Shown here: in pieces, positions 1 through 60,726 of the stretch
How positions within the stretch are numbered: the stretch's first letter is position 1
Layout of the letters: each line of letters opens with the position of its first letter
The notes under the pieces: generated by a model
Told to the model about the DNA's origin: nothing
What the model saw: the letters and a program-made list of their open reading frames with translations, nothing else
Databases searched by the model: none
NCBI RefSeq assembly: GCF_016124105.1
Contig: NZ_JADGMQ010000020.1
Span: 1 to 60,726, forward strand
Direction: 5' to 3'
DNA length: 60,726 bases
Source: Aquamicrobium zhengzhouense
GTDB taxonomy: Bacteria > Pseudomonadota > Alphaproteobacteria > Rhizobiales > Rhizobiaceae
Position numbers and translations under genes: made by a program

Positions 1-153
1 GCTCCCCCACGGGCTTGGTGTCCCCAGGTGGCTGCGGCCTCGCATCCGCCACCGCACCAACAATGATAGCAGATGCGGCGGGATTTAACTTACAAGGTGT
101 CGAGGAGCGACGGAGGGGGCACCCTATGCGCCTGAGCCCGAAGGCTCCCCCTC
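1..153. repeat. Dispersed GC-rich intergenic repeat, partial copy
   Basis: The segment holds no gene. Positions 96-120 (GGTGTCGAGGAGCGACGGAG then GGGGC) match the right-hand end of a repeat seen at 21070-21190, 37729-37855, 37939-38018 and 50889-51061. The first bases of the window resemble the middle of the same element, so the window probably opens inside a copy. A C-rich stretch at 143-170 runs into the 3' end of the downstream transporter gene. Confidence 0.6.
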
Positions 154-1047
154 CTACTCCCCGCCCCGGTCCCTCATCGACTTCTTCGGCTGCAATTCAC
201 TCACAATCACGCCGACGACGATAAGCGCCGCGCCGAGCAAGGCGAGCGCGGGAAGGCGCTCGCCGGCGATGCGTCCGAAGATGCCCGCCCAGACGGGCTC
301 GCCAGCGTAGATGACCGTGGCGCGGGTCGGCGAAACCTCCTTTTGCGCCCAGTTCATCGTCAGCTGGATGATGCAGCTCGCAAACCCCATGCCGAGGGCA
401 GCTCCTGCCCATATCCAGGAAAATTCCGGGATCGCCTCGCCGGTCACCGGCATGGCCAGCAACGAAAACACTCCGCCGCTCAGAAGTTGAACCGCTGTGA
501 TACGCCTGCTGTCGACGTCATTGGCGAGGCGGCCGATCAATATGATCTCGGCGGCAACTGCGACCGCACAAAGTATCGTCGCGATCTCCCCGGAGCTGAG
601 CGAGATGGTGCCTGCATCCGGCCCTGCCAGCAGCACGAGCCCAACGAAGGCGAACACAACCCCGACCCAGCTCATCAACCGTGGTGGACGACCGAGCACC
701 ATCCACTGCAGCAAGGGGACGATGGGGACATAAAGCGCGGTGAGGAAGGCAGACTGGCTCGAGCTGATGGTCTGCAACCCGTAGGTCTGCAGGCCATAGC
801 CAATGGCAAGGGTAAAGCCGATAGCCGAGCCACCGACGATCTCCGTGCGCGTAAAGCCGCGCATCGCCTTGTGAAACAGGAGGCAGGTGATGAGCCCGGC
901 GGTCAGAAAGCGCACGCCGACGAAGAAGGCGGGACCGCTGACCGTCATCGCTGCCTGGACGACGAGGAAGGTCCCGCCCCACACGATGGTGATGGCGATC
1001 AGCGCAAGCTCATGGCGCGTGAACTTCAACATTCCCGCGCCCGTCAT
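154..1047 (-). CDS. DMT-superfamily (EamA) transporter
   Basis: This is a 297-residue inner-membrane protein of the drug/metabolite transporter superfamily. It has about ten hydrophobic segments arranged as two EamA halves, roughly residues 12-140 and 155-285. The first half opens with the typical IVWGGTFLVVQAAM helix and the second ends with an ALLGAALIVVGVIVSEL helix. The gene starts 3 bases after the pheA stop and is the last gene of a kdsB-pheA-eamA set on this strand. An alternative start lies five codons downstream (MLKFTRH). Family members export amino acids, nucleotide-sugar precursors or drugs. The substrate cannot be read from the sequence, and co-location with pheA only hints at an amino-acid-related compound. 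Confidence 0.88.
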   Translation of the reverse strand: MTGAGMLKFTRHELALIAITIVWGGTFLVVQAAMTVSGPAFFVGVRFLTAGLITCLLFHKAMRGFTRTEIVGGSAIGFTLAIGYGLQTYGLQTISSSQSAFLTALYVPIVPLLQWMVLGRPPRLMSWVGVVFAFVGLVLLAGPDAGTISLSSGEIATILCAVAVAAEIILIGRLANDVDSRRITAVQLLSGGVFSLLAMPVTGEAIPEFSWIWAGAALGMGFASCIIQLTMNWAQKEVSPTRATVIYAGEPVWAGIFGRIAGERLPALALLGAALIVVGVIVSELQPKKSMRDRGGE

Positions 1048-1050
1048 AAA

Positions 1051-1917
1051 TCAGTCGTCCTGAACTTGTGTCAGGCGGAACGGATGGGCGTTGTAGACGC
1101 CGAGAATGCGCACTTCCTTGGAGAAGAAGGCGAGTTCCTTTAGCGCTTGCGCAACATTCTTGTCGTCAGGATGCCCTTCAATGTCGACATAGAACTGCGT
1201 CGAATAGAACTTGCCTCCAAGCTGGTAGCTTTCCAGCTTGGTCATGTTGACGCCGTTGGTGGCAAAGCCGCCCATCGCCTTGTACAGCGCGGCCGGGATA
1301 TTGTGGACGCGGAACACGAAGGTGGTCATCATCAACCGCTCGGCGTCGGTGCGCGGGGTCCAGCGCTTTTCCTTCGACAGGACGACGAAGCGGGTGACGT
1401 TGTTGTCCGAATCCTCGACATTCTCCTCGATGATGTCGAGGCCGTAGAGGGAAGAGGCCAGGCGCGGGGCCAGAGCCGCCCGCGTTCGATCACCCTCCTC
1501 GGAAACAATGCGGGCTGCACCCGCCGTATCGCCAGAGACAACCGGCTTCCAGCGGTTCTTGCGGATTACCTTGCGGCACTGCCCGAGAGCATGGATGTGG
1601 CTGTGGACCGATTTGATCTCCTCTTTCGTCACACCCGGCAGCACCATGAGCTGGAAGTGAATCGGCAGGAAATACTCATCGACAATGTGCAGTCGTGATT
1701 CCGGCAAGAGGTAGTGAATGTCGGCCACGCGCCCTGCCAGCGTATTCTCGATCGGGATCATCGCAAGGTCAGCCTTGCCCGATTCAACCGCGTTGAATGC
1801 ATCCTCGAAAGACGGGCAGGGCATCGGCTCCATGTCCGGGAACATGTCACGGCATGCGATATCGGAGTTGGCCCCAGGCTCGCCCTGGAACGCGATTTTG
1901 TTGGTTTTCGCGATCAT
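1051..1917 (-). CDS. pheA: Prephenate dehydratase
   Basis: The enzyme converts prephenate to phenylpyruvate, the committed step to phenylalanine, in the cytoplasm. The 288 residues comprise a catalytic PDT domain (about 5-182) and a C-terminal ACT domain (about 198-278). The active-site TRF motif is at 175-177 in NNVTRFVVL. The ACT regulatory loop is [17 protein letters not shown] from about 229, so feedback control by phenylalanine is expected for this family. There is no chorismate mutase domain, as is usual for alphaproteobacterial monofunctional enzymes. Its ATG overlaps the kdsB stop (ATGA), so the two are translationally coupled. Confidence 0.96.
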
Positions 1918-2651
1918 GAATTACGGCTTTCGATGAGAGCGCGGGCGCGCTCGAGATCCTCAGGTGTATCGACGCCCAGCGGCACCGAATTGACGATTTC
2001 AGCGTCGATCCGCATGCCCGCCTCCAAGGCGCGCAATTGCTCCAGGCTCTCACGCTTCTCGAGCGTGGACTGCTCCAGCGAGACGAAACGTGCAAGAGCT
2101 GCACGGCGCCAGGCATAGATACCGACGTGATGGTAAAGTGGCCCCTCCCCCCAGGGAGCAGTAGCACGCGTGAAGTAAAGTGTCCGCAAACGTGTCTCGT
2201 TTAGCGGCGAGCCGACGATTTTCACCACGCTTGGCGCGGTCTTTTCCGCCTCGTCCACGATCGCCACTCCGAGTGTGCCGATATCGACAGCCGGATCTTC
2301 AAGCGGTGCAAGCGCTGCCTGAATAACCGCCGGATCAATGGTCGGCAGATCACCCTGAAGATTAAGTACCGTCTCAATGTGACCTTCGGGGTCAAGCGTT
2401 TGCAACGCCTCGAACACGCGATCCGAACCCGACTGATGCTTTGCATCCGTCATCACGGCCTCATGGCCGTATGCGTGCGCAGCATCAGCAATTTCAGCCG
2501 AATCGGTAGCGATAACCACGCGGCCCAGGCCGCTTCGGCGTGCCCGTTCCGCGACATGGATGATCATTGGCCGACCGCCAATGTCTGCAAGAGGCTTCCC
2601 CGGCAAACGCGTCGACGCCATGCGGGCTGGGATAAGGATCAGAACTGACAT
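1914..2651 (-). CDS. kdsB: 3-deoxy-manno-octulosonate cytidylyltransferase
   Basis: CMP-Kdo synthetase activates Kdo with CTP for lipid A and LPS core assembly. The 245-residue protein begins with the nucleotide-binding signature [14 protein letters not shown] at residues 8-21, followed by GGRPMI, and contains [12 protein letters not shown], the conserved segment around the Mg-binding aspartate. The length is normal for KdsB (about 245-250). It is the first gene of the minus-strand set and overlaps pheA by 4 bases. The 206-bp gap to the cytochrome c gene is a divergent promoter region. kdsB next to pheA and a cytochrome c gene is, from memory, a common rhizobial arrangement. Confidence 0.95.
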
Positions 2652-2857
2652 GCGTTTTTAGTGCTCAATCGCTGGAAAAGTGGCAAAACGTCTCACCGGG
2701 ATGCGTTCTTATATGTGTTGCAAGGAACGAGCAAAAGACCTAGTTTCCGCGCGATTTTCACCGGCACCCGCCGCACGGGGGTTTTCGCCTGCGCAATGCA
2801 CAGGTTGAAGTGACGCACGGCGGGCCTAGTTAGCCGGATCAAGGGAGCCTTTGGCAG

Positions 2858-3631
2858 ATGATGGATTCGTTCGAGCTCAATAAGGTGATCGGTGCGTTCC
2901 TTGCGGTGGTGTTCGTGATGTTTTCGGTCAGCCTTGCGTCCGATACCATCTTCTCCACCCATGCACCTGAGACGCCGGGTTATGCAATCGAAGTCGCGGA
3001 AGACACCGGCGGCGGCGCTGGCGGCGCACCAGTAGAGGAAGGTCCGTCGATTGCGGAACTCCTGCAGACGGCTGATGCAGATGCCGGCGCGAGCGCATTT
3101 CGTCCCTGCGCTGCCTGCCACACCGCTGAAGAAGGCGGCCCGAACAAGGTTGGTCCGAACCTCTGGGGTATCTTGAACCGTCCGATCGCGTCTCACGAAG
3201 GCTTCAGCTACTCGGCGGCCATGCGTGAGTTCTCCCAGGGCGGCTCGGTCGCCTGGGACTATGAGCACCTGAGCGAGTTCCTGAAGGCTCCGCGCAGCTA
3301 CATTCAGGGCACCTCGATGGCCTTCGCCGGCATCAAGAAGATCGAGCAGGAAGCAAACCTGATCGCATATCTGCGCACCTTGTCGAACGATCCGGCTCCG
3401 CTGCCGGAAGTGATCAGCGAAGAAGCAGCTCCGGCAGAAGAAGCCGCACCAGCTGAAGACGCAGCGCCTGCTGAAGAAGCTGCTCCGGCTGAAGAGGCAG
3501 CGCCTGTACAGGAAGAAGCTCCGGCTGAGACCACGCCTGCACAGCCTGACACGCAGGACGATGGCACCTCGGCTTCGCCTGAGACCTCTCCGGCAACGGA
3601 GACCCCGGCAGAAGAGCCGGCTGCGCAATAA
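2858..3631 (+). CDS. cycM: Membrane-anchored cytochrome c with acidic C-terminal tail (CycM-like)
   Basis: This is a class I mono-haem cytochrome c of about 257 residues. Residues 9-27 form an uncleaved signal-anchor helix, so the haem domain (about 65-177) faces the periplasm. The haem attachment motif CAACH is at 84-88, and the likely axial Met is M154 in GTSMAFAG. CycM family members carry electrons from the bc1 complex to an aa3-type oxidase. After residue 186 comes a 70-residue tail of Ala-Pro-Ala-Glu-Glu repeats, then a Thr/Ser/Pro-rich end. This tail is far longer than the compact CycM (about 180-190 residues). Two adjacent ATGs are possible starts; the first has AAGGGAG upstream. A strong terminator follows. 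Confidence 0.9.
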   Translation: MMDSFELNKVIGAFLAVVFVMFSVSLASDTIFSTHAPETPGYAIEVAEDTGGGAGGAPVEEGPSIAELLQTADADAGASAFRPCAACHTAEEGGPNKVGPNLWGILNRPIASHEGFSYSAAMREFSQGGSVAWDYEHLSEFLKAPRSYIQGTSMAFAGIKKIEQEANLIAYLRTLSNDPAPLPEVISEEAAPAEEAAPAEDAAPAEEAAPAEEAAPVQEEAPAETTPAQPDTQDDGTSASPETSPATETPAEEPAAQ

Positions 3632-3655
3632 CGCAGTTGTAATCATCCGATCACG

Positions 3656-3683
3656 AAAAAGCCGGGTTTCGCCCGGCTTTTTT
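3656..3683 (+). terminator. Rho-independent terminator of the cytochrome c gene
   Basis: A GCCGGG/CCCGGC stem, extended by A:T pairs and closed by a TTTCG loop, is followed by a run of six T. It lies 25 bases after the cytochrome stop and separates it from the Yej transporter operon. Confidence 0.9.
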
Positions 3684-3765
3684 GTTACTGTCGAATCGGC
3701 GGAGGCAAATCGACAGGACCGGCAGTTCCATTCCTGGCGCAAGCGTTTAGTCTCCCCAAACCAGA

Positions 3766-5661
3766 GTGCGGGGCATGAGGATGATGATGGGAATTTCGAG
3801 CTGGCGTAAGTTTGCCATTGGCCTGACAGCTATCGCGACCTTATCGGCAACGACGCTTCCGTCCCGGTCCGACGAATGGCGCACCACCTCATCCCTCATT
3901 GCGGACCAGACCGAGAGCGCCACCTTCGAGCGCTACCCTTATGTCAATCCGGATGCGCCCAAGGGCGGCACGCTGAGCAGCACCGCTTTCGGCACTTTCG
4001 ACAGCTTCAACCCCTTCATCGTTCGCGGCACACCCGGCGCTGGCATCTCCCTTCTCTTCGAGACGCTGATGGAGCAGTCGACGGACGAGTCCGGCACCAG
4101 TCACGCATTGATCGCCGAAGCTTTCAAATATCCCGATGATTATTCGTCAGCCACCTATCGCCTGAGCAAGGATGCACGCTGGCATGATGGTCAGCCGGTG
4201 ACCGCCGAAGACGTGATCTGGTCCTTCAACATGCTGAAGGAAATCAGCCCTCTATACAGCCGCTATTTTGCGAATGTGACGGAAGCCATCGCGCTGAACG
4301 AGCATGAGGTCGAATTCAAATTCGATCAGGCCGGCAACCGGGAGCTGCCCCACATCATGGGCGACCTCTATGTCCTGCCAAAACATTGGTGGGAGGGCGA
4401 GAACGCCAAGGGCGAAAAGCGCGACATCCGCAACCCGACGCTTGAAGCGCCACTCGGCAGTGGCCCCTACAAGATCAAATCCTTCACTCCGGGATCTCGC
4501 ATCGTCATGGAACGGGTCAAGGATTATTGGGGCGAAAAAATCCCGGTGAATGTCGGTCGCCATAATTACGATGAGCTGGTCTACACCTATTTTCAGGATG
4601 ACAACGCCGCCTTCATCGCCTTCACCAAAGGCGGGCTGGAAGATGTCCGCCGCGAGTTAAGCACCAGGCGCTGGTCGGTTGAATACAACTTCCCCGCCTT
4701 CGAACGTGGAGATGTGATCAAACGCGAGTTTGAGCAGGGCGGCGTCCAGCAGATGCAGGCTTTCGTCTTCAACATGCGCCTGCCCCGCTTCCAGGACCGG
4801 CGAGTACGCAAGGCCCTGACGCTCGCCTATAATTTCGAAGAGCAGAACCGGCTGCAGTTTTTCGGGCTGAACAAGCGGCTCTCAAGTTATTTTCAAAACT
4901 CCGAGCTTGCCTCCAGCGGCATGCCTGAGGGTAAGGAACTTGAGATCCTGGAGCCCTTCCGTGACCAGCTCCCGCCAGAGGTCTTTACCGACGAATTCAA
5001 GCTGCCCGCATTCGAGACCCGCACCGCCGAGCGCGATCATCTGCGCGAGGCCGTGAAGCTGTTCGATGAGGCTGGCTGGACCATCAAGAATGGCCGGATG
5101 GTCAACAAGGAAAGCGGCGAGCAGTTCGCGATTGAATTTCTCGGTGGCTCGCCGACTTCGGAAGTCATTTCGGGCGGCCTGATCGCGACATTGAGGCGCC
5201 TTGGCATCGATGCCTCGCTGCGGATCGTTGATACCTCGCAATATGTCCAGCGCTACCAGGCATTCGAATTCGATGCGGTGACCGCAGGCTTTCCCCAGAC
5301 GGAATCGCCTGGGAACGAGCAGCGCGACTATTGGAGCACCAAGGCTGCGGACTCTCCAGGTTCTCGCAACGTCGCCGGCATCAAGGACCCCGCCGTTGAC
5401 GCCCTGATCGACAAGATCATCTTCGCCAAGGATCGCGAGGAGCTCGTTGCCGCAACGCGCGCGCTTGATCGGGTCCTGCTCTGGAACTACTACGCGATCC
5501 CGCAATATTATCAGCCGACCATGCGCTACGCTTACTGGAACAAGTTCCGCATCCCCGATCAGCAGCCGCGCTATGCCGGTATCGATCTGATGTCGTGGTG
5601 GGTGATCCCGCAGCGCGAGGCGGCGATCGAAGAAAGTATCGAGAACGAGGCAGCCGAATGA
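3766..5661 (+). CDS. ABC transporter solute-binding protein, YejA-like (first copy)
   Basis: This is a periplasmic family-5 solute-binding protein of 631 residues that would deliver peptides or microcin-C-type peptide-nucleotides to the Yej permease. A signal peptide occupies about residues 1-35, with a hydrophobic core FAIGLTAIATLSATTL. YPYVNPDAPKGGTLS and GTFDSFNPFIVRGTP are the N-terminal lobe signatures of YejA-type proteins. GSGPYKIKSF and the C-terminal YYAIPQYYQP segment complete the fold. The start is uncertain within a Met-rich stretch (MRGMRMMMG), and ATG at 3775, 3778 or 3781 is also possible. The stop overlaps the ATG of a second binding protein (ATGA), so both are co-translated. 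Confidence 0.92.
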   Translation: MRGMRMMMGISSWRKFAIGLTAIATLSATTLPSRSDEWRTTSSLIADQTESATFERYPYVNPDAPKGGTLSSTAFGTFDSFNPFIVRGTPGAGISLLFETLMEQSTDESGTSHALIAEAFKYPDDYSSATYRLSKDARWHDGQPVTAEDVIWSFNMLKEISPLYSRYFANVTEAIALNEHEVEFKFDQAGNRELPHIMGDLYVLPKHWWEGENAKGEKRDIRNPTLEAPLGSGPYKIKSFTPGSRIVMERVKDYWGEKIPVNVGRHNYDELVYTYFQDDNAAFIAFTKGGLEDVRRELSTRRWSVEYNFPAFERGDVIKREFEQGGVQQMQAFVFNMRLPRFQDRRVRKALTLAYNFEEQNRLQFFGLNKRLSSYFQNSELASSGMPEGKELEILEPFRDQLPPEVFTDEFKLPAFETRTAERDHLREAVKLFDEAGWTIKNGRMVNKESGEQFAIEFLGGSPTSEVISGGLIATLRRLGIDASLRIVDTSQYVQRYQAFEFDAVTAGFPQTESPGNEQRDYWSTKAADSPGSRNVAGIKDPAVDALIDKIIFAKDREELVAATRALDRVLLWNYYAIPQYYQPTMRYAYWNKFRIPDQQPRYAGIDLMSWWVIPQREAAIEESIENEAAE

Positions 5662-7535
5662 GGAACGGCAACTGCCTTCACCGTCGCGGCTTTCTGGCCC
5701 TCGGCGGCGCAGCAATCCTTGCTCCGCAACTGCCAAGCCTTGCCGAAGCAAAGATCAGCACCCAGACGCCGCTGTACGGAATTTCGGTGTTTGGCGACCT
5801 CAAATATCAGTCAGACTTCAAGCACCTGGAATATGTGAATCCAGACGCTCCGAAGGGCGGCCGGATCGTGCCCCAGGCGTCTTCGATCGTCTACAATCAG
5901 AACTTCAACACGTTCGACACGCTGAACATGTTCGTCCTGCGCGGCAATGGGCCATATGGGATGGGGCTCACCTTTGCCAGCCTGATGCAGTCGCCCGCCG
6001 ACGAATTGTCCAGTGCATACGCCTATGTCGCCCGCTCGGTCACGGTCAGCGACGACAAGCTCACCTGGCAGTTCGAGATCGACCCGGAAGCGCACTTCCA
6101 TGATGGCACGCCTATCAGCCCTGCCGATATCGTGTTCTCGCTGAAGGTCCTTCGAGACAAGGGCCACGAGAACCTGGCCAGCTCGCTGCGCCAGATGGAA
6201 AGCGTCGAAGCTTTAGGCAACGACAAGGTCGTCGTCAGCTTGCTGCCTGACAGCAACATATCCACGGTCCTCACCATCGTCGGATGCCCGATCTTCTCCG
6301 AGAAATGGTGGGAAGGTCGCGATTTCGAGGCGACGCTTTCCGAAGCTCCCCTGGGCTCCGGCCCTTACCGGCTCCGCCAATATTCGTTCGGCTCATATAT
6401 CGAGTTCGAACGCGTCCCGGACCACTGGGCGGCAAAAAAACCGATCATGATTGGTCGGTACAATTTCGACCGCATCCGCTACGAATATTATCGCGACCGC
6501 ACCGCCAGCTTCGAGGCTTTCAAGGCGGGCCACATTCAGTTCAGAGAGGAGTTCACCTCAAGGAGCTGGGCGACGGACTACAACTTCCCGGCGATTATCG
6601 ATGGGCGGATCAAGCGGGAAGAGGTCAGGGATGAAACGCCCTCCGGCGGGCAGGCATGGTTCTTCAACACGCGCCGCGAGAAGTTCGCCGATCCACGAAT
6701 TCGTAAGGCCATCGGCCTCATGTTCGACTTCGAATGGACCAACGCGAACCTCATGTACAATTCCTACGAGCGTTCGGCTTCGTTCTATGAGAAGACGGAG
6801 TACAAGGCGACGGGAACGCCGGATGCTGCCGAACTGGCCATCATGGAACCAATGCGTGACCAGATTCCGGCCGAAGCTTTCGAAGAGCCCTACGTGCCCC
6901 CCAAGACTGACGGATCGGGACGGGTGCGAAACCTCGCACGAGACGCCGTAAAGCTCCTCACCGAGTCCGGCTGCAAGCTCGAGGGCGGCCGTTTGCTGCT
7001 TCCTTCTGGAGAGCAGCTGGCGCTCGAGTTTCTCGACGATGACAACACCTTCGAGCCTCATCACAACGCGTTCGTGAACAACCTTCGCAGTATCGGGATC
7101 AACGCCACCTATCGCGTGGTCGACGCGTCGCAATATGCGTTGAGGCGTCGCGACTTCGACTTCGACATGACGATCTCCCGTTTCTCGATGCCGCTCTATC
7201 CGCACCGCTTCATCAAGCAGCTCTTCGGTTCCAGCAGCGCGAATGCTCCTGGCTCGTTCAACCTCGCGGGTGTCGCCAATCCTGCTATCGATGAAGTTCT
7301 TGAGAAAATCATCGCTGCCGAGACCCCTGAGGAATTCAAGGTCGCCAGCCGCGTGATGGATCGGTTATTGCGGGCGGAGCACTATTTCGTCTTCCAGTGG
7401 CACAAGGCATCGCACTGGCTCGCCTATTGGGACTTCTATGATAAGCCGGCGATCAAACCGAAATATGATATCGGTGTCATAGATACCTGGTGGACCAGAC
7501 CTGATCGCATTTCAGCAACAGGCATGAGCGGCTAG
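5658..7535 (+). CDS. ABC transporter solute-binding protein, YejA-like (second copy)
   Basis: This second family-5 binding protein (625 residues) is a diverged paralogue of its upstream neighbour. They share YVNPDAPKGGRIV-type, FNTFD(T/S)LN- and GSGPYRLR-type blocks. I place the start at the ATG overlapping the upstream stop, because it gives a Tat-like signal LHRRGFLALGGAAILA. A longer in-frame reading begins at 5595 inside the previous gene and is unlikely. A twin-arginine leader contrasts with the Sec-type leader of the first copy, so the two proteins may be exported by different routes. The stop is followed by a 70-bp gap to yejB. Confidence 0.92.
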   Translation: MRNGNCLHRRGFLALGGAAILAPQLPSLAEAKISTQTPLYGISVFGDLKYQSDFKHLEYVNPDAPKGGRIVPQASSIVYNQNFNTFDTLNMFVLRGNGPYGMGLTFASLMQSPADELSSAYAYVARSVTVSDDKLTWQFEIDPEAHFHDGTPISPADIVFSLKVLRDKGHENLASSLRQMESVEALGNDKVVVSLLPDSNISTVLTIVGCPIFSEKWWEGRDFEATLSEAPLGSGPYRLRQYSFGSYIEFERVPDHWAAKKPIMIGRYNFDRIRYEYYRDRTASFEAFKAGHIQFREEFTSRSWATDYNFPAIIDGRIKREEVRDETPSGGQAWFFNTRREKFADPRIRKAIGLMFDFEWTNANLMYNSYERSASFYEKTEYKATGTPDAAELAIMEPMRDQIPAEAFEEPYVPPKTDGSGRVRNLARDAVKLLTESGCKLEGGRLLLPSGEQLALEFLDDDNTFEPHHNAFVNNLRSIGINATYRVVDASQYALRRRDFDFDMTISRFSMPLYPHRFIKQLFGSSSANAPGSFNLAGVANPAIDEVLEKIIAAETPEEFKVASRVMDRLLRAEHYFVFQWHKASHWLAYWDFYDKPAIKPKYDIGVIDTWWTRPDRISATGMSG

Positions 7536-7605
7536 CAACGCTTGCCATGCCAAACCATTACGATAGCTTTTGCATGAACATATTTGAAGCCGGACCGACG
7601 ACCTG

Positions 7606-8697
7606 ATGGGCGCCTACATTCTTCGCCGACTTCTGCTGATGATCCCGACACTGTTCGGGATCATGGCTGTTTCCTTCATCGTCATTCAGTTCGCGCCGGG
7701 AGGTCCGGTCGAGCAGGTCATCGCTCGCATCTCGGGTGAAGGTGGCAACGCCATGGACCGCATTTCCGGCGGCGGTGGCGATATGGGTGGAGGAGCGGCC
7801 GAGCAAGGCGACTTCCGCTACCGCGGCGCGCAGGGCCTCGACCCCGCCTTCATCGCCAAGCTCGAGCAGCAATTCGGCTTCGACAAGCCCCCGCTCGAGC
7901 GCTTCTTCACGATGATCTGGAACTATGCCCGCTTCGATTTCGGCGACAGCTATTTCCGGGACATTTCTGTCGTCGATCTCATAATCGAGAAAATGCCCGT
8001 CTCCATTTCGCTCGGCTTGTGGATCACGCTGATCTCTTACGCGATATCAATCCCGCTCGGTATCCGAAAGGCGGTCAAGGACGGTTCAGCCTTCGACGTC
8101 TGGACCAGTGGCATTGTCATTGTCGGCTATGCGATCCCGGGTTTCCTGTTCGCCATCATGTTGATGGTGCTTTTCGCTGGCGGCTCGTTCTTCGACTGGT
8201 TCCCGCTGCGGGGACTGGTCTCCGAAAACTGGTCACAGCTATCGTGGCCAGAGCGCATTCTTGATTATTTCTGGCACCTCACGCTGCCTTTGACGGCAAT
8301 GGTTCTGTCCGCTTTCGCGACCACGACCCTTCTTACGAAAAACTCCTTCCTCGATGAGATCCGCAAGCAATATGTCGTCACGGCACGCGCAAAGGGCCTA
8401 TCGGAAAAACAGGTGCTTTATGGGCACGTCTTCCGCAATGCGATGCTTCTCATCATTGCCGGCTTCCCGGCCGCGTTCATCTCGGCGTTCTTCACCGGCT
8501 CGCTGCTGATCGAGAATATCTTCTCCCTTGATGGCCTTGGCCTTCTCGGCTTCCGCTCGGTGCTTGATCGCGACTACGCGGTCGTCTTTGCGACACTCTA
8601 CATCTTCTCGCTGATCGGCCTCGTCGTTGGTCTGATTTCCGACCTCATCTACACATGGATCGACCCGCGCATCGACTTCGACCGGAGGGATGTGTGA
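7606..8697 (+). CDS. yejB: ABC transporter permease YejB
   Basis: This inner-membrane permease (363 residues) is the first of the two that form the channel of the Yej importer. It opens with [19 protein letters not shown] and keeps [10 protein letters not shown], a Gly-rich periplasmic insert (about 45-62) and the long conserved stretch [20 protein letters not shown], which contains the EAA-type loop that docks to the ATPase. Its C-terminus, WIDPRIDF, matches the remembered E. coli YejB end almost exactly. The stop and the yejE start share a base (TGATG). Confidence 0.96.
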
Positions 8698-9845
8698 TGT
8701 CGGAGATCGTTACCAAGACCACAGTTGAAACCGTCCGGCAGACCAAGCGGCCGTTCCTGTCGCCGCTAAACCAGCGCCGGTGGGAAAATTTCAAGGCCAA
8801 CCGACGCGGGTACTGGTCGCTCTGGATCTTTCTGGTCCTGTTCGTGCTGTCGCTGTTTGCCGAGTTCATCGCCAACGACAAGCCGGTCCTCGCTTCTTAC
8901 AAGGGCGAAATACTCTTCCCGGTTCTCGTCGACTATCCGGAAGAAAAGTTCGGCGGGTTCCTCGCGATAACCGACTATCGCGATCCGGTCATCCAGGAAG
9001 AGATCGACGCGAATGGCTGGACCATCTGGCCGCCGATCCGCTACTCCTACCGCACCGTCAACAACGATATTCCGGAAGCAGCACCCGCCAAGCCATCATG
9101 GCTCTATGACGCCGAGACCCGGTGCTCGCGCTATTACGAAGGCGTTGATGATCCCAATTGCATCAAGGGCAACTGGAACTGGCTTGGAACGGATGATCAG
9201 GCGCGTGACGTGCTCGCCCGGGTGATCTACGGCTTCCGCATCTCGGTCCTCTTCGGTCTCACCCTTACAATCGCCTCAGCAGTGATCGGCGTCTCCGCCG
9301 GTGCCGTTCAGGGCTATTTCGGCGGCTGGACCGATCTCATCTTCCAGCGCGTCATCGAGATCTGGTCGTCGATCCCGGTGCTCTACCTGATCCTGATCAT
9401 CGCCGCGGTTCTGCCACCGGGCTTTTTCATATTGCTCGGGATCATGCTGCTGTTCTCGTGGGTCGCCTTTGTGGGGGTGGTGCGTGCAGAGTTCCTGCGT
9501 GCCCGAAACTTCGAATATGTGAACGCAGCGCGCGCGCTGGGTGTGTCGAACCGCACCATCATGTTCCGGCACCTTCTGCCGAACGCAATGGTGGCGACAC
9601 TGACCTTCCTGCCTTTCATCCTCAACGGATCGATAACGACGCTGACTTCGCTCGACTTCCTCGGCTTTGGCCTGCCGCCCGGCTCTGCCTCGCTCGGGGA
9701 GATGCTGCGTCAAGGCCAGCGCAATTTGAACGCACCATGGCTTGGCATCACCGGCTTCCTCACGCTTTCGATCATGCTGTCGCTGCTGATCTTCATCGGT
9801 GAAGCCACACGCGACGCGTTCGACCCGCGGAAGACTTTCAGATGA
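8697..9845 (+). CDS. yejE: ABC transporter permease YejE
   Basis: This is the second Yej permease, 382 residues from the ATG that overlaps the yejB stop. An in-frame extension back to 8655 lies inside yejB and lacks support. Residues about 18-33 (SPLNQRRWENFKANRR) are the usual YejE cytoplasmic N-terminus. They are followed by a transmembrane helix, a ~120-residue periplasmic domain and the five-helix BPD_transp core with the EAA loop around NAARALGVSNRTIMFRHLLP. The end DAFDPRKTF is typical of YejE. Its stop overlaps the start of the ATPase gene. Confidence 0.96.
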   Translation: MSEIVTKTTVETVRQTKRPFLSPLNQRRWENFKANRRGYWSLWIFLVLFVLSLFAEFIANDKPVLASYKGEILFPVLVDYPEEKFGGFLAITDYRDPVIQEEIDANGWTIWPPIRYSYRTVNNDIPEAAPAKPSWLYDAETRCSRYYEGVDDPNCIKGNWNWLGTDDQARDVLARVIYGFRISVLFGLTLTIASAVIGVSAGAVQGYFGGWTDLIFQRVIEIWSSIPVLYLILIIAAVLPPGFFILLGIMLLFSWVAFVGVVRAEFLRARNFEYVNAARALGVSNRTIMFRHLLPNAMVATLTFLPFILNGSITTLTSLDFLGFGLPPGSASLGEMLRQGQRNLNAPWLGITGFLTLSIMLSLLIFIGEATRDAFDPRKTFR

Positions 9846-11470
9846 GCCAGTCACTTCTTTCCGTCCGTGATCTTTCCGTTGCCTTTTCGCAGGGCGGCAG
9901 AGATTCTGTCGCGGTCGATCACATCTCGTTCGATGTCGCACGTGGTGAGACGGTCGCACTTGTCGGGGAATCTGGTTCGGGCAAATCGGTCTCGGCCCTG
10001 TCGGTGCTCAAGCTCCTCCCCTACCCCTCGGCCAGCCACCCGTCGGGCCAGATTATCTTCAACGGCGAAGACCTTCTGGCCAAGAACGAGCGTGAACTGC
10101 GCAAGGTGCGCGGCAACAAGATCACGATGATCTTCCAGGAGCCGATGACCTCGCTCAATCCGCTACACACCATCGAGCAGCAGATTGGAGAGATCCTGAA
10201 GCTCCACCGTGGGATGAGCGATACCGCCGCACGCGCACGCACCCTGGAGCTTTTGCACGAGGTCGGCATCCGCGAACCTGAAAAGCGCCTGGGGGCCTAT
10301 CCGCACCAGATGTCCGGCGGGCAGCGCCAGCGCGTCATGATCGCGATGTCGCTTGCAAACGAACCGGAGCTTCTGATCGCCGACGAGCCGACCACTGCGC
10401 TAGATGTGACGGTGCAGGCGCAGATTCTGGAGCTTCTCGCCGGGCTCAAGAAGAAGAACAACATGTCCATGTTGTTCATCACCCATGACCTTGGAATTGT
10501 CCGCCGCATCGCCGATCGCGTTTGTGTCATGACCAAGGGCAAGATCGTCGAGACCGGACCGACGCGTGAAATCTTCGCCAATCCTCAGCATGAATATACG
10601 CGCCATCTTCTGGCGGCGGAGCCGAAGGGTCGCGCGCCCAACCCCGATCCTGATGCAGAGACGGTACTGTCCGGTCAGGACATCAAGGTCTGGTTTCCGA
10701 TCAAGGCAGGCTTCTTTCGTAAGACGGTCGACCATGTGAAAGCGGTCGACGGCATCGACATCGAGGTAAAGGCCGGTCAGACGTTGGGTATTGTCGGCGA
10801 GTCCGGATCTGGAAAGACCACACTTGGTCTGGCTCTCTCGCGCATGATTTCGTCTGAGGGGCGCATCCACCTCGGAGACAAGGAAATAGACGGCTTTACC
10901 TTCAAGCAGATGCGTCCGCTGCGGCGTGAAATGCAGATTGTCTTCCAAGATCCGTTCGGCTCGCTGAGCCCGCGCATGTCGGTTTCCGAAATCATCGAGG
11001 AAGGCCTGAAGATCCACCAGCCCCAGCTCGACCACGACCAGCGCGATGCCATTGTCGTTGACGTGCTGCAGGAAGTTGGGCTCGATTCCGCGACGCGCTT
11101 TCGCTACCCGCACGAATTTTCAGGCGGCCAGCGCCAGCGCATCGCGATCGCACGCGCCATGGTGCTGAAGCCGCGCTTCGTCATGCTGGATGAGCCGACC
11201 TCGGCGCTGGACATGAGTGTCCAGGCGCAGGTTGTCGACCTGCTTCGCGACCTGCAAGCCAAGCACCGCCTCGCCTATCTCTTCATCAGCCACGACCTGA
11301 AGGTCGTGCGAGCCCTTTCAAACCATGTCATTGTCATGCGCAATGGCAAGGTCGTCGAACATGGACCGGTCGAGCAGATCTTCGAGAATCCTCAGACCGA
11401 TTATACCAAGGCGCTGATTGCCGCCGCGTTCGACATCGCAACCGCGCCGGAAGGCGTGGTCAGTCAGTAA
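9842..11470 (+). CDS. yejF: ABC transporter ATP-binding protein YejF (two ATPase domains)
   Basis: This 542-residue cytoplasmic ATPase powers the Yej importer and contains both nucleotide-binding domains in one chain. Each half has a Walker A GESGSGK, a signature SGGQRQR and a Walker B ending in DEPT; the halves span about 5-260 and 280-530. Each half ends with an oligopeptide-type C-terminal block ([13 protein letters not shown] and [13 protein letters not shown]). The length matches E. coli YejF (about 530). The start overlaps the yejE stop, so the SBP-SBP-B-E-F set is one transcription unit. Confidence 0.96.
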
Positions 11471-11492
11471 GCTTCTTCTTGTGGGGGACGTC

Positions 11493-12443
11493 ATGAGCAC
11501 TTCTGCGCGCAGCCGCGTATTGATCTCGGTTACCGGGTGGGATCCCTCAGACTGGGTGCGCCTGATGTCGGCGGAACACGACGTGGTTCTCGAACCTGAA
11601 GGAAGCGCTGATCCGAGCATCGACTATGCCGTCGTCTGGAAGCATCCGCAGGGCATCCTCAAATCGCTGCCAAATCTCAAGGCGATCTTCTCGCTTGGGG
11701 CGGGTGTCGACCACATCATGACCGACACCGACCTTCCGGATGTGCCGATTGCCCGCGTCGTTGCGGACAATCTGACCCGCCACATGGTTGAGTACGTCAC
11801 CTGGCGCGTCATGGACCACCACCGCCAGGGCTCCACCTACCGGGCGCAACAGGCGAAGAAGGTGTGGTCCGAGCCGTCCCAGCCTACCACCGACGAGGTC
11901 AATGTCGGCATCATGGGACTTGGCGAACTCGGGCGCGCCGCCGCTTCCGCCTTGCTAACGCTGGGTTTCAACGTCACGGGCTGGGCAAGATCCCCCAAGA
12001 ATATTGAAGGCGTGACCTGCTATGCCGGAAATGAAGGCTTGGCCGACTTTCTCGCGGCCACCGACATTCTGGTCGTGCTCCTGCCGCACACGCCGGCCAC
12101 CGAAGGCATGATCAATTACGAGCTGCTTCGGGGCCTGAGGCGCGACAACGCACTCGGCGGCGCATCCCTCATCAATGGCGGTCGCGGCAAGCTGCAAAAC
12201 GAGGCAGACATTTTGCGTGCCCTTGACGACGGCACTCTCAAGGAAGCCAGCCTCGACGTCTTCCAAGTCGAGCCGCTGCCGCAAACCAGCGGCCTGTGGG
12301 AACATCCGCGCGTCTTCATCACACCCCACGCGGCAGCGACGTCGGATCCGGCTCACCTTGCGCCCCTCATCCTCGAGCAGATCAAGCGCTTTGAGCGTGG
12401 CGAGCCGCTGAACCATCTCGTCGACATGCAGGCAGGATACTGA
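11493..12443 (+). CDS. Glyoxylate/hydroxypyruvate reductase (GhrA-like D-2-hydroxyacid dehydrogenase)
   Basis: This is an NAD(P)-dependent D-2-hydroxyacid dehydrogenase of 316 residues, cytoplasmic. The Rossmann fold has the GxGxxG motif in GIMGLGELGRAA. The catalytic Arg is in NGGRGKL, the Glu in DVFQVEPLP and the His in TPHAAA. The early FSLGAGVDH block is typical of the GhrA subgroup, which reduces glyoxylate and hydroxypyruvate. I chose the ATG with GTGGGGGACG upstream; longer frames start inside yejF. It lies 22 bases after yejF and is probably co-transcribed. Whether it acts on material imported by Yej is not shown by the sequence. Confidence 0.9.
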   Translation: MSTSARSRVLISVTGWDPSDWVRLMSAEHDVVLEPEGSADPSIDYAVVWKHPQGILKSLPNLKAIFSLGAGVDHIMTDTDLPDVPIARVVADNLTRHMVEYVTWRVMDHHRQGSTYRAQQAKKVWSEPSQPTTDEVNVGIMGLGELGRAAASALLTLGFNVTGWARSPKNIEGVTCYAGNEGLADFLAATDILVVLLPHTPATEGMINYELLRGLRRDNALGGASLINGGRGKLQNEADILRALDDGTLKEASLDVFQVEPLPQTSGLWEHPRVFITPHAAATSDPAHLAPLILEQIKRFERGEPLNHLVDMQAGY

Positions 12444-12455
12444 AAACCGTCTCTT

Positions 12456-12479
12456 GGTGAGCGAGACCACTCGCTCACC
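12456..12479 (+). terminator. Terminator-like hairpin after the GhrA-like gene
   Basis: A perfect 9-bp stem, GGTGAGCGA/TCGCTCACC, with a 6-base loop sits 12 bases after the stop codon. It is followed by a weak pyrimidine tract rather than a T run, so termination may be partial. Confidence 0.65.
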
Positions 12480-12555
12480 TTCCTGCCTCGAAGAAGGTAA
12501 GTCGACTTTCCATCCGAACTTTCCGGCCCGGATGCGATATTTCAAGATTGAAGCT

Positions 12556-12584
12556 TTGACCGCTTTGCGCCTGTTACCCTAGGT
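12556..12584 (+). promoter_or_regulatory. Candidate sigma-70 promoter for the peptide ABC operon
   Basis: TTGACC, a 17-base spacer and CTAGGT fit the rhizobial CTTGAC-N17-CTATAT pattern, with a weak -10. It would initiate about 200 bases upstream of the binding-protein start. This is pattern matching only. Confidence 0.35.
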
Positions 12585-12789
12585 CAGTACACTCGCGTCA
12601 CAGTCAATCTCCCCACCGCCTAAGCTTCTGTAAAACAATACTTTATTTCGCCCAAGCAGCCTTCAGGCGAGACTTATAAACAACCCTTCCCAAACAACAA
12701 ACGCTCCCATAAGGTATTTGCCAATCGTAGGCAGGCGAAGTCCCGCCGCGGGGAACCGAAAAAATTGAACAGATTGCTTGGGAGCTATC

Positions 12790-14370
12790 ATGCGTAAACT
12801 TCTGATTACCGCGAGTGTGCTCGCGCTCGGCCTGGCCATCATGCCAGCGTCGGCCGAAACAATCCGCTGGGCACGCAACTCCGATGCGTTGACGCTAGAT
12901 CCGCATTCGCAGAACCAGGGAACAACCCATACTTTCAGCCATCACATCTATGAAACGCTCGTTGATCGTGACGTTGAAGGCAATCTGATCCCCCGCCTCG
13001 CGACCGAATGGAGCGTCAAGGAAGACGATCCGACGGTCTGGGTCTTCAAGGTCCGCGAGGGCGTCAAGTTTCATGATGGCGCTGAGCTGACCGCCGAAGA
13101 CGTCGTCTTCTCGCTCGATCGTGCGCGCTCCGACAAGTCGAACCTCAAGCAGCTTCACTCTGCCGTCGCGAGCGTCACCGCTGTCGATGATTTCACTGTC
13201 GAAGTGAAAATGACGGGCCCGTCGCCGCTCTATCCGAACAATCTGACCAACACCTTCATCATGGACAAGGGCTGGACGGAGACGAACAACGCTGTCGAGG
13301 TGCAGCAGGCAGGCTCGACCGACGACAATTACGCGGTCCGCAACACCAACGGCACCGGCCCTTACATTCTGGTCTCACGTGATCCGGACGTCCGTTCGGT
13401 GTTGAAGATCAACGAAAATCACTGGGCTGAGAGCAAGCCTGCCATCACCGAGATCATCTACCTGCCGATCGCTGACAATGCGACCCGTATCGCGGCTTTG
13501 CTTTCAGGCGAAGTTGATCTGGTCCAGGACGTTCCGGTGCAGGACGTCGAGCGGCTGGCTGGCACTGCCGGCATCCGCGTCGAGACCGGCCCTGAAAACC
13601 GCATCATCTATTTCGGCTATCGTCTGGGTGAAGAACCGCTGAAGTCATCAAACGTCACGGACAAGAACCCGCTCGCCGATTCGAAGGTGCGCGAGGCGAT
13701 GCACCTGGCGATCGATCGCAATGCCATCAAGCAGGTCGTCATGCGTGGTCAGGCCGTGCCGACCGGCGTGGCGACGCCGCCATTCGTCAACGGCTGGACG
13801 CCGGAGCTCGACGCCTATCCTGAAAAGGCGGACGCCGCCAAGGCCAAGGAACTGCTGGCAGAGGCCGGTTATCCGGATGGGTTCACCATCACCCTCGACA
13901 CCCCGAACAACCGCTATGTCAACGATGAGGCGATCAGCCAGGCTATCGTCGGCATGCTCGGCCAGATCGGCATCAAGGTGACGCTCGCTTCGCGCCCCGT
14001 CGCTCAGCACTCGCCGCTGATTCAAAACGCCGAGACCGACTTCTATCTCCTTGGCTGGGGGGTTCCGACCTTCGACTCGGCCTACATCTTCAACGACCTG
14101 GTCCACACCAAGGAAGGTCAGTACGGCGCTTACAACCCGAGCGGTTACAGCAATCCTGAACTGGACAAGAAGATCCAGTCGCTCGCGACCGAGATCGATG
14201 TCGAGAAGCGCAATGCGACGATCGCCGAAATCTGGAAGACCGTTCAGGAAGACCGCGTCCTCCTGCCGATCCACAACCAGGTTCTTGCTTACGCGATGAA
14301 GGACAAGTTTACGCTGGCGGTTCATCCTGAGAACCAGCCACGTATCTACGAAGTCACCATCAACGACTAA
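12790..14370 (+). CDS. Peptide/nickel-type ABC transporter solute-binding protein
   Basis: This family-5 periplasmic binding protein (526 residues) resembles DppA/OppA-type proteins. The signal peptide MRKLLITASVLALGLAIMPA ends near ASA-E at about residue 22. The mature part begins ETIRWARNSDALTLDPHSQN, followed by VKFHDGAELTAEDVVFSLDR and NGTGPYILVS, standard landmarks. The chosen ATG has TTGGGAGC upstream; an ATG four codons earlier overlaps that ribosome binding site. It heads a five-gene plus-strand unit (SBP, two permeases, double ATPase, DUF924). The ligand is not determinable from the sequence; short peptides are the most common for the family. Confidence 0.93.
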   Translation: MRKLLITASVLALGLAIMPASAETIRWARNSDALTLDPHSQNQGTTHTFSHHIYETLVDRDVEGNLIPRLATEWSVKEDDPTVWVFKVREGVKFHDGAELTAEDVVFSLDRARSDKSNLKQLHSAVASVTAVDDFTVEVKMTGPSPLYPNNLTNTFIMDKGWTETNNAVEVQQAGSTDDNYAVRNTNGTGPYILVSRDPDVRSVLKINENHWAESKPAITEIIYLPIADNATRIAALLSGEVDLVQDVPVQDVERLAGTAGIRVETGPENRIIYFGYRLGEEPLKSSNVTDKNPLADSKVREAMHLAIDRNAIKQVVMRGQAVPTGVATPPFVNGWTPELDAYPEKADAAKAKELLAEAGYPDGFTITLDTPNNRYVNDEAISQAIVGMLGQIGIKVTLASRPVAQHSPLIQNAETDFYLLGWGVPTFDSAYIFNDLVHTKEGQYGAYNPSGYSNPELDKKIQSLATEIDVEKRNATIAEIWKTVQEDRVLLPIHNQVLAYAMKDKFTLAVHPENQPRIYEVTIND

Positions 14371-14383
14371 GCAACGCCGTTAT

Positions 14384-14417
14384 GCTGCTTGCGGCGGACT
14401 CCTCCGCCGCAAGCAGC
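14384..14417 (+). other. Perfect 15-bp hairpin after the binding-protein gene
   Basis: The left arm GCTGCTTGCGGCGGA (14384-14398) is exactly complementary to 14403-14417, with loop CTCC. No T run follows. It stands between the solute-binding-protein gene and its permease genes. In such operons (malE-malF, hisJ-hisQ) hairpins at this place protect the upstream mRNA segment and let the binding protein be made in excess. Confidence 0.85.
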
Positions 14418-14539
14418 GCATCGTATCCCATCCCGAACACCAGCTCCGCGGCAGTTCCAGTTTTTGAGAGCATGCCGCGCAGCCAAGCGTCTACCTTCGG
14501 CGCTTTTCAGTCGAAGACGCCATTGCGGGGAAAGAAGCC

Positions 14540-15517
14540 ATGCTTGCCTTCATCCTGAGACGGCTCGCACAGTCCATCATTGTCATGGCTGTCGTCGCTC
14601 TGATTGCTTTTATGCTGTTCCGCTATGTGGGCGACCCGGTCGCTTCATTGCTTGGACAGGACTCGCGCCTTGAAGACTTTGAAGAGCTGCGCGAGAGACT
14701 GGGTCTCAACGATCCGTTCTACGTCCAGTTCGGCCGCTTCATCGGCAACGCGCTGCAGGGCGAGTTCGGGATTTCCTACCGGCTTCAACAGCCTGTAAGC
14801 GAGCTCATCATCAGCCGTCTGCCGGCAACGATCGAGCTTGCCTTTGCCTCCGCAACGATCGCGCTCGTCTTTGGCCTGACGCTCGGCGTCTTCACCGCAC
14901 TCAAGCCGCGCAGCTTCGCCTCGGGCGTTATCATGACCCTGTCGCTGGTCGGCGTCTCGCTGCCAACCTTCCTGATCGGTATTGGCCTCATCTACGTCTT
15001 CGCGGTCGAGCTGCAATGGTTGCCCTCATTCGGGCGTGGCGAGGTGGTCGATATAGGCGGTTGGAGAACCGGGCTGCTGACTGAAACGGGGCTGCGTTCC
15101 CTCATCCTTCCCGCGATCACTCTGTCGCTGTTCCAGCTCACGCTGATCATGCGCCTGGTGCGGGCCGAAATGCTTGAGGTATTGCGGCAGGACTACATCC
15201 GGTTCGCGCGAGCACGCGGCCTGTCCAAGCGGGCAATCAATTTCGGCCACGCCCTGAAAAACACGATGGTGCCAGTCATCACGATCACGGGCCTGCAGCT
15301 TGGTTCGGTCATCGCCTTCTCCATCGTGACGGAAACCGTCTTCCAATGGCCGGGCGTTGGCTCGCTCTTCATCAACTCCGTTCAGGTTGTCGATGTCCCG
15401 GTGATGGCCGCTTATCTGATGTTCATCGCCTTCGTTTTCGTCGTCATCAACCTGATCGTGGACATTCTTTATTTCGCCGTCGACCCGCGACTTCGCGTCG
15501 GCGCCGGGCGGAGGTAG
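14540..15517 (+). CDS. Peptide-type ABC transporter permease (DppB-like)
   Basis: This is an inner-membrane permease of 325 residues. It starts with the DppB/OppB signature MLAFILRRLAQSIIVMAVVA and has about six helices. An EAA-type loop lies around DYIRFARARGLSKRAINFGH, and the C-terminus YFAVDPRLR is typical of the family. The start is supported by GCGGGGAAAG upstream. It is separated from the binding-protein gene by 169 bases containing the hairpin, and from the next permease by 6 bases. Confidence 0.95.
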   Translation: MLAFILRRLAQSIIVMAVVALIAFMLFRYVGDPVASLLGQDSRLEDFEELRERLGLNDPFYVQFGRFIGNALQGEFGISYRLQQPVSELIISRLPATIELAFASATIALVFGLTLGVFTALKPRSFASGVIMTLSLVGVSLPTFLIGIGLIYVFAVELQWLPSFGRGEVVDIGGWRTGLLTETGLRSLILPAITLSLFQLTLIMRLVRAEMLEVLRQDYIRFARARGLSKRAINFGHALKNTMVPVITITGLQLGSVIAFSIVTETVFQWPGVGSLFINSVQVVDVPVMAAYLMFIAFVFVVINLIVDILYFAVDPRLRVGAGRR

Positions 15518-15523
15518 GTACCG

Positions 15524-16474
15524 ATGAGCTCCACAAACAACCCTGCTGTCACGGAACAACCACGGTCGCGCTTCCAGCGTATCTGGGACTCGGACATCTT
15601 CTTCTCGTTCCGTCGCTCGCCGATCACGATCGTTGCTGCCCTCGTCACGCTGGTCCTGATCCTGTCTGCACTTTTTGCGCCGTGGATCGCGCCTTACGAC
15701 CCGTTCAATCCGGCAAGCCTCAACCTGATGGATGGGTTCACCCCGCCCAATTCGGAATCGATGATGGGCAACTACTTCCTGCTCGGCAGCGACCATCAGG
15801 GACGAGACGTGCTGTCCACGATCCTTTATGGCAGCCGCATCTCCCTGTTTGTCGGCATCTCCGCAACGCTGTTTGCGATGGCGATGGGGATCTCGCTCGG
15901 GCTTCTCGCGGGCTATCGCGGCGGCACTATTGACGCCGTAATCATGCGTGTTGCTGACATTCAGCTTTCCTTTCCCGCCATTCTGATCGCATTGCTGATC
16001 TTCGGCATCGCACGCGGGATCATCCCTCCCAGCCAGCAGGAAAACATGGCTGTCTGGGTGCTGATTATCGCCATCGGCCTTTCAAACTGGGCTCAGTTCG
16101 CTCGTACGGTTCGCGGCGCGACGATGGTGGAGCGGCAGAAGGATTATGTGTCCGCCGCAAAGCTGATCGGCGTCCACCCGCTGCGGATCCTCATCCGTCA
16201 CGTCCTGCCGAACGTTCTTGCGCCCGTTCTCGTTATCGGGACCATTGGCCTCGCTCTTGCCATCATCGAAGAAGCGACCTTGTCGTTCCTCGGCGTCGGC
16301 GTGCCTCCGACCCAGCCGTCTCTCGGCACCCTGATCCGCATCGGACAGCAGTTTCTGTTCTCGGGCGAATGGTGGATTCTGTTCTTCCCAGCCATGACCC
16401 TCATCCTGCTGGCGCTTGCCGTGAACCTCCTTGGTGACTGGCTGCGCGACGCGTTGAACCCGAGGCTGCGCTGA
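15524..16474 (+). CDS. Peptide-type ABC transporter permease (DppC-like)
   Basis: This second permease of the importer (316 residues) has a DppC-type N-terminus with one helix around RRSPITIVAALVTLVLILSA. The conserved LLGSDHQGRDVLSTILYGSR block is followed by the EAA loop YVSAAKLIGVHPLRILIRHV, and the protein ends in GDWLRDALNPRLR. Ribosome binding site GGAGG lies within the end of the previous gene. Its stop overlaps the ATG of the ATPase (TGATG). It pairs with the DppB-like protein to form the channel. Confidence 0.95.
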   Translation: MSSTNNPAVTEQPRSRFQRIWDSDIFFSFRRSPITIVAALVTLVLILSALFAPWIAPYDPFNPASLNLMDGFTPPNSESMMGNYFLLGSDHQGRDVLSTILYGSRISLFVGISATLFAMAMGISLGLLAGYRGGTIDAVIMRVADIQLSFPAILIALLIFGIARGIIPPSQQENMAVWVLIIAIGLSNWAQFARTVRGATMVERQKDYVSAAKLIGVHPLRILIRHVLPNVLAPVLVIGTIGLALAIIEEATLSFLGVGVPPTQPSLGTLIRIGQQFLFSGEWWILFFPAMTLILLALAVNLLGDWLRDALNPRLR

Positions 16475-18102
16475 TGTCTGAGCCGATCATCTCCGTACGA
16501 AATCTCGTCGTTGAGTTCCCGCTGCGGCGTGGGCTGTTCACGGCAGTTGATGATGTCTCGTTCGACATCATGCCTGGCGAAATCCTTGGCGTTGTCGGCG
16601 AGTCAGGGGCCGGCAAGTCCATGACGGGCGCAGCTATCATTGGCCTGATAGAGCCGCCGGGCCACATTGCCAGCGGCGAAATCTATCTGAAGGGCAAGCG
16701 GATCGACAATCTGCCGCCCGAAGAGATGAGCCGTCTGCGCGGTAAGTGGATTGGCATGGTCTTCCAGGACCCGCTGACCTCGCTTAACCCGCTCTACACC
16801 GTCGGTCAGCAGCTGATCGAAACGATCCGCCGACACCTGCCAATGAATGAGGCACAGGCACGCCAGCGGGCGATCGATCTTCTGGACGAAGCCGGTATTC
16901 CGACCCCGGAGAGCCGGATCGACAGCTATCCGCACCAGTTCTCCGGCGGCATGCGTCAGCGGGTCGTCATCGCACTGGCACTCGCAGCAGAGCCCGAACT
17001 GATCATTGCCGACGAGCCGACCTCGGCTCTCGATGTCTCGGTTCAGGCGCAGATCATCAAGGTGCTGAAGAAGCTCTGCGAAAGCCGTGGCGCGGCAGTC
17101 ATGCTTGTCACCCACGACATGGGCGTGATTGCCGAGACGGCAACACGCATGATCGTGATGAACAAGGGCAAGATCGTCGAGACAGGATCGGTCGGGGACA
17201 TCATCAAGCGCCCGAAGGAAGACTATACGATCAAGCTGATCGAGGCGATCCCGTCCATCAAGGATGAGACGCGCCGGCATGAAGCGCCTCCGACGTCGAC
17301 ACTGTTGGTCGAGGTCAAGAATCTGACACGGGATTTCGATCTCTCACCCGGCTTCTTCGACAGACTGCTCAAGGGGGCGAAGCGCAACGTCGTCAAGGCC
17401 GTCCAGAATGTCTCCTTCGACATTCGCAAAGGGTCGACCTTCGGGCTGGTCGGCGAGTCCGGCTCGGGCAAATCGACCTGCGCGCGCATGCTGGTCGGGC
17501 TGATCAAGCCAACTTCCGGGCAGGTTCTGCTTGAAGGACAAGACATCGCAGCCGGCCTTACCCAGGAACGACGCCAGAAGGTTCAAATGATCTTCCAGGA
17601 TCCCTATGCCAGCCTCAATCCGCGCTGGCGGGTGGCGGATATCATCGCCGAACCGATGCACGCGCTGAAGCTGGTATCTAACCGCCGAGAGGCTGAAGAC
17701 CGCGTTGCCGACCTTTTGCGACGCGTCCGTCTCGATCCCGTTTCGATGCGCAAATACCCACACGAATTTTCCGGCGGTCAGCGCCAGCGCATTGCCATTG
17801 CACGTGCCCTTTCGAGCCAACCTGAATTCATCGTCTGCGACGAGCCGACATCCGCGCTCGATGTCTCCGTCCAGGCGCAGGTGCTTGATCTCATGCGAGA
17901 CCTTCAAGATGAGTTCGGGCTTACCTATCTGCTGATCAGCCACAATCTCGCAGTGGTGCGCCAGATGGCGGACGATGTCGGCGTGATGCACAGCGGAGTG
18001 CTTGTGGAACGTGGTCCGGTCGATGCGATCTTTGATGACCCGCAAGCCGAATATACGCGTATGCTGCTGAATGCGGTACCGGACATTTCGAAAGTGGAAT
18101 AA
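16474..18102 (+). CDS. Peptide-type ABC transporter ATP-binding protein (DppD-DppF fused)
   Basis: This 542-residue protein carries two ABC ATPase domains. The first (about 5-255) has Walker A GESGAGKS and signature SGGMRQR; the second (about 270-535) has GESGSGKS and SGGQRQR. Both have [14 protein letters not shown] after Walker B. The fused arrangement parallels YejF and GsiA, and only one ATPase gene is needed for the operon. The stop is followed after 13 bases, including GAGGAG, by the DUF924 gene. Confidence 0.95.
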   Translation: MSEPIISVRNLVVEFPLRRGLFTAVDDVSFDIMPGEILGVVGESGAGKSMTGAAIIGLIEPPGHIASGEIYLKGKRIDNLPPEEMSRLRGKWIGMVFQDPLTSLNPLYTVGQQLIETIRRHLPMNEAQARQRAIDLLDEAGIPTPESRIDSYPHQFSGGMRQRVVIALALAAEPELIIADEPTSALDVSVQAQIIKVLKKLCESRGAAVMLVTHDMGVIAETATRMIVMNKGKIVETGSVGDIIKRPKEDYTIKLIEAIPSIKDETRRHEAPPTSTLLVEVKNLTRDFDLSPGFFDRLLKGAKRNVVKAVQNVSFDIRKGSTFGLVGESGSGKSTCARMLVGLIKPTSGQVLLEGQDIAAGLTQERRQKVQMIFQDPYASLNPRWRVADIIAEPMHALKLVSNRREAEDRVADLLRRVRLDPVSMRKYPHEFSGGQRQRIAIARALSSQPEFIVCDEPTSALDVSVQAQVLDLMRDLQDEFGLTYLLISHNLAVVRQMADDVGVMHSGVLVERGPVDAIFDDPQAEYTRMLLNAVPDISKVE

Positions 18103-18115
18103 AGAGGAGCACGAT

Positions 18116-18670
18116 ATGGCAGAAGCTTGGGTCGAGGATGTCCTGGATTTCTGGTTCAAGGATCTTACACGTCAGGACTGGTTCTCGGGCGGTCCCGAGC
18201 TGGACGAGAAAGTCCGCGCGCGGTTCTTGCCGCTCTATGAGAAGCTGAAATCGAGTTTTAGCGCGAAGAGCACCGCCGATGCCCGCACCGCGCTTGCTGC
18301 GATCATTGTGTTCGACCAGTTCCCACGCAACATGTTCCGCGGCACACCGGCTGCCTTTGCGACGGATGATCTAGCGCTCGCCATTTCGCGGCTCTCGATC
18401 GAAAAGAAGTTCGATGCTGATCTCGACGACGATGCCAAGGCGTTCCTCTACATGCCCTTCATGCATTCGGAAGTCGCCGCAGATCAGGAGCGTTGCGTAG
18501 ATCTGTTCCGGTCACTGCCGAATGCCGAAGAGAGCATCAAATACGCGATCGAGCACCGCGATATCGTCGCTAAATTCGGACGTTTCCCGCATCGCAACTA
18601 TATTTTGGGTCGCGAGAGCACGGAAGCGGAAATCGAATTTCTCAAGACGCATGCAGGTTACGGCCAGTAG
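18116..18670 (+). CDS. DUF924 family protein
   Basis: This cytoplasmic protein of 184 residues belongs to the DUF924 family, all-helical proteins resembling TPR folds, of unknown function. Family landmarks are VLDFWF at 8-13, IIVFDQFPRNMFRGTPAAFA in the middle, LYMPFMHSE and the C-terminal GRFPHRNYILGRES block. I chose ATG 18116, which has AAAGAGGAGC upstream; the longer frame begins inside the ATPase gene. It is the last gene of the peptide transporter unit, but DUF924 genes occur in many contexts, so the link may be only transcriptional. Confidence 0.9.
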   Translation: MAEAWVEDVLDFWFKDLTRQDWFSGGPELDEKVRARFLPLYEKLKSSFSAKSTADARTALAAIIVFDQFPRNMFRGTPAAFATDDLALAISRLSIEKKFDADLDDDAKAFLYMPFMHSEVAADQERCVDLFRSLPNAEESIKYAIEHRDIVAKFGRFPHRNYILGRESTEAEIEFLKTHAGYGQ

Positions 18671-18760
18671 ACGCGGTCTTGTGTCGGCGTTCGGCGCGGC
18701 CATAATTGCACCTGCTGCGGTCTGACGACACTGATACGCTTGGATACCGGGGAGGATGAT

Positions 18761-21010
18761 TTGGCACGCGAACCAGCAGACAAGATCGAAAAGGTGGTTG
18801 ACGCGGCTGCCGCCGAGCCGAAAGCGGCACCCAAAAAGACTGCCACGGCCAGAACTGCTTCCAAGCGTACGGCGGGGACAAAGAGCGTGAAAGAGGGGGA
18901 CGGGTCCCCCTCACCCAAACCTGCTGTGAAGAAGGCAAAGGCTACCAAAGCGCCAGCCGCCGTAAAAAAGGCGCCAGCCGCCAAAGCCGAACCACGTCCA
19001 CAACCAGCGCAAGCGGATGACGCTGAAGTCACAACCGAGGTAAAAAAAGCCCCGGCGCGAAAGCCTCGCCCGAAAAAGGCAGCTACTACAGCCACCCCAC
19101 CCGAAGCTGCGGCCACAGCTGACGAGACGGTCACCGGTCAGGAAAAGCCGAAGACAACACCTCGTCGCAAGTCCAGCTCGACCGCAGCAAAGGCTCCCTC
19201 GACCAGGAAGGCTACAGCTTCCAAGGCATCATCCGGTAAAAAGAAGGCCGTGGTAGCCGCGAGCGAAGCCGACGCTGTGCCTGCCAACAAGCCCGGTCAG
19301 GAATCGGCCCAGCCCGAAACGGCGGCAAACACCGACGTTCCTACCACAGCCTCCAAGCCGTGGCTCGCCAGCTATCCCGATATCGTTCCTCATGAAATCG
19401 AGGCGATCGAGGACAAGTCGCTCGGCGACATGCTGTTGAAAGCATGCAGCACCTTTGCCAACCGCCCGGCTTTCATCTCGATGGGCAAGGAGTTGAGCTA
19501 CGCCGACCTCGAAAGAGCATCGGAGCATTTCGCTGCGTTCCTGCAGTCCCGCGGACTGGAAAAGGGCGCACGCATAGCCCTGATGATGCCCAACATTCTT
19601 CAGTATCCCGTCGCACTGATGGGCGCGCTGCGTGCGGGCTACGTCATTGTCAACGTCAACCCGCTCTACACGCCACGAGAGCTTGAGCATCAACTGAACG
19701 ATTCCGGTGCTGAAGCCATCGTCATCCTGGAAAACTTCGCCGCTACGCTCGAAGCTGTCGTGGCAAAAACCGGCCTCAAGCACATTGTGGTCGCGTCTAT
19801 GGGCGACATGCTGGGCCTCAAAGGCCATGTGGTGAACATGGTCGTGCGGCGCGTGCGCAAGATGGTTCCAGCATGGAACCTGCCTGACTACATCTCGTTC
19901 AAAGATGCGATGAAGCAGGGAAAGTCCCGAACTTTCCGCAAGGTTGAAGTCACACAGGATGACAATGCGTTCCTGCAATATACGGGCGGGACAACGGGTG
20001 TGTCGAAGGGCGCAACGCTCACGCATGGCAACATTTTGGCCAACGTTCAGCAGACGGAACTCTGGCTGGAAAGCGCCTATCAGAAGCGCACCCGCCCTCG
20101 CGCGCTGACCTTCGTTTGCCCACTGCCGCTTTACCACATCTATGCGCTGACGGTGAACGCCTTCATGGGAATGCGCCTTGGCGGTCATAACATCCTGATT
20201 GCCAACCCCCGCGACATACCCGGCTTCGTCAAAGAGCTCGGAAAATACCAGGTAAATGTCTTCCCCGGGCTCAACACGCTCTTCAATGCCCTCCTGAACA
20301 ATTCCCAGTTCCAGAAGCTCGATTTCCGTTCGCTGTTGCTGACGTTTGGCGGCGGCATGGCGGTTCAAAAGGGCGTTGCCGACCGCTGGCAGCAGGTAAC
20401 CGGCAGCATCATATCCGAAGGCTATGGCCTTTCGGAAACATCCCCGGTGGCGACCGCCAACCGCTTCGATGCCGACATCTTCTCCGGCACGGTCGGCCTT
20501 CCGATCCCCTCAACGGAAATTGCGATCCGGGACGATGACGGCAACGACCTGCCGCTCGGCGAAGTTGGCGAGATCCTGATCAAGGGACCGCAGGTGATGA
20601 CCGGCTATTGGAACCGCCCCGACGAGACCGCCAAGGTCATGACCGAGGACGGCTTCTTCAAGTCCGGCGATATGGGCTTCATGGACGAGCGCGGGTACAT
20701 CAAGATCGTGGACCGCAAGAAGGACATGATCCTCGTCTCTGGCTTCAACGTCTATCCGAACGAGATCGAGGAAGTTGTCGCCATGCATCCCGGCGTTCTC
20801 GAAGTTGCAGCGATCGGCGTGCCGGATGAGAAGTCGGGCGAAATCCCGAAAGTGTTTGTGGTCAAGAAGGACCAGTCGCTGACCGAGCAGGAAATCATCG
20901 ACTTCTGCCGCGACAAGCTCACCAACTACAAACGCCCCCGCCGCGTCGAATTCCGCACGGAACTGCCAAAGACCAATGTCGGCAAAATCCTGCGGCGCGA
21001 GCTGAGGTAG
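18761..21010 (+). CDS. Long-chain acyl-CoA ligase with Lys/Ala/Pro-rich N-terminal extension
   Basis: Residues about 200-749 form a complete FadD-type acyl-CoA synthetase that activates fatty acids with ATP and CoA. The AMP-binding P-loop is YTGGTTGVSKGA, with GYGLSETSP, the STEIAIRDDDG block and the C-terminal lysine region ELPKTNVGKILRREL. In front lies a ~199-residue disordered, strongly basic segment of KKA/PAA/KAP repeats resembling histone H1 or AlgP tails. I place the start at TTG 18761 because GGAGG lies 5 bases upstream; TTG 18740 is in the same frame. FadD proteins are usually about 550 residues, so the tail is an addition. It is transcribed alone, with a repeat element downstream. 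Confidence 0.88.
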   Translation: MAREPADKIEKVVDAAAAEPKAAPKKTATARTASKRTAGTKSVKEGDGSPSPKPAVKKAKATKAPAAVKKAPAAKAEPRPQPAQADDAEVTTEVKKAPARKPRPKKAATTATPPEAAATADETVTGQEKPKTTPRRKSSSTAAKAPSTRKATASKASSGKKKAVVAASEADAVPANKPGQESAQPETAANTDVPTTASKPWLASYPDIVPHEIEAIEDKSLGDMLLKACSTFANRPAFISMGKELSYADLERASEHFAAFLQSRGLEKGARIALMMPNILQYPVALMGALRAGYVIVNVNPLYTPRELEHQLNDSGAEAIVILENFAATLEAVVAKTGLKHIVVASMGDMLGLKGHVVNMVVRRVRKMVPAWNLPDYISFKDAMKQGKSRTFRKVEVTQDDNAFLQYTGGTTGVSKGATLTHGNILANVQQTELWLESAYQKRTRPRALTFVCPLPLYHIYALTVNAFMGMRLGGHNILIANPRDIPGFVKELGKYQVNVFPGLNTLFNALLNNSQFQKLDFRSLLLTFGGGMAVQKGVADRWQQVTGSIISEGYGLSETSPVATANRFDADIFSGTVGLPIPSTEIAIRDDDGNDLPLGEVGEILIKGPQVMTGYWNRPDETAKVMTEDGFFKSGDMGFMDERGYIKIVDRKKDMILVSGFNVYPNEIEEVVAMHPGVLEVAAIGVPDEKSGEIPKVFVVKKDQSLTEQEIIDFCRDKLTNYKRPRRVEFRTELPKTNVGKILRRELR

Positions 21011-21069
21011 CCAGATTGGCGACCGAACAGATTCGGCCGAGACCCGAATCTCACAACTCCTCGCTACAA

Positions 21070-21190
21070 GCCCCCTCCGGCTTTTCAGGCCACCTCCCCC
21101 GCAAGCGGAGGAGGATCCGAGTGTCGAGCGCTACGTTTCAGGGATCCTCCCCCATTCATGGGGGAGGCGGCACGGAGCGACGGAGGGGGC
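21070..21190. repeat. TIR-bounded intergenic repeat element, copy at 21 kb
   Basis: The 121-bp element is bounded by a perfect 10-bp terminal inverted repeat, GCCCCCTCCG (21070-21079) and CGGAGGGGGC (21181-21190). Inside are GGAGGATCC and GGATCCTCCCCC blocks that also pair with each other. The same end sequences recur at 37.7 kb and 50.9 kb and, in part, at the start of the window. There is no coding potential. It fills the gap between the acyl-CoA ligase and the convergent fdhD gene. Confidence 0.85.
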
Positions 21191-21211
21191 GGCTGGCTCC
21201 AGCCCTTAAAC

Positions 21212-21248
21212 AAAAACCACCCTCAAGCAGCGCTTAAGGGTGGTTTTT
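21212..21248. terminator. Bidirectional terminator between acyl-CoA ligase and fdhD
   Basis: A perfect 12-bp stem, AAAAACCACCCT/AGGGTGGTTTTT, has a 13-base loop. It carries an A run on one side and a T run on the other, so it can serve both convergent units. Confidence 0.88.
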
Positions 21249-21275
21249 CAGTCTCATCCGGCGATAGCGTGCGCC

Positions 21276-22349
21276 TTAAGCGACCTTCTCCACCGGGGCC
21301 GGGCGCTTGATGCTCGGGGCAGCTTCCAGCACGATCGGCTTCAGCCCCTCTCCGCCAGCGTCGAGAACTTCATAGAGCTGACGCCGCATGCGCGGTTCCC
21401 AGAATTTGTTGATGTGCTCGGCGATACCGGCAACACCTTCGGCGCGATCAACCTTCGACTCGAAGAAAGTTCCGATCTGATTGGCCATGCGGATCAGTTT
21501 GGTATGCGGATTGGAAGCGGCGTCATGCGACATGGCGGATGGCTCCGTCTGAATGCGATTTGAATGGGTGAAAACGTCAAAATCATCGCCGCGTACAAGC
21601 GCGACGAGTGTCATGCCCGATGCGTCAGCCGTGCGGATCGCCAGCGCCGTCGGGGCAGAAACTGCAAGAATGAAGGGCGCGCCAATCGCAGCGGTCTTCT
21701 GGACCATTTCGACCGAAACACGTGAGGTCACGACCACTGCGCCGGACGAACCGGATATCCCTGCCTTTGAAAGCGCTCCTGCGAGCTTGTCGAGGGCATT
21801 GTGCCGGCCGACATCCTCACGTGCCGCGACGATCCCTCGTCCCGGCACGTAAAAACCTGCAGCATGAACCGCGCCGGTCTGGCGGTGGTAGGGCTGCTGC
21901 TCCGACAGAAGGCGCACGGCTTCGGCGACCTCTTCGGGGCTGAGTGTGAGGGGCGCGGACCGAACCTCGTCCACCGCCCGCATCGCCTCGTCAATCGATT
22001 CGATGCCGCAAAGGCCACAGCCCACCGGGCCAGCCAATCGGCGACGCCGCGCCTGAAAACGCGTATTCGCCTGATCCTTGAGCCGAATCTGGATATCGAC
22101 GCCAGCGCCCACATCCTCGACCGCAATCTCCTCGATTTCCTCGAATGTGCCGATGATTCCTTCGGTCAGCGAAAAACCGAGGGCAAAATCGTGCAGATCA
22201 GACGGGCTGGCCATCATCACCGCATGAGTGGTCCCGGCGAAAGAGAGCGCCACGGGCGTCTCGTCCGGGACCATGCGATCAGCCGTTTGCATGCCATCTG
22301 CGCGGCGCGCGAGCCGGGACGTCGAGGTTACGGGCGGACGGTTCATCAT
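21276..22349 (-). CDS. FdhD-FdsD fusion: formate dehydrogenase sulfurtransferase accessory plus delta subunit
   Basis: The 357-residue reading frame joins two normally separate proteins. Residues 1-272 are FdhD, which moves sulfur from IscS to the Mo/W cofactor of formate dehydrogenase; its essential cysteines are C111 and C114 in GCGLCGIESID. Residues 273-357 are FdsD, recognised by KLIRMANQIGTFFES and INKFWEPRMRRQL. No stop codon separates them: the FdhD end FDVFTHSNRIQTEPS runs into MSHDAAS. The internal ATG (21533) has GGAG about 10 bases upstream, so FdsD could also be made alone. The start at 22349 has GGAGC 4-5 bases upstream. It is the last gene of the fds set. A lost stop codon or a sequencing error are alternatives. 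Confidence 0.85.
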   Translation of the reverse strand: MMNRPPVTSTSRLARRADGMQTADRMVPDETPVALSFAGTTHAVMMASPSDLHDFALGFSLTEGIIGTFEEIEEIAVEDVGAGVDIQIRLKDQANTRFQARRRRLAGPVGCGLCGIESIDEAMRAVDEVRSAPLTLSPEEVAEAVRLLSEQQPYHRQTGAVHAAGFYVPGRGIVAAREDVGRHNALDKLAGALSKAGISGSSGAVVVTSRVSVEMVQKTAAIGAPFILAVSAPTALAIRTADASGMTLVALVRGDDFDVFTHSNRIQTEPSAMSHDAASNPHTKLIRMANQIGTFFESKVDRAEGVAGIAEHINKFWEPRMRRQLYEVLDAGGEGLKPIVLEAAPSIKRPAPVEKVA

Positions 22350-22497
22350 GCTTGCTCCAGCCAATGCACGTCGCCAACGTTAGCACGGGCAGTGTCATTG
22401 TCACCGTAAACCGGGACGGCCCGCCTGGCGAAGAGTGTGGAAGCGCGCCGCAAAAGACGCGCTTCGCCTACCCAAACCAGTCTGGGAGCGGCCATTG

Positions 22498-25389
22498 CTA
22501 CTCCGCAGCCTCCAGTGGAGCGATGCGGCGTGTCTGGCGAGACAGTTCCTGATAATCCCGCTGCCACTCGCTCGGACCGTTGGATGGACCGACCTGAACC
22601 GCTGTCACCTTGTATTCCGGGCAGTTGGTCGCCCAGTCGGAGAAGTCGGTCGTGATGACGTTGGCCTGCGTGTCCGGGTGGTGGAAGGTCGTGTAGACCA
22701 CGCCCGGTGCCACGCGATCGGTGATCTGAGCGCGCAGCGTCGTCTCGCCGGCGCGGCTGGTCAGGCGAACCCAATCGCCCTCGCGAATGCCACGCTGTTC
22801 GGCGTCATGCGGGTGGATTTCAAGAACGTCCTCATCGTGCCAGACCACGTTTTCGGTACGACGTGTTTGCGCGCCGACGTTGTACTGCGACAGGATACGC
22901 CCGGTCGTCAGCAGAAGCGGGAAGCGCGGACCGGTCTTCTCGTCGGTCGGCACGTATTCGGTGCGGATGAACTTGCCCTTGCCGCGGACGAAGCCGTCCA
23001 TGTGAACGATCGGCGTGCCTTCCGGCGCAGCCTCGTTGCACGGCCACTGAACCGAGCCCATCTGCTCGAGGTACTCATAGGAGACCTTGGCGAAGGACGG
23101 GGTGGTCGCAGCGATTTCGTCCATGACCTGCGACGGGTGGGCGTAGTTCCAGTCGAGGCCCATGGCCTGCGCAAGCTTCTGGGTGACTTCCCAGTCCGCC
23201 AGGCCATTCTTCGGAGCCATCACCTTGCGCACGCGGTTGATGCGGCGCTCGGCGTTGGTGAAGGTGCCGTCCTTCTCGAGGAAGGTCGAGCCCGGCAGGA
23301 AGACGTGAGCAAAGCGTGCGGTCTCGTTGAGGAACAGGTCGTGCACGACGACGCATTCCATCGCAGCAAGACCAGCCGAGACATGCTTGGTGTCCGGATC
23401 GGACTGCAGGATGTCTTCGCCCTGGATGTAGATGCCGCGGAACGAGCCTTCGACAGCCGCGTCGAGCATGTTCGGGATGCGCAGGCCAGGCTCGTCGGAG
23501 AGCTCGACGCCCCACAGCTTTTCGAAAGTCTCGCGCACTGCGTCAGTCGAGACGTGGCGGTAGCCGGGGAATTCGTGCGGGAACGAACCCATGTCGCACG
23601 AGCCCTGAACGTTGTTCTGGCCACGCAGCGGGTTCACGCCAACGCCCTTGCGACCGATATTGCCGGTCAGCATTGCAAGGTTGGCTATGCCCATGACGGT
23701 GGTCGAGCCCTGGCTGTGCTCGGTAACGCCGAGGCCATAGTAAATCGCGCCATTGCCGCCGGTTGCGTATAGGCGAGCCGCACCGCGAATTTCTTCAGCC
23801 GGTACGCCGGTGAACTTCTCGACTTCTTCCGGGCTGCGCTTCGGATCCGAAACGAACTCCGCATAGTCCTCGAACTCGGACCAGTCGCAGCGCTCGCGGA
23901 TGAAGGCTTCGTCGAAGAGGCCCTCGGTCACAATGACGTGCGCGAGTGCGGTGACAACGGCGACGTTGGTGCCCGGACGCAGTGCCAGATGATGCTCTGC
24001 CTCGACATGCGGCGACTTCACCATTTCGGTGCGGCGCGGATCGATGACGATAAGCTTTGCACCCTGGCGCAAGCGCTTCTTCATGCGCGAGGCAAAGACC
24101 GGGTGTGCGGCAGCCGGGTTTGCACCGATCACCATAACGACGTCGGAATGCTCGACCGAGTCGAAGTCCTGCGTGCCGGCGGAGGTGCCGAACGCCTGGC
24201 CGAGACCATAACCGGTCGGCGAATGGCAGACGCGGGCGCAGGTGTCTACGTTGTTGTTGCGGAAGCCCTGGCGGATCAGCTTCTGGACGAGATAGGTTTC
24301 CTCGTTCGTGCAGCGCGACGAGGTGATGCCGCCAATGGCTTCACGACCGTACTGGTACTGAATGCGACGGAATTCGCTCGCAACATGCGCGAACGCCTCT
24401 TCCCAGGTGACCTCACGCCACGGATCCGTGATCTTCTCGCGGATCATCGGGTTGAGGATACGCTCTTTGTGGCTTGCATAGCCGTAAGCGAAGCGACCCT
24501 TGACGCAGGAGTGGCCACGGTTCGCCTTGCCGTCCTTGTACGGCACCATGCGCACCAGCTCGTCGCCACGCATTTCCGCCTTGAACGAGCAGCCGACGCC
24601 GCAATAGGCGCAGGTCGTGACAACGGAACGCTCCGGGACGCCAATCTCGATGACCGACTTTTCAACCAGGGTTCCGGTCGGGCAAGCCTGAACGCAGGCA
24701 CCGCACGAGACGCACTCGGATTCCAGGAAATTCTGGTGCATGCCCGGCGAGACGCGGCTGTCGAAGCCCCGGCCCTCGATGGTCAGTGCGAACGTGCCCT
24801 GTACCTCTTCACAGGCGCGAACGCAGCGTGAGCAGACGATGCACTTCGACGGATCGTAGGTGAAGTACGGGTTGGACTCGTCCTTCGGCATGTATCGGAT
24901 GTTGGCTACGCTGTCGTTGAGCGCACCCCGCGTCTTGGCGAAGACGTGGTTCTCGCCGTCATAACCGTAGCGGACGTCGCGCAGGCCAACCGCGCCAGCC
25001 ATGTCCTGCAGCTCACAATCGCCATTGGCAGCGCAGGTGAGGCAGTCGAGCGGATGGTCGGAGATGTAAAGCTCCATCACGCCGCGACGCAGATCCTTCA
25101 GGCGGCCGGTCTGGGTGTGAACCACCATGCCCGGTACAACTGGCGTCGTACATGAGGAAGGCGTGCCGTTGCGACCTTCAATCTCAACGAGGCACAGGCG
25201 ACAGGAGCCGAACGCATCGACCATGTCCGTCGCACACAGCTTCGGGATCGAGATACCCGCTTCCATGGAAGCGCGCATGACCGAGGTGCCTTCCGGAACG
25301 GTGACATCAAAACCGTCAACGGTGATGGTCACCATGTTTTCCGACTTGGAAGCCGGCGTTCCGTAATCGATTTCTTGAACGAGACCCAT
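22498..25389 (-). CDS. fdsA: Formate dehydrogenase alpha subunit (Mo, NAD-dependent)
   Basis: This is the catalytic subunit of the cytoplasmic NAD+-dependent formate dehydrogenase (963 residues). An N-terminal 2Fe-2S domain has Cys at about 52, 63, 66 and 80. It is followed by the NuoG-like His/Cys cluster (DHPLDCLTCAANGDCELQ), two ferredoxin-like 4Fe-4S motifs (CIVCSRCVRAC and CVSCGACVQACP) and the bis-MGD domain starting with TTCAYCGVGC. The Mo ligand is Cys, in ARVCHSPTGYG, not selenocysteine. I chose ATG 25389, preceded by AATAGGAGACGTATC, 10 bases after the fdsB stop. Electrons pass from formate through its clusters to FdsB. Confidence 0.97.
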   Translation of the reverse strand: MGLVQEIDYGTPASKSENMVTITVDGFDVTVPEGTSVMRASMEAGISIPKLCATDMVDAFGSCRLCLVEIEGRNGTPSSCTTPVVPGMVVHTQTGRLKDLRRGVMELYISDHPLDCLTCAANGDCELQDMAGAVGLRDVRYGYDGENHVFAKTRGALNDSVANIRYMPKDESNPYFTYDPSKCIVCSRCVRACEEVQGTFALTIEGRGFDSRVSPGMHQNFLESECVSCGACVQACPTGTLVEKSVIEIGVPERSVVTTCAYCGVGCSFKAEMRGDELVRMVPYKDGKANRGHSCVKGRFAYGYASHKERILNPMIREKITDPWREVTWEEAFAHVASEFRRIQYQYGREAIGGITSSRCTNEETYLVQKLIRQGFRNNNVDTCARVCHSPTGYGLGQAFGTSAGTQDFDSVEHSDVVMVIGANPAAAHPVFASRMKKRLRQGAKLIVIDPRRTEMVKSPHVEAEHHLALRPGTNVAVVTALAHVIVTEGLFDEAFIRERCDWSEFEDYAEFVSDPKRSPEEVEKFTGVPAEEIRGAARLYATGGNGAIYYGLGVTEHSQGSTTVMGIANLAMLTGNIGRKGVGVNPLRGQNNVQGSCDMGSFPHEFPGYRHVSTDAVRETFEKLWGVELSDEPGLRIPNMLDAAVEGSFRGIYIQGEDILQSDPDTKHVSAGLAAMECVVVHDLFLNETARFAHVFLPGSTFLEKDGTFTNAERRINRVRKVMAPKNGLADWEVTQKLAQAMGLDWNYAHPSQVMDEIAATTPSFAKVSYEYLEQMGSVQWPCNEAAPEGTPIVHMDGFVRGKGKFIRTEYVPTDEKTGPRFPLLLTTGRILSQYNVGAQTRRTENVVWHDEDVLEIHPHDAEQRGIREGDWVRLTSRAGETTLRAQITDRVAPGVVYTTFHHPDTQANVITTDFSDWATNCPEYKVTAVQVGPSNGPSEWQRDYQELSRQTRRIAPLEAAE

Positions 25390-25399
25390 GATACGTCTC

Positions 25400-26956
25400 C
25401 TATTCCGCGGCTTCCGCGACAGGGCGCGGCGCAAAATCTTCAGGGAAATGGGTGAGCGCGCTCATAACCGGATATGGGGTGAAACCACCCAACGCGCAAA
25501 GCGAACCGAACTTCATCGTGTTGCAAAGGTCTGTGACCAGCTCGAGATTCTTCTGCGGCTCGATGCCGGCAGCGACCTTGTCGAGCGTCTCGACGCCACG
25601 GGCTGAACCAATGCGGCATGGCGTGCACTTGCCGCAACTCTCAATGGCGCAGAACTCCATCGCAAAACGCGCCATCTTCAGCATGTCGGCGGTATCGTCG
25701 AAGACGGTAATGCCGGCATGGCCGATCAGACCGTCCTTTGCGGCGAAGGCTTCATAGTCGAACGGCGTGTCGAACATCGAGGCCGGGAAGTAGGCGCCCA
25801 GCGGGCCGCCGACCTGAACGGCCTTGACCGGGCGACCCGAAGCCGTGCCGCCACCGATGTCATTGATAAGTTCGCCAAGCGTGATGCCGAATGCGACTTC
25901 GAACAGACCGCCATGCTTGATGTTGCCAGCAAGCTGAACCGGGATGGTGCCCCGCGAACGGCCCATGCCGAAGTCGCGGTAATGCTCCGCCCCCTTGTCC
26001 ATGATGACCGGGACGGAAGCGAGCGAAATCACGTTGTTGATGACCGTCGGCTTGCCGAACAGTCCTTCGATGGCCGGAAGAGGAGGCTTTGCACGGACAA
26101 CCCCGCGCTTGCCTTCAAGGCTGTTGAGCAGCGAGGTTTCTTCACCGCAAACATAAGCGCCAGCACCGGAGCGAATTTCAATATCGAACGCGTTTGGCGA
26201 CCCCATCACGGCCGCGCCAAGAATGCCGGCTGCGCGCGCGATCTCGACTGCGCGGGTCATGGTCACGATCGCGTGTGGATATTCCGAACGGATGTAGACA
26301 AACCCCTTGGTCGCACCGGTCGCGATGCCGGCAATCGCCATACCTTCGATCAGGACGAACGGATCGCCTTCCATGATCATGCGGTCGGCGAAGGTTGCGG
26401 AGTCGCCCTCGTCCGCGTTGCAGACGATGTATTTGCGGTCAGCTACGGTGTCATGCACCGTCTTCCACTTGATGCCGGTCGGGAAGCCCGCACCGCCTCG
26501 ACCGCGCAGACCGGAATCGGTGACGGTCTTGACGATGTCAGCGGGTGTAATTGCGACTGCCTTTTCAAGGCCGCGCAATCCGCCATGGGCACGGTAGTCT
26601 TCCAGCGACAGCGGATCGATTACGCCGCAGCGCTCAAAGGTGAGCCGTGTCTGCTTGGCAAAGAAGGGCAGATCCTCGACCCGGCCGAGCGACAGGCGAT
26701 GCGCGCCGCCTGCGAGGAAGCCAGCATCAAACAGCGAGGCTACGTCAGCGGCTTTTACCGGGCCGTAGGCGACGCGCCCCTGGGAGGTCACGACCTCGAC
26801 CAGCGTCTCCAGCCAGACCATGCCGCGGGTGCCGTTACGTACGATCTTTGCATCGAGACCGCGTGCCGCAATTTCAGCAGTGACTGCGGTTGCTACCTTC
26901 TCGGCGCCAAGCGCCAGTGCAGCCGCGTCCTTGGGGATATAAATCGTGGTTGTCAT
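25400..26956 (-). CDS. fdsB: Formate dehydrogenase beta subunit (NADH-binding, FMN)
   Basis: This NuoF-like diaphorase subunit (518 residues) transfers electrons from FdsA to NAD+. An N-terminal thioredoxin-like 2Fe-2S remnant (about 1-110) precedes the NADH/FMN domain with GRGGAGFPTGIKW and AGAYVCGEETSLL. The C-terminal 4Fe-4S site is ESCGKCTPCRIGSARG. Its length matches FdsB (about 500-520). The start overlaps the fdsG stop by 4 bases (ATGA), showing translational coupling in the order G-B-A. Confidence 0.97.
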   Translation of the reverse strand: MTTTIYIPKDAAALALGAEKVATAVTAEIAARGLDAKIVRNGTRGMVWLETLVEVVTSQGRVAYGPVKAADVASLFDAGFLAGGAHRLSLGRVEDLPFFAKQTRLTFERCGVIDPLSLEDYRAHGGLRGLEKAVAITPADIVKTVTDSGLRGRGGAGFPTGIKWKTVHDTVADRKYIVCNADEGDSATFADRMIMEGDPFVLIEGMAIAGIATGATKGFVYIRSEYPHAIVTMTRAVEIARAAGILGAAVMGSPNAFDIEIRSGAGAYVCGEETSLLNSLEGKRGVVRAKPPLPAIEGLFGKPTVINNVISLASVPVIMDKGAEHYRDFGMGRSRGTIPVQLAGNIKHGGLFEVAFGITLGELINDIGGGTASGRPVKAVQVGGPLGAYFPASMFDTPFDYEAFAAKDGLIGHAGITVFDDTADMLKMARFAMEFCAIESCGKCTPCRIGSARGVETLDKVAAGIEPQKNLELVTDLCNTMKFGSLCALGGFTPYPVMSALTHFPEDFAPRPVAEAAE

Positions 26957-27426
26957 TTCCGCACCTCGGCAACGATCTCATCGATGACATTTTCATCGAT
27001 GCTGCCGATCACTTCGCCGTCGAGCATGGCAGCGGGGGCACAGGCACACAGGCCGAGGCAGTACACCGGCTCCAGTGTGACCGCACCGTCCAGCGTCGTT
27101 TCGTGGAAGCCGATCCCGAGGAGGCGCTTGATGCGATCCGCGACCGCGTCAGAACCCATCGACTGACATGCTTCTGCCTGGCACAGCTTCAACACATGGC
27201 GACCAGCCGGCTGGCGGCGGTAGTCATGGTAGAATGTGACAACGCCATGCACTTCAGCATTGGAAAGATTAAGCTCGTCGGCAATCACCGGCAGGGATTC
27301 CTGCGGGACATAGCCGAACTCTTCCTGAATCTCATGCAGTATCGGCAGCAGCGGCCCTTCGAGCCCCTTCAAGCCTTCAACGATTGCGCGAGTCTGCGTC
27401 GCGATCTCGGTACTCTGCGCCTGCAT
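26953..27426 (-). CDS. fdsG: Formate dehydrogenase gamma subunit (2Fe-2S)
   Basis: This NuoE-like thioredoxin-fold 2Fe-2S subunit (157 residues) binds with FdsB to form the NADH module. The cluster cysteines are in LCQAEACQSMG and YCLGLCACAPAAML. Early landmarks are LLPILHEIQEEFGYVP and VHGVVTFYHDYR. I give ATG 27426. A TTG two codons upstream (27432) sits 7 bases from a GGAGG and may be the true start. It is the first structural gene of the fds operon, 135 bases after the regulator gene. Confidence 0.95.
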   Translation of the reverse strand: MQAQSTEIATQTRAIVEGLKGLEGPLLPILHEIQEEFGYVPQESLPVIADELNLSNAEVHGVVTFYHDYRRQPAGRHVLKLCQAEACQSMGSDAVADRIKRLLGIGFHETTLDGAVTLEPVYCLGLCACAPAAMLDGEVIGSIDENVIDEIVAEVRK

Positions 27427-27520
27427 AATCAAGCAGCGCCCTCCCTGTATACACTCGATGACACACCGAGCCGTCATACTTCAGCTGGGGAAGGCTTAAG
27501 TCAATAAAGCCGTATCGTTG

Positions 27521-27543
27521 ATCGATAAATTTCTTCTATTGAT
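27521..27543. promoter_or_regulatory. Candidate LysR-type operator in front of fdsG
   Basis: ATCGATA, nine bases (AATTTCTTC), then TATTGAT form an inverted repeat with one mismatch. It lies in the AT-rich gap between the LysR gene and fdsG, about 95 bases upstream of the fdsG start. LysR regulators usually bind such T-N11-A palindromes. The assignment to the adjacent regulator is inferred from position. Confidence 0.5.
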
Positions 27544-27561
27544 GAGCTAGACGGTATACAA

Positions 27562-28458
27562 TTAGCGCAGACGACCTTCGCTGGCGAGCCTGGAAGCCAC
27601 TTCCAGAAGTGCACTGACGAGGGGCGGACGCGGCTCGCGCTCGGCAGCAACCACCCCGACAGTATGACTGGCGTCCGGATCAATAATCGGGATGGCGCGA
27701 ATGGGCTCGGCAAACCCGAAGGTTTCGGCGAGATTCAACGGCATGATCGAGGCCCATTTGCCCGTGCGGATGTGGCTGAACAGCACGATCATCGAGTTCG
27801 ACTCAAGCGTCGGGCGCGCGCTTGCGCCAGCGTCGGCCAGGTGCTGATCGATGATACGGCGGTTCTGCATGTCGGGGGTCAGCAGACACAAAGGAAGTTC
27901 CGCAACCTCGGCCCAGCTCACTTGCGTGCGGTCGGCAAGCGGACTGCCGATCGCGGTAATGAGACGGTAGCGCTCTGTATAGAGCGGCAGCGAGACGACT
28001 GGCCCCAACGGCTCATTATCAAGATAGGTGATTCCTACATCGATATCGAAATTGCCAAGGAGGGACAGGATCTCCACCGACGTCCGCGACAGGATCGTGA
28101 ACGTCACGCCTGGGTGGCGCTCGCGAAAAGGGGTTGTCAGCGCCGGCACCATCGCCAGCGCGGTCGGGATTGCCGCAATTCGAAGCCGGCCCGAAAGACC
28201 GTGGCGCGCAGCCCGCATCTCCTGCTTCATCGTGCGTGCATCGCCAACAATGCGGCGCGCCCAGTTCAACACCTGCTCGCCTTCCGGGGTCAGCCCCTGA
28301 AAGCGCGAGCCGCGCCTGACGAGCATGACGCCCAGCTGCTCCTCAAGCTGCCGCAGCGAAGCCGAGAGCGTCGGCTGCGTAATTCCCAGCTCTTCAGCTG
28401 CCCTGCCGAAATGTTGTGCCTTGGCCAAGGCGATGAAGAACTCAAGCTTGTCGATCAT
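27562..28458 (-). CDS. LysR-family transcriptional regulator, probable fds operon regulator
   Basis: This is a 298-residue LysR regulator. The winged helix-turn-helix is at about 1-60, with HFGRAAEELGITQPTLSAS and LEEQLGVMLVRRG, followed by the substrate-binding domain to the end. It lies directly upstream of fdsG on the same strand. In related bacteria a LysR protein (FdsR) next to fdsGBAD responds to formate, so this one is the likely fds regulator. I chose ATG 28458; an ATG and a GTG a few codons earlier are in frame. The opposite strand upstream encodes an FMN reductase, so the 134-bp gap is a divergent promoter. Confidence 0.92.
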   Translation of the reverse strand: MIDKLEFFIALAKAQHFGRAAEELGITQPTLSASLRQLEEQLGVMLVRRGSRFQGLTPEGEQVLNWARRIVGDARTMKQEMRAARHGLSGRLRIAAIPTALAMVPALTTPFRERHPGVTFTILSRTSVEILSLLGNFDIDVGITYLDNEPLGPVVSLPLYTERYRLITAIGSPLADRTQVSWAEVAELPLCLLTPDMQNRRIIDQHLADAGASARPTLESNSMIVLFSHIRTGKWASIMPLNLAETFGFAEPIRAIPIIDPDASHTVGVVAAEREPRPPLVSALLEVASRLASEGRLR

Positions 28459-28592
28459 GATGGCGACCATAGTGCCTGCGCGTCATGCATACCAGACCGC
28501 CGCCATTGCGACTTGAGGTTGGATGTCGAATGCCGTTTACAGGCACCATCTCGCTGGGTTCGCGAGTGGTCATTCGTGAATGTGGAATTGAA

Positions 28593-29156
28593 ATGAAACT
28601 GAATATCATTATCGGCAGCACCCGTCCGGGCCGCATCGGCCCCAAGATCGCCAAGTGGTTCGAGGGCATTGCTCGGGAACAGGGCGGGTTTGAGCCGGTC
28701 ATCGTTGACCTTGCGGATTTCAACCTCCCGGTATTCGATGAGCCGAAGCATCCGCGGATGCAGGACTATCAGCACGAGCACACCAAGAAGTGGGCTGCAT
28801 CGGTCGCTTCTGGCGATGCCTACGTGTTCGTGACCCCGGAGTACAATTACTTCCCGCCCGCGTCGCTGATCAACGCGATCAGCTATCTGAGCCTGGAGTG
28901 GAACTACAAGCCAGCTGGCATTGTCAGCTATGGCGGCATCTCCGGCGGTCTGCGCGCCGCTCAGGAACTGCGCCAGCTTCTGACCACTGTGAAGGTCATG
29001 CCGCTGCCGGAAACCGTTCCCCTGCCGATGGTATTCCCGCACCTGACCGAGGACAGCGTCAACGCGACCGACCCGATGAATGACGGCGCCAAGCTGATGC
29101 TGGACGAGCTTCAGAAGTGGAGCAAGGCTCTGACGCAGATGCGCGCGGCCGCCTGA
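28593..29156 (+). CDS. NADPH-dependent FMN reductase family protein
   Basis: This flavodoxin-fold oxidoreductase (187 residues) resembles NADPH-dependent FMN/azo/quinone reductases. The FMN phosphate loop is GSTRPGRIGPKIA near residues 7-19. VFVTPEYNYFPPASLINAI is the characteristic second motif, followed by KPAGIVSYGGISGG. The start at 28593 gives MKLNIIIGS, the normal beginning for the family; the frame extends further upstream without support. It is divergent from the LysR gene and followed by a clear terminator, so it is monocistronic. Confidence 0.92.
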   Translation: MKLNIIIGSTRPGRIGPKIAKWFEGIAREQGGFEPVIVDLADFNLPVFDEPKHPRMQDYQHEHTKKWAASVASGDAYVFVTPEYNYFPPASLINAISYLSLEWNYKPAGIVSYGGISGGLRAAQELRQLLTTVKVMPLPETVPLPMVFPHLTEDSVNATDPMNDGAKLMLDELQKWSKALTQMRAAA

Positions 29157-29170
29157 CCAAATTGAGATGA

Positions 29171-29202
29171 GGCAGCGGGCATCAGATAGCCCGCTGCCTT
29201 TT
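29171..29202 (+). terminator. Rho-independent terminator of the FMN reductase gene
   Basis: The 10-bp stem GGCAGCGGGC/GCCCGCTGCC with an 8-base loop is followed by TTTT, 14 bases after the stop. Confidence 0.9.
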
Positions 29203-29231
29203 CCCGACACTCGGCGGACACCTGCCGCGAG

Positions 29232-29636
29232 TTACATGTCCAGTTCTGGATATTGCCGGACGATATCCTGTACCGGTTCCGAATAATCCTCCATCTCCTG
29301 AATCTGCCGCACCTCGATCACTTCATTGTCCGCAGCCGGGCATCGTTTTGCCCAGGCAATCGCTTCGTCGCGCGATCCGACATTTATGATCCAATAGCCC
29401 CCCAACACGTCGCTCGTCCCGGCAAAGGGGCCATTGGTCACGGTCGGCTGGCCACTCTTGAAGGAAATTCGCGCACCGGAGGACGGGGGATGCAGACCAT
29501 TAAGGGCAAGAAGAATGCCCGCCTTCTGCAGGTCCGCATTGAATTTCATCATTGTTTCGACACGTGCGGGATCAAGATCGATCCCAGGCGGCGCAGTTTC
29601 GTAACCCTTGGGGATCATCAGCAGCATGAATTGCAT
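29232..29636 (-). CDS. YCII-related (DGPF-domain) protein
   Basis: This small cytoplasmic protein (134 residues) belongs to the YCII/DGPF family, ferredoxin-like alpha-beta barrels of unclear function that are often encoded near ECF sigma factors. MQFMLLMIPKGYE opens the fold. TNGPFAGTSDVLGGYWIINV is the DGPF-type loop, and AIAWAKRCPA follows. Two close ATGs exist. The second (29636) is chosen because GGAGG immediately touches the first and lies at the correct 6-base distance from the second. No ECF sigma factor is nearby. It is monocistronic. Confidence 0.85.
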   Translation of the reverse strand: MQFMLLMIPKGYETAPPGIDLDPARVETMMKFNADLQKAGILLALNGLHPPSSGARISFKSGQPTVTNGPFAGTSDVLGGYWIINVGSRDEAIAWAKRCPAADNEVIEVRQIQEMEDYSEPVQDIVRQYPELDM

Positions 29637-29817
29637 CGTCATCCTCCATCGCCATATTTGCGGAGATGAAGGATGACTCAGCGGCAATCCGTTGACCAAC
29701 AAATATGCTTGATTAGTTGATCAAGTCGCGACCGTCCGCCGCGCTTTCTCGCCCAGCGCTTGGTTCGCAAGGGGAATTAGACTATCTCAGTCACAGTCAA
29801 CCGATAGAGCCGCCGCC

Positions 29818-30999
29818 ATGTCCGTTACCAAAGAACTCGTCCTCGATGCGCTGAAGACAATCAAAGGCCCCGATTTCGAGGGAGATATCGTATCACTCGG
29901 ATTGGTGTCGGAGATTTTCATCGCCAATTCGAAGGTCTTTTTTTCGATCACCGTTCCGGCAGCACGTGCGCAGGAACTTGAACCGCTTCGCACAGCCGCT
30001 GAGCGTGTTGTGAAGGCAATGCCAGGTGTTGAAGGCGCGGTTGTCGCGCTGACGGCCGAGAAGAAAGGCGGCGGGATGGAATCTGCCCCGCCTCGCCCTG
30101 TGCCGCCTCGTCCCGCCCCGTCACGTCCGGCAGCGCAAGCAGCGCCACGGCAAGCGCCATCCAGCCCGTCTGGCCACCAACCAGGCAAGCGTGGCGTTCC
30201 CGGCGTAAACGCGATCATCGCGGTTGCCTCAGGCAAGGGTGGTGTCGGCAAATCGACAACCGCAGTGAACCTTGCTTTGGGCCTTGCTGCGCAGGGGCTG
30301 AAGGTCGGCCTTCTCGACGCGGACATTTATGGCCCGTCCATGCCCCGGATGCTCGGCCTTCAGGGACGGCCCGAGACCATCGATGGCAGGATCCTGAAGC
30401 CGATGGAAAAGTACGGCATCAAGGTGATGTCGATGGGCTTCCTCGTTGAGGAAGCGACGCCGATGATCTGGCGTGGCCCGATGGTGATGTCCGCTCTGTC
30501 CCAGCTTCTGCGCGAGGTCGAGTGGGCACCGCTCGACGTGCTGGTCCTGGACATGCCACCCGGAACCGGTGATGCGCAACTGACTGTTGCCCAGCAGGTT
30601 CCGCTTGCCGGGGCGGTAATTGTGTCCACGCCGCAGGACATTGCCCTGATTGATGCGCGCAAGGGCATCAACATGTTCAAGAAGGTCGATATTCCGCTCC
30701 TCGGCATTGTCGAGAATATGAGCTACTTCATCGCTCCCGATACCGGCGCGCGTTATAACATCTTTGGCCATGGCGGCGCGCGGAGCGAAGCTGAGCGCCT
30801 TGGCGTGCCGTTCCTTGGCGAAGTGCCGCTGACGATGGATGTGCGCGAGACTTCCGATGCCGGAACGCCAGTCGTGGTTTCCAACCCGGATGGCGCGCAG
30901 GCGAAGGTCTACAAGGAAATCGCAGCCAAGGTGCAGGAACGTATCCGGCTGGAGCAGGCGGCATCACAATCCGCAACGCCTGCTATCGTCTTCGAATAA
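29818..30999 (+). CDS. mrp: Mrp/NBP35-type iron-sulfur cluster carrier ATPase
   Basis: This 393-residue P-loop protein delivers Fe-S clusters to apoproteins. Residues 1-82 form the MIP18/DUF59 domain, 85-125 a Pro/Arg/Ala linker, and about 130-370 the ParA-like ATPase. The deviant Walker A is SGKGGVGKSTT (138-148). LLDADIYGPSMPRMLGL, VLDMPPGTGDAQL and FGHGGA are family marks. The CxxC that binds the cluster in many Mrp proteins is absent: the segment reads NMSYFIAPDTGARYNIFGHG. It lies convergent to the HAD gene with stops directly abutting. Confidence 0.95.
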   Translation: MSVTKELVLDALKTIKGPDFEGDIVSLGLVSEIFIANSKVFFSITVPAARAQELEPLRTAAERVVKAMPGVEGAVVALTAEKKGGGMESAPPRPVPPRPAPSRPAAQAAPRQAPSSPSGHQPGKRGVPGVNAIIAVASGKGGVGKSTTAVNLALGLAAQGLKVGLLDADIYGPSMPRMLGLQGRPETIDGRILKPMEKYGIKVMSMGFLVEEATPMIWRGPMVMSALSQLLREVEWAPLDVLVLDMPPGTGDAQLTVAQQVPLAGAVIVSTPQDIALIDARKGINMFKKVDIPLLGIVENMSYFIAPDTGARYNIFGHGGARSEAERLGVPFLGEVPLTMDVRETSDAGTPVVVSNPDGAQAKVYKEIAAKVQERIRLEQAASQSATPAIVFE

Positions 31000-31710
31000 T
31001 CAAGAGCGGCCGGCCAGATAGGCCGGCAATTCCGCAATCGATCCCAAGATGACATCGGCAAGCGGCTCGAGCGTTTCGCGCGAGCCGGTTCCCGAAAGTA
31101 CGCCAATGGCAAGGCCCACTCCGCCTGCCTTCGCCATCTCCAGATCGTGGCGATTGTCGCCGACCATAGCCAGTTGCGAAGGTTTGAGGCCCGTTAGGTC
31201 GCAAAACGCCTGGACGGTGTCCGGCGCAGGCTTGGGATACGCCACCGCATCGTAGCCGTAAGCTGCTTCGAATAGCTGTGCGATCCCTAGTGCGCTCAAG
31301 GTTCGCTCGGCGCTTCGCGTTGAATCATTGGTGGCGACTGCCATGCGTAATCCCGCCGAATGAAGGTCGTGCAGGGTCTGTTTGATGCCAGGCAATTCAA
31401 CAGGCGTCGCCATGTTCTCGCGCAAGATGAACTCGTCGAAATCCGCCAGAATATCCTGGCGGGCCGCATCAGGCGTGTCGGGGAACCAGGCGGCGACGAT
31501 CTCGGCATTCGTGCCCGCGGCAAAGATCGAGTTTGGCCGAAAGCCTCGGGCCTCGAAGTCGTAACCGACCAGATCCAGAAGCGCGTCAGCCTTCGCGCGG
31601 TCCCCGGCGGCTGCGCGCAGCGCCAGTTGGTCTGCAACCGCGAACCAGGTTGCATGGAAATCGACAAGCGTCCCATCCTTGTCGAACAAAATTCCCTTGA
31701 TAGTGGCCAA
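31000..31710 (-). CDS. HAD-family phosphatase (phosphoglycolate-phosphatase-like)
   Basis: This is a cytoplasmic hydrolase of 236 residues of the HAD superfamily with an alpha-helical cap. Motif I is LFDKDGTLVD (8-17), with the nucleophile Asp10. Motif II is AVATNDST, motif III the Lys in AYPKPAPDT, and motif IV GDNRHDLEMAKAGG. It resembles Gph, which clears 2-phosphoglycolate, but HAD substrate assignment from sequence is weak. It is 5 bases downstream of pgi and probably co-transcribed. Its stop abuts the mrp stop without a gap, so the two 3' ends must overlap as transcripts. Confidence 0.9.
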   Translation of the reverse strand: MATIKGILFDKDGTLVDFHATWFAVADQLALRAAAGDRAKADALLDLVGYDFEARGFRPNSIFAAGTNAEIVAAWFPDTPDAARQDILADFDEFILRENMATPVELPGIKQTLHDLHSAGLRMAVATNDSTRSAERTLSALGIAQLFEAAYGYDAVAYPKPAPDTVQAFCDLTGLKPSQLAMVGDNRHDLEMAKAGGVGLAIGVLSGTGSRETLEPLADVILGSIAELPAYLAGRS

Positions 31711-31715
31711 GCCGG

Positions 31716-33362
31716 CTACTCCGCCCTTGTTAAGTCGTGGACATGTCGCACGAGCCCTGCAGTAGAGGCATCGCGTCCGGCGGCACTTTCCTTCCCTTCC
31801 ACGACAGGCAGGAGGCCGGTGGCAAGTTCCTTACCGAGCTCTACGCCCCATTGGTCGAAGGCGTTGATCCCAAACAGCTGCGCCTCGATGAACACCCGGT
31901 GTTCGTAAAGAGCGATCAGGCGGCCGAGCGTGTACGGATCGAGCTTGCGATAGATTATCGTCATGGAAGGGCGATTGCCCGAAAAGACGCGGTGCGGCGC
32001 GATCCGATCGATCTCGTCTTCGGCCACCCCCTTGGCGCGCATCTGCGCCCGCGCTTCCTCGGGGGTGCGTCCCTTCATCAGGGCTTCGGATTGTGCAAGG
32101 CAGTTGGCCACCAGAAGATCCTGATGGTGGCGCAGCTCTGGCTCATGTCCCTCGGCTCCCAGGAGAAATTCGACCGGGATGATGTCTGTGCCCTGATGCA
32201 GGAGCTGGAAGAACGCGTGCTGACCGTTGGTTCCGGGCTCGCCCCATACCAGCGGGCCGGTGACGGTGCCAACGGCCTCGCCGTCAGTCATAACCGCCTT
32301 GCCGTTCGATTCCATGTCGAGCTGCTGCAAATAGGCCGGGAACCGCGCAAGCCGCTGGTCATAGGGGATCACCGCGCGCGCCGAATAAGAGCAGACAACG
32401 CGGTGCCAATAGCCGACCAACCCGAGCAGCATCGGCAGATTTTCTTTTAACGGCGCGGTGCGGAAGTGCTCGTCAATAGCGTGCGCCCCGCGCAGGAATT
32501 CCCGGAAATTCTTGCTGCCGACTGCGATCATGATCGGCAGGCCGATGGCCGACCACAGCGAGTAACGACCTCCGACCCAGTCCCAGAAGCCGAAGATCCG
32601 ATCCTGCGGGATGCCGAAGGTAGCAACCTTGTCAAGCGCGGTGGAAACGGCCGCGAAATGATGCCCCACCGCATCCGAGCCACGCGCGCCTTCGATCCAT
32701 CGACGAGCCGTCTCGGCATTCGTCATCGTCTCGACGGTCGTGAAAGTCTTCGAGGCAACGACAAAAAGCGTCGTCTCTGGATCAAGCTGTTTCAGCGTAT
32801 CAGCAATGTGGGAACCATCCACATTGGAGACGAAATGTGCCCGCGGGCCGTCATGATAGGGGCTGAGGGCCAGCGTCGCCATCGCAGGACCAAGATCTGA
32901 TCCCCCAATGCCGATATTGACGATGTCGGTGATCTTCTTGCCGGTGGAGCCGGGGACGGAGCCTGACCGGATGCCTTCGGCAAAAGCCTCCATCGCGTCC
33001 AGCACCTGATGCACGTCTTCGACGACGTTCTTGCCGTCAATCAAAAGCTGAGCGCCCTTCGGGCAGCGCAAGGCGGTGTGGAGCACCGCCCGGCCCTCGG
33101 TCACGTTGATCCGCTCGCCAGCGAACATGCGATCCCGCTGCGCCCCTACTGCGGCCGCATCCGACAGAGCCGCGAGCAGTGCCAGCGTCTCCTCGCTCAA
33201 CGCACATTTGGAATAGTCCAACAGGAGGTCATCGAACCGGGCCGAGAATTTTTCGAAGCGTTGCGGATCTTCAGAAAACGCTGCGCGCAGATCAAAAGAA
33301 TCCTGCGCAGCTCGATGATCTTTAAGCGCATTCAATGCGGCACCGACATCGTTTCGGTCCAT
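31716..33362 (-). CDS. pgi: Glucose-6-phosphate isomerase
   Basis: This enzyme interconverts glucose 6-phosphate and fructose 6-phosphate. The 548 residues match the long bacterial PGI type. Conserved blocks are [45 protein letters not shown], and [20 protein letters not shown] near the C-terminal half. I chose ATG 33362, with GGAG five bases upstream; a GTG two codons earlier is in frame. It is first in a two-gene unit with the HAD phosphatase. The divergent MocR gene shares its upstream region. Confidence 0.97.
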
Positions 33363-33453
33363 GATCACTCCAGGTCGATCCAGGTTGCACGTGACACTAG
33401 CAGGCCATCGAGAAATGGTAACCCCACCCGATGGATCAAGCCTGACCTATCGC

Positions 33454-33470
33454 TGGTACAAATTGGTACG
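33454..33470. promoter_or_regulatory. Candidate MocR operator (direct repeat)
   Basis: TGGTACA (33454-33460) and TGGTACG (33464-33470) are direct repeats exactly 10 bases apart, one helical turn. They lie in the 192-bp gap between pgi and the MocR gene, 85-100 bases before the MocR start. MocR regulators commonly bind direct repeats, and autoregulation is usual. The target is inferred only from position. Confidence 0.45.
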
Positions 33471-33554
33471 ATCAAATCTTTTGATTGGCGTAAACGGTTA
33501 GGCCAGCCCTTAATGCATTGAGCCAGAACTGGCTAGCTTGGGAGGGTTAAGTCA

Positions 33555-35051
33555 ATGTCGTCACGCACGGATCCTGCGATCTGGTCAGGTTTGTTTCGTA
33601 TATCGCCCGATTCGGGCCAGACCTTACAGGCGCAGATCAGGCAGGCGATCGTCGCTGCTATTCTTGATCGGCAGATTGCGGCTTCCATGCCGCTTCCATC
33701 ATGCCGTGTACTTGCTGAAAAACTCGGTGTTGCGCGCGGCACGGTGGTGCTGGCGTTCCAGCAATTGGTCGACCAGGGATTTCTGATCGCGCGGGAGAGA
33801 CGCGGTCACTTCGTCAATCCGGATATTCTGGCTGCGCCGGCAGGTCTGCGCGAGGTCGCGACCAGGACGCCAAAGGAAACGATCGACTGGCGCGCGCGCC
33901 GCCGCGTCTTTGCGTCGGACATGCCAGAGCCGGTCAAGCAGGAGAACTGGATCAAGGCGTCCTATCCGTTCGTCTACGGCCAGTTTGATCCGGCGCTGTT
34001 TCCAACCGCCGAATGGCGCGAGTGCAACCGAATGGCGCTGGCGGTACTGGAAATCCGCAACTGGGCCGCGGACATGGTCGATCGTGACGATCCGCTCCTG
34101 ATCGAGCAGATCCAGGCCCGCTTGCTTCCGCGCCGCGGCATCTTTGCCAATCCCGACGAGATAATCGTCACGCTTGGGGCTCAAAACGCGCTCTACATGC
34201 TGGCAACCCTGCTGATGGGCAAGGGCACCAAAGTCGCGATGGAAAACCCCGGCTATCCCGATGCACGAGCGATTTTCCGCCTTGCAGGAGCCGAAGTTGC
34301 CTCCGTTCCGGTGGATCACGAAGGCATCGACCCGATGGCGATCCCTCGTGACAGCAACTTCGTCTTTGTGACGCCCAACCATCACTGCCCAACCATGGTC
34401 GCACTGTCGGATGAGCGCCGAAATTTCCTGCTTGAAGATGCCGAGCGCAATGACCGCATCATCATTGAGGACGGCTATGACAGCCAGCTGATGGACGAAG
34501 CGCCTCAACAGGCTCTGCGCAGCATCGACCGTTCCGGACGCGTCATCTATGTCGGCTCCATGTCAAAGACGCTGGCTCCTGGGCTTCGCATTGGCTTCAT
34601 CGTCGCATCGGCCGGGCTTATTGCTGAATTGCGGGCCTTGCGTCGCTTCATACTGCGCCATCCCCCCGCCAACAATCAGCGCGCAGTCGCCCTCTTCCTG
34701 TCGCTTGGTCATCACGAGGCGCTGGTGCGCAGACTTTCCACCGCCTTTGCGGAACGCCGCCGACGCCTGACGCAGGCGGTTGATGCCTTCCTGCCCGAAT
34801 GGCAGGCGATCAATGCTCCGACTGGCACGTCCGTCTGGCTCAAGGGCCCACGCGGAGCAAATGCCCATTCTCTTGCCGAAGTTGCGGCAAGCCGCGGCGT
34901 CCTGATTGAGCCGGGTGCGCGTTTCTTCGACCGCCCCGAGAACAACGCGCATTTCGTGCGGCTCGGCATTTCGTCGATCGCCCTTCAGCACATCGAGCCC
35001 GGCATCAGGGAGCTGGCAACGGCGGCGGGGAGACGTCCCGCAGCCGCCTGA
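33555..35051 (+). CDS. MocR-type regulator (GntR HTH fused to aminotransferase fold)
   Basis: This transcription factor of 498 residues has an N-terminal GntR-type winged helix (about 20-88, SCRVLAEKLGVARGTVVLAF) and a class-I aminotransferase domain (about 115-490). The PLP-binding lysine is K338 in YVGSMSKTLAPG. The cofactor pocket includes IEDGYDSQL and GAQNALYML. MocR proteins sense amino acids or vitamin B6 compounds via PLP. The ATG has GGGAGGGTTAAG upstream. It precedes the MttB-family gene by 115 bases on the same strand, so that gene may be its target. Confidence 0.94.
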   Translation: MSSRTDPAIWSGLFRISPDSGQTLQAQIRQAIVAAILDRQIAASMPLPSCRVLAEKLGVARGTVVLAFQQLVDQGFLIARERRGHFVNPDILAAPAGLREVATRTPKETIDWRARRRVFASDMPEPVKQENWIKASYPFVYGQFDPALFPTAEWRECNRMALAVLEIRNWAADMVDRDDPLLIEQIQARLLPRRGIFANPDEIIVTLGAQNALYMLATLLMGKGTKVAMENPGYPDARAIFRLAGAEVASVPVDHEGIDPMAIPRDSNFVFVTPNHHCPTMVALSDERRNFLLEDAERNDRIIIEDGYDSQLMDEAPQQALRSIDRSGRVIYVGSMSKTLAPGLRIGFIVASAGLIAELRALRRFILRHPPANNQRAVALFLSLGHHEALVRRLSTAFAERRRRLTQAVDAFLPEWQAINAPTGTSVWLKGPRGANAHSLAEVAASRGVLIEPGARFFDRPENNAHFVRLGISSIALQHIEPGIRELATAAGRRPAAA

Positions 35052-35061
35052 CCCAACGGAT

Positions 35062-35087
35062 TGATCCAGCGACTTCAGGCTGGATCA
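35062..35087 (+). other. Hairpin between MocR and MttB-family genes
   Basis: TGATCCAGC (35062-35070) pairs exactly with GCTGGATCA (35079-35087) across an 8-base loop. Only GTTCC follows, so it is a weak terminator at best, or an attenuating structure before the methyltransferase gene. Confidence 0.6.
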
Positions 35088-35166
35088 GTTCCACGCTTGA
35101 GGTGGCTCATCACGCATTGAAGAATGCCGCACATAGTTCTCTTCGGCCCCTGTTGAGGAGACGTGC

Positions 35167-36747
35167 ATGACCGACACGTTGGAAGAGCAGATTGCAGCCA
35201 GTCCGTCCCGCCGTGCCGGTGGTCGGGAAGCCAGGCGTGCCCTTCGCGCCGCACCACTTGGCGAGGACATTCGCCCGGTAAAGGCCGGCCTTGAAGGCGG
35301 CCGCTACAAGCCCCTCAACGATGCCGATCTCGACCGCATTCATGAAGCTGTCCTTACGCTTCTCGAAACAGTCGGTTTCGCGAATGCAATTCCTTCCTGC
35401 ATCGAGGCCCTGACCGGCGCGGGTGCCGATCTTGGCGCGGATGGACGCATTCGCTTTCCTCGTCAGCTGGTTCTGGAGACGATCCGCAACGCTGCGCGCA
35501 ACTTCACGCTTTGCGGGCAGGATCCCAGGCATGACATGCGGGTCCAGGGAAGCCGCGTGCATTACGGCACTGCAGGCGCTGCGGTGCACGTCGTCGATGT
35601 CGAGAAGCGCGAATACCGTGAATCGTTGCTGCAGGACATCTATGACGCGGCGCGGATCGTTGACGTCATGGACAACATCCACTTCTTTCAGCGCCCGATG
35701 GTCCCGCGCGACATGGTCGACCCAGCCGATCTCGATCTCAACACGCTATACGCCTGCGTCACAGGCACCACCAAGCATGTCGGCACCTCGTTCACCGTCC
35801 GCGAAAACGTCGCGCCTGCGCTCGACATTCTCCACGCGATTGCCGGCGGCGAAGAAAACTTCCGCGCCCGGCCCTTCGTTTCAAACTCCAACTGCTTCGT
35901 TGTCCCGCCGATGAAGTTTGCCGAGGATGCCTGCGGCGTTCTCGAGGCCTGCGTCGAAGGCGGCATCCCGATCCTGCTTCTCTCTGCCGGACAAGCCGGA
36001 GCAACTGCGCCCGCCGCAATCGCCGGTGCTGTGGTACAGGCCGTTGCCGAGGTTCTCGCCGGCCTCGTCTACGTCAACGCGCTGAAGCCCGGGCACCCCT
36101 GCATCTTCGGAACGTGGCCGTTCGTGTCTGACCTTCGTACCGGCGCCATGTCCGGCGGGTCAGGCGAGCAGGCGCTTCTCACCGCCGCATGCGCGCAGAT
36201 GGCGCAATATTATGACCTTCCGGGTGGCTCTGCCGCGGGCATGGCCGATTCAAAACTCCCGGACATCCAATCGGGCTACGAAAAAGGCATCACGGAAGTG
36301 ATGGCCGGGCTGTCTGGGCTGAACCTGATCTATGAAGCGGCAGGAATGCACGCTTCGCTCCTCGGCTTCAGTCTTGAAAGCCTGATCATCGACAATGACA
36401 TGATTGGGCAATGCCTGCGTTGTGTTCGCGGCATCGAAGTCTCCGACGCTGCCTTGTCTCTCGATGTTATCTCGGATGTCTGCCTCAACGGCCCGGGACA
36501 TTATCTCGGCCATGAGCAGACCCTCCGCCTCATGCAGACCGAATATTTCTATCCTGCGGTTGCTGACCGGTTCAGCCCGAAGGAGTGGAAAGAACGGGGC
36601 AAGCCGGATCTTCTCCAGCGTGCGATCGCGGAAAAGCAGCGCATCCTCGGCAGCCATTTTCCGCGGCACGTGCCAAGAGAGGTCGATGACGCGATACGTG
36701 CCCGCCACCCCAACATCCACCTGTCCCGAAAATCCATGGGCTGGTAG
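35167..36747 (+). CDS. Trimethylamine methyltransferase (MttB) family protein, no pyrrolysine
   Basis: This 526-residue protein belongs to the COG5598 MttB superfamily, whose members transfer a methyl group from quaternary or tertiary amines to a corrinoid protein. The frame is open throughout, with no internal TAG, so it is of the non-pyrrolysine type, like the glycine betaine methyltransferase MtgB. Landmarks are RYKPLNDADLDRIHEAVLTL near the start, SNSNCFVVPPMKFAED in the middle and GGSGEQALLTAACAQMAQYY later. No corrinoid protein, RamA or methyltransferase partner gene is within the window. The substrate may be a betaine such as glycine betaine, proline betaine or carnitine; this is an inference from the family. 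Confidence 0.88.
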   Translation: MTDTLEEQIAASPSRRAGGREARRALRAAPLGEDIRPVKAGLEGGRYKPLNDADLDRIHEAVLTLLETVGFANAIPSCIEALTGAGADLGADGRIRFPRQLVLETIRNAARNFTLCGQDPRHDMRVQGSRVHYGTAGAAVHVVDVEKREYRESLLQDIYDAARIVDVMDNIHFFQRPMVPRDMVDPADLDLNTLYACVTGTTKHVGTSFTVRENVAPALDILHAIAGGEENFRARPFVSNSNCFVVPPMKFAEDACGVLEACVEGGIPILLLSAGQAGATAPAAIAGAVVQAVAEVLAGLVYVNALKPGHPCIFGTWPFVSDLRTGAMSGGSGEQALLTAACAQMAQYYDLPGGSAAGMADSKLPDIQSGYEKGITEVMAGLSGLNLIYEAAGMHASLLGFSLESLIIDNDMIGQCLRCVRGIEVSDAALSLDVISDVCLNGPGHYLGHEQTLRLMQTEYFYPAVADRFSPKEWKERGKPDLLQRAIAEKQRILGSHFPRHVPREVDDAIRARHPNIHLSRKSMGW

Positions 36748-37149
36748 CTATTCGGCGCTGAGGTCGAACCTGGCGAGGACTTTCGGGTTTACGAGCTTGG
36801 CGTGCAGCGACAACAGGACCAGTTGCGCGTCGAGGCTCCCTTCCCGGTCAAGCGCCAGTTCTATCCGCCGCTCGGCATCCTGAACCGCTTCATCCCCGTT
36901 CGCCTGCCGGAAAAGGTCGGGACCGATCAGGCAATAGGCAAACAGCCTTCCTACCGCGCCATAGGCCTCGATCGGCGGCTCTCCATGCGGCCACTGATCC
37001 TTCATCAAATTGACGATGGTCAGCTTCACACCTTCAGGCACCTGCGCAGGATGCAGATCGGCCGCTCGCAGGGCCATATCCAGATTGCGCAAGTCTTCCG
37101 AGCGACCGAAGCGGCCGAGAAAACCCAAGGATGAGTTGCGCCGTGTCAT
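36748..37149 (-). CDS. Conserved-looking hypothetical protein
   Basis: I do not recognise this 133-residue protein. It has a charged, mostly helical sequence without signal peptide or membrane segment. Segments such as AADLHPAQVPEGVKLTIVNL and EPPIEAYGAVGRLFAYCLIG look like a folded domain rather than random translation. The frame fills exactly the space between the MttB-family stop (36747) and the upstream gap, convergent with the methyltransferase gene, which supports it being real. ATG 37149 is chosen over TTG 37152. No function is proposed. Confidence 0.65.
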   Translation of the reverse strand: MTRRNSSLGFLGRFGRSEDLRNLDMALRAADLHPAQVPEGVKLTIVNLMKDQWPHGEPPIEAYGAVGRLFAYCLIGPDLFRQANGDEAVQDAERRIELALDREGSLDAQLVLLSLHAKLVNPKVLARFDLSAE

Positions 37150-37263
37150 CAAGAAGGCCCCATATCATTCGTTTCGTGCGCCAGGCACCTGCAAATACGT
37201 TCGGCTTATTGCATGGTTGCACGAGCTTGGGCTACCACCCTAGCAAATTGGAGGATGAGAGAT

Positions 37264-37713
37264 ATGGCACTGGTCATCGAAGGTGAGGAACGCATTGCGG
37301 CTTCGGTCGACAAGGTCTGGGAGGCTTTGAACGATGTCGAGGTGCTGAAGGAGTGCATCCCTGGATGCGAGAGTCTCGAAAAGACCTCGGACAATGAAAT
37401 GTCTGCCGTCGTTTCTTTGAAGATCGGGCCGATCAAGGCCAAGTTCAACGGCGCAGTCGAATTGGTCAACCTCACCCCACCCACCGCCTACACCATCCAG
37501 GGCGAAGGCAAGGGCGGCATCGCCGGCTTCGCCAAGGGCGGCGCTGACGTAACGCTCGAGGCCGACGGCGACGAAACCATCCTGCGTTATTCTGCCAAGG
37601 CCGATGTCGGCGGCAAGATCGCCCAACTCGGCAGCCGCCTGATCGATTCCACCTCGCGCAAGCTCGCCGGACAATTCTTCTCCTCGTTCAACGAGAAGGT
37701 CAGCGCGGGTTAA
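37264..37713 (+). CDS. CoxG/SRPBCC family protein (carbon monoxide dehydrogenase subunit G-like)
   Basis: This 149-residue protein of the SRPBCC (START-like) superfamily is in the CoxG subgroup. MALVIEGEERIAASVDKVWE is the usual first strand and helix, ECIPGCESLEKT follows, and GEGKGGIAGFAKGGADVTLE is the glycine-rich CoxG-type loop. CoxG anchors CO dehydrogenase to the membrane, but many CoxG-like proteins occur without CoxMSL, as here. The C-terminal membrane-binding segment of true CoxG is missing or very short. GGAGG lies 9 bases before the ATG. Confidence 0.88.
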   Translation: MALVIEGEERIAASVDKVWEALNDVEVLKECIPGCESLEKTSDNEMSAVVSLKIGPIKAKFNGAVELVNLTPPTAYTIQGEGKGGIAGFAKGGADVTLEADGDETILRYSAKADVGGKIAQLGSRLIDSTSRKLAGQFFSSFNEKVSAG

Positions 37714-37728
37714 GGGTCAGCCACCAAG

Positions 37729-37855
37729 CCCCCCTCCACCACCTACGGTGGTCCCCCTCCCCCGTAAACGGCGGAGGATCAGAACGTCGAGCACTACGAT
37801 TCCCGCGGATCCTCCCCGATCTGTGGGGGAGGTGTCGCGAAGCGACGGAGGGGGC
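37729..37855. repeat. TIR-bounded intergenic repeat element, full copy at 37.7 kb
   Basis: Left end GCCCCCCTCC, right end CGGAGGGGGC. The inner blocks GGCGGAGGATC and GGATCCTCCCC pair, as in the 21-kb copy. The right third (GGGGGAGGTGTCGCGAAGCG...) is nearly identical to 37994-38018. Confidence 0.82.
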
Positions 37856-37938
37856 GGCTGGCAGATCCCCGTCCGGCGATTCTCCCAAAGCCACACCTGG
37901 CAAGGCCTCACACTCGAGGCCACTTTTACCGCCGCGCA

Positions 37939-38018
37939 GGGGAGGATCGGAACGGCGAGCACAGCTTCTCCGGGATCCTCCCCCCGTGGGGGAGGTGTCG
38001 CGGAGCGACGGAGGGGGC
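37939..38018. repeat. Intergenic repeat element, truncated copy
   Basis: This begins at GGGGAGGATCGG and ends in GGAGGGGGC. It has the central palindrome and right end but not the left terminal repeat found in the neighbouring full copy. Confidence 0.75.
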
Positions 38019-38060
38019 TCGCGGGCAAACAGGTTTCCACGAAAAACACCCCTACACAAA

Positions 38061-38092
38061 AAAAGCCCCGGACGCTTCCGCCCGGGGCTTTT
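38061..38092 (-). terminator. Terminator of the aldehyde dehydrogenase/Liv operon
   Basis: The stem AAAAGCCCCGG/CCGGGGCTTTT is followed, in the minus direction, by a T-rich stretch. It lies just after the aldehyde dehydrogenase stop. It can also act weakly on plus-strand transcripts. Confidence 0.88.
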
Positions 38093-38097
38093 CGTGA

Positions 38098-39558
38098 TCA
38101 GAATACTGGCGGGTAAGGACGGCCGCCGCGGTCGAGGGTGATCCAGCGGGTCTCGGTGAAGGTTTCGAGCGACCAGCGACCACCGTGCTTGCCAACGCCC
38201 GAGGCCTTGAAGCCGCCAAACGGAACATGCGGCTCATCATTTACCGACGAGCAGTTGACGTGGCAGTTGCCCGTCTCGAGGCGGTTGACGATGGCGAGCG
38301 CACGCGCTTCATCGCGGCTCATCACGCCAGCCGACAGGCCGTATTCGGTGTCGTTGGCAATGGCGATCGCTTCGTCGTCGGTTCGGAACGGGATCACCGG
38401 GACAACAGGACCGAACGTCTCTTCCTGATAGATCTTCATGTCCGGGGTAACGCCGGTCAGGATCGTCGGCTCGACATAACGGCCTTCAATCTTGCCACCG
38501 AGCACCACCTTGGCGCCCTTGGCAATGGCATCTTCCAGCTGCTCCCTGACGCGCGCGACCTGCTTGTCGTTGATCAGCGGGCCGATGATGTGTTCCTTGC
38601 TCTTGGTCGGATCGCCAACCTTGAGCTTCGACGCGCGTTCAACAAAGCGCTTGAGGAAATCGTCAAAGATCTTCTCATGCACGAGCACTTTTTCGACGGC
38701 CATGCAGATCTGGCCCTGGTGCATGAACGAGCCAAAGTTGGCGGCCTGCGTTGCCCGCTCCATTTCCGCATCGTCCAGAACGATAATCGAGTCCTTGCCA
38801 CCAAGCTCAACGCAGCACTTCTTCAGATGCGCGCCCGCCTTGGCTGCGATCTGGCGGCCAACTGCTGTCGAACCCGTGAACGAGATACCCTTCACGTAAG
38901 GATGCTCGATCAGCTCGTCGCCAACTTCCTGAACGTTGTCGCGCGAGCAGGTGACGACATTAAAGACGCCCTTCGGCAGGCCGGCTTCCTCGAAGATTTC
39001 CGCGAACAGAAGACCGCCGAGATACGGGGTTTCTTCCGATGGCTTGAGAACGATCGTGTTGCCGGCGGCCAGCGGGAAAAGGAAACCGCGTGCAGTGAGG
39101 ATGCACGGAAAGTTCCACGGGCTGATGACCGAGACGACGCCCATCGGGCGGCGAACCGCCATCGACACCTTGCCGTATTCCGACGGCATCACGTCACCGA
39201 CCGGGTTCCACACCGAAGCTGCAGCAGCATGGAAGACTTCGGTCACATAGCCGGTTTCGAACATGCCCTTGCCGAACCAGCCGCCGCCTTCAGCCTGGAT
39301 CGCGTCGATGATCTCCATCTTGCGACGTTCCCAGATCTCGGCGGCCTTTGTGATGTAGCCAGCACGCTTGGAAAATGGCAGCTGCGACCATTCGTGGAAG
39401 GCTTCCTGAGCAGCTTCGATGGCAGCTGAGGTTTCGGCGCGGCCGCAATCCGGCACCTCGGCCCAGACCGAGCCATCAGCCGGATTATAATCCTTGAACG
39501 TATTCTTTGCGCCGGTCCATCCGCCGCCAATATACATGCCTTCAAATACGCGAGCCAT
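38098..39558 (-). CDS. Aldehyde dehydrogenase (first, distal in the Liv operon)
   Basis: This NAD(P)-dependent aldehyde dehydrogenase of 486 residues oxidises an aldehyde to the acid. The catalytic Cys285 is in MHQGQICMAVEK and the general base Glu251 in CVELGGKDS. The cofactor motif SFTGSTAVG is at about 226-234, and the ISPWNFP block is present. The overall type is that of benzaldehyde/vanillin/salicylaldehyde dehydrogenases, but the substrate is unproven. It lies 17 bases after the extended LivF gene as the last gene of the operon and shares a transcript with a second aldehyde dehydrogenase at its head. Confidence 0.93.
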   Translation of the reverse strand: MARVFEGMYIGGGWTGAKNTFKDYNPADGSVWAEVPDCGRAETSAAIEAAQEAFHEWSQLPFSKRAGYITKAAEIWERRKMEIIDAIQAEGGGWFGKGMFETGYVTEVFHAAAASVWNPVGDVMPSEYGKVSMAVRRPMGVVSVISPWNFPCILTARGFLFPLAAGNTIVLKPSEETPYLGGLLFAEIFEEAGLPKGVFNVVTCSRDNVQEVGDELIEHPYVKGISFTGSTAVGRQIAAKAGAHLKKCCVELGGKDSIIVLDDAEMERATQAANFGSFMHQGQICMAVEKVLVHEKIFDDFLKRFVERASKLKVGDPTKSKEHIIGPLINDKQVARVREQLEDAIAKGAKVVLGGKIEGRYVEPTILTGVTPDMKIYQEETFGPVVPVIPFRTDDEAIAIANDTEYGLSAGVMSRDEARALAIVNRLETGNCHVNCSSVNDEPHVPFGGFKASGVGKHGGRWSLETFTETRWITLDRGGRPYPPVF

Positions 39559-39575
39559 GGGTGAGGCCTCCTTGG

Positions 39576-41387
39576 TCAGTGGTTGTCGCCCCGTGCGGGG
39601 TCAGTTTCTGGAACAGCCGGCCGCATCAAAGACGGCTGCGTTGGAATGGTGTAGGCAGTCAGGCCCTTGCGGTTCTTCGCAATGTGCGCCGCCTGTATCG
39701 AAGCTGCGCGTGAGACGAGTTCGCGGACAGAGGCATCCTTCGGACCTTCCACCAGCACATTGTCCGCAGCATTCGCTGGCGGAGCCGCTGTCGTAGGAGC
39801 TACGCCGATTTTCCGGGGCTCTGGAGGCTGCCATTGCGGAATGTCTGCGATCTTCGTCCGGCGAAGGCGCGCTACATGTTCGGCGTGGCGCGCGGCAGCG
39901 CGCGTTGCCATATCCGCAAATGAATCCGCCTGTGGCGCGGTGGCAGTGAGCGTTGTGCCCGCAGGTTCCCGCGTCACAGAACTTAAATCGGAAACCTGCG
40001 CGAACTGGGCAAGCCCCTTGCGCCGCATGGCGATATGCGCCGCCTGAATCTGTGCGGCCCGTGCCGCAAGGTCGGCTGCGGACAGTCGCACGGGCTGATC
40101 CACCTTCTGCCGGTTCCCGCGCGGCTCATCCTCATCATCGATCGACAGGCCACCGCTATTATGCCCGATCAGGCTGGGGCGCGGCTCTGGGGCTACGTCC
40201 CGGATTTCCGGCGTTTCGGGATTAACCGCGACAGGCTTCTCCGGAAGCTCCTGACGAACCAGTGCCTTTTCAAAAGCGCTAGGACTCGGCGCCGTCAGAC
40301 GTGACGAGGTGATGTGAGCAGCAAGCCGCTGCGAAGCGCGAAGCGCATAGTCACTCGCGCTCTCGGCAAGGCGAGCGGCATCCGCTGCCGCGCTGCGCGG
40401 CGTGTTGGGCACGAATGCAGGCGCCGATGCTTCTGCCACCGCGATCTCAGCCCATGGATCCGGGATCGTCTTCGGATCATAACGCCCGACGAAGGCCGAT
40501 GGCGGGGGTGCATCACGCCGTAGGGCGCGCACAAATGCCCACTGGATGCGCCCTGCCCGTGCCGCCAAAGCGGAGACAGCCCGCCCCAGCGCATCAACCG
40601 ACAAGGGCAAGCGCAGTGCAGACGGCAGGCTGAAGCGAGGCTTGACCCCGTCCTTCTTGGGCGCAGGCGCAGTGCCCGACTTGGCACCTCCAAGGTAAGC
40701 GCTGACCACGGCCGGATCGTTCATCAACGCTGCCGCCGTGTTTTCGCCGGTGACGAGACCGTTTTCGATCAGATAGCCGCGCTGTGCGATCTTCAGGCTC
40801 TGCCGCGCATTCTGCTCAACGAGCAGAATGCCTACACCGGTCTTGGCGACTTCCGCCAGCGCGCGGAAAAGCTCTTGCGACAGGAGCGGCGACAGACCGA
40901 GCGATGGCTCGTCTAGCATCAGGATGTCGGGTTTCGACATCAGCGCACGGCCGATTGCCACCATCTGCTGCTCGCCGCCCGACATGGTGCGGGCGATCTG
41001 CGTCTTGCGTTCGCCAAGGCGCGGGAACAGGCGGTAGATGTCGGCGAGTGTCGCCGTCTCGCTCGAGCGTGCACGTTTGGCGAAGGCACCAAGCTGCAGG
41101 TTTTCGGCCACCGTCAGATCGCCGAAAATGCCACGGCCTTCCGGCACGAGCGCGATGCCCTCCTCGACGATCTGGTGCGCCTTGAGGGTGGTGATGTCCT
41201 TGCCGTTCATGATGACAGAGCCGCTTTCGCTCTTCACCATGCCGCCAATCACCTTGAGCAGCGTCGACTTGCCGGCACCGTTGGCACCGAGAATAACGCA
41301 GATCTGACCCTTATCGACCTTCAGGCTCGTTCCCTGTAGCGCCCGGTGACGGCCGTAGGAAACGGATACGTTCCTGACCTCAAGCAT
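39576..41387 (-). CDS. LivF-type ABC ATPase with a 368-residue C-terminal repeat extension
   Basis: Residues 1-235 are a complete LivF ATPase: Walker A GANGAGKST (34-42), signature MSGGEQQ (135-141) and Walker B ILMLDEP. LivF proteins normally end near AYLGG (230-234). Here the frame continues 368 residues, rich in Ala, Pro and Arg. Helical units recur at about 436-460, 489-512 and 553-577 around RAAxIQAAHIAxxRKGL, with weaker copies at 266-291 and 336-363. IGHNSGG at 407-413 is a motif remembered from other alphaproteobacterial proteins. The start overlaps the livG stop by 8 bases. The ATPase energises the importer; the tail is of unknown role. Confidence 0.9.
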   Translation of the reverse strand: MLEVRNVSVSYGRHRALQGTSLKVDKGQICVILGANGAGKSTLLKVIGGMVKSESGSVIMNGKDITTLKAHQIVEEGIALVPEGRGIFGDLTVAENLQLGAFAKRARSSETATLADIYRLFPRLGERKTQIARTMSGGEQQMVAIGRALMSKPDILMLDEPSLGLSPLLSQELFRALAEVAKTGVGILLVEQNARQSLKIAQRGYLIENGLVTGENTAAALMNDPAVVSAYLGGAKSGTAPAPKKDGVKPRFSLPSALRLPLSVDALGRAVSALAARAGRIQWAFVRALRRDAPPPSAFVGRYDPKTIPDPWAEIAVAEASAPAFVPNTPRSAAADAARLAESASDYALRASQRLAAHITSSRLTAPSPSAFEKALVRQELPEKPVAVNPETPEIRDVAPEPRPSLIGHNSGGLSIDDEDEPRGNRQKVDQPVRLSAADLAARAAQIQAAHIAMRRKGLAQFAQVSDLSSVTREPAGTTLTATAPQADSFADMATRAAARHAEHVARLRRTKIADIPQWQPPEPRKIGVAPTTAAPPANAADNVLVEGPKDASVRELVSRAASIQAAHIAKNRKGLTAYTIPTQPSLMRPAVPETDPARGDNH

Positions 41388-42111
41388 CGTCGTCTCCCAG
41401 ATACGCACGCACAACTTCGGGATCGGACAGCGTCTCGGCGACGCCACCTTCAGCAATCTTCACGCCGCTCGACATCACGACGCAGCGGTCGCAGAGCGTG
41501 CGGATCGCGTCCATCACATGTTCGACCATGATGATGGTGCGCCCTTCAGCGCGCAGTTCGGCAATGAGTTCGATGCCGATCTGCAATTCGCTCGGGTTAA
41601 GGCCCGCGAGCCATTCGTCGAGCAACAGAACGCGCGGGTTCGACGCCAGCGAACGGGCAAGCTCCACACGCTTCTGATCGATATAGGTCATGGCCGAGAC
41701 GGGCATGTGTGCACGTCCGCCAAGACCGACACGCTCAAGAAGCTGGTGAGCAAGCTTGCGGGCTTCCTCACCCCACAGGCGCTGGTGCCCGAAGACGGCA
41801 CCGGCCATGACGTTCTCTTCAGCGTCGAGCGACGGCAGGACGCGGACGAGCTGAAATGTGCGCGACACCCCCTTGCGGGCAATGTGATGCGCCGACAGGC
41901 CGGAGATGCGCTCGTGTCCCAGCTTGATTTCGCCGGCGGTAGGCTTCAGTGCGCCGGAGATAAGATTCATCATCGTCGTCTTGCCGGAGCCATTCGGGCC
42001 GATCAGGCCGAACAGTTCGCCGTCAAAGACGTCGAAGGAGACATTGTTAACAGCAACAAGCCCGCCAAATTGCTTGCGAACGTTGCGGACGGAAAGTGCG
42101 TAAGCGCTCAT
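41380..42111 (-). CDS. Branched-chain-type ABC transporter ATP-binding protein (LivG-like)
   Basis: This 243-residue ATPase is the LivG partner of the HAAT-family importer. Walker A is GPNGSGKTT, in IGPNGSGKTTMMNLISG. The signature region is YIDQKRVELARSLA, with the usual LivG departure from LSGGQ, and Walker B is VLLLDEWLAGLNP. The family-typical C-terminus AEGGVAETLSDPEVVRAYLG is present. It overlaps livM (ATGA) upstream and livF downstream. There is no extension here, unlike LivF. Confidence 0.94.
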   Translation of the reverse strand: MSAYALSVRNVRKQFGGLVAVNNVSFDVFDGELFGLIGPNGSGKTTMMNLISGALKPTAGEIKLGHERISGLSAHHIARKGVSRTFQLVRVLPSLDAEENVMAGAVFGHQRLWGEEARKLAHQLLERVGLGGRAHMPVSAMTYIDQKRVELARSLASNPRVLLLDEWLAGLNPSELQIGIELIAELRAEGRTIIMVEHVMDAIRTLCDRCVVMSSGVKIAEGGVAETLSDPEVVRAYLGDDDA

Positions 42112-43097
42112 GGATGCGCCTCCGCAGGCTTGTCAGCTGTCGCGTGAGCCGCCGTTCGCGCCTGCCACTTCGCCCTGGCCTGCTCGAGAAGCCCGGTGAT
42201 GCCATTCGGCACGAAGTAGACGATGGCAAGGAATGCGATACCCATCACGATCGGCATCTGGTTCGGCAGCTTCGCCGAGACGAAGTCCATGACGAAGATG
42301 AACGGCACGACGCCAACCAGCGGACCCCACAGGCGCTTGGTGCCCCCCAGGAGAGACATGATGACCACGAGGAACGAGATGTTCGGATTGAAGGCGGACG
42401 GCGGCTGGATGTAGGCGTAGCGAGGTGCGCAGATGGCACCCGCAATGCCTATGAAGGCGCCCGAGATCATGAAAAGCAGGATCTTCGAGCGCGCGGTGTC
42501 GATGCCGACATGCTTGGCCACCGTCTCGTCATTGCCGATGATCTGCATGGCAAAGCCAAGGCGCGAGCGGTTGATCGCCCAGCCGGTGATGAAGATCACG
42601 ACGGTCAGCGCTAAGAGCATCCAGAAGATGTGCATCTCGCGGAAGTCGGTGAAGACGTAGAGGCCCGTCTTGCCGGTGTATTTCGCCTGCGCCCAGGTCA
42701 CGACCTGACGGACGAGCTCGGCAAGACCAAGCGTGAAGATGACAAAGTAGACACCGGAAAGGCGCAGCGTCGCTGCACCGACCAGCCCGGCGAGAATGGC
42801 CGCCGCCAACGCGCCGAAGATGACGAGAATCGGGAACGGAATACTCTCGATCCCAAGCGCGACCGCATAGGTGCCGAGACCAAAGAAAGCGGCGGATGCC
42901 AGCGACACATAGTGGGTCGGGCCGGAGAACAGCGTCCAGGCGGTGCAGAGCGCCGCATAGAGCATGAGGTTAACCGACAGGGACAGGTAATAGCCCTGAT
43001 CGAACAGGGGCAGCAGCGCTGCGACTGCCGCAGCGACGGCAATCCCTATGCCAATGCGCAGCTCTTTTTGCGTGATGCCGAACGGAAGTTCGCTCAT
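42108..43097 (-). CDS. Branched-chain-type ABC transporter permease (LivM-like)
   Basis: This inner-membrane permease of 329 residues has about nine to ten helices. GLGTYAVAL and ATLRLSGVYFVIFTLGLAEL are LivM landmarks. GNDETVAKHVGIDTARSKIL is the cytoplasmic loop that contacts the ATPase, and the ending FVPNGITGLLEQARAKWQAR is typical. It overlaps livH by 4 bases. LivM and LivH form the channel for the binding-protein ligand. Confidence 0.94.
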   Translation of the reverse strand: MSELPFGITQKELRIGIGIAVAAAVAALLPLFDQGYYLSLSVNLMLYAALCTAWTLFSGPTHYVSLASAAFFGLGTYAVALGIESIPFPILVIFGALAAAILAGLVGAATLRLSGVYFVIFTLGLAELVRQVVTWAQAKYTGKTGLYVFTDFREMHIFWMLLALTVVIFITGWAINRSRLGFAMQIIGNDETVAKHVGIDTARSKILLFMISGAFIGIAGAICAPRYAYIQPPSAFNPNISFLVVIMSLLGGTKRLWGPLVGVVPFIFVMDFVSAKLPNQMPIVMGIAFLAIVYFVPNGITGLLEQARAKWQARTAAHATADKPAEAHP

Positions 43098-43960
43098 GTG
43101 GTGCGCCTCCCGAAAATCCCTTGCGGGCGAACAAGCAGGATGAGGATGAACAGGGTGTAAGTCGCTGCGAGCGTGAGGCCCGGGTCGATGTAGGTGGCGA
43201 CCAGCGTTTCAGCGATGCCAAGGATCAGCGCTGCCACCACCGCGCCGCGTACGTCGCCTACACCACCCATGATGACGATGATCAGAGCCTTCATAGTGAA
43301 GGTCACGCCCATCGAGGCGTTGAATGTGTAGAACGTCGACAGAAGCGCGCCACCGCAAGCGGTGAGCGCCCCGCCGAGCGCGAAGGTAACTGCCGCAACC
43401 TTGGCAACGTCAATCGCCACCAGATTTGCGGAATTGGGGTCGACTGCCACCGCGCGCACGGCCGTTCCAAGCCGGGTGCGGTAGAGGAAGTAGTACAAAA
43501 TGGCGGCAATAATGACCGCCGCGATGAAAGCGACGACGCGGTTCAGGCCGAACGCGTTGCCGAAAATCATGAAGCGTTCGGAGAGGAACTGATAGGAAAA
43601 ATACTCGCCGCCGAAGCCGGAAATCATCAATCCCTGCAGAAGGAACATCAGGCCGAACGTTGCCAGGATCGAATCCACCTCGAGCTGGCCCCGGCTCTTG
43701 GCCCGGTCCACCAGTGGCTTGAGCGCTACCTTGTAGATGCCCCAGTTGAAGGCAAATGCCAGCGGCGCAATGATGAGAAGCCCGAAGATGGGGTTGATCG
43801 CGAAAGAGGCGAACAGCCAGAAGGCGATGAAGCATCCAGCGACAAGCGTCTCGCCATTGGCGAGATTCATGATGCGCGCGACGCCGTATTGGAGCGTAAG
43901 GCCTAGCGCTATCAGCGCGTAGGTCCCGCTCAACAATATGCCGGTGACGATGATCTGCAT
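43094..43960 (-). CDS. Branched-chain-type ABC transporter permease (LivH-like)
   Basis: This 288-residue permease opens with GILLSGTYALIALGLTLQYG and ARIMNLANGE, both LivH marks. AVAVDPNSANLVAIDVAKVA is the ATPase-contact loop, and IVIMGGVGDVRGAVVAALIL is the conserved late helix. It ends at LLVRPQGIFGRR. The gene follows the binding-protein gene after a 70-bp gap that contains a perfect hairpin. Confidence 0.94.
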   Translation of the reverse strand: MQIIVTGILLSGTYALIALGLTLQYGVARIMNLANGETLVAGCFIAFWLFASFAINPIFGLLIIAPLAFAFNWGIYKVALKPLVDRAKSRGQLEVDSILATFGLMFLLQGLMISGFGGEYFSYQFLSERFMIFGNAFGLNRVVAFIAAVIIAAILYYFLYRTRLGTAVRAVAVDPNSANLVAIDVAKVAAVTFALGGALTACGGALLSTFYTFNASMGVTFTMKALIIVIMGGVGDVRGAVVAALILGIAETLVATYIDPGLTLAATYTLFILILLVRPQGIFGRRTT

Positions 43961-43980
43961 GAAACTCTTCTACCGATGAG

Positions 43981-44011
43981 ATCTTCCGGCGCGGTTCTCG
44001 CGCCGGAAGAT
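43981..44011 (-). other. Perfect 13-bp hairpin after the LivK-like gene
   Basis: ATCTTCCGGCGCG (43981-43993) pairs without mismatch with 43999-44011; the loop is five bases. There is no T run in the minus direction, so read-through into livH is expected. Its place, between binding-protein and permease genes, matches hairpins at 14384 and 53867. Confidence 0.85.
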
Positions 44012-44030
44012 TCAGCTGCTAGGTTACGGC

Positions 44031-45230
44031 TTATTCCCAGCCGTTCTTCTTGACCGGCTCGGCCGAGATCGACATGCCATCAGCTGCAACAGCAACGAAG
44101 TTGCCATCGCGCCACTGGCCAACGGTCCAGACGTTCTGATTCACGTTGTCGACGAACTTCACCTCACCAATTACCGTGTCGAAGGTGCCCGACTTGATCG
44201 CTTCGATCACAGCCGCGCGGTCCTTGGTTCCGGCGGCTTCGATAGCCTGGCCGAGGATCTGCAGACCAGCATAGGTCGTCGCGCTCGCCCAGAAGTCAGG
44301 GCCAGTGCCAGCAGATTCAGTGTGACGCTTGATGTAGTCGGCAACCTTCGGGTTATCGATGTCGATGCCGCCAATGCCCATCACGCCTTCAGCGGCCTTG
44401 CCGAAGCGAGCGGCGAAGGGCGGGAATGCCGTGCCGACACCGGTGTAGAACGCGCCGACTTCAAGGTTCTGGATCTGCGCCTGCTCTGTCAGGGCGAACG
44501 TCTCGCCCGGATAGGAGAAGCCGACGAACGCGTCCGGAGCAGCCGCCTTGGCAGCGGAGATCACCGGAGCCAGATCCTGCGTTCCGAGCGGGAACGATGC
44601 TTCGTAGACGATCTCGAAATTCGCGGCTTCAAGCGCTGGCTTGGCTGCACCGACAAGTTCAAGACCGAAGGCGTCGGCAACGTGAACCAGAGCCACCTTA
44701 TTGCCGATGTCACCCTTGTCGCGCAGCTTTACCAGTGAGGCGACTGCCCCTTCTGCCAGCTGGGTTGCGGTGCCGAGCATCCAGAACGAGTTCGGCCAAC
44801 GTGCAGCGAATTCGGCTACGCCGTCGGTTGCCGCGCTGGTGGTGATGTGCGGGAAACCGTACTGCGCGATGATCGGCGCGGTCGCAACGTTGATGCCGGT
44901 CGAGTACGGGGTAACGATGAAGTCAACCTTGTCGACGGTCGCCAGACGCTGGATGTTCTGGATCGCGGTTTCAGCCGAGGTCTGATCGTCATATTCGACG
45001 ACTTCGATCGTGTGCTTGATGCCGCCAATGTCGAGGCCGCCAGCTGCGTTGACTTCGTCAACCCAGAGCTTGATGTTCGGCCAGTGGGTCATTGCGCCGC
45101 CGCCTGCGAGCGGGCCGGTCTTCGGCGCGCTGGCGCCGATCTTCAAGACTTCCTGAGCATAGGCGCCGGTAACGCCCAAGGCTGCCACGGCAACCGATGT
45201 GCCCAGTGCAATGAATGTTCTTCTCAACAT
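44031..45230 (-). CDS. Branched-chain-type ABC transporter substrate-binding protein (LivK-like)
   Basis: This periplasmic receptor has 399 residues. The signal peptide MLRRTFIALGTSVAVAALGV ends near AYAQ (about residue 25). The mature start EVLKIGASAPKTGPLAGGG is the type-I periplasmic-binding-protein opening. VDFIVTPYSTGINVATAPI and YDDQTSAETAIQNIQRLA follow. GGGAGG is 6-7 bases before ATG 45230; the longer frame overlaps the upstream gene and is rejected. HAAT receptors bind amino acids, amides, urea or aromatic acids. The flanking aldehyde dehydrogenases favour a non-amino-acid ligand. Confidence 0.94.
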   Translation of the reverse strand: MLRRTFIALGTSVAVAALGVTGAYAQEVLKIGASAPKTGPLAGGGAMTHWPNIKLWVDEVNAAGGLDIGGIKHTIEVVEYDDQTSAETAIQNIQRLATVDKVDFIVTPYSTGINVATAPIIAQYGFPHITTSAATDGVAEFAARWPNSFWMLGTATQLAEGAVASLVKLRDKGDIGNKVALVHVADAFGLELVGAAKPALEAANFEIVYEASFPLGTQDLAPVISAAKAAAPDAFVGFSYPGETFALTEQAQIQNLEVGAFYTGVGTAFPPFAARFGKAAEGVMGIGGIDIDNPKVADYIKRHTESAGTGPDFWASATTYAGLQILGQAIEAAGTKDRAAVIEAIKSGTFDTVIGEVKFVDNVNQNVWTVGQWRDGNFVAVAADGMSISAEPVKKNGWE

Positions 45231-45283
45231 GTCATAACCTCCCTTTGAATAGTCACGATTGCGGTATCCCCCGCGGGTATGCG

Positions 45284-46684
45284 TCAGATCGGGTAATCCT
45301 GTTTCCCGCTCTGAATGGTGATCCACCGAAGCTCGGTGAACTCATCGATGCCGGCGCGGCCGCCAAACCGGCCCCATCCCGATGCCTTGACGCCCCCAAA
45401 GGGCATCTGCGGCTCGTCATAGATTGTCGTCCCGTTGATGTGGCAAATTCCGGTTTCAAGCCGCCGTGCCACATCAAGCGCGCGGCCGACATCCCGTCCG
45501 AAGACGGCAGCCGCGAGGCCGTATTCCGTGTCATTTGCGATCGAGACAGCTTCATCGATATCGGCATACCGGATGACGCAGGCGACGGGGCCGAACGTCT
45601 CCTCGTAATAAATCCGCATGTTCGGTGTGACGCCATCGAGAATGGTGGCATCGAGCCAGGCGCCCTCGTGCCGCCCGCCCGCGACGAGGCGTGCGCCTTT
45701 CGTCACCGCATCATCGATCAAACCACGTACGCGTGCTGCTGCCTGCTCGGAAATCATCGGCCCGATGCGGCTTTCCGGCTTGTCCGGATCGCCGACAGTC
45801 ATGCGCTCCGCACGAGCCTTCATCGCGTCAATGAAGTCATCCGCGAGGTCTTCGTGAACAATTAGGCGCTCGGTCGAGATGCAGATCTGGCCCTGATGGA
45901 AGAACGCACCATAGGCGGCAGCGGCAACCGCCTCGTCCGTGTCTGCATCATCGAGAACAATCAGCGGCGCCTTCCCACCCAGCTCAAGCAAGGAGCGCTT
46001 GAGGTGCTGTGCGCAGATAGATGCGATGACCTTGCCTGCCCGGGTGGAGCCGGTGAAATTCACGCGCCGCACGGCGGGATGAGCGATCAGCGCCTCGACG
46101 ATTTCCTCGGCGTGGTCGATTTCATTATGGATGACGCCAACCACACCTTGAGGCAAACCGGCTTCGTACAAAACCTGCGCAATCAGCTCATGTGTCTGCG
46201 GGCAAAGTTCGGATGCCTTGAAGACGACCGTGTTGCCGCAAGCAAGTGGCCATGCGAGTGCCCGCGTCGCCAGGACGATCGGTGCATTCCACGGGGCCAT
46301 CGACAACACGACGCCACAGGGCTGGCGCAGTGCCATCGAAATCGCTTCCGGCTTGTTTACAGGAACGACCTCGCCGGTGATCTGCGTTGCCATTGCTCCG
46401 GCTTCACGCAGAATCGAGGCGCCAAGCTTCAGATTGAGATCACTCCAGGCGGCCGTTCCGCCGGTCTCTTCCGCAATGAGCCTGACGAAATCATCGCGAT
46501 GGGCGAGGAGAAGATCGGCGGCCTTTTCCAGGATATACCGCCGTTGCTCGGGAGCGGTCCGGGACCAGCGCGGGAAAGAAGAGGCAGCGACATTGGCCGC
46601 ATGCTTCGCCTCGGCGACAGTCGAGGCTTTCCAGCTTCCCGCCAAATTGATGGTCGTGGTCGTGTCGCGCACGGCCTTGTTCAA
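45284..46684 (-). CDS. Aldehyde dehydrogenase (second, at the head of the Liv operon)
   Basis: This 466-residue aldehyde dehydrogenase resembles vanillin/salicylaldehyde dehydrogenases. The catalytic Cys268 is in FHQGQICISTE, Glu234 in LLELGGKAP, and NFTGSTRAG lies at 209-217. The start codon is TTG (46684-46682), supported by GGGGAGG five bases upstream. It is separated by 53 bases from the LivK-like gene, so it is the first gene of a seven-gene operon. The divergent AraC gene and a 21-bp-period direct repeat lie in its promoter region. It shares only family-level similarity with the distal aldehyde dehydrogenase, so they are not recent duplicates. Confidence 0.93.
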   Translation of the reverse strand: MNKAVRDTTTTINLAGSWKASTVAEAKHAANVAASSFPRWSRTAPEQRRYILEKAADLLLAHRDDFVRLIAEETGGTAAWSDLNLKLGASILREAGAMATQITGEVVPVNKPEAISMALRQPCGVVLSMAPWNAPIVLATRALAWPLACGNTVVFKASELCPQTHELIAQVLYEAGLPQGVVGVIHNEIDHAEEIVEALIAHPAVRRVNFTGSTRAGKVIASICAQHLKRSLLELGGKAPLIVLDDADTDEAVAAAAYGAFFHQGQICISTERLIVHEDLADDFIDAMKARAERMTVGDPDKPESRIGPMISEQAAARVRGLIDDAVTKGARLVAGGRHEGAWLDATILDGVTPNMRIYYEETFGPVACVIRYADIDEAVSIANDTEYGLAAAVFGRDVGRALDVARRLETGICHINGTTIYDEPQMPFGGVKASGWGRFGGRAGIDEFTELRWITIQSGKQDYPI

Positions 46685-46789
46685 ACTTGCCTCCCCTACC
46701 GGGCCTCCAGCCCAGTGCTCGCCATCTCCTCAGTAGGCGAGCTCCAACCTTTAGGAGCAAACAACAAGGAAAGCACGTCCGATATGGAT

Positions 46790-46820
46790 AAATCTGGCGA
46801 TCTCTTGTAAAAATCTGGCG
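46790..46820. promoter_or_regulatory. Candidate AraC-family operator (direct repeat, 21-bp period)
   Basis: AAATCTGGCG occurs at 46790-46799 and again at 46811-46820. The copies are identical and 21 bases apart, two helical turns. This is the classical layout for a dimeric AraC-type regulator. The site is about 106 bases before the aldehyde dehydrogenase start and 70 bases before the AraC-type gene. Confidence 0.65.
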
Positions 46821-46889
46821 TCCGCCATAGGAATCTCGGCGCACTGCATAAGCAGTCAGCGTGGTATTTCCGACAAATGGCGGTGAAGA

Positions 46890-47759
46890 TTGAAAGCAGA
46901 GCGGGTTGAAAGCAGCCTCCATCCAAGAATCTGGTCCTTTAACAGGCAAGCAGATTCATCCGGTCGACAGTTTCTTCTTCTGACCGACGGAGATGGAGAA
47001 GCGGAAAGCGAGCAGCATCGCTTTTCTATTGCCGCACCTGCTTGCGTCTGGATCGGCTCACTTTCCGCGGGCAAACTGCGCGTGGATGCTGGAGCGACGG
47101 GCTATCGCTGCTGGGCCTCGGAACCGCTGGTGATCGCGGCAATCGGCGATCAGGCGGAGTCCGTCAGCCTGCATCAGCTTGCCGACAGAAGCTTTTCGCT
47201 CTCGCTTGCCCGCCATGAAGACCATGCTGCCACGCTGGAACGCTGCTGTAACGGCATATTGCGGGAGTTGCGGCAACCGATGGACGGCTCGCCGCTCCTC
47301 CTGTCAGCGTTCTTGCGCATCATGCTCGTCTCCATGCTGCGGATTACCGGCGGCGAGGACGCAGCCGCGTCGGGAAGCGGCGCGCGGTCAGGAATCTTGC
47401 GCAGGTTCCGCCAGCTGGTGGAGATGAATTTTCGCAGCCATTGGCCGGTATCGCGCTATGCCGCCTCACTTGGGATTTCCGCTGATCGTCTCCACGCAAT
47501 CTGCACCTCGGAAATCGGCAAGTCGCCCAAGGCGCTCATCTCCGAAAGACTGGCACATGAGGCGGCCCTGCGGCTTGAGCGATCCTCGCTGACGATAGAG
47601 CAACTTGGTCATGCGCTGGGCTTTCAGGATCCGGCGCATTTTTCCAGCTTCTTCAAACGCATGATCGGGATGCCGCCAGGGCGCTATCGAAAGATCGCTG
47701 CCAACCTCCAGCAAGAGGGCCGCAAGACCCCCGCACCGGGCTTTGCCGACTGGCCCTGA
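46890..47759 (+). CDS. AraC-family transcriptional regulator
   Basis: This regulator of 289 residues has a C-terminal AraC DNA-binding domain (about 175-275). The first helix-turn-helix is in SRYAASLGISADRLHAIC, and the second in IEQLGHALGFQDPAHFSSFF, followed by MIGMPPGRYRK. The N-terminal 150 residues are probably a cupin-type sensor domain like those that bind aromatic acids (weak evidence: RFSIAAPACVWIGSLSAG). The start codon is TTG, with GGTGAAGA just upstream; no ATG is available nearby. It is divergent from the aldehyde dehydrogenase/Liv operon and is the likely regulator. Confidence 0.9.
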   Translation: MKAERVESSLHPRIWSFNRQADSSGRQFLLLTDGDGEAESEQHRFSIAAPACVWIGSLSAGKLRVDAGATGYRCWASEPLVIAAIGDQAESVSLHQLADRSFSLSLARHEDHAATLERCCNGILRELRQPMDGSPLLLSAFLRIMLVSMLRITGGEDAAASGSGARSGILRRFRQLVEMNFRSHWPVSRYAASLGISADRLHAICTSEIGKSPKALISERLAHEAALRLERSSLTIEQLGHALGFQDPAHFSSFFKRMIGMPPGRYRKIAANLQQEGRKTPAPGFADWP

Positions 47760-48020
47760 TCATTTGCGGTCCCACCTGACGGGCACCGGCACTGGCTGGT
47801 ACACGACCCAAGGGCGGCTATATTCCAGCGAGGCGTAGCTCGCGCGCCGTTCGGCGCGGCGATCCAATTCCAGCCGCAACAGGCACTCGGCCATGGCGTC
47901 ATTTCGTTTGCTGAAGCCATAGGAACGGCAGGTTTCCTCATCCATGGCGCGCTGCTCTTCAGCGGTCACGCAACCGGCAAGAAAAACGAGCAGAGCGGGA
48001 GCAATCAATTTGCGGAACAT
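47760..48020 (-). CDS. Small putative lipoprotein
   Basis: This 86-residue protein has a type-II signal peptide, MFRKLIAPALLVFLAGC, with the lipobox Cys at 17. The mature part is charged and includes ETCRSYGFSKRNDAMAECLL, with two further cysteines, and a Pro-rich YQPVPVPVRW end. The upstream longer frame is not used: AAGGGGAAT precedes ATG 48020. The function is unknown; small lipoproteins of this kind are common in rhizobia. The gene converges with the AraC gene with no spacing. Confidence 0.75.
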   Translation of the reverse strand: MFRKLIAPALLVFLAGCVTAEEQRAMDEETCRSYGFSKRNDAMAECLLRLELDRRAERRASYASLEYSRPWVVYQPVPVPVRWDRK

Positions 48021-48138
48021 CACAATTCCCCTTGGAGACAAGGTCAGTCTGTCAGGAAAATGACGGCTGCAGGAATTGGTTGCACTTGCGCACACCGTCC
48101 GCCCGCGAATTGCCATCTTCCCCATTAGTGTCTCGCGC

Positions 48139-48651
48139 ATGACAATTCTCGACAGCCAAACCTCCACACCGATCGCGCTTGATCGCCGCTTCGTCCTTAC
48201 CGGTGTCGGTGCAACCCTACTGCTCGGCCTGGCCGGCTGCGGCACGATGCAGACGCCGACTGGTTCAAGCAGTGGTGCGTCGTCAGAAGGTACGCCCTTC
48301 CTGCGCCGCATCCGCGAGCAGTACGGCCTGCCGTTGATGTCACCGGATCGCACGCTCGAACGCGCGGCGCTCGAACAATCCGCCTTCATGGCGCAAGCGG
48401 GCAAGATGGATCACACGACCGGCCCTGGCCGTGACTTCGCTTCACGCGTCAAGAACAACGGCATCAAGGGCGCGGCCGCAGAAAATCTTGCTGTCGGCCG
48501 CTTTGGCATGGAGAAGCTGTTTGACATGTGGATGGCATCGACCGGCCATCGCAACAACATGCTCAACCCGGCATTCGGCAAGTTCGGCCTTGCCTATACC
48601 TACGATGCCAGCGGCGAGCGCCGCTATTGGGCGCTCGTGCTTGGCAGGTAA
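48139..48651 (+). CDS. CAP/SCP-domain lipoprotein (YkwD-like)
   Basis: This 170-residue secreted protein has a lipoprotein signal (LTGVGATLLLGLAGC, Cys about 36) and one CAP/SCP domain. RIREQYGLPLM, SAFMAQAGKMDHT, AAENLAVGRFGMEKLFDMWM and STGHRNNMLNPAFGKFGLAY are the CAP landmarks, including the conserved His, Glu and second His. The ATG at 48139 is chosen; an in-frame upstream extension lacks a signal-peptide character. CAP proteins in bacteria have envelope roles that are mostly undefined. The stop is 6 bases from the convergent deaminase stop. Confidence 0.88.
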   Translation: MTILDSQTSTPIALDRRFVLTGVGATLLLGLAGCGTMQTPTGSSSGASSEGTPFLRRIREQYGLPLMSPDRTLERAALEQSAFMAQAGKMDHTTGPGRDFASRVKNNGIKGAAAENLAVGRFGMEKLFDMWMASTGHRNNMLNPAFGKFGLAYTYDASGERRYWALVLGR

Positions 48652-48657
48652 GCTGCC

Positions 48658-49941
48658 TTAGTTCGGCATCGTGTGACGGCGATTGACGTGCACGGGGCGG
48701 CCCGGCAGGTTCAGCTTGGTGTCGCGGCGCGGACGCTCGGCCACCACATTGCCCTTCGAGACAACAGCAATGCGTTCGGCGCGCAGGCGGATCGCCTCGA
48801 TCGTGTCATTGGCGTCGAGCACGACGAGGCTCGCCGTCTTGCCGACCTCAAGGCCATAACCTTCAAGGTTCATGACCGCCGCGTTCTCACGGGTCACGAT
48901 GTCGAAGCATTTGCGCATATCGTCCGGATGCGTCATCTGCCCGACATGCAGGCCCATGAACGCAACGTCGAGCATGTCGCCATTGCCGAGCGAGTACCAT
49001 GGGTCGAGCACGCAATCCTGACCGAAGCCGACGCGGATGCCATACTTGAGCATCTCCGGCACGCGGGTCATGCCCCGGCGCTTTGGATAGGTGTCGTGAC
49101 GGCCCTGGATGACGATGTTGATCAGCGGGTTAGCGATCGCCGAGACCTGCGCTTCCGCCATCATCGGTAGAAGCTTCGAGACGTAATAATTGTCCATCGA
49201 ATGCATCGAGGTCAGGTGCGAGCCGTTGGAGCGGCCCTGAAGCCCAAGGCGCTGCGTCTCGTAAACCAGCTGTTCGATGTGGCGCGACATCGGATCGTCG
49301 GTTTCGTCGCAGTGCAGATCGATCATCTTGCCGCGTGCGGCTGCGATCTCGCAAAGTTCCGTCACCGAGCGACGGCCATCTTCCATCGTGCGTTCGAAAT
49401 GCGGAATGCCGCCGACGACGTCCGCGCCCATGTCGAGCGCACGGATCGTGTTTTCGCGCGCGGTCGGGTCGCGATAGAGGCCGTCCTGCGGGAAGGCGAC
49501 CAGTTGCAGATCAAGATAGGGCGCGACTTCCTTCTTGACCTCGAGCAGCGCTTCGAGCGCCAGCAAACGGTCATCGCAGGTGTCGACATGCGTGCGAATG
49601 GCGAGAAGGCCCATCGAGACGGCCCAGTCGCAATAATCCAGCGCGCGCTGCTTCACGGCCTCATGCGTCAGAAGCGGCTTCAGCTCTCCCCAGAGCGCAA
49701 TGCCTTCCAGAAGCGTGCCCGACGCGTTGATGCGCGGAATGCCGTAGCTCAGCGTCGCATCCATATGAAAGTGCGGATCGACGAAAGGCGGCGAAACCAG
49801 CGAGCCTTCGGCGTCGATGACGCGGCCGGCCTCGGCTTCGATCTTCGGTTCGATCGCGGCGATCTTGTCGCCGGAAATAGCTATGTCGGCGGTGCGGCCA
49901 TCCGGCAGCACACCGTTCTTGACGATCAGGTCGAAGCTCAT
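48658..49941 (-). CDS. Cytosine deaminase-like amidohydrolase
   Basis: This metal-dependent amidohydrolase of the CodA type has 427 residues. Metal ligands are visible in DPHFHMDAT (HxH), LHCDETDD, SHLTSMHSMD and GQDCVLDPWYSLGNGDML, in the order and spacing of E. coli cytosine deaminase. It would deaminate cytosine to uracil, or a related base such as isoguanine or creatinine. ATG 49941 overlaps the permease stop (ATGA); the long upstream frame lies inside that gene. It is the last gene of a BMP-type ABC transporter operon, consistent with use of an imported nucleobase or nucleoside. Confidence 0.92.
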   Translation of the reverse strand: MSFDLIVKNGVLPDGRTADIAISGDKIAAIEPKIEAEAGRVIDAEGSLVSPPFVDPHFHMDATLSYGIPRINASGTLLEGIALWGELKPLLTHEAVKQRALDYCDWAVSMGLLAIRTHVDTCDDRLLALEALLEVKKEVAPYLDLQLVAFPQDGLYRDPTARENTIRALDMGADVVGGIPHFERTMEDGRRSVTELCEIAAARGKMIDLHCDETDDPMSRHIEQLVYETQRLGLQGRSNGSHLTSMHSMDNYYVSKLLPMMAEAQVSAIANPLINIVIQGRHDTYPKRRGMTRVPEMLKYGIRVGFGQDCVLDPWYSLGNGDMLDVAFMGLHVGQMTHPDDMRKCFDIVTRENAAVMNLEGYGLEVGKTASLVVLDANDTIEAIRLRAERIAVVSKGNVVAERPRRDTKLNLPGRPVHVNRRHTMPN

Positions 49942-50882
49942 CTTTCGCCTTTCTGGTAGGGGATCATTAGCGCCTTCGGATAGGAGGCCCGGCGCGACAT
50001 GACAATCAGCGCAAGGATCGACAACACGAACGGCATCATCAGGAACAGCTGGTAAGGCACTGCGCCACCTGTCAGCTGCTGCAAACGAACCTGATAGGCA
50101 TCGAATGCGGCAAAGAGAATCGCGCCCAGAAGCGCCTTGCCCGGACGCCACGAGCCGAAGACGACGAGCGCGATGCAGATCCAGCCACGGCCGTTGATCA
50201 TCTCGAAGAAGAACGAGTTGAAGGCGGACATGGTCAGGAACGCGCCGCCAACCGCCATCAGGGCGCTGCCAACCATCACTGCGCCCATACGGATCGCGGT
50301 GACGCTGATGCCTTGGGCTTCGACAGCCGACGGGTTTTCACCCGCTGCCCGCACGGCAAGGCCAAGCGGGGTGCGATAGAGCACCCACGCGACGAGCGCG
50401 ACGGTGACGAAGGCAAGATAGGTCAGCGGCGTCTGGTTGAAGAGCGCCGGTCCAATGATCGGGATCTCGGACAGAACCGGAATCGGCAGCGGCTGAAACG
50501 CCTCGATACGCGGCGGCGACGTCACTTCCGGCAGCACCAGTCGATAGGTGAAGTAGGAAAGGCTCGTTGCGAGAAGCGTGATGCCGATGCCGACAACATG
50601 CTGCGACAGGCCAAGTGGCACCGTCAGCGTCGCATGCAGAAGACCGAAGGCAGCGCCAGCTAACGCGGCGACCATGACGCCGAACCAGAGATCACCGCCA
50701 AGATAGACGGTCACCCAGCCCGAAAACGCCCCCGCAACCATGATGCCCTCGATGCCGAGGTTCAACACGCCCGCACGCTCGCAGATAAGTTCGCCCATCG
50801 TCGCAAAGATCAGCGGCGAGGCGATGCGGATAGCGGCAACCCAGAAGGATGCTGTGAGAAGGATATCGAAGGCTTCGATCAT
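49938..50882 (-). CDS. BMP-type (nucleoside) ABC transporter permease, second
   Basis: This inner-membrane permease (314 residues) of the type found in NupQ/YufQ transporters belongs to the branched-chain-like permease superfamily. GELICERAGVLNLGIEGIMV is its hallmark near residue 30. AVRAAGENPSAVEAQGISVT is the ATPase-contact loop, and GGRGWICIALVVFG-like helices follow (NGRGWICIALVVFG). It is translated after a 262-bp gap filled by repeats, which is unusual within an otherwise compact operon. Its stop overlaps the deaminase start. Confidence 0.94.
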   Translation of the reverse strand: MIEAFDILLTASFWVAAIRIASPLIFATMGELICERAGVLNLGIEGIMVAGAFSGWVTVYLGGDLWFGVMVAALAGAAFGLLHATLTVPLGLSQHVVGIGITLLATSLSYFTYRLVLPEVTSPPRIEAFQPLPIPVLSEIPIIGPALFNQTPLTYLAFVTVALVAWVLYRTPLGLAVRAAGENPSAVEAQGISVTAIRMGAVMVGSALMAVGGAFLTMSAFNSFFFEMINGRGWICIALVVFGSWRPGKALLGAILFAAFDAYQVRLQQLTGGAVPYQLFLMMPFVLSILALIVMSRRASYPKALMIPYQKGER

Positions 50883-50888
50883 AGCGAG

Positions 50889-51061
50889 GCCCCCTCCACC
50901 ATGCTGCGCATGGTCCCCCTCCCCCGCTTCGATGGGGAGGATCCGAAGTCACCGATCCCGCTTGCCTGGCGCCTCCCCCGCTTCGCACGGGTGGATCCGA
51001 CGTTGCCGCTGCTGATCCTCCCCCGTTCACGGGGGAGGTGGCGCGAAGCGCCGGAGGGGGC
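50889..51061. repeat. TIR-bounded intergenic repeat element, copy inside the BMP operon
   Basis: Left end GCCCCCTCC (50889-50897), right end CGGAGGGGGC (51052-51061). At 173 bp it is longer than the 21-kb copy because the central GGAGGATCCGA/CTCCCCCG module appears twice. It separates the two permease genes of one operon. Open frames on both strands in the region are by-products of the repeats. Confidence 0.82.
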
Positions 51062-51130
51062 GGCCATCGTGGGGGCGGCCATCGTGGGGGCGGCCAACGG
51101 GGGGGCGGCCAACGTGGGGGCGGCCAACGA
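51056..51130. repeat. Five tandem 15-bp repeats next to the intergenic element
   Basis: The unit GGGGGCGGCCAWCGN occurs five times with no gap (51056, 51071, 51086, 51101, 51116). The first two have ATCGT, the last three AACGG, AACGT and AACGA. It starts on the terminal GGGGGC of the repeat element, so it seems to have grown by slippage from its right end. Confidence 0.95.
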
Positions 51131-51144
51131 AAACATCATTGTCA

Positions 51145-52194
51145 TCACCGCCACCTCACCCTGAACCGTGTCATCATGATCGCAACGACCATGGTGAGCA
51201 GCGCGGTGGCGACCATCACGTCGGCGATATAGGAGGGAACGCCGGCGGTGCGGCTCATCGCATCTGCGCCGACGAAAATGCCGGCAACGAAGACCGCCGC
51301 GAGCACGACGCCAAGCGGGTTCAGCATCGCCAACATCGCAACAACGATGCCGGTGTAGCCAAAGCCCGGAGACAGATCGAGCGTCAGGTTGTTTTTCAGG
51401 CCCGCGACTTCTGAGAAGCCGCCAAGCGCCGCCAGACCGCCCGACAAAAGCGCCGTCTTCATCAGGACGCGGTTGACCGGGATGCCAGCAAACCGCGCAG
51501 CCTCCGGATTGTGGCCGACTGCGCGCATTTCATATCCAAGCGTCGTCTTCTTAATGATGATCCAGACGATGAAGGCAGCAACGATCGCAATCAGGAAACC
51601 AAGATGCAGGCGCGTGCGCGCGATCAGCTTCGGCAATTGTGCGTCAGCTATGATCTTCGGCGAGCGAGGCCAGCCCATTCCCATCGGGTCTTTCAGAACG
51701 CCTTCAAGCAGCATCGACACAAACAGGAGCATGATGAAGTTGATGAGGAGCGTCGTCACGACCTCGTCGACACCAAGCCGCGTCTTCAGAACAGCGGGCC
51801 CAAGCAGCAACAGACCGCCCGCCAGCATCGCCGCAATCATCAGGATCGGGATGAGTATCGGCGCTGGCAGCGGCAGCGCGCCAGTCGCGAGCACCACAGT
51901 AATCAGCGCACCCGCGTAAAGCTGCGCTTCGGCACCGATGTTCCAGAGCTTGGCGCGGAAGGCCACCGCAACCGCAAGGCCGGTGAAGATCAACGGCGTT
52001 GCCCGAGTCAGCGTCTCCATGATTGCAAAACGTGACCCCGCCGCACCCTTCACGACGAGCGCAAAGACCGAAAATGGCGATGCGCCTGCGGCAAGGACCA
52101 GCAGGGAAGCGAGGATGAAGGTTACCGCCACCGCGCCGAGAGGATAGGCAATTGTCTCGATCAGCGTCGGTGCTGGTTTGGGCTCAAGCCGCAT
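51145..52194 (-). CDS. BMP-type (nucleoside) ABC transporter permease, first
   Basis: This permease of the NupP/YufP type has 349 residues and nine to ten helices. ATPLIFTGLAVAVAFRAKLW and NIGAEAQLYAGAL are strong family marks, and MRAVGHNPEAARFAGIPVNR is the ATPase-contact loop. I chose ATG 52194 (MRLEPKPAPT); the frame extends 13 codons upstream without a ribosome binding site. It is 66 bases after the ATPase gene. The downstream neighbour is reached only after the repeat element. Confidence 0.94.
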   Translation of the reverse strand: MRLEPKPAPTLIETIAYPLGAVAVTFILASLLVLAAGASPFSVFALVVKGAAGSRFAIMETLTRATPLIFTGLAVAVAFRAKLWNIGAEAQLYAGALITVVLATGALPLPAPILIPILMIAAMLAGGLLLLGPAVLKTRLGVDEVVTTLLINFIMLLFVSMLLEGVLKDPMGMGWPRSPKIIADAQLPKLIARTRLHLGFLIAIVAAFIVWIIIKKTTLGYEMRAVGHNPEAARFAGIPVNRVLMKTALLSGGLAALGGFSEVAGLKNNLTLDLSPGFGYTGIVVAMLAMLNPLGVVLAAVFVAGIFVGADAMSRTAGVPSYIADVMVATALLTMVVAIMMTRFRVRWR

Positions 52195-52260
52195 GGTGTG
52201 GCCTCGAAGCTGAAATACAAACCGGCAACGCAAGGCGTTGCAGAGCGATACTGGCTAGCA

Positions 52261-53781
52261 TCAAGCAGCCTCCCCAACCGAATGACCGGCCATCAATTCA
52301 CCGATCTCGCGGACGCTGCGTTCGCCGCGCAGGGAGGCCGAGGACAGCTTGCCCTTGTAAATGACCCTGACCTCATCCGAGAGGCGCAAGATTTCATCCA
52401 GATCTTCGGAGATCAGAAGGATCGCAGCGCCTCTTGCACGCGCCTCAAGCAGGCGCTTGTGAACATAGGCGACGGCACCAACATCGAGACCACGCGTCGG
52501 CTGGTTGGCGAGAATGACAACGGGGTCGGGGTCAAGTGCACGGCCGAGGATCAATTTTTGCATGTTACCGCCTGACAGAAGGCGGATACGCGCCTCCGGT
52601 GACGGGCATTTGACGTCGTAGTCGCGAATCAGTTCTTCGGCGAAGGCACGGGCCGCTTTCCAGTCCATGATGCCGTGGCGGCTGAAACGGCGGGAGCGAT
52701 AGCGCTCGGAAATCACGTTCTCCGTCACCGACATGTCGCCGATCGAACCTACGGCATGGCGATCTTCGGGGACGCGCGCGATGCCCTTCGCCACAGCTTC
52801 ACGCGGCGACCAGCTTGAAACGGTTGCGCCACCAGTGCGAATGGACCCAGCAACCGGCTTTTCCGTACCTGACAGCAAGGCCGCGAGTGCCGCCTGCCCG
52901 TTACCTGAAACACCGGCCAGACCGGTGATCACGCCACCATGTAGCGCAATCGAGACGTCCTGGAGCGGACTTCCGCCAGCACGCGGCGCAGTGGAGACAT
53001 TCTCCAGAGAGAACAGTTCGGGACCGCGCGGCATTGCCTCAACGGGAGGAAAGGAGACCTCCTGGCCAACCATCAGCGCGGCCAGTTCCTGACGCGTCGC
53101 GCCTGCCGTGTCGCGGCCGCCGACCATCTTGCCACCGCGCAAGACGAGTACGCGGTTGCTTACCGCCATCACCTCATGCAGCTTGTGGGAGATGAAGATG
53201 ACCGACATGCCTTCGGCGACGAGCATCTTCAGAGTCGCAAACAGCGCGTCCGCCTCGAGCGGCGTGAGGACCGCGGTAGGTTCGTCCAGGATCAGGATGC
53301 GCGCATTACGGTAGAGCGCCTTTAGGATCTCCACCCGCTGGCGCTCGCCAACTGACAGCTGAGCCACTATGCGATCGGGATCTACTGCGAGACCGAAATC
53401 TGTCGAAAGCTGGCGAATGCGTGCACGGGCTGCAGAGCGATCCAGCTTCCACGACCAGGCGCTCTGAGTGCCGAGCGCGATATTTTCGAGGACAGTCATA
53501 TTGTCGGCCAGCGTGAAGTGCTGGTGGACCATCCCGATGCCGGCATCAAGTGCGGCCCGCGGATCTCCGGCGGGCAGAACCTTGCCGAACGCTTCGACGC
53601 TTCCCTCGTCAGCCACATAATGACCGAAGAGGATGTTCATCAGCGTTGTCTTGCCAGCCCCATTCTCACCCAGAAGCGCGATGACTTCGCCTTCCTGCAA
53701 CTCCAGTGAGATGGAATCATTAGCCACAAGCGGGCCGAACCGCTTGGTGATGTTGGTAAGGCGCAGAACCGTTTCAGCCAT
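52261..53781 (-). CDS. BMP-type (nucleoside) ABC transporter ATP-binding protein
   Basis: This ATPase of 506 residues has two ABC domains, of the NupO/YufO type. The first has Walker A GENGAGKTT, LSVGERQRVEILKALYR (signature) and LDEPTAVLTPLEADALF. The second is degenerate at Walker A (GVSGNGQAALAALLSG), as is normal in this sugar/nucleoside class, and has LLSGGNMQKLILGRAL and NQPTRGLDVGAVA. The start at 53781 gives MAETVLRLTNITKRFG. It follows the binding-protein gene after 117 bases that contain a hairpin. Confidence 0.95.
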   Translation of the reverse strand: MAETVLRLTNITKRFGPLVANDSISLELQEGEVIALLGENGAGKTTLMNILFGHYVADEGSVEAFGKVLPAGDPRAALDAGIGMVHQHFTLADNMTVLENIALGTQSAWSWKLDRSAARARIRQLSTDFGLAVDPDRIVAQLSVGERQRVEILKALYRNARILILDEPTAVLTPLEADALFATLKMLVAEGMSVIFISHKLHEVMAVSNRVLVLRGGKMVGGRDTAGATRQELAALMVGQEVSFPPVEAMPRGPELFSLENVSTAPRAGGSPLQDVSIALHGGVITGLAGVSGNGQAALAALLSGTEKPVAGSIRTGGATVSSWSPREAVAKGIARVPEDRHAVGSIGDMSVTENVISERYRSRRFSRHGIMDWKAARAFAEELIRDYDVKCPSPEARIRLLSGGNMQKLILGRALDPDPVVILANQPTRGLDVGAVAYVHKRLLEARARGAAILLISEDLDEILRLSDEVRVIYKGKLSSASLRGERSVREIGELMAGHSVGEAA

Positions 53782-53866
53782 GAGTCCGCAGATGTGTCGA
53801 CAGCAGAGGCTGCCCGTCAAGGACAGGGCAGGCAGAAGGGTGTTTCCTCCACCTGCCCCATGAAAT

Positions 53867-53890
53867 TCTGCCTCCCGTCGGGGAGGCAGA
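53867..53890 (-). other. Perfect 10-bp hairpin after the BMP-family gene
   Basis: TCTGCCTCCC (53867-53876) pairs exactly with GGGAGGCAGA (53881-53890) around a 4-base loop, 8 bases past the stop of the binding-protein gene. No T run follows, so it is more likely an mRNA-protecting structure than a full terminator. Confidence 0.85.
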
Positions 53891-53898
53891 GTGATGTA

Positions 53899-54936
53899 TC
53901 AGCTCGACTTCGGTTCGGTGTCGTTGATCTCGACCACCAGATTACCGGAACGGATCGCCTCTTCCTTCTCGGCGACCAGCTTCTTCACCTCATCCGGAAC
54001 CTTGTCCTCGAAGGTTCCGAGCGGTGCGAGCGCGCAGCCGCCTTCCTTCATGAACGAGTAGACGCCGTAATCGGCAGCCTTGAAGGTGCCGGCGCGAATT
54101 TCGGAAAGGGCCTTGTCGAGCGTCGGCTTGAAGTCCCACAGCGCGGTCGCAACGACCGTCTCGGGATATTCCGACTGCGTATCGATAACGTTGCCGATCG
54201 CCAGAACGCCGCGCTCCTTGGCAGCGTCAGAGACGCCGAAACGCTCAGCGTACAGAATATCAGCGCCAGCATCGATCTGCGCGAATGCCGTTTCCTTTGC
54301 CTTCGGAGGATCGAACCACGAGCCGATGAAGGCAACCTGGAACTTGGTGTCGTCGCCAGCCGTCTCGCGAACGCCCTGCATGAAGGCATGCATCAGGCGG
54401 TTCACTTCCGGGATCGGGAAGCCGCCGACAAGGCCGATATTCTTGGTCTTGGTCATTGCGCCGGCAACGAGACCGGAGAGGTAGGACGCATCCTGGATGT
54501 AGTTGTCGAAAGGCGCGAAGTTCGGCACTGCATCGTCGGCCGGGAATGACGAGCCCATCAGGAAGGCGACTTCCGGATAGTCGGCTGCCACTGCGCGCGC
54601 CTCATCTTCGACGCCGAAGACCTCGCCAAGGATCAACTGATAGCCCTGCTCGGCATATTCGCGCATGACGCGCTCATAGTCGGTGTTCGAAACGTTTTCG
54701 GTCGCGACATATTCGATTTCGCCAGCTTCCTTGGCAGCGTTAGCCGCAAGATGGAGACGGCTGACCCACTGCTGCTCGAACGGCACGGTGTAGACGGCAG
54801 CGACCTTGATCTTCTCCTGCGCGAACAGGCGCGTCGGAAGCCCTGCGAGGCTGAGTGCGGCACCCGCCCCTACGCCCTGCAGCAGACGACGCCGGGAAAT
54901 CGGCATCACACTAGAACCTTTGGAAAAGCTTGGCAT
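53899..54936 (-). CDS. BMP-family ABC transporter substrate-binding protein
   Basis: This periplasmic binding protein of the BMP/PnrA family, which binds purine nucleosides, has 345 residues. It has a twin-arginine-type leader SRRRLLQGVGAGAALSLAG. IKVAAVYTVPFEQQWVSRLH, GEVFGVEDEARAVAADYPEV, SYLSGLVAGAMTKT and IGLVGGFPIPEVNR are family marks. ATG 54936 has AGGTGG 5-6 bases upstream; an internal ATG at 54906 would shorten the leader. It is the first gene of the operon with the ATPase, two permeases and the CodA-like deaminase. Imported ligand: nucleoside or base, by family and context. Confidence 0.94.
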   Translation of the reverse strand: MPSFSKGSSVMPISRRRLLQGVGAGAALSLAGLPTRLFAQEKIKVAAVYTVPFEQQWVSRLHLAANAAKEAGEIEYVATENVSNTDYERVMREYAEQGYQLILGEVFGVEDEARAVAADYPEVAFLMGSSFPADDAVPNFAPFDNYIQDASYLSGLVAGAMTKTKNIGLVGGFPIPEVNRLMHAFMQGVRETAGDDTKFQVAFIGSWFDPPKAKETAFAQIDAGADILYAERFGVSDAAKERGVLAIGNVIDTQSEYPETVVATALWDFKPTLDKALSEIRAGTFKAADYGVYSFMKEGGCALAPLGTFEDKVPDEVKKLVAEKEEAIRSGNLVVEINDTEPKSS

Positions 54937-55216
54937 TTGACCACCTCTGGCTGGCACGGATTCAAAAAACGTCCGTTTTTATCTTTCAGCGAACCTATGC
55001 GAATTTCCAGCACCCGGCAATCGGATGACTTTCTTTCGCGCACACCGGTTTTACTGCGATAAAATTGGGCGACATGGTCATGGCCGCCCGCCTGAACGCC
55101 CTTCGAGGAAGGTCCCCACGTTCGACCCTGATCGGCTTCTCCTAGCGCCTGAACGCCCGTCTTCCTAGCGCCCTTCGCATACATCCACTGATTTAGGGAT
55201 TTTTCCGGCGCTAGGC
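54937..55216. other. 280-bp intergenic region between engB and the BMP operon
   Basis: No gene is visible. It must contain the promoter of the BMP operon and the end of the engB transcript. CGCCTGAACGCCC occurs twice (near 55089 and 55147), and CCTAGCGCC/CCTAGCGCCC also occurs twice, so there is local repetition, but I see no known riboswitch or terminator. Confidence 0.4.
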
Positions 55217-55873
55217 TCAACCACCATTGACGACAAGCGCAATCGCCTCTCGCAACTCGTCTATCCCCTCCGCCTTTTCCGACGAGGTCGCGATCAAAAC
55301 CGGAAAAGCTGCTGGCCGCTTGCGTATCTTTTCCTGAGTCTCCGCCATCAGGCGAGGCACGCCGGCAGCCTTGATCTTGTCAATCTTGGTCAGGACGATC
55401 TGATAGGAGACCGCAGCTTTGTCGAGGAGGGTAAGAACATCCTCGTCATTCTTCTTGATGCCGTGGCGGGAGTCGATCAGGACGTAGACGCGCTTTAGCG
55501 TCACCCTGCCCTTCAGATAATCGAAGACCAGGTCGGTCCAGGCGTCCACCTGGGATTTCGGCGCCTGCGCATAGCCGTAACCGGGCATATCGACCAAAGC
55601 CATCGGCGGCAGATCGCCAGCCGCGCCCGAGTAGCCGTCCGGCACGAAATAATTCAGTTCCTGCGTGCGGCCCGGCGTATTCGACGTGCGAGCCAGCCCC
55701 TTGCGGCCCACCAACGCATTGATCAGCGATGATTTACCCACATTTGAACGTCCCGCGAAGGCGATTTCCGGCGGCCCCTCAGGCGGGAGGAACTTCATTG
55801 AGGGAACGCCGCGGATGAATACCCACGGGCGCGTGAACAGACCCGCGGTTACTCCCTGCTGTGCTTCGCTCAT
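55217..55873 (-). CDS. engB: Ribosome biogenesis GTPase YihA/YsxC
   Basis: This essential GTPase of 218 residues is needed for 50S subunit assembly and cell division. G1 is [11 protein letters not shown]2 is around [16 protein letters not shown]3 is DMPGYG, G4 is LTKIDK and G5 is near [10 protein letters not shown]. The N-terminus [20 protein letters not shown] is typical for alphaproteobacteria. The gene follows yidC, as in the rpmH-rnpA-yidC-engB cluster. A terminator sits between yidC and engB, so part of its expression may come from its own promoter. Confidence 0.95.
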
Positions 55874-55916
55874 TGCTTGCTCCTTAAGTGTCGCGGTTCC
55901 TTAGCTGATCCGGATA

Positions 55917-55953
55917 CAAAAACAAAGAAGGCCCGCGCGAGGCGAGCCTTCTT
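55917..55953 (-). terminator. Terminator downstream of yidC
   Basis: In the minus direction, AAGAAGGC (55953-55946) and GCCTTCTT (55932-55925) form an 8-bp stem followed by TTGTTTTTG. It lies just after the yidC stop and before engB. Confidence 0.75.
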
Positions 55954-55971
55954 CAATCAGATTTCGGCGTC

Positions 55972-57786
55972 TTATTCCGCCGGCTTCGGCTTTTTCTTGA
56001 ACAAGCCGATAAGGTTGTCCCAAAGCTCGATCCTGGCACCCTGGCGCTTCATGATGATGCCCTGTTGCGTGATCGAGAGCAGGTTGTTCCACGCCCAGTA
56101 GATGACGAGACCAGCCGGGAACGATGCCAGCATGAAGGTGAACACGACCGGCATCCAGTTGAAGATCATCGCCTGGGTCGGATCCGGAGGCGTCGGATTC
56201 ATGCGCATCTGCAGGAACATCGTGATGCCCATGAGGATTGGCCAAACACCGATCAGCAAGAAGGCAGGCACGTCGTACGGCAGCAGGCCGAACAGGTTGA
56301 ACAGCGAAGTCGGATCCGGTGCCGACAGATCCTTGATCCAGCCAAAGAACGGCGCGTGGCGCATTTCAATGGTGACGTACAGCACCTTGTAAAGTGCGAA
56401 GAACACCGGGATCTGGATCAGCACCGGCCAGCAGCCGGCCAGCGGATTGATCTTCTCGGTCTTGTACAGCTCCATCATCGCCTGCTGCTGCTTCATCCGG
56501 TCATCGGCATAACGCTCGCGGATTTCCAGAAGCTGCGGCTGCACCTTCTTCATGTTTGCCATCGACTTGTAAGACTTGTTGGCAAGCGGGAAGAAGATCG
56601 CCTTGACGATAACGGTGGTCGCGAGGATCGCGAGACCGAAATTGCCAAGTGCATGGAACAGGAAGTCGATGACGTAGAACATCGGCTTCGTGATGAAGTA
56701 GAACCAGCCCCAGTCGATCAGAAGGTCGAACTGGCGGATGCCGCGCTCTTCTTCATAGGCGTCGATCTTGGCGGTTTCCTTGGCGCCGGCGAAAACCATG
56801 GTCTCAAGCGTATGGGCCTGGCCTGGCGACACGACGATAGGATCGGTCAGATAGTCTGCCTGATAGCGGATGCCGCCATCATCGAAATAGGCGTAGCGCG
56901 GCTGGAACGGCTGAGCTCCGGACGGCACCATGGCGACCGCCCAATATTTGTCCGTGATGCCAAGCCAGCCATCCTCGGATTTTCCGGGCTGAATCTGGCG
57001 CTTCTCAGCAAGATCGGAATAGTCGATCTCCTGCAGGCCCTCGGTTCCGGTAACGCCGATCAGGCCTTCATGCAGAATGAAGAACCCTTCGGTCGCCGGC
57101 GTCCCGATGCGTGCAATACGGCCATAGCCCGACAGGGAGACTGCCGCCTCGCCGGCATTGGCAACGCTGTCGGAGATCGTGAACATGTAATTGCCGTCAA
57201 CGGCAATCGTACGCGTGAAGGTCAGACCACGATCGTTGGTGAAGGTCAGCTTCACCGGAGTCGACGGAGTCAGCTTCTGCTCGCCCTCGAGCGTCCAGAC
57301 AGTTGAAGGCCCCGGGACCTCGCCGGTCTCCGCATTTCCGACGAAGCCGACTTCGGCGAAATACCCATCCGGGCGGGCCGACGGATTGAGAAGCTCGATA
57401 TTATCGGATCCTGGCTCAACCGTAACGCGGTAATCCTTGAGGATCAGGTCATCAATGCGACCGCCCGTCAGGTTGATCGAGCCAGCAATACGGGGGGTAT
57501 CGATCTCGACACGACTGCTTGCAGCAATGGCCGCTTCGCGGGTTGCTGCCGCCTGAGGTGCGCCTGCGCCCGGGACGACCGCCGGGGTCTGACCAGGAAC
57601 ATCATTGGCTGCGCCGGGCGTAGGAGCTCCATCGAGCTGAGGCGCCTGGGTCTGTGTCTGCTCCTGCTCGACGCGCGCGACCTCGCGCTGCGCCTCGATG
57701 CGGGGGTTCATATAGAACACCTGCCACAGGACCAGGATCGCCACCGAAAGCGCGATCGTGATGAAGAAATTGCGATTGTTTTCCAT
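55972..57786 (-). CDS. yidC: Membrane protein insertase YidC
   Basis: YidC (604 residues) inserts and folds inner-membrane proteins, alone or with SecYEG. The N-terminal signal-anchor helix is FFITIALSVAILVLWQVFYM (about 7-26). It is followed by an Ala/Pro/Gln linker, the large periplasmic beta domain (about 80-340) and the conserved five-helix core with NFGLAILATTVIVKAIFFPL, the cytoplasmic hairpin KVQPQLLEIRERYADDRMKQ and NPLAGCWPVLIQIPVFFALY. It ends with a basic ribosome-binding tail. It lies 7 bases after rnpA. Confidence 0.97.
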   Translation of the reverse strand: MENNRNFFITIALSVAILVLWQVFYMNPRIEAQREVARVEQEQTQTQAPQLDGAPTPGAANDVPGQTPAVVPGAGAPQAAATREAAIAASSRVEIDTPRIAGSINLTGGRIDDLILKDYRVTVEPGSDNIELLNPSARPDGYFAEVGFVGNAETGEVPGPSTVWTLEGEQKLTPSTPVKLTFTNDRGLTFTRTIAVDGNYMFTISDSVANAGEAAVSLSGYGRIARIGTPATEGFFILHEGLIGVTGTEGLQEIDYSDLAEKRQIQPGKSEDGWLGITDKYWAVAMVPSGAQPFQPRYAYFDDGGIRYQADYLTDPIVVSPGQAHTLETMVFAGAKETAKIDAYEEERGIRQFDLLIDWGWFYFITKPMFYVIDFLFHALGNFGLAILATTVIVKAIFFPLANKSYKSMANMKKVQPQLLEIRERYADDRMKQQQAMMELYKTEKINPLAGCWPVLIQIPVFFALYKVLYVTIEMRHAPFFGWIKDLSAPDPTSLFNLFGLLPYDVPAFLLIGVWPILMGITMFLQMRMNPTPPDPTQAMIFNWMPVVFTFMLASFPAGLVIYWAWNNLLSITQQGIIMKRQGARIELWDNLIGLFKKKPKPAE

Positions 57787-57793
57787 CGGTTCC

Positions 57794-58138
57794 TTACCGC
57801 GCGCCGCGAATTCTGCGGGACAGTTCCCGGGTCAATTCATCGAAAGTGGCGCCGAGCGCATCCTGACGCCCGACGATCACATAGTCATTGCCGGCCTTCA
57901 TGTCATCAGCGGCAAAAACGCGAACGGCCTCCCTGAGCCGCCTGCGTATGCGGTTTCGAACCACCGCATTGCCGACCTTCTTGGTCACGGTCAGGCCGTA
58001 ACGGGGCGGCAGATCATCCTCGCGATCAAGAACCTCAAGCAGAAACAGCCGTCCGCGGCGCTTTTCGCCCCGCCGGACAGCCAGAAACTGCTTGCGCTTC
58101 TTGAGACGATCCGGCCCCTTGCCGACAGGCCGCGCCAC
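57794..58138 (-). CDS. rnpA: Ribonuclease P protein component
   Basis: RnpA is the protein cofactor of RNase P, which cleaves the 5' leader of tRNA precursors. [19 protein letters not shown] begins the fold. [20 protein letters not shown] then RRRLRE is the RNR signature, and [10 protein letters not shown] follows. I place the start at GTG 58138 (GGAAGG 10 bases upstream), giving 114 residues, the family's usual size. The frame is open back to 58204, where it would overlap rpmH; TTG 58159, just after the rpmH stop, is the alternative. Confidence 0.9.
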
Positions 58139-58160
58139 GGGTGCTCGGCCTTCCGACAAA

Positions 58161-58295
58161 TCAGGCGGACAGACGCTTGCGACCGCGGTTGCGGCGAGCA
58201 GCAATCACCGCACGACCGCCATTGGTGGCCATACGGGCACGGAAACCGTGACGACGCTTGCGAACAAGCTTGGAGGGTTGGTAGGTGCGCTTCAT
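58161..58295 (-). CDS. rpmH: 50S ribosomal protein L34
   Basis: This very short gene encodes 44 residues beginning [20 protein letters not shown] and ending [10 protein letters not shown], an unmistakable L34. Length and sequence are typical of alphaproteobacteria. It is the first gene of rpmH-rnpA-yidC-engB on this strand. A promoter candidate lies about 130 bases upstream (58432-58460). Confidence 0.98.
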
Positions 58296-58616
58296 TTATT
58301 TTAATACCGCGGTGTGCGGCCCTTCTTCATTCTGACTCTTTATGAGCAGGAGCGTCGCTCGTTATGGCAGCCAACACTTCGCCATGCACGCATGACAAAG
58401 CGCGACGGAACCAAGGCCCGAGCGTGCGCGGCTTATAGGGATGCAGACGCATTGAGTCAATCTTTGCACAGCCAGAACCTTGAAGCGCATAGATCAAATC
58501 TCCGCATATCAGACGAGATTGCAGGACAGGTGGCCTAACCTCTGCCTCTCGACTATTTTGCTCTGACAGGACCGCCCCTATATCGCGCCTGATCGCTTTG
58601 CATTGCGGAGGATGGG
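58296..58616. other. 321-bp divergent intergenic region, rpmH and sensor kinase
   Basis: No gene is seen here. It contains the rpmH promoter at 58432-58460 on the minus strand, which implies a leader of about 130 nt. The plus-strand end carries GGAGG just before the TTG start of the histidine kinase. A DnaA-box cluster was not seen, so it does not look like the replication origin. Confidence 0.6.
58432..58460 (-). promoter_or_regulatory. Sigma-70 promoter of the rpmH operon
   Basis: On the minus strand TTGACT (58460-58455), a 17-base spacer and TATAAG (58437-58432) make a near-consensus promoter. Transcription would begin near 58425, about 130 bases before the rpmH ATG. Confidence 0.65.
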
Positions 58617-60104
58617 TTGACGGCAGCCAGTACCGACAAGGACGACACCGCCTTCTCCGCCGGAAGTCAGGTTCCGCTTTCGCGCGGCCTGTCGACTAAG
58701 CTGCTTGTCATCACAATCCTGTTCGTGATGCTCGCGGAAATCTTCATCTTCGTACCCTCCGTCTCCAATTACCGCGTGCGCTGGCTCGAGGACAGGCTGG
58801 CGACCGCCGCCGCGGTCGGCATTGTCCTGATGGAAAGTGAGCCGGGCAGCCTGTCACGCGAGGTGCAGGACGATGTTCTGATCGCTCTCGGCGCGAAGGC
58901 AGTCGCCGTGCGCGATGAAGGCTCCTCAAAGCTTCTCGTCGTGACGGAAGTTCCACCTCAGGTCGATGTCCATATCGATCTTGCCCACCTGTCGACACCG
59001 CAGGCACTTCAGCGGGGGCTGGACACGCTGCTGTTCGGCGGCGACCGCGTCCTGCGCGTCTTCGGCCCCGTTGGCGGCAGCGACAAGGAGTTCGAACTCC
59101 TGATCGGCGAGGCCGAATTGCGCAAGGGGATGCTGCTGCACGCCCGCAACGTCGCCGTCGTATCGCTGATGATCCCGCTGGTGACGGCGATGCTCGTCTT
59201 CTGGGCGATCAACCGCATGATGATCCGCCCGATTCGCAAGATGACGCGGTCGATGCTGGATTTTGCCCGCTCGCCCGACGACCCCCTACACATCATCCGC
59301 CCAAGCCTTCGTGACGACGAGATCGGGGTAGCCGAACGGGAACTGGCGTCCATGCAGGCGCAACTTCAGCGAACCCTCGCCGAGCAAAATCATCTGGCGA
59401 ACCTTGGCCTGGCCGTCTCCAAGATCAATCACGACATGCGCAACACGCTTGCCGCCGCGCAACTCATTTCAGACCGACTGACGACCATCAAGGATCCGGT
59501 CGCCCAAAATTTGGTGCCGAGGCTCCTCAGGGCCATCGACCGGGCAGTGTCGTACACAGAAGGCGTTCTTTCCTACGGGCGCACCCAGGAGGCCCCGCCC
59601 AGGCGCCGTAAGCTGCGATTGCGCCAGGTTGTCGAGGAGGTGCACGAATTTCTCGGCCTGGACATTGGTACCGACATCGAACTCGTCAACAACGTGGCGG
59701 CGGAGTTCGAGATCGATGCCGATTCGGAACAGCTTTTCCGCATCCTGTCGAATCTCTCCCGCAACGCAGTGCAGGCAATGCTGGCGGATCGTGACAGTGC
59801 GATCATCAAGCGGCTGTCGATCAGCGCAGAGCGTACCGGCTCGGTCTGCCGCATCCTTGTTGAGGATACCGGGCCCGGCCTTCCTCCCAAGGCGCGGGAG
59901 AATCTCTTCCTGCCCTTCATCGGCTCGGCGCGCAGTGGCGGCACTGGCCTCGGCCTCGCAATCGCGCAGGAACTGGCTCGACTCCACGGCGGAGCGATCG
60001 ACCTTGTCGAGAGCCGCGGCGGACGCACCTTGTTTGCCGTCAGCATCCCGGACCAGTCTGCGGAGCTCGACCCGGCCCGCGCCGCCTTGCGCCGCGGCGC
60101 CTGA
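58617..60104 (+). CDS. Sensor histidine kinase (orphan)
   Basis: This is a membrane sensor kinase of 495 residues. Helices at about 28-47 and 180-198 flank a periplasmic sensor of ~130 residues, followed by HAMP (about 199-255). The phosphorylated His is H272 in KINHDMRNTLAAAQL. The HATPase domain has NLSRNAVQAM (N box, 379-388), VEDTGPGLP (G1) and GGTGLGLAI (G2, 441-449). The start is TTG 58617 with GGAGG five bases upstream. No response regulator gene is adjacent, so the partner is unknown. The signal sensed cannot be read from the sequence. Confidence 0.93.
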   Translation: MTAASTDKDDTAFSAGSQVPLSRGLSTKLLVITILFVMLAEIFIFVPSVSNYRVRWLEDRLATAAAVGIVLMESEPGSLSREVQDDVLIALGAKAVAVRDEGSSKLLVVTEVPPQVDVHIDLAHLSTPQALQRGLDTLLFGGDRVLRVFGPVGGSDKEFELLIGEAELRKGMLLHARNVAVVSLMIPLVTAMLVFWAINRMMIRPIRKMTRSMLDFARSPDDPLHIIRPSLRDDEIGVAERELASMQAQLQRTLAEQNHLANLGLAVSKINHDMRNTLAAAQLISDRLTTIKDPVAQNLVPRLLRAIDRAVSYTEGVLSYGRTQEAPPRRRKLRLRQVVEEVHEFLGLDIGTDIELVNNVAAEFEIDADSEQLFRILSNLSRNAVQAMLADRDSAIIKRLSISAERTGSVCRILVEDTGPGLPPKARENLFLPFIGSARSGGTGLGLAIAQELARLHGGAIDLVESRGGRTLFAVSIPDQSAELDPARAALRRGA

Positions 60105-60262
60105 CCCGATTTTTTCGGGAGTTATCCCCCGTCCACGAAAAAATCCAAAATCTTTTGCAAAGGCGGCTTGCAATTCCCGAAGCGGTTGAGTAGTTACCCC
60201 TCACGAACGACGACGGCCTCGCGGCCAACACGTTCCGGGGTTGGTTTCACACCACGCCATGC

Positions 60263-60339
60263 GCGCCCGTAGCTCAGCTGGATAGAGCACCAGACTACGA
60301 ATCTGGGGGTCAGAGGTTCGAATCCTTTCGGGCGCGCCA
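60263..60339 (+). tRNA. tRNA-Arg (anticodon ACG)
   Basis: A complete 77-nt cloverleaf with CCA encoded. The acceptor stem pairs GCGCCCG (60263-60269) with CGGGCGC. The D-loop segment is AGCTCAGCTGGATAGAGCA, the anticodon stem CCAGA/TCTGG has loop CTACGAA (ACG at 60297-60299), and the T-arm carries GGTTCGAATCC. It reads CGN arginine codons after A34 deamination. Confidence 0.97.
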
Positions 60340-60726
60340 TTAAATCCATACAACGCAAGGCTTTAATGAGCGGGCATCAAGTCCCGCGACGCCACGCTTT
60401 CGATGCCTCCCCGAGTTTTATACCACGTTTATACCAACCTCGACGCCTAGGCCGGTTTTAGTGTCCCACTTCGCCTCATCAGGGAAGCGAGGCTCCCAAC
60501 GCGCCTCAGGCGATGGACCTTCATGAATACAGTTCCCATGGAGCGTCCATGCCTCTGCCCGATCTACCGGAGACCTTTTTGGTTTGGTCGCTTCTTCGTG
60601 AGGGTGCTGTGGCGGTCTAGCTGGGCTTCCAGGTTCCCCAGCCAATTGTTCTCCAGAATCGCCTGAAACGCTGGATCTGCAAGCCTTTCGAAAGGCCAGC
60701 ATACCGCGCCGAATCCGTCTCCCACA
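60340..60726. other. Unassigned 387-bp end after tRNA-Arg
   Basis: I recognise no gene here. A 94-codon frame on the minus strand (60418-60702) has a charged sequence with WTLHGNCIHEGPSPEARWEP, without any family I know. It is low confidence because it lacks a convincing start context. GCGGG/CCCGC at 60370-60387 is a small hairpin. The region lies right after a tRNA 3' end, a common place for integrated elements, but no integrase is visible in the window. Confidence 0.35.

Follow-up and report, generated by a model that had tools for sequence, protein, structure and literature searches.

A conserved tail of repeated helices on a LivF-type ATPase and its possible tie to a neighbouring aldehyde dehydrogenase

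Why does a LivF-type importer ATPase of Aquamicrobium zhengzhouense continue for 368 residues past the point where such proteins normally end? As a rule, ABC importers are regarded as distinct from the enzymes that process what they bring in, and this ATPase is encoded immediately upstream of an aldehyde dehydrogenase (ALDH). We analysed positions 1-60,726 of contig NZ_JADGMQ010000020.1 (the window, in its whole length); its livF locus is L027 and its closest relative is L018. The operon is read from the minus strand and is headed by one ALDH, ALDH2 (45284-46684), followed by a periplasmic substrate-binding protein of the Peripla_BP_6 type (44031-45326), the permeases LivH (43094-43960) and LivM (42108-43097), the ATPase LivG (41380-42111), LivF with its tail, and a second ALDH, ALDH1 (38098-39558), whose Shine-Dalgarno sequence AAGGAGG lies behind the livF stop. 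An AraC-type regulator (HTH_18; 46890-47759, plus strand) is encoded divergently. This gene order is kept in L018, L019 and L020, and in L024 up to a contig end within LivF. L025 and L026 have an additional ALDH ahead of the binding protein, the first ALDH of L022 and L023 is a different one and no AraC match was found there, and a similar operon on Neorhizobium plasmids has another kind of tail, lacking the repeat units that our regular expression counts. Among the NCBIfam matches listed (25 of 36), no model scored above its cut-off for ALDH1 or ALDH2. The solved structures nearest to ALDH1 are an ALDH without a specific name, a salicylaldehyde dehydrogenase and a vanillin dehydrogenase, which offers a hint, and only that, as to its substrate. 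Adjoining the operon on the opposite strand, positions 35167-37713 encode an MttB-family methyltransferase and a CoxG-like protein beside a GntR/aminotransferase (MocR-type) regulator. A further importer, belonging to the Bmp/BPD_transp_2 type, lies together with an amidohydrolase at 48658-54957; relatives of its permease and of the amidohydrolase also flank the operon in L018 and L024.

The livF frame is open on the minus strand over 39576-41456, and from the ATG at 41387 it encodes 603 residues (41387-39576). Residues 1-235 (40683-41387) are the ATPase core, with the Walker A motif GANGAGKST and the signature MSGGEQQ, and residues 236-603 with the stop codon (39576-40682) are the tail, in frame with the core. 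Pfam ABC_tran matched residues 17-162 (E = 2.2e-31); the best NCBIfam match, PRK11614 (255.9 bits, residues 1-234), was under the curated cut-off of 441, so the protein is LivF-type and not the curated equivalog. Its operon partners (LivG, LivH, LivM and Peripla_BP_6) are those of the LivF class, and its 603 residues depart from the length of about 235, without a tail, that marks the class. The original prediction, made from the letters alone, held that the frame continues past the normal C-terminus to residue 603 and ends 17 bases before the next gene. Both points were borne out on the sequence, with the ATG of that gene at 39558 and LivF-type profiles ending near residue 235, and all its coordinates hold. 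The tail (236-603) found no match in NCBIfam, PHROG or a PLSDB plasmid search, and its best Pfam match was only DUF2259 at E = 0.68. Codon statistics of 39576-40682, named beforehand as a check, proved coding-like: GC by codon position is 0.72/0.58/0.65 in the tail and 0.65/0.43/0.77 in the core, the tail being shifted by its Ala/Pro content. A second check concerned tail-less orthologues followed by a separate, unrelated gene. In G002, of the same genus, LivF has 239 residues and no tail, an ALDH gene comes immediately after it, and there is no separate tail gene. Nor is the tail likely to be a gene with a start of its own, a reading that we rejected: in the 20 bases ahead of each ATG, GTG or TTG of the window's tail frame there is nothing that resembles AGGA, GGAGG or AAGGA.

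The tail is built on a repeat, and the count of three clear and two degenerate units given by the original prediction stands, with conserved arginines at 443, 496 and 560 in the former and at 277 and 350 in the latter. All five units were located on the minus strand by a unit profile and by helix prediction. Unit 1 (RAVSALAARAGRIQWAFVRALRR, 40515-40583, Arg 277) is followed by the motif PSAFVGRYDPK (40470-40502), among the most conserved stretches of the tail, and unit 2 (ESASDYALRASQRLAAHITSSRL, 40296-40364, Arg 350) is likewise followed by PSAF. Then come the motif LIGHNSGGLSIDDE (40131-40172), which reads GLIGHNSAG or similar in most orthologues, unit 3 (LSAADLAARAAQIQAAHIAMRRK, 40017-40085, Arg 443), unit 4 (DSFADMATRAAARHAEHVARLRR, 39858-39926, Arg 496) and unit 5 (ASVRELVSRAASIQAAHIAKNRK, 39666-39734, Arg 560), with GLTAYTIP behind it. 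Built from 76 orthologue units, without those of the window and L018, the profile gave five matches in the window tail at 27.3-39.6 bits; the maximum over 2000 composition-preserving shuffles was 9.3 bits, and the LivF core scored -3.1. The consensus of 86 units from 29 loci is A-D-L-A-x-R-A-x-x-I-Q-x-A-H-V-x-x-x-R, and PSAF stands behind about 40 of the 86. Conservation is in part by construction at the positions fixed by the regular expression used for counting units (R/H, A/T/S, aliphatic or R/H, H/F/Y/Q, aliphatic, R). The tail is a genuine, conserved extension of LivF with five copies of a helix of about 20 residues (ADLAxRAxxIQxAHVxxxR).

AlphaFold2, run on the tail with eight orthologues, placed helices at tail residues 29-57, 98-130, 202-227, 253-275 and 319-335, which are the five units, and two further short ones at 78-81 and 137-142. 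Ten-residue means of pLDDT peak at 79, 94, 88, 90 and 79 on units 1-5; the linkers are mostly below 50-60, the mean is 58.8 and pTM is 0.20. The tail is accordingly predicted to resemble beads on a string, with separate helices, mostly disordered linkers and no packing. A whole-protein model has helices in the same places; built on a thin alignment, it was of low confidence throughout, the core included (mean pLDDT 48.6), and was used for local helices only. When the unit profile was run against 20 related genomes, our own included, with up to 150 candidates scored per genome, the best match elsewhere was an unconvincing E = 0.029. The tail profile found no match among PDB sequences at E<=1, and with the unit profile the hits there were a P450, over 21 residues (E = 0.0019), and two DARPins (E>2). 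We also considered GHNSG as a genome-wide tag and rejected it, as the pattern occurred 10 times in a DNA scan of the window's genome and 14 times in the reversed control; once translated, LivF's match alone had the context of the tail motif. Judged by title, none of the open-licence papers listed for GHNSG dealt with this tail.

Unit-bearing tails on this LivF occur in 30 genomes, the window's included: 24 in the family and six more in the order. Among 60 relatives (own included), four match the tail at E<=0.01, the one in G016 arising by chance from a frame unrelated to LivF. Within the genus, which is represented by eight genomes, three have the tail. At family level, a match at E<=0.01 was obtained in 34 of 394 genomes. 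Inspection identified 24 of these as LivF tails, with the core removed by a contig end in G315 and most of it in G364, and the other ten have no frame with an ABC signature in the stretch. The order contributes G725 and G660 (both Pelagibacterium-like), G490, G561, G494 and G611, from searches in which three candidates were scored per genome, as in those of the class, with a profile that contained the tail. A contig scan returned nothing with the single sequence and nine loci with the alignment. Nine carriers can be named, all of them already counted among the numbered genomes: Aminobacter sp. J41, Mesorhizobium microcysteis, two Pelagibacterium species, Chelativorans sp. ZYF759, a Mesorhizobium MAG and three other MAGs. 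The regular expression counts one to five units per tail, the lowest value including the contig-cut L024; total length varies as well, and both variations are partly due to loss or gain of whole unit-plus-linker blocks. One tail, at L049:1-2457 (G372), can be followed for at least 382 residues up to a run of masked bases; it has repeats of the AHDAAMRA type joined by PAPEPAPEP linkers and is about as long as the longest tails seen (393 residues in L018).

Purifying selection acts on the tail, and it is stricter on the units than on the linkers. In eight pairs, dN/dS was 0.16-0.35 for the tail and 0.02-0.12 for the core, some dS values exceeding 1 and thus being near saturation; between the window and Aminobacter J41 it was 0.20 and 0.06, respectively, at a near-saturated tail dS of 1.45. 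The units gave 0.08-0.19 (seven computable pairs) and the rest of the tail 0.19-0.50. Constraint on the GHNS region is not always strong (0.06-0.67, six computable pairs), and outside units and GHNS the tail is loosely conserved, at an identity of 0.40-0.83.

Tail presence follows the type of ALDH gene downstream. Where an ALDH1-type gene lies directly downstream on the same strand, LivF has a tail in 32 of 33 loci (29/30 in the main table and 3/3 in the class outside the order); where a separate ALDH2-type gene lies there, the tail is absent from all 16 LivFs (12/12 and 4/4). The main table is a non-exhaustive sample of 59 LivF loci fetched from the top of the list; it omits second loci of the same gene, the paralogous LivFs L010-L013 and L015-L017, chance loci such as L004, and the contig-cut proteins without LivF core or signature (L021, L034, L042). 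A unit tail is combined with an ALDH1-type gene on the same strand in 26 of the 59, window included, and with no ALDH seen in the stretch in two, so that the downstream gene is ALDH1-type in 26 of the 26 unit-tail loci where it could be read. Three loci pair another kind of tail with an ALDH1-type gene (L074, L124, L125), 12 have no tail and an ALDH2-type gene, and in 12 LivF is fused to an ALDH2-type enzyme. Single loci make up the remainder: L077, tail-less before an ALDH1-type gene on the same strand; L075, tail-less with ALDH1 on the opposite strand; one with neither tail nor ALDH; and L094, an out-of-frame run-on. Identity of ALDH1 to that of the window is 87-95% in rows with GHNS-type tails and 67-80% in more distant unit-tail rows.

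Fifteen further loci come from the class outside the order. The three with tails all precede an ALDH1-type gene, two of them (L127 and L128) being near-identical and from one genus; four precede ALDH2-type genes and have no tail; eight have no ALDH in the stretch, and their tails measure 3-5 residues, or 24 in L140. L140 is a second LivF copy in G963, and its first tail residues nearly match those of L127 before the stop after 24. The tails of L126, L127, L074 and L125 have in common a stretch L-xxx-L-x-E-[IM]-E-xx-A, and three of the four an IE-hydrophobic-Y/W stretch near the end; as these loci are ALDH1-linked, a second, more distant tail type accompanies ALDH1 too. In L124 (7732-8949; Neorhizobium galegae VafX2) the LivF tail carries in frame what appears by eye to be a GC-rich palindromic repeat of intergenic type (CTCCCCGC...GCGGGGAG), which the window's gap at 37714-38097 resembles, also by eye. 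The 26 co-occurrences of unit tail and ALDH1 are phylogenetically nested and amount to few events, since the unit-tail state, which 28 rows of the LivF core tree have, requires only two changes there, interpreted as a single gain plus a loss in L075.

In sister lineages LivF and an ALDH are one protein. Single-frame fusions were found in 12 genomes from five families of the order (L080, L085, L089, L090, L093 and L117-L123), which is 12 of the 58 order genomes that match at E<=1e-90. The protein junction was read in all 12, and none of the order-search rows left unfetched has an open frame longer than 524 residues, which could not accommodate a fusion. The linkers span 11-93 residues and contain neither a stop nor units. 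The fused enzyme is 56-60% identical to the window's ALDH2 and, in seven compared, 43-44% identical to ALDH1, so the fusions speak for a repeated joining of LivF and ALDH and not for binding of ALDH1 by the tail. On the core tree (61 rows, 10 of them fused; L090 and L093 were missed by the filter and are absent), the fused state requires four changes, at least two of which are forced by starred branches. Nine of the junctions, printed as DNA, have an AAGGAG- or GGAG-like sequence before an internal Met; a free dehydrogenase may therefore be made beside the fusion, and one gene possibly yields both. The out-of-frame run-on of LivF into the ALDH gene in L094 demonstrates that such run-ons can occur. 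Among the open-licence papers listed, judged by title and the start of the abstract, we found none on LivF-ALDH fusions or on this tail.

This architecture and its association with the ALDH neighbour are suggestive of, but no proof for, an importer that tethers this enzyme to the membrane. The docking or scaffold role inferred in the original prediction finds indirect support, and no more than that, in the neighbour association and in the sister fusions. The likeliest partner of the tail is ALDH1, judging by its place immediately downstream at every unit-tail locus that could be read. By their spacing, L(-3), R(0), A(+1), I(+4) and H/F(+8) would fall on one helix face, and each helix could dock through this conserved face (L, R, A, I, H) onto one common partner. 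If every helix did so, the tail would be a multivalent tether that keeps several dehydrogenase subunits beside the importer, and an aldehyde coming in, or made at the membrane, would be oxidised at its point of entry. We give a tail that docks ALDH1 in this multivalent way a little under an even chance, with binding, partner and channelling all putative. Against it count the fused ALDH, which is the other paralogue, the small number of tail origins, and L077, which lacks a tail before ALDH1; the free dehydrogenase that fusion genes may make, the run-on in L094 and the variable constraint on the GHNS region weigh on the same side. The broader proposal is an importer-enzyme metabolon, in which lineages with the tail would recruit a soluble ALDH to the membrane through docking helices and sister lineages would have arrived at the same result through several fusions of the two proteins; either way, uptake and first oxidation would be physically coupled. 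This we put forward tentatively, at clearly less than an even chance. The sister fusions resemble the tail in that LivF physically carries an ALDH, rather than possibly docking one, and differ in the ALDH2-type enzyme, the lack of units and the linkers of 11-93 residues.

The design has a counterpart in the Chlamydomonas pyrenoid. As described in PMC9614477, RBMP2 has a long C-terminal region with six enzyme-docking motifs, and EPYC1 is a disordered linker bearing such motifs, with binding to Rubisco shown. A membrane protein with repeated enzyme-docking motifs, as in RBMP1 and RBMP2, may be the same design as ours, and the LivF tail has, by prediction, their repeated short helical motifs in a disordered chain. 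The likeness is one of architecture, the PDB sequence searches having revealed no homology; these systems are eukaryotic, the enzyme bound is Rubisco, and EPYC1 binding is established where binding by the LivF tail would be putative.

Whatever they bind, the units have the look of repeated binding helices, and the tail might instead dock LivG, another cytoplasmic pathway enzyme, a signalling protein or itself, the last giving patches of importers. There is a precedent in cyanobacteria, where the LivF-type ATPase UrtE directly binds the soluble cytoplasmic protein PII; this partner is a regulator and not an enzyme, and the available part of the source (PMC6603209) mentions no repeat tail. Because tail presence tracks the type of ALDH downstream, and because sister LivFs carry a fused ALDH, we regard another partner as unlikely. 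We are more doubtful still of a regulatory or membrane- or anion-binding appendage, in which amphipathic basic helices and a Lys-rich end would contact lipid, nucleic acid or polyphosphate, or would modulate the hydrolysis of ATP. Many orthologues do end in a Lys-rich run (KKRKKHKEA or similar), but the window, L018, L022, L023 and L045 do not, and the letters KEA at the C-terminus of L018, L019 and L026 are the AAGGAGG Shine-Dalgarno sequence of the ALDH1 gene, which points to selection on the mRNA rather than on the protein. Hydrophobic moments are 0.49 and 0.47 for window units 1 and 4, as an amphipathic helix would have it, but 0.03-0.35 for the other three, and the mean hydrophobicity of the five is below zero. 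Regulatory C-terminal domains do occur in other ABC importers, such as C2 of MetN, and are likewise an extra C-terminal module on an importer ATPase; according to PMC10710835 these are folded ligand-binding domains that dimerise, whereas the LivF tail is predicted to be separate helices with no folded domain, at the low pTM and mean pLDDT given above.

The same Shine-Dalgarno overlap bears on a translation-level origin, by which LivF lost its stop, the frame ran through the spacer to the ribosome-binding site, and the tail was kept only for coupling to ALDH1. The frame ends in or beside that site in several orthologues, and conservation of the tail is loose outside units and GHNS. Coupling probably adds to the tail without explaining it: it requires a nearby stop and not 370 residues, the tail-less relative has LivF and ALDH adjacent, and the units are conserved across families far beyond chance, at the low dN/dS of the seven pairs. 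We consider this origin very improbable. An artefact of sequencing or annotation, or a misread separate gene, has nothing but the tail's unusual length in its favour and can practically be discarded: run-on is excluded, as the original prediction had maintained, by orthologous tails of the same architecture in 30 genomes, by purifying selection and by unit scores far above shuffles, and a separate gene by the lack of an internal start with a Shine-Dalgarno-like sequence.

With the conserved tail, its ALDH1 neighbour and the sister fusions, a physical coupling of import and metabolism in bacteria becomes directly testable. If the tail does dock ALDH1, its unit would be a natural, modular docking helix of about 20 residues.
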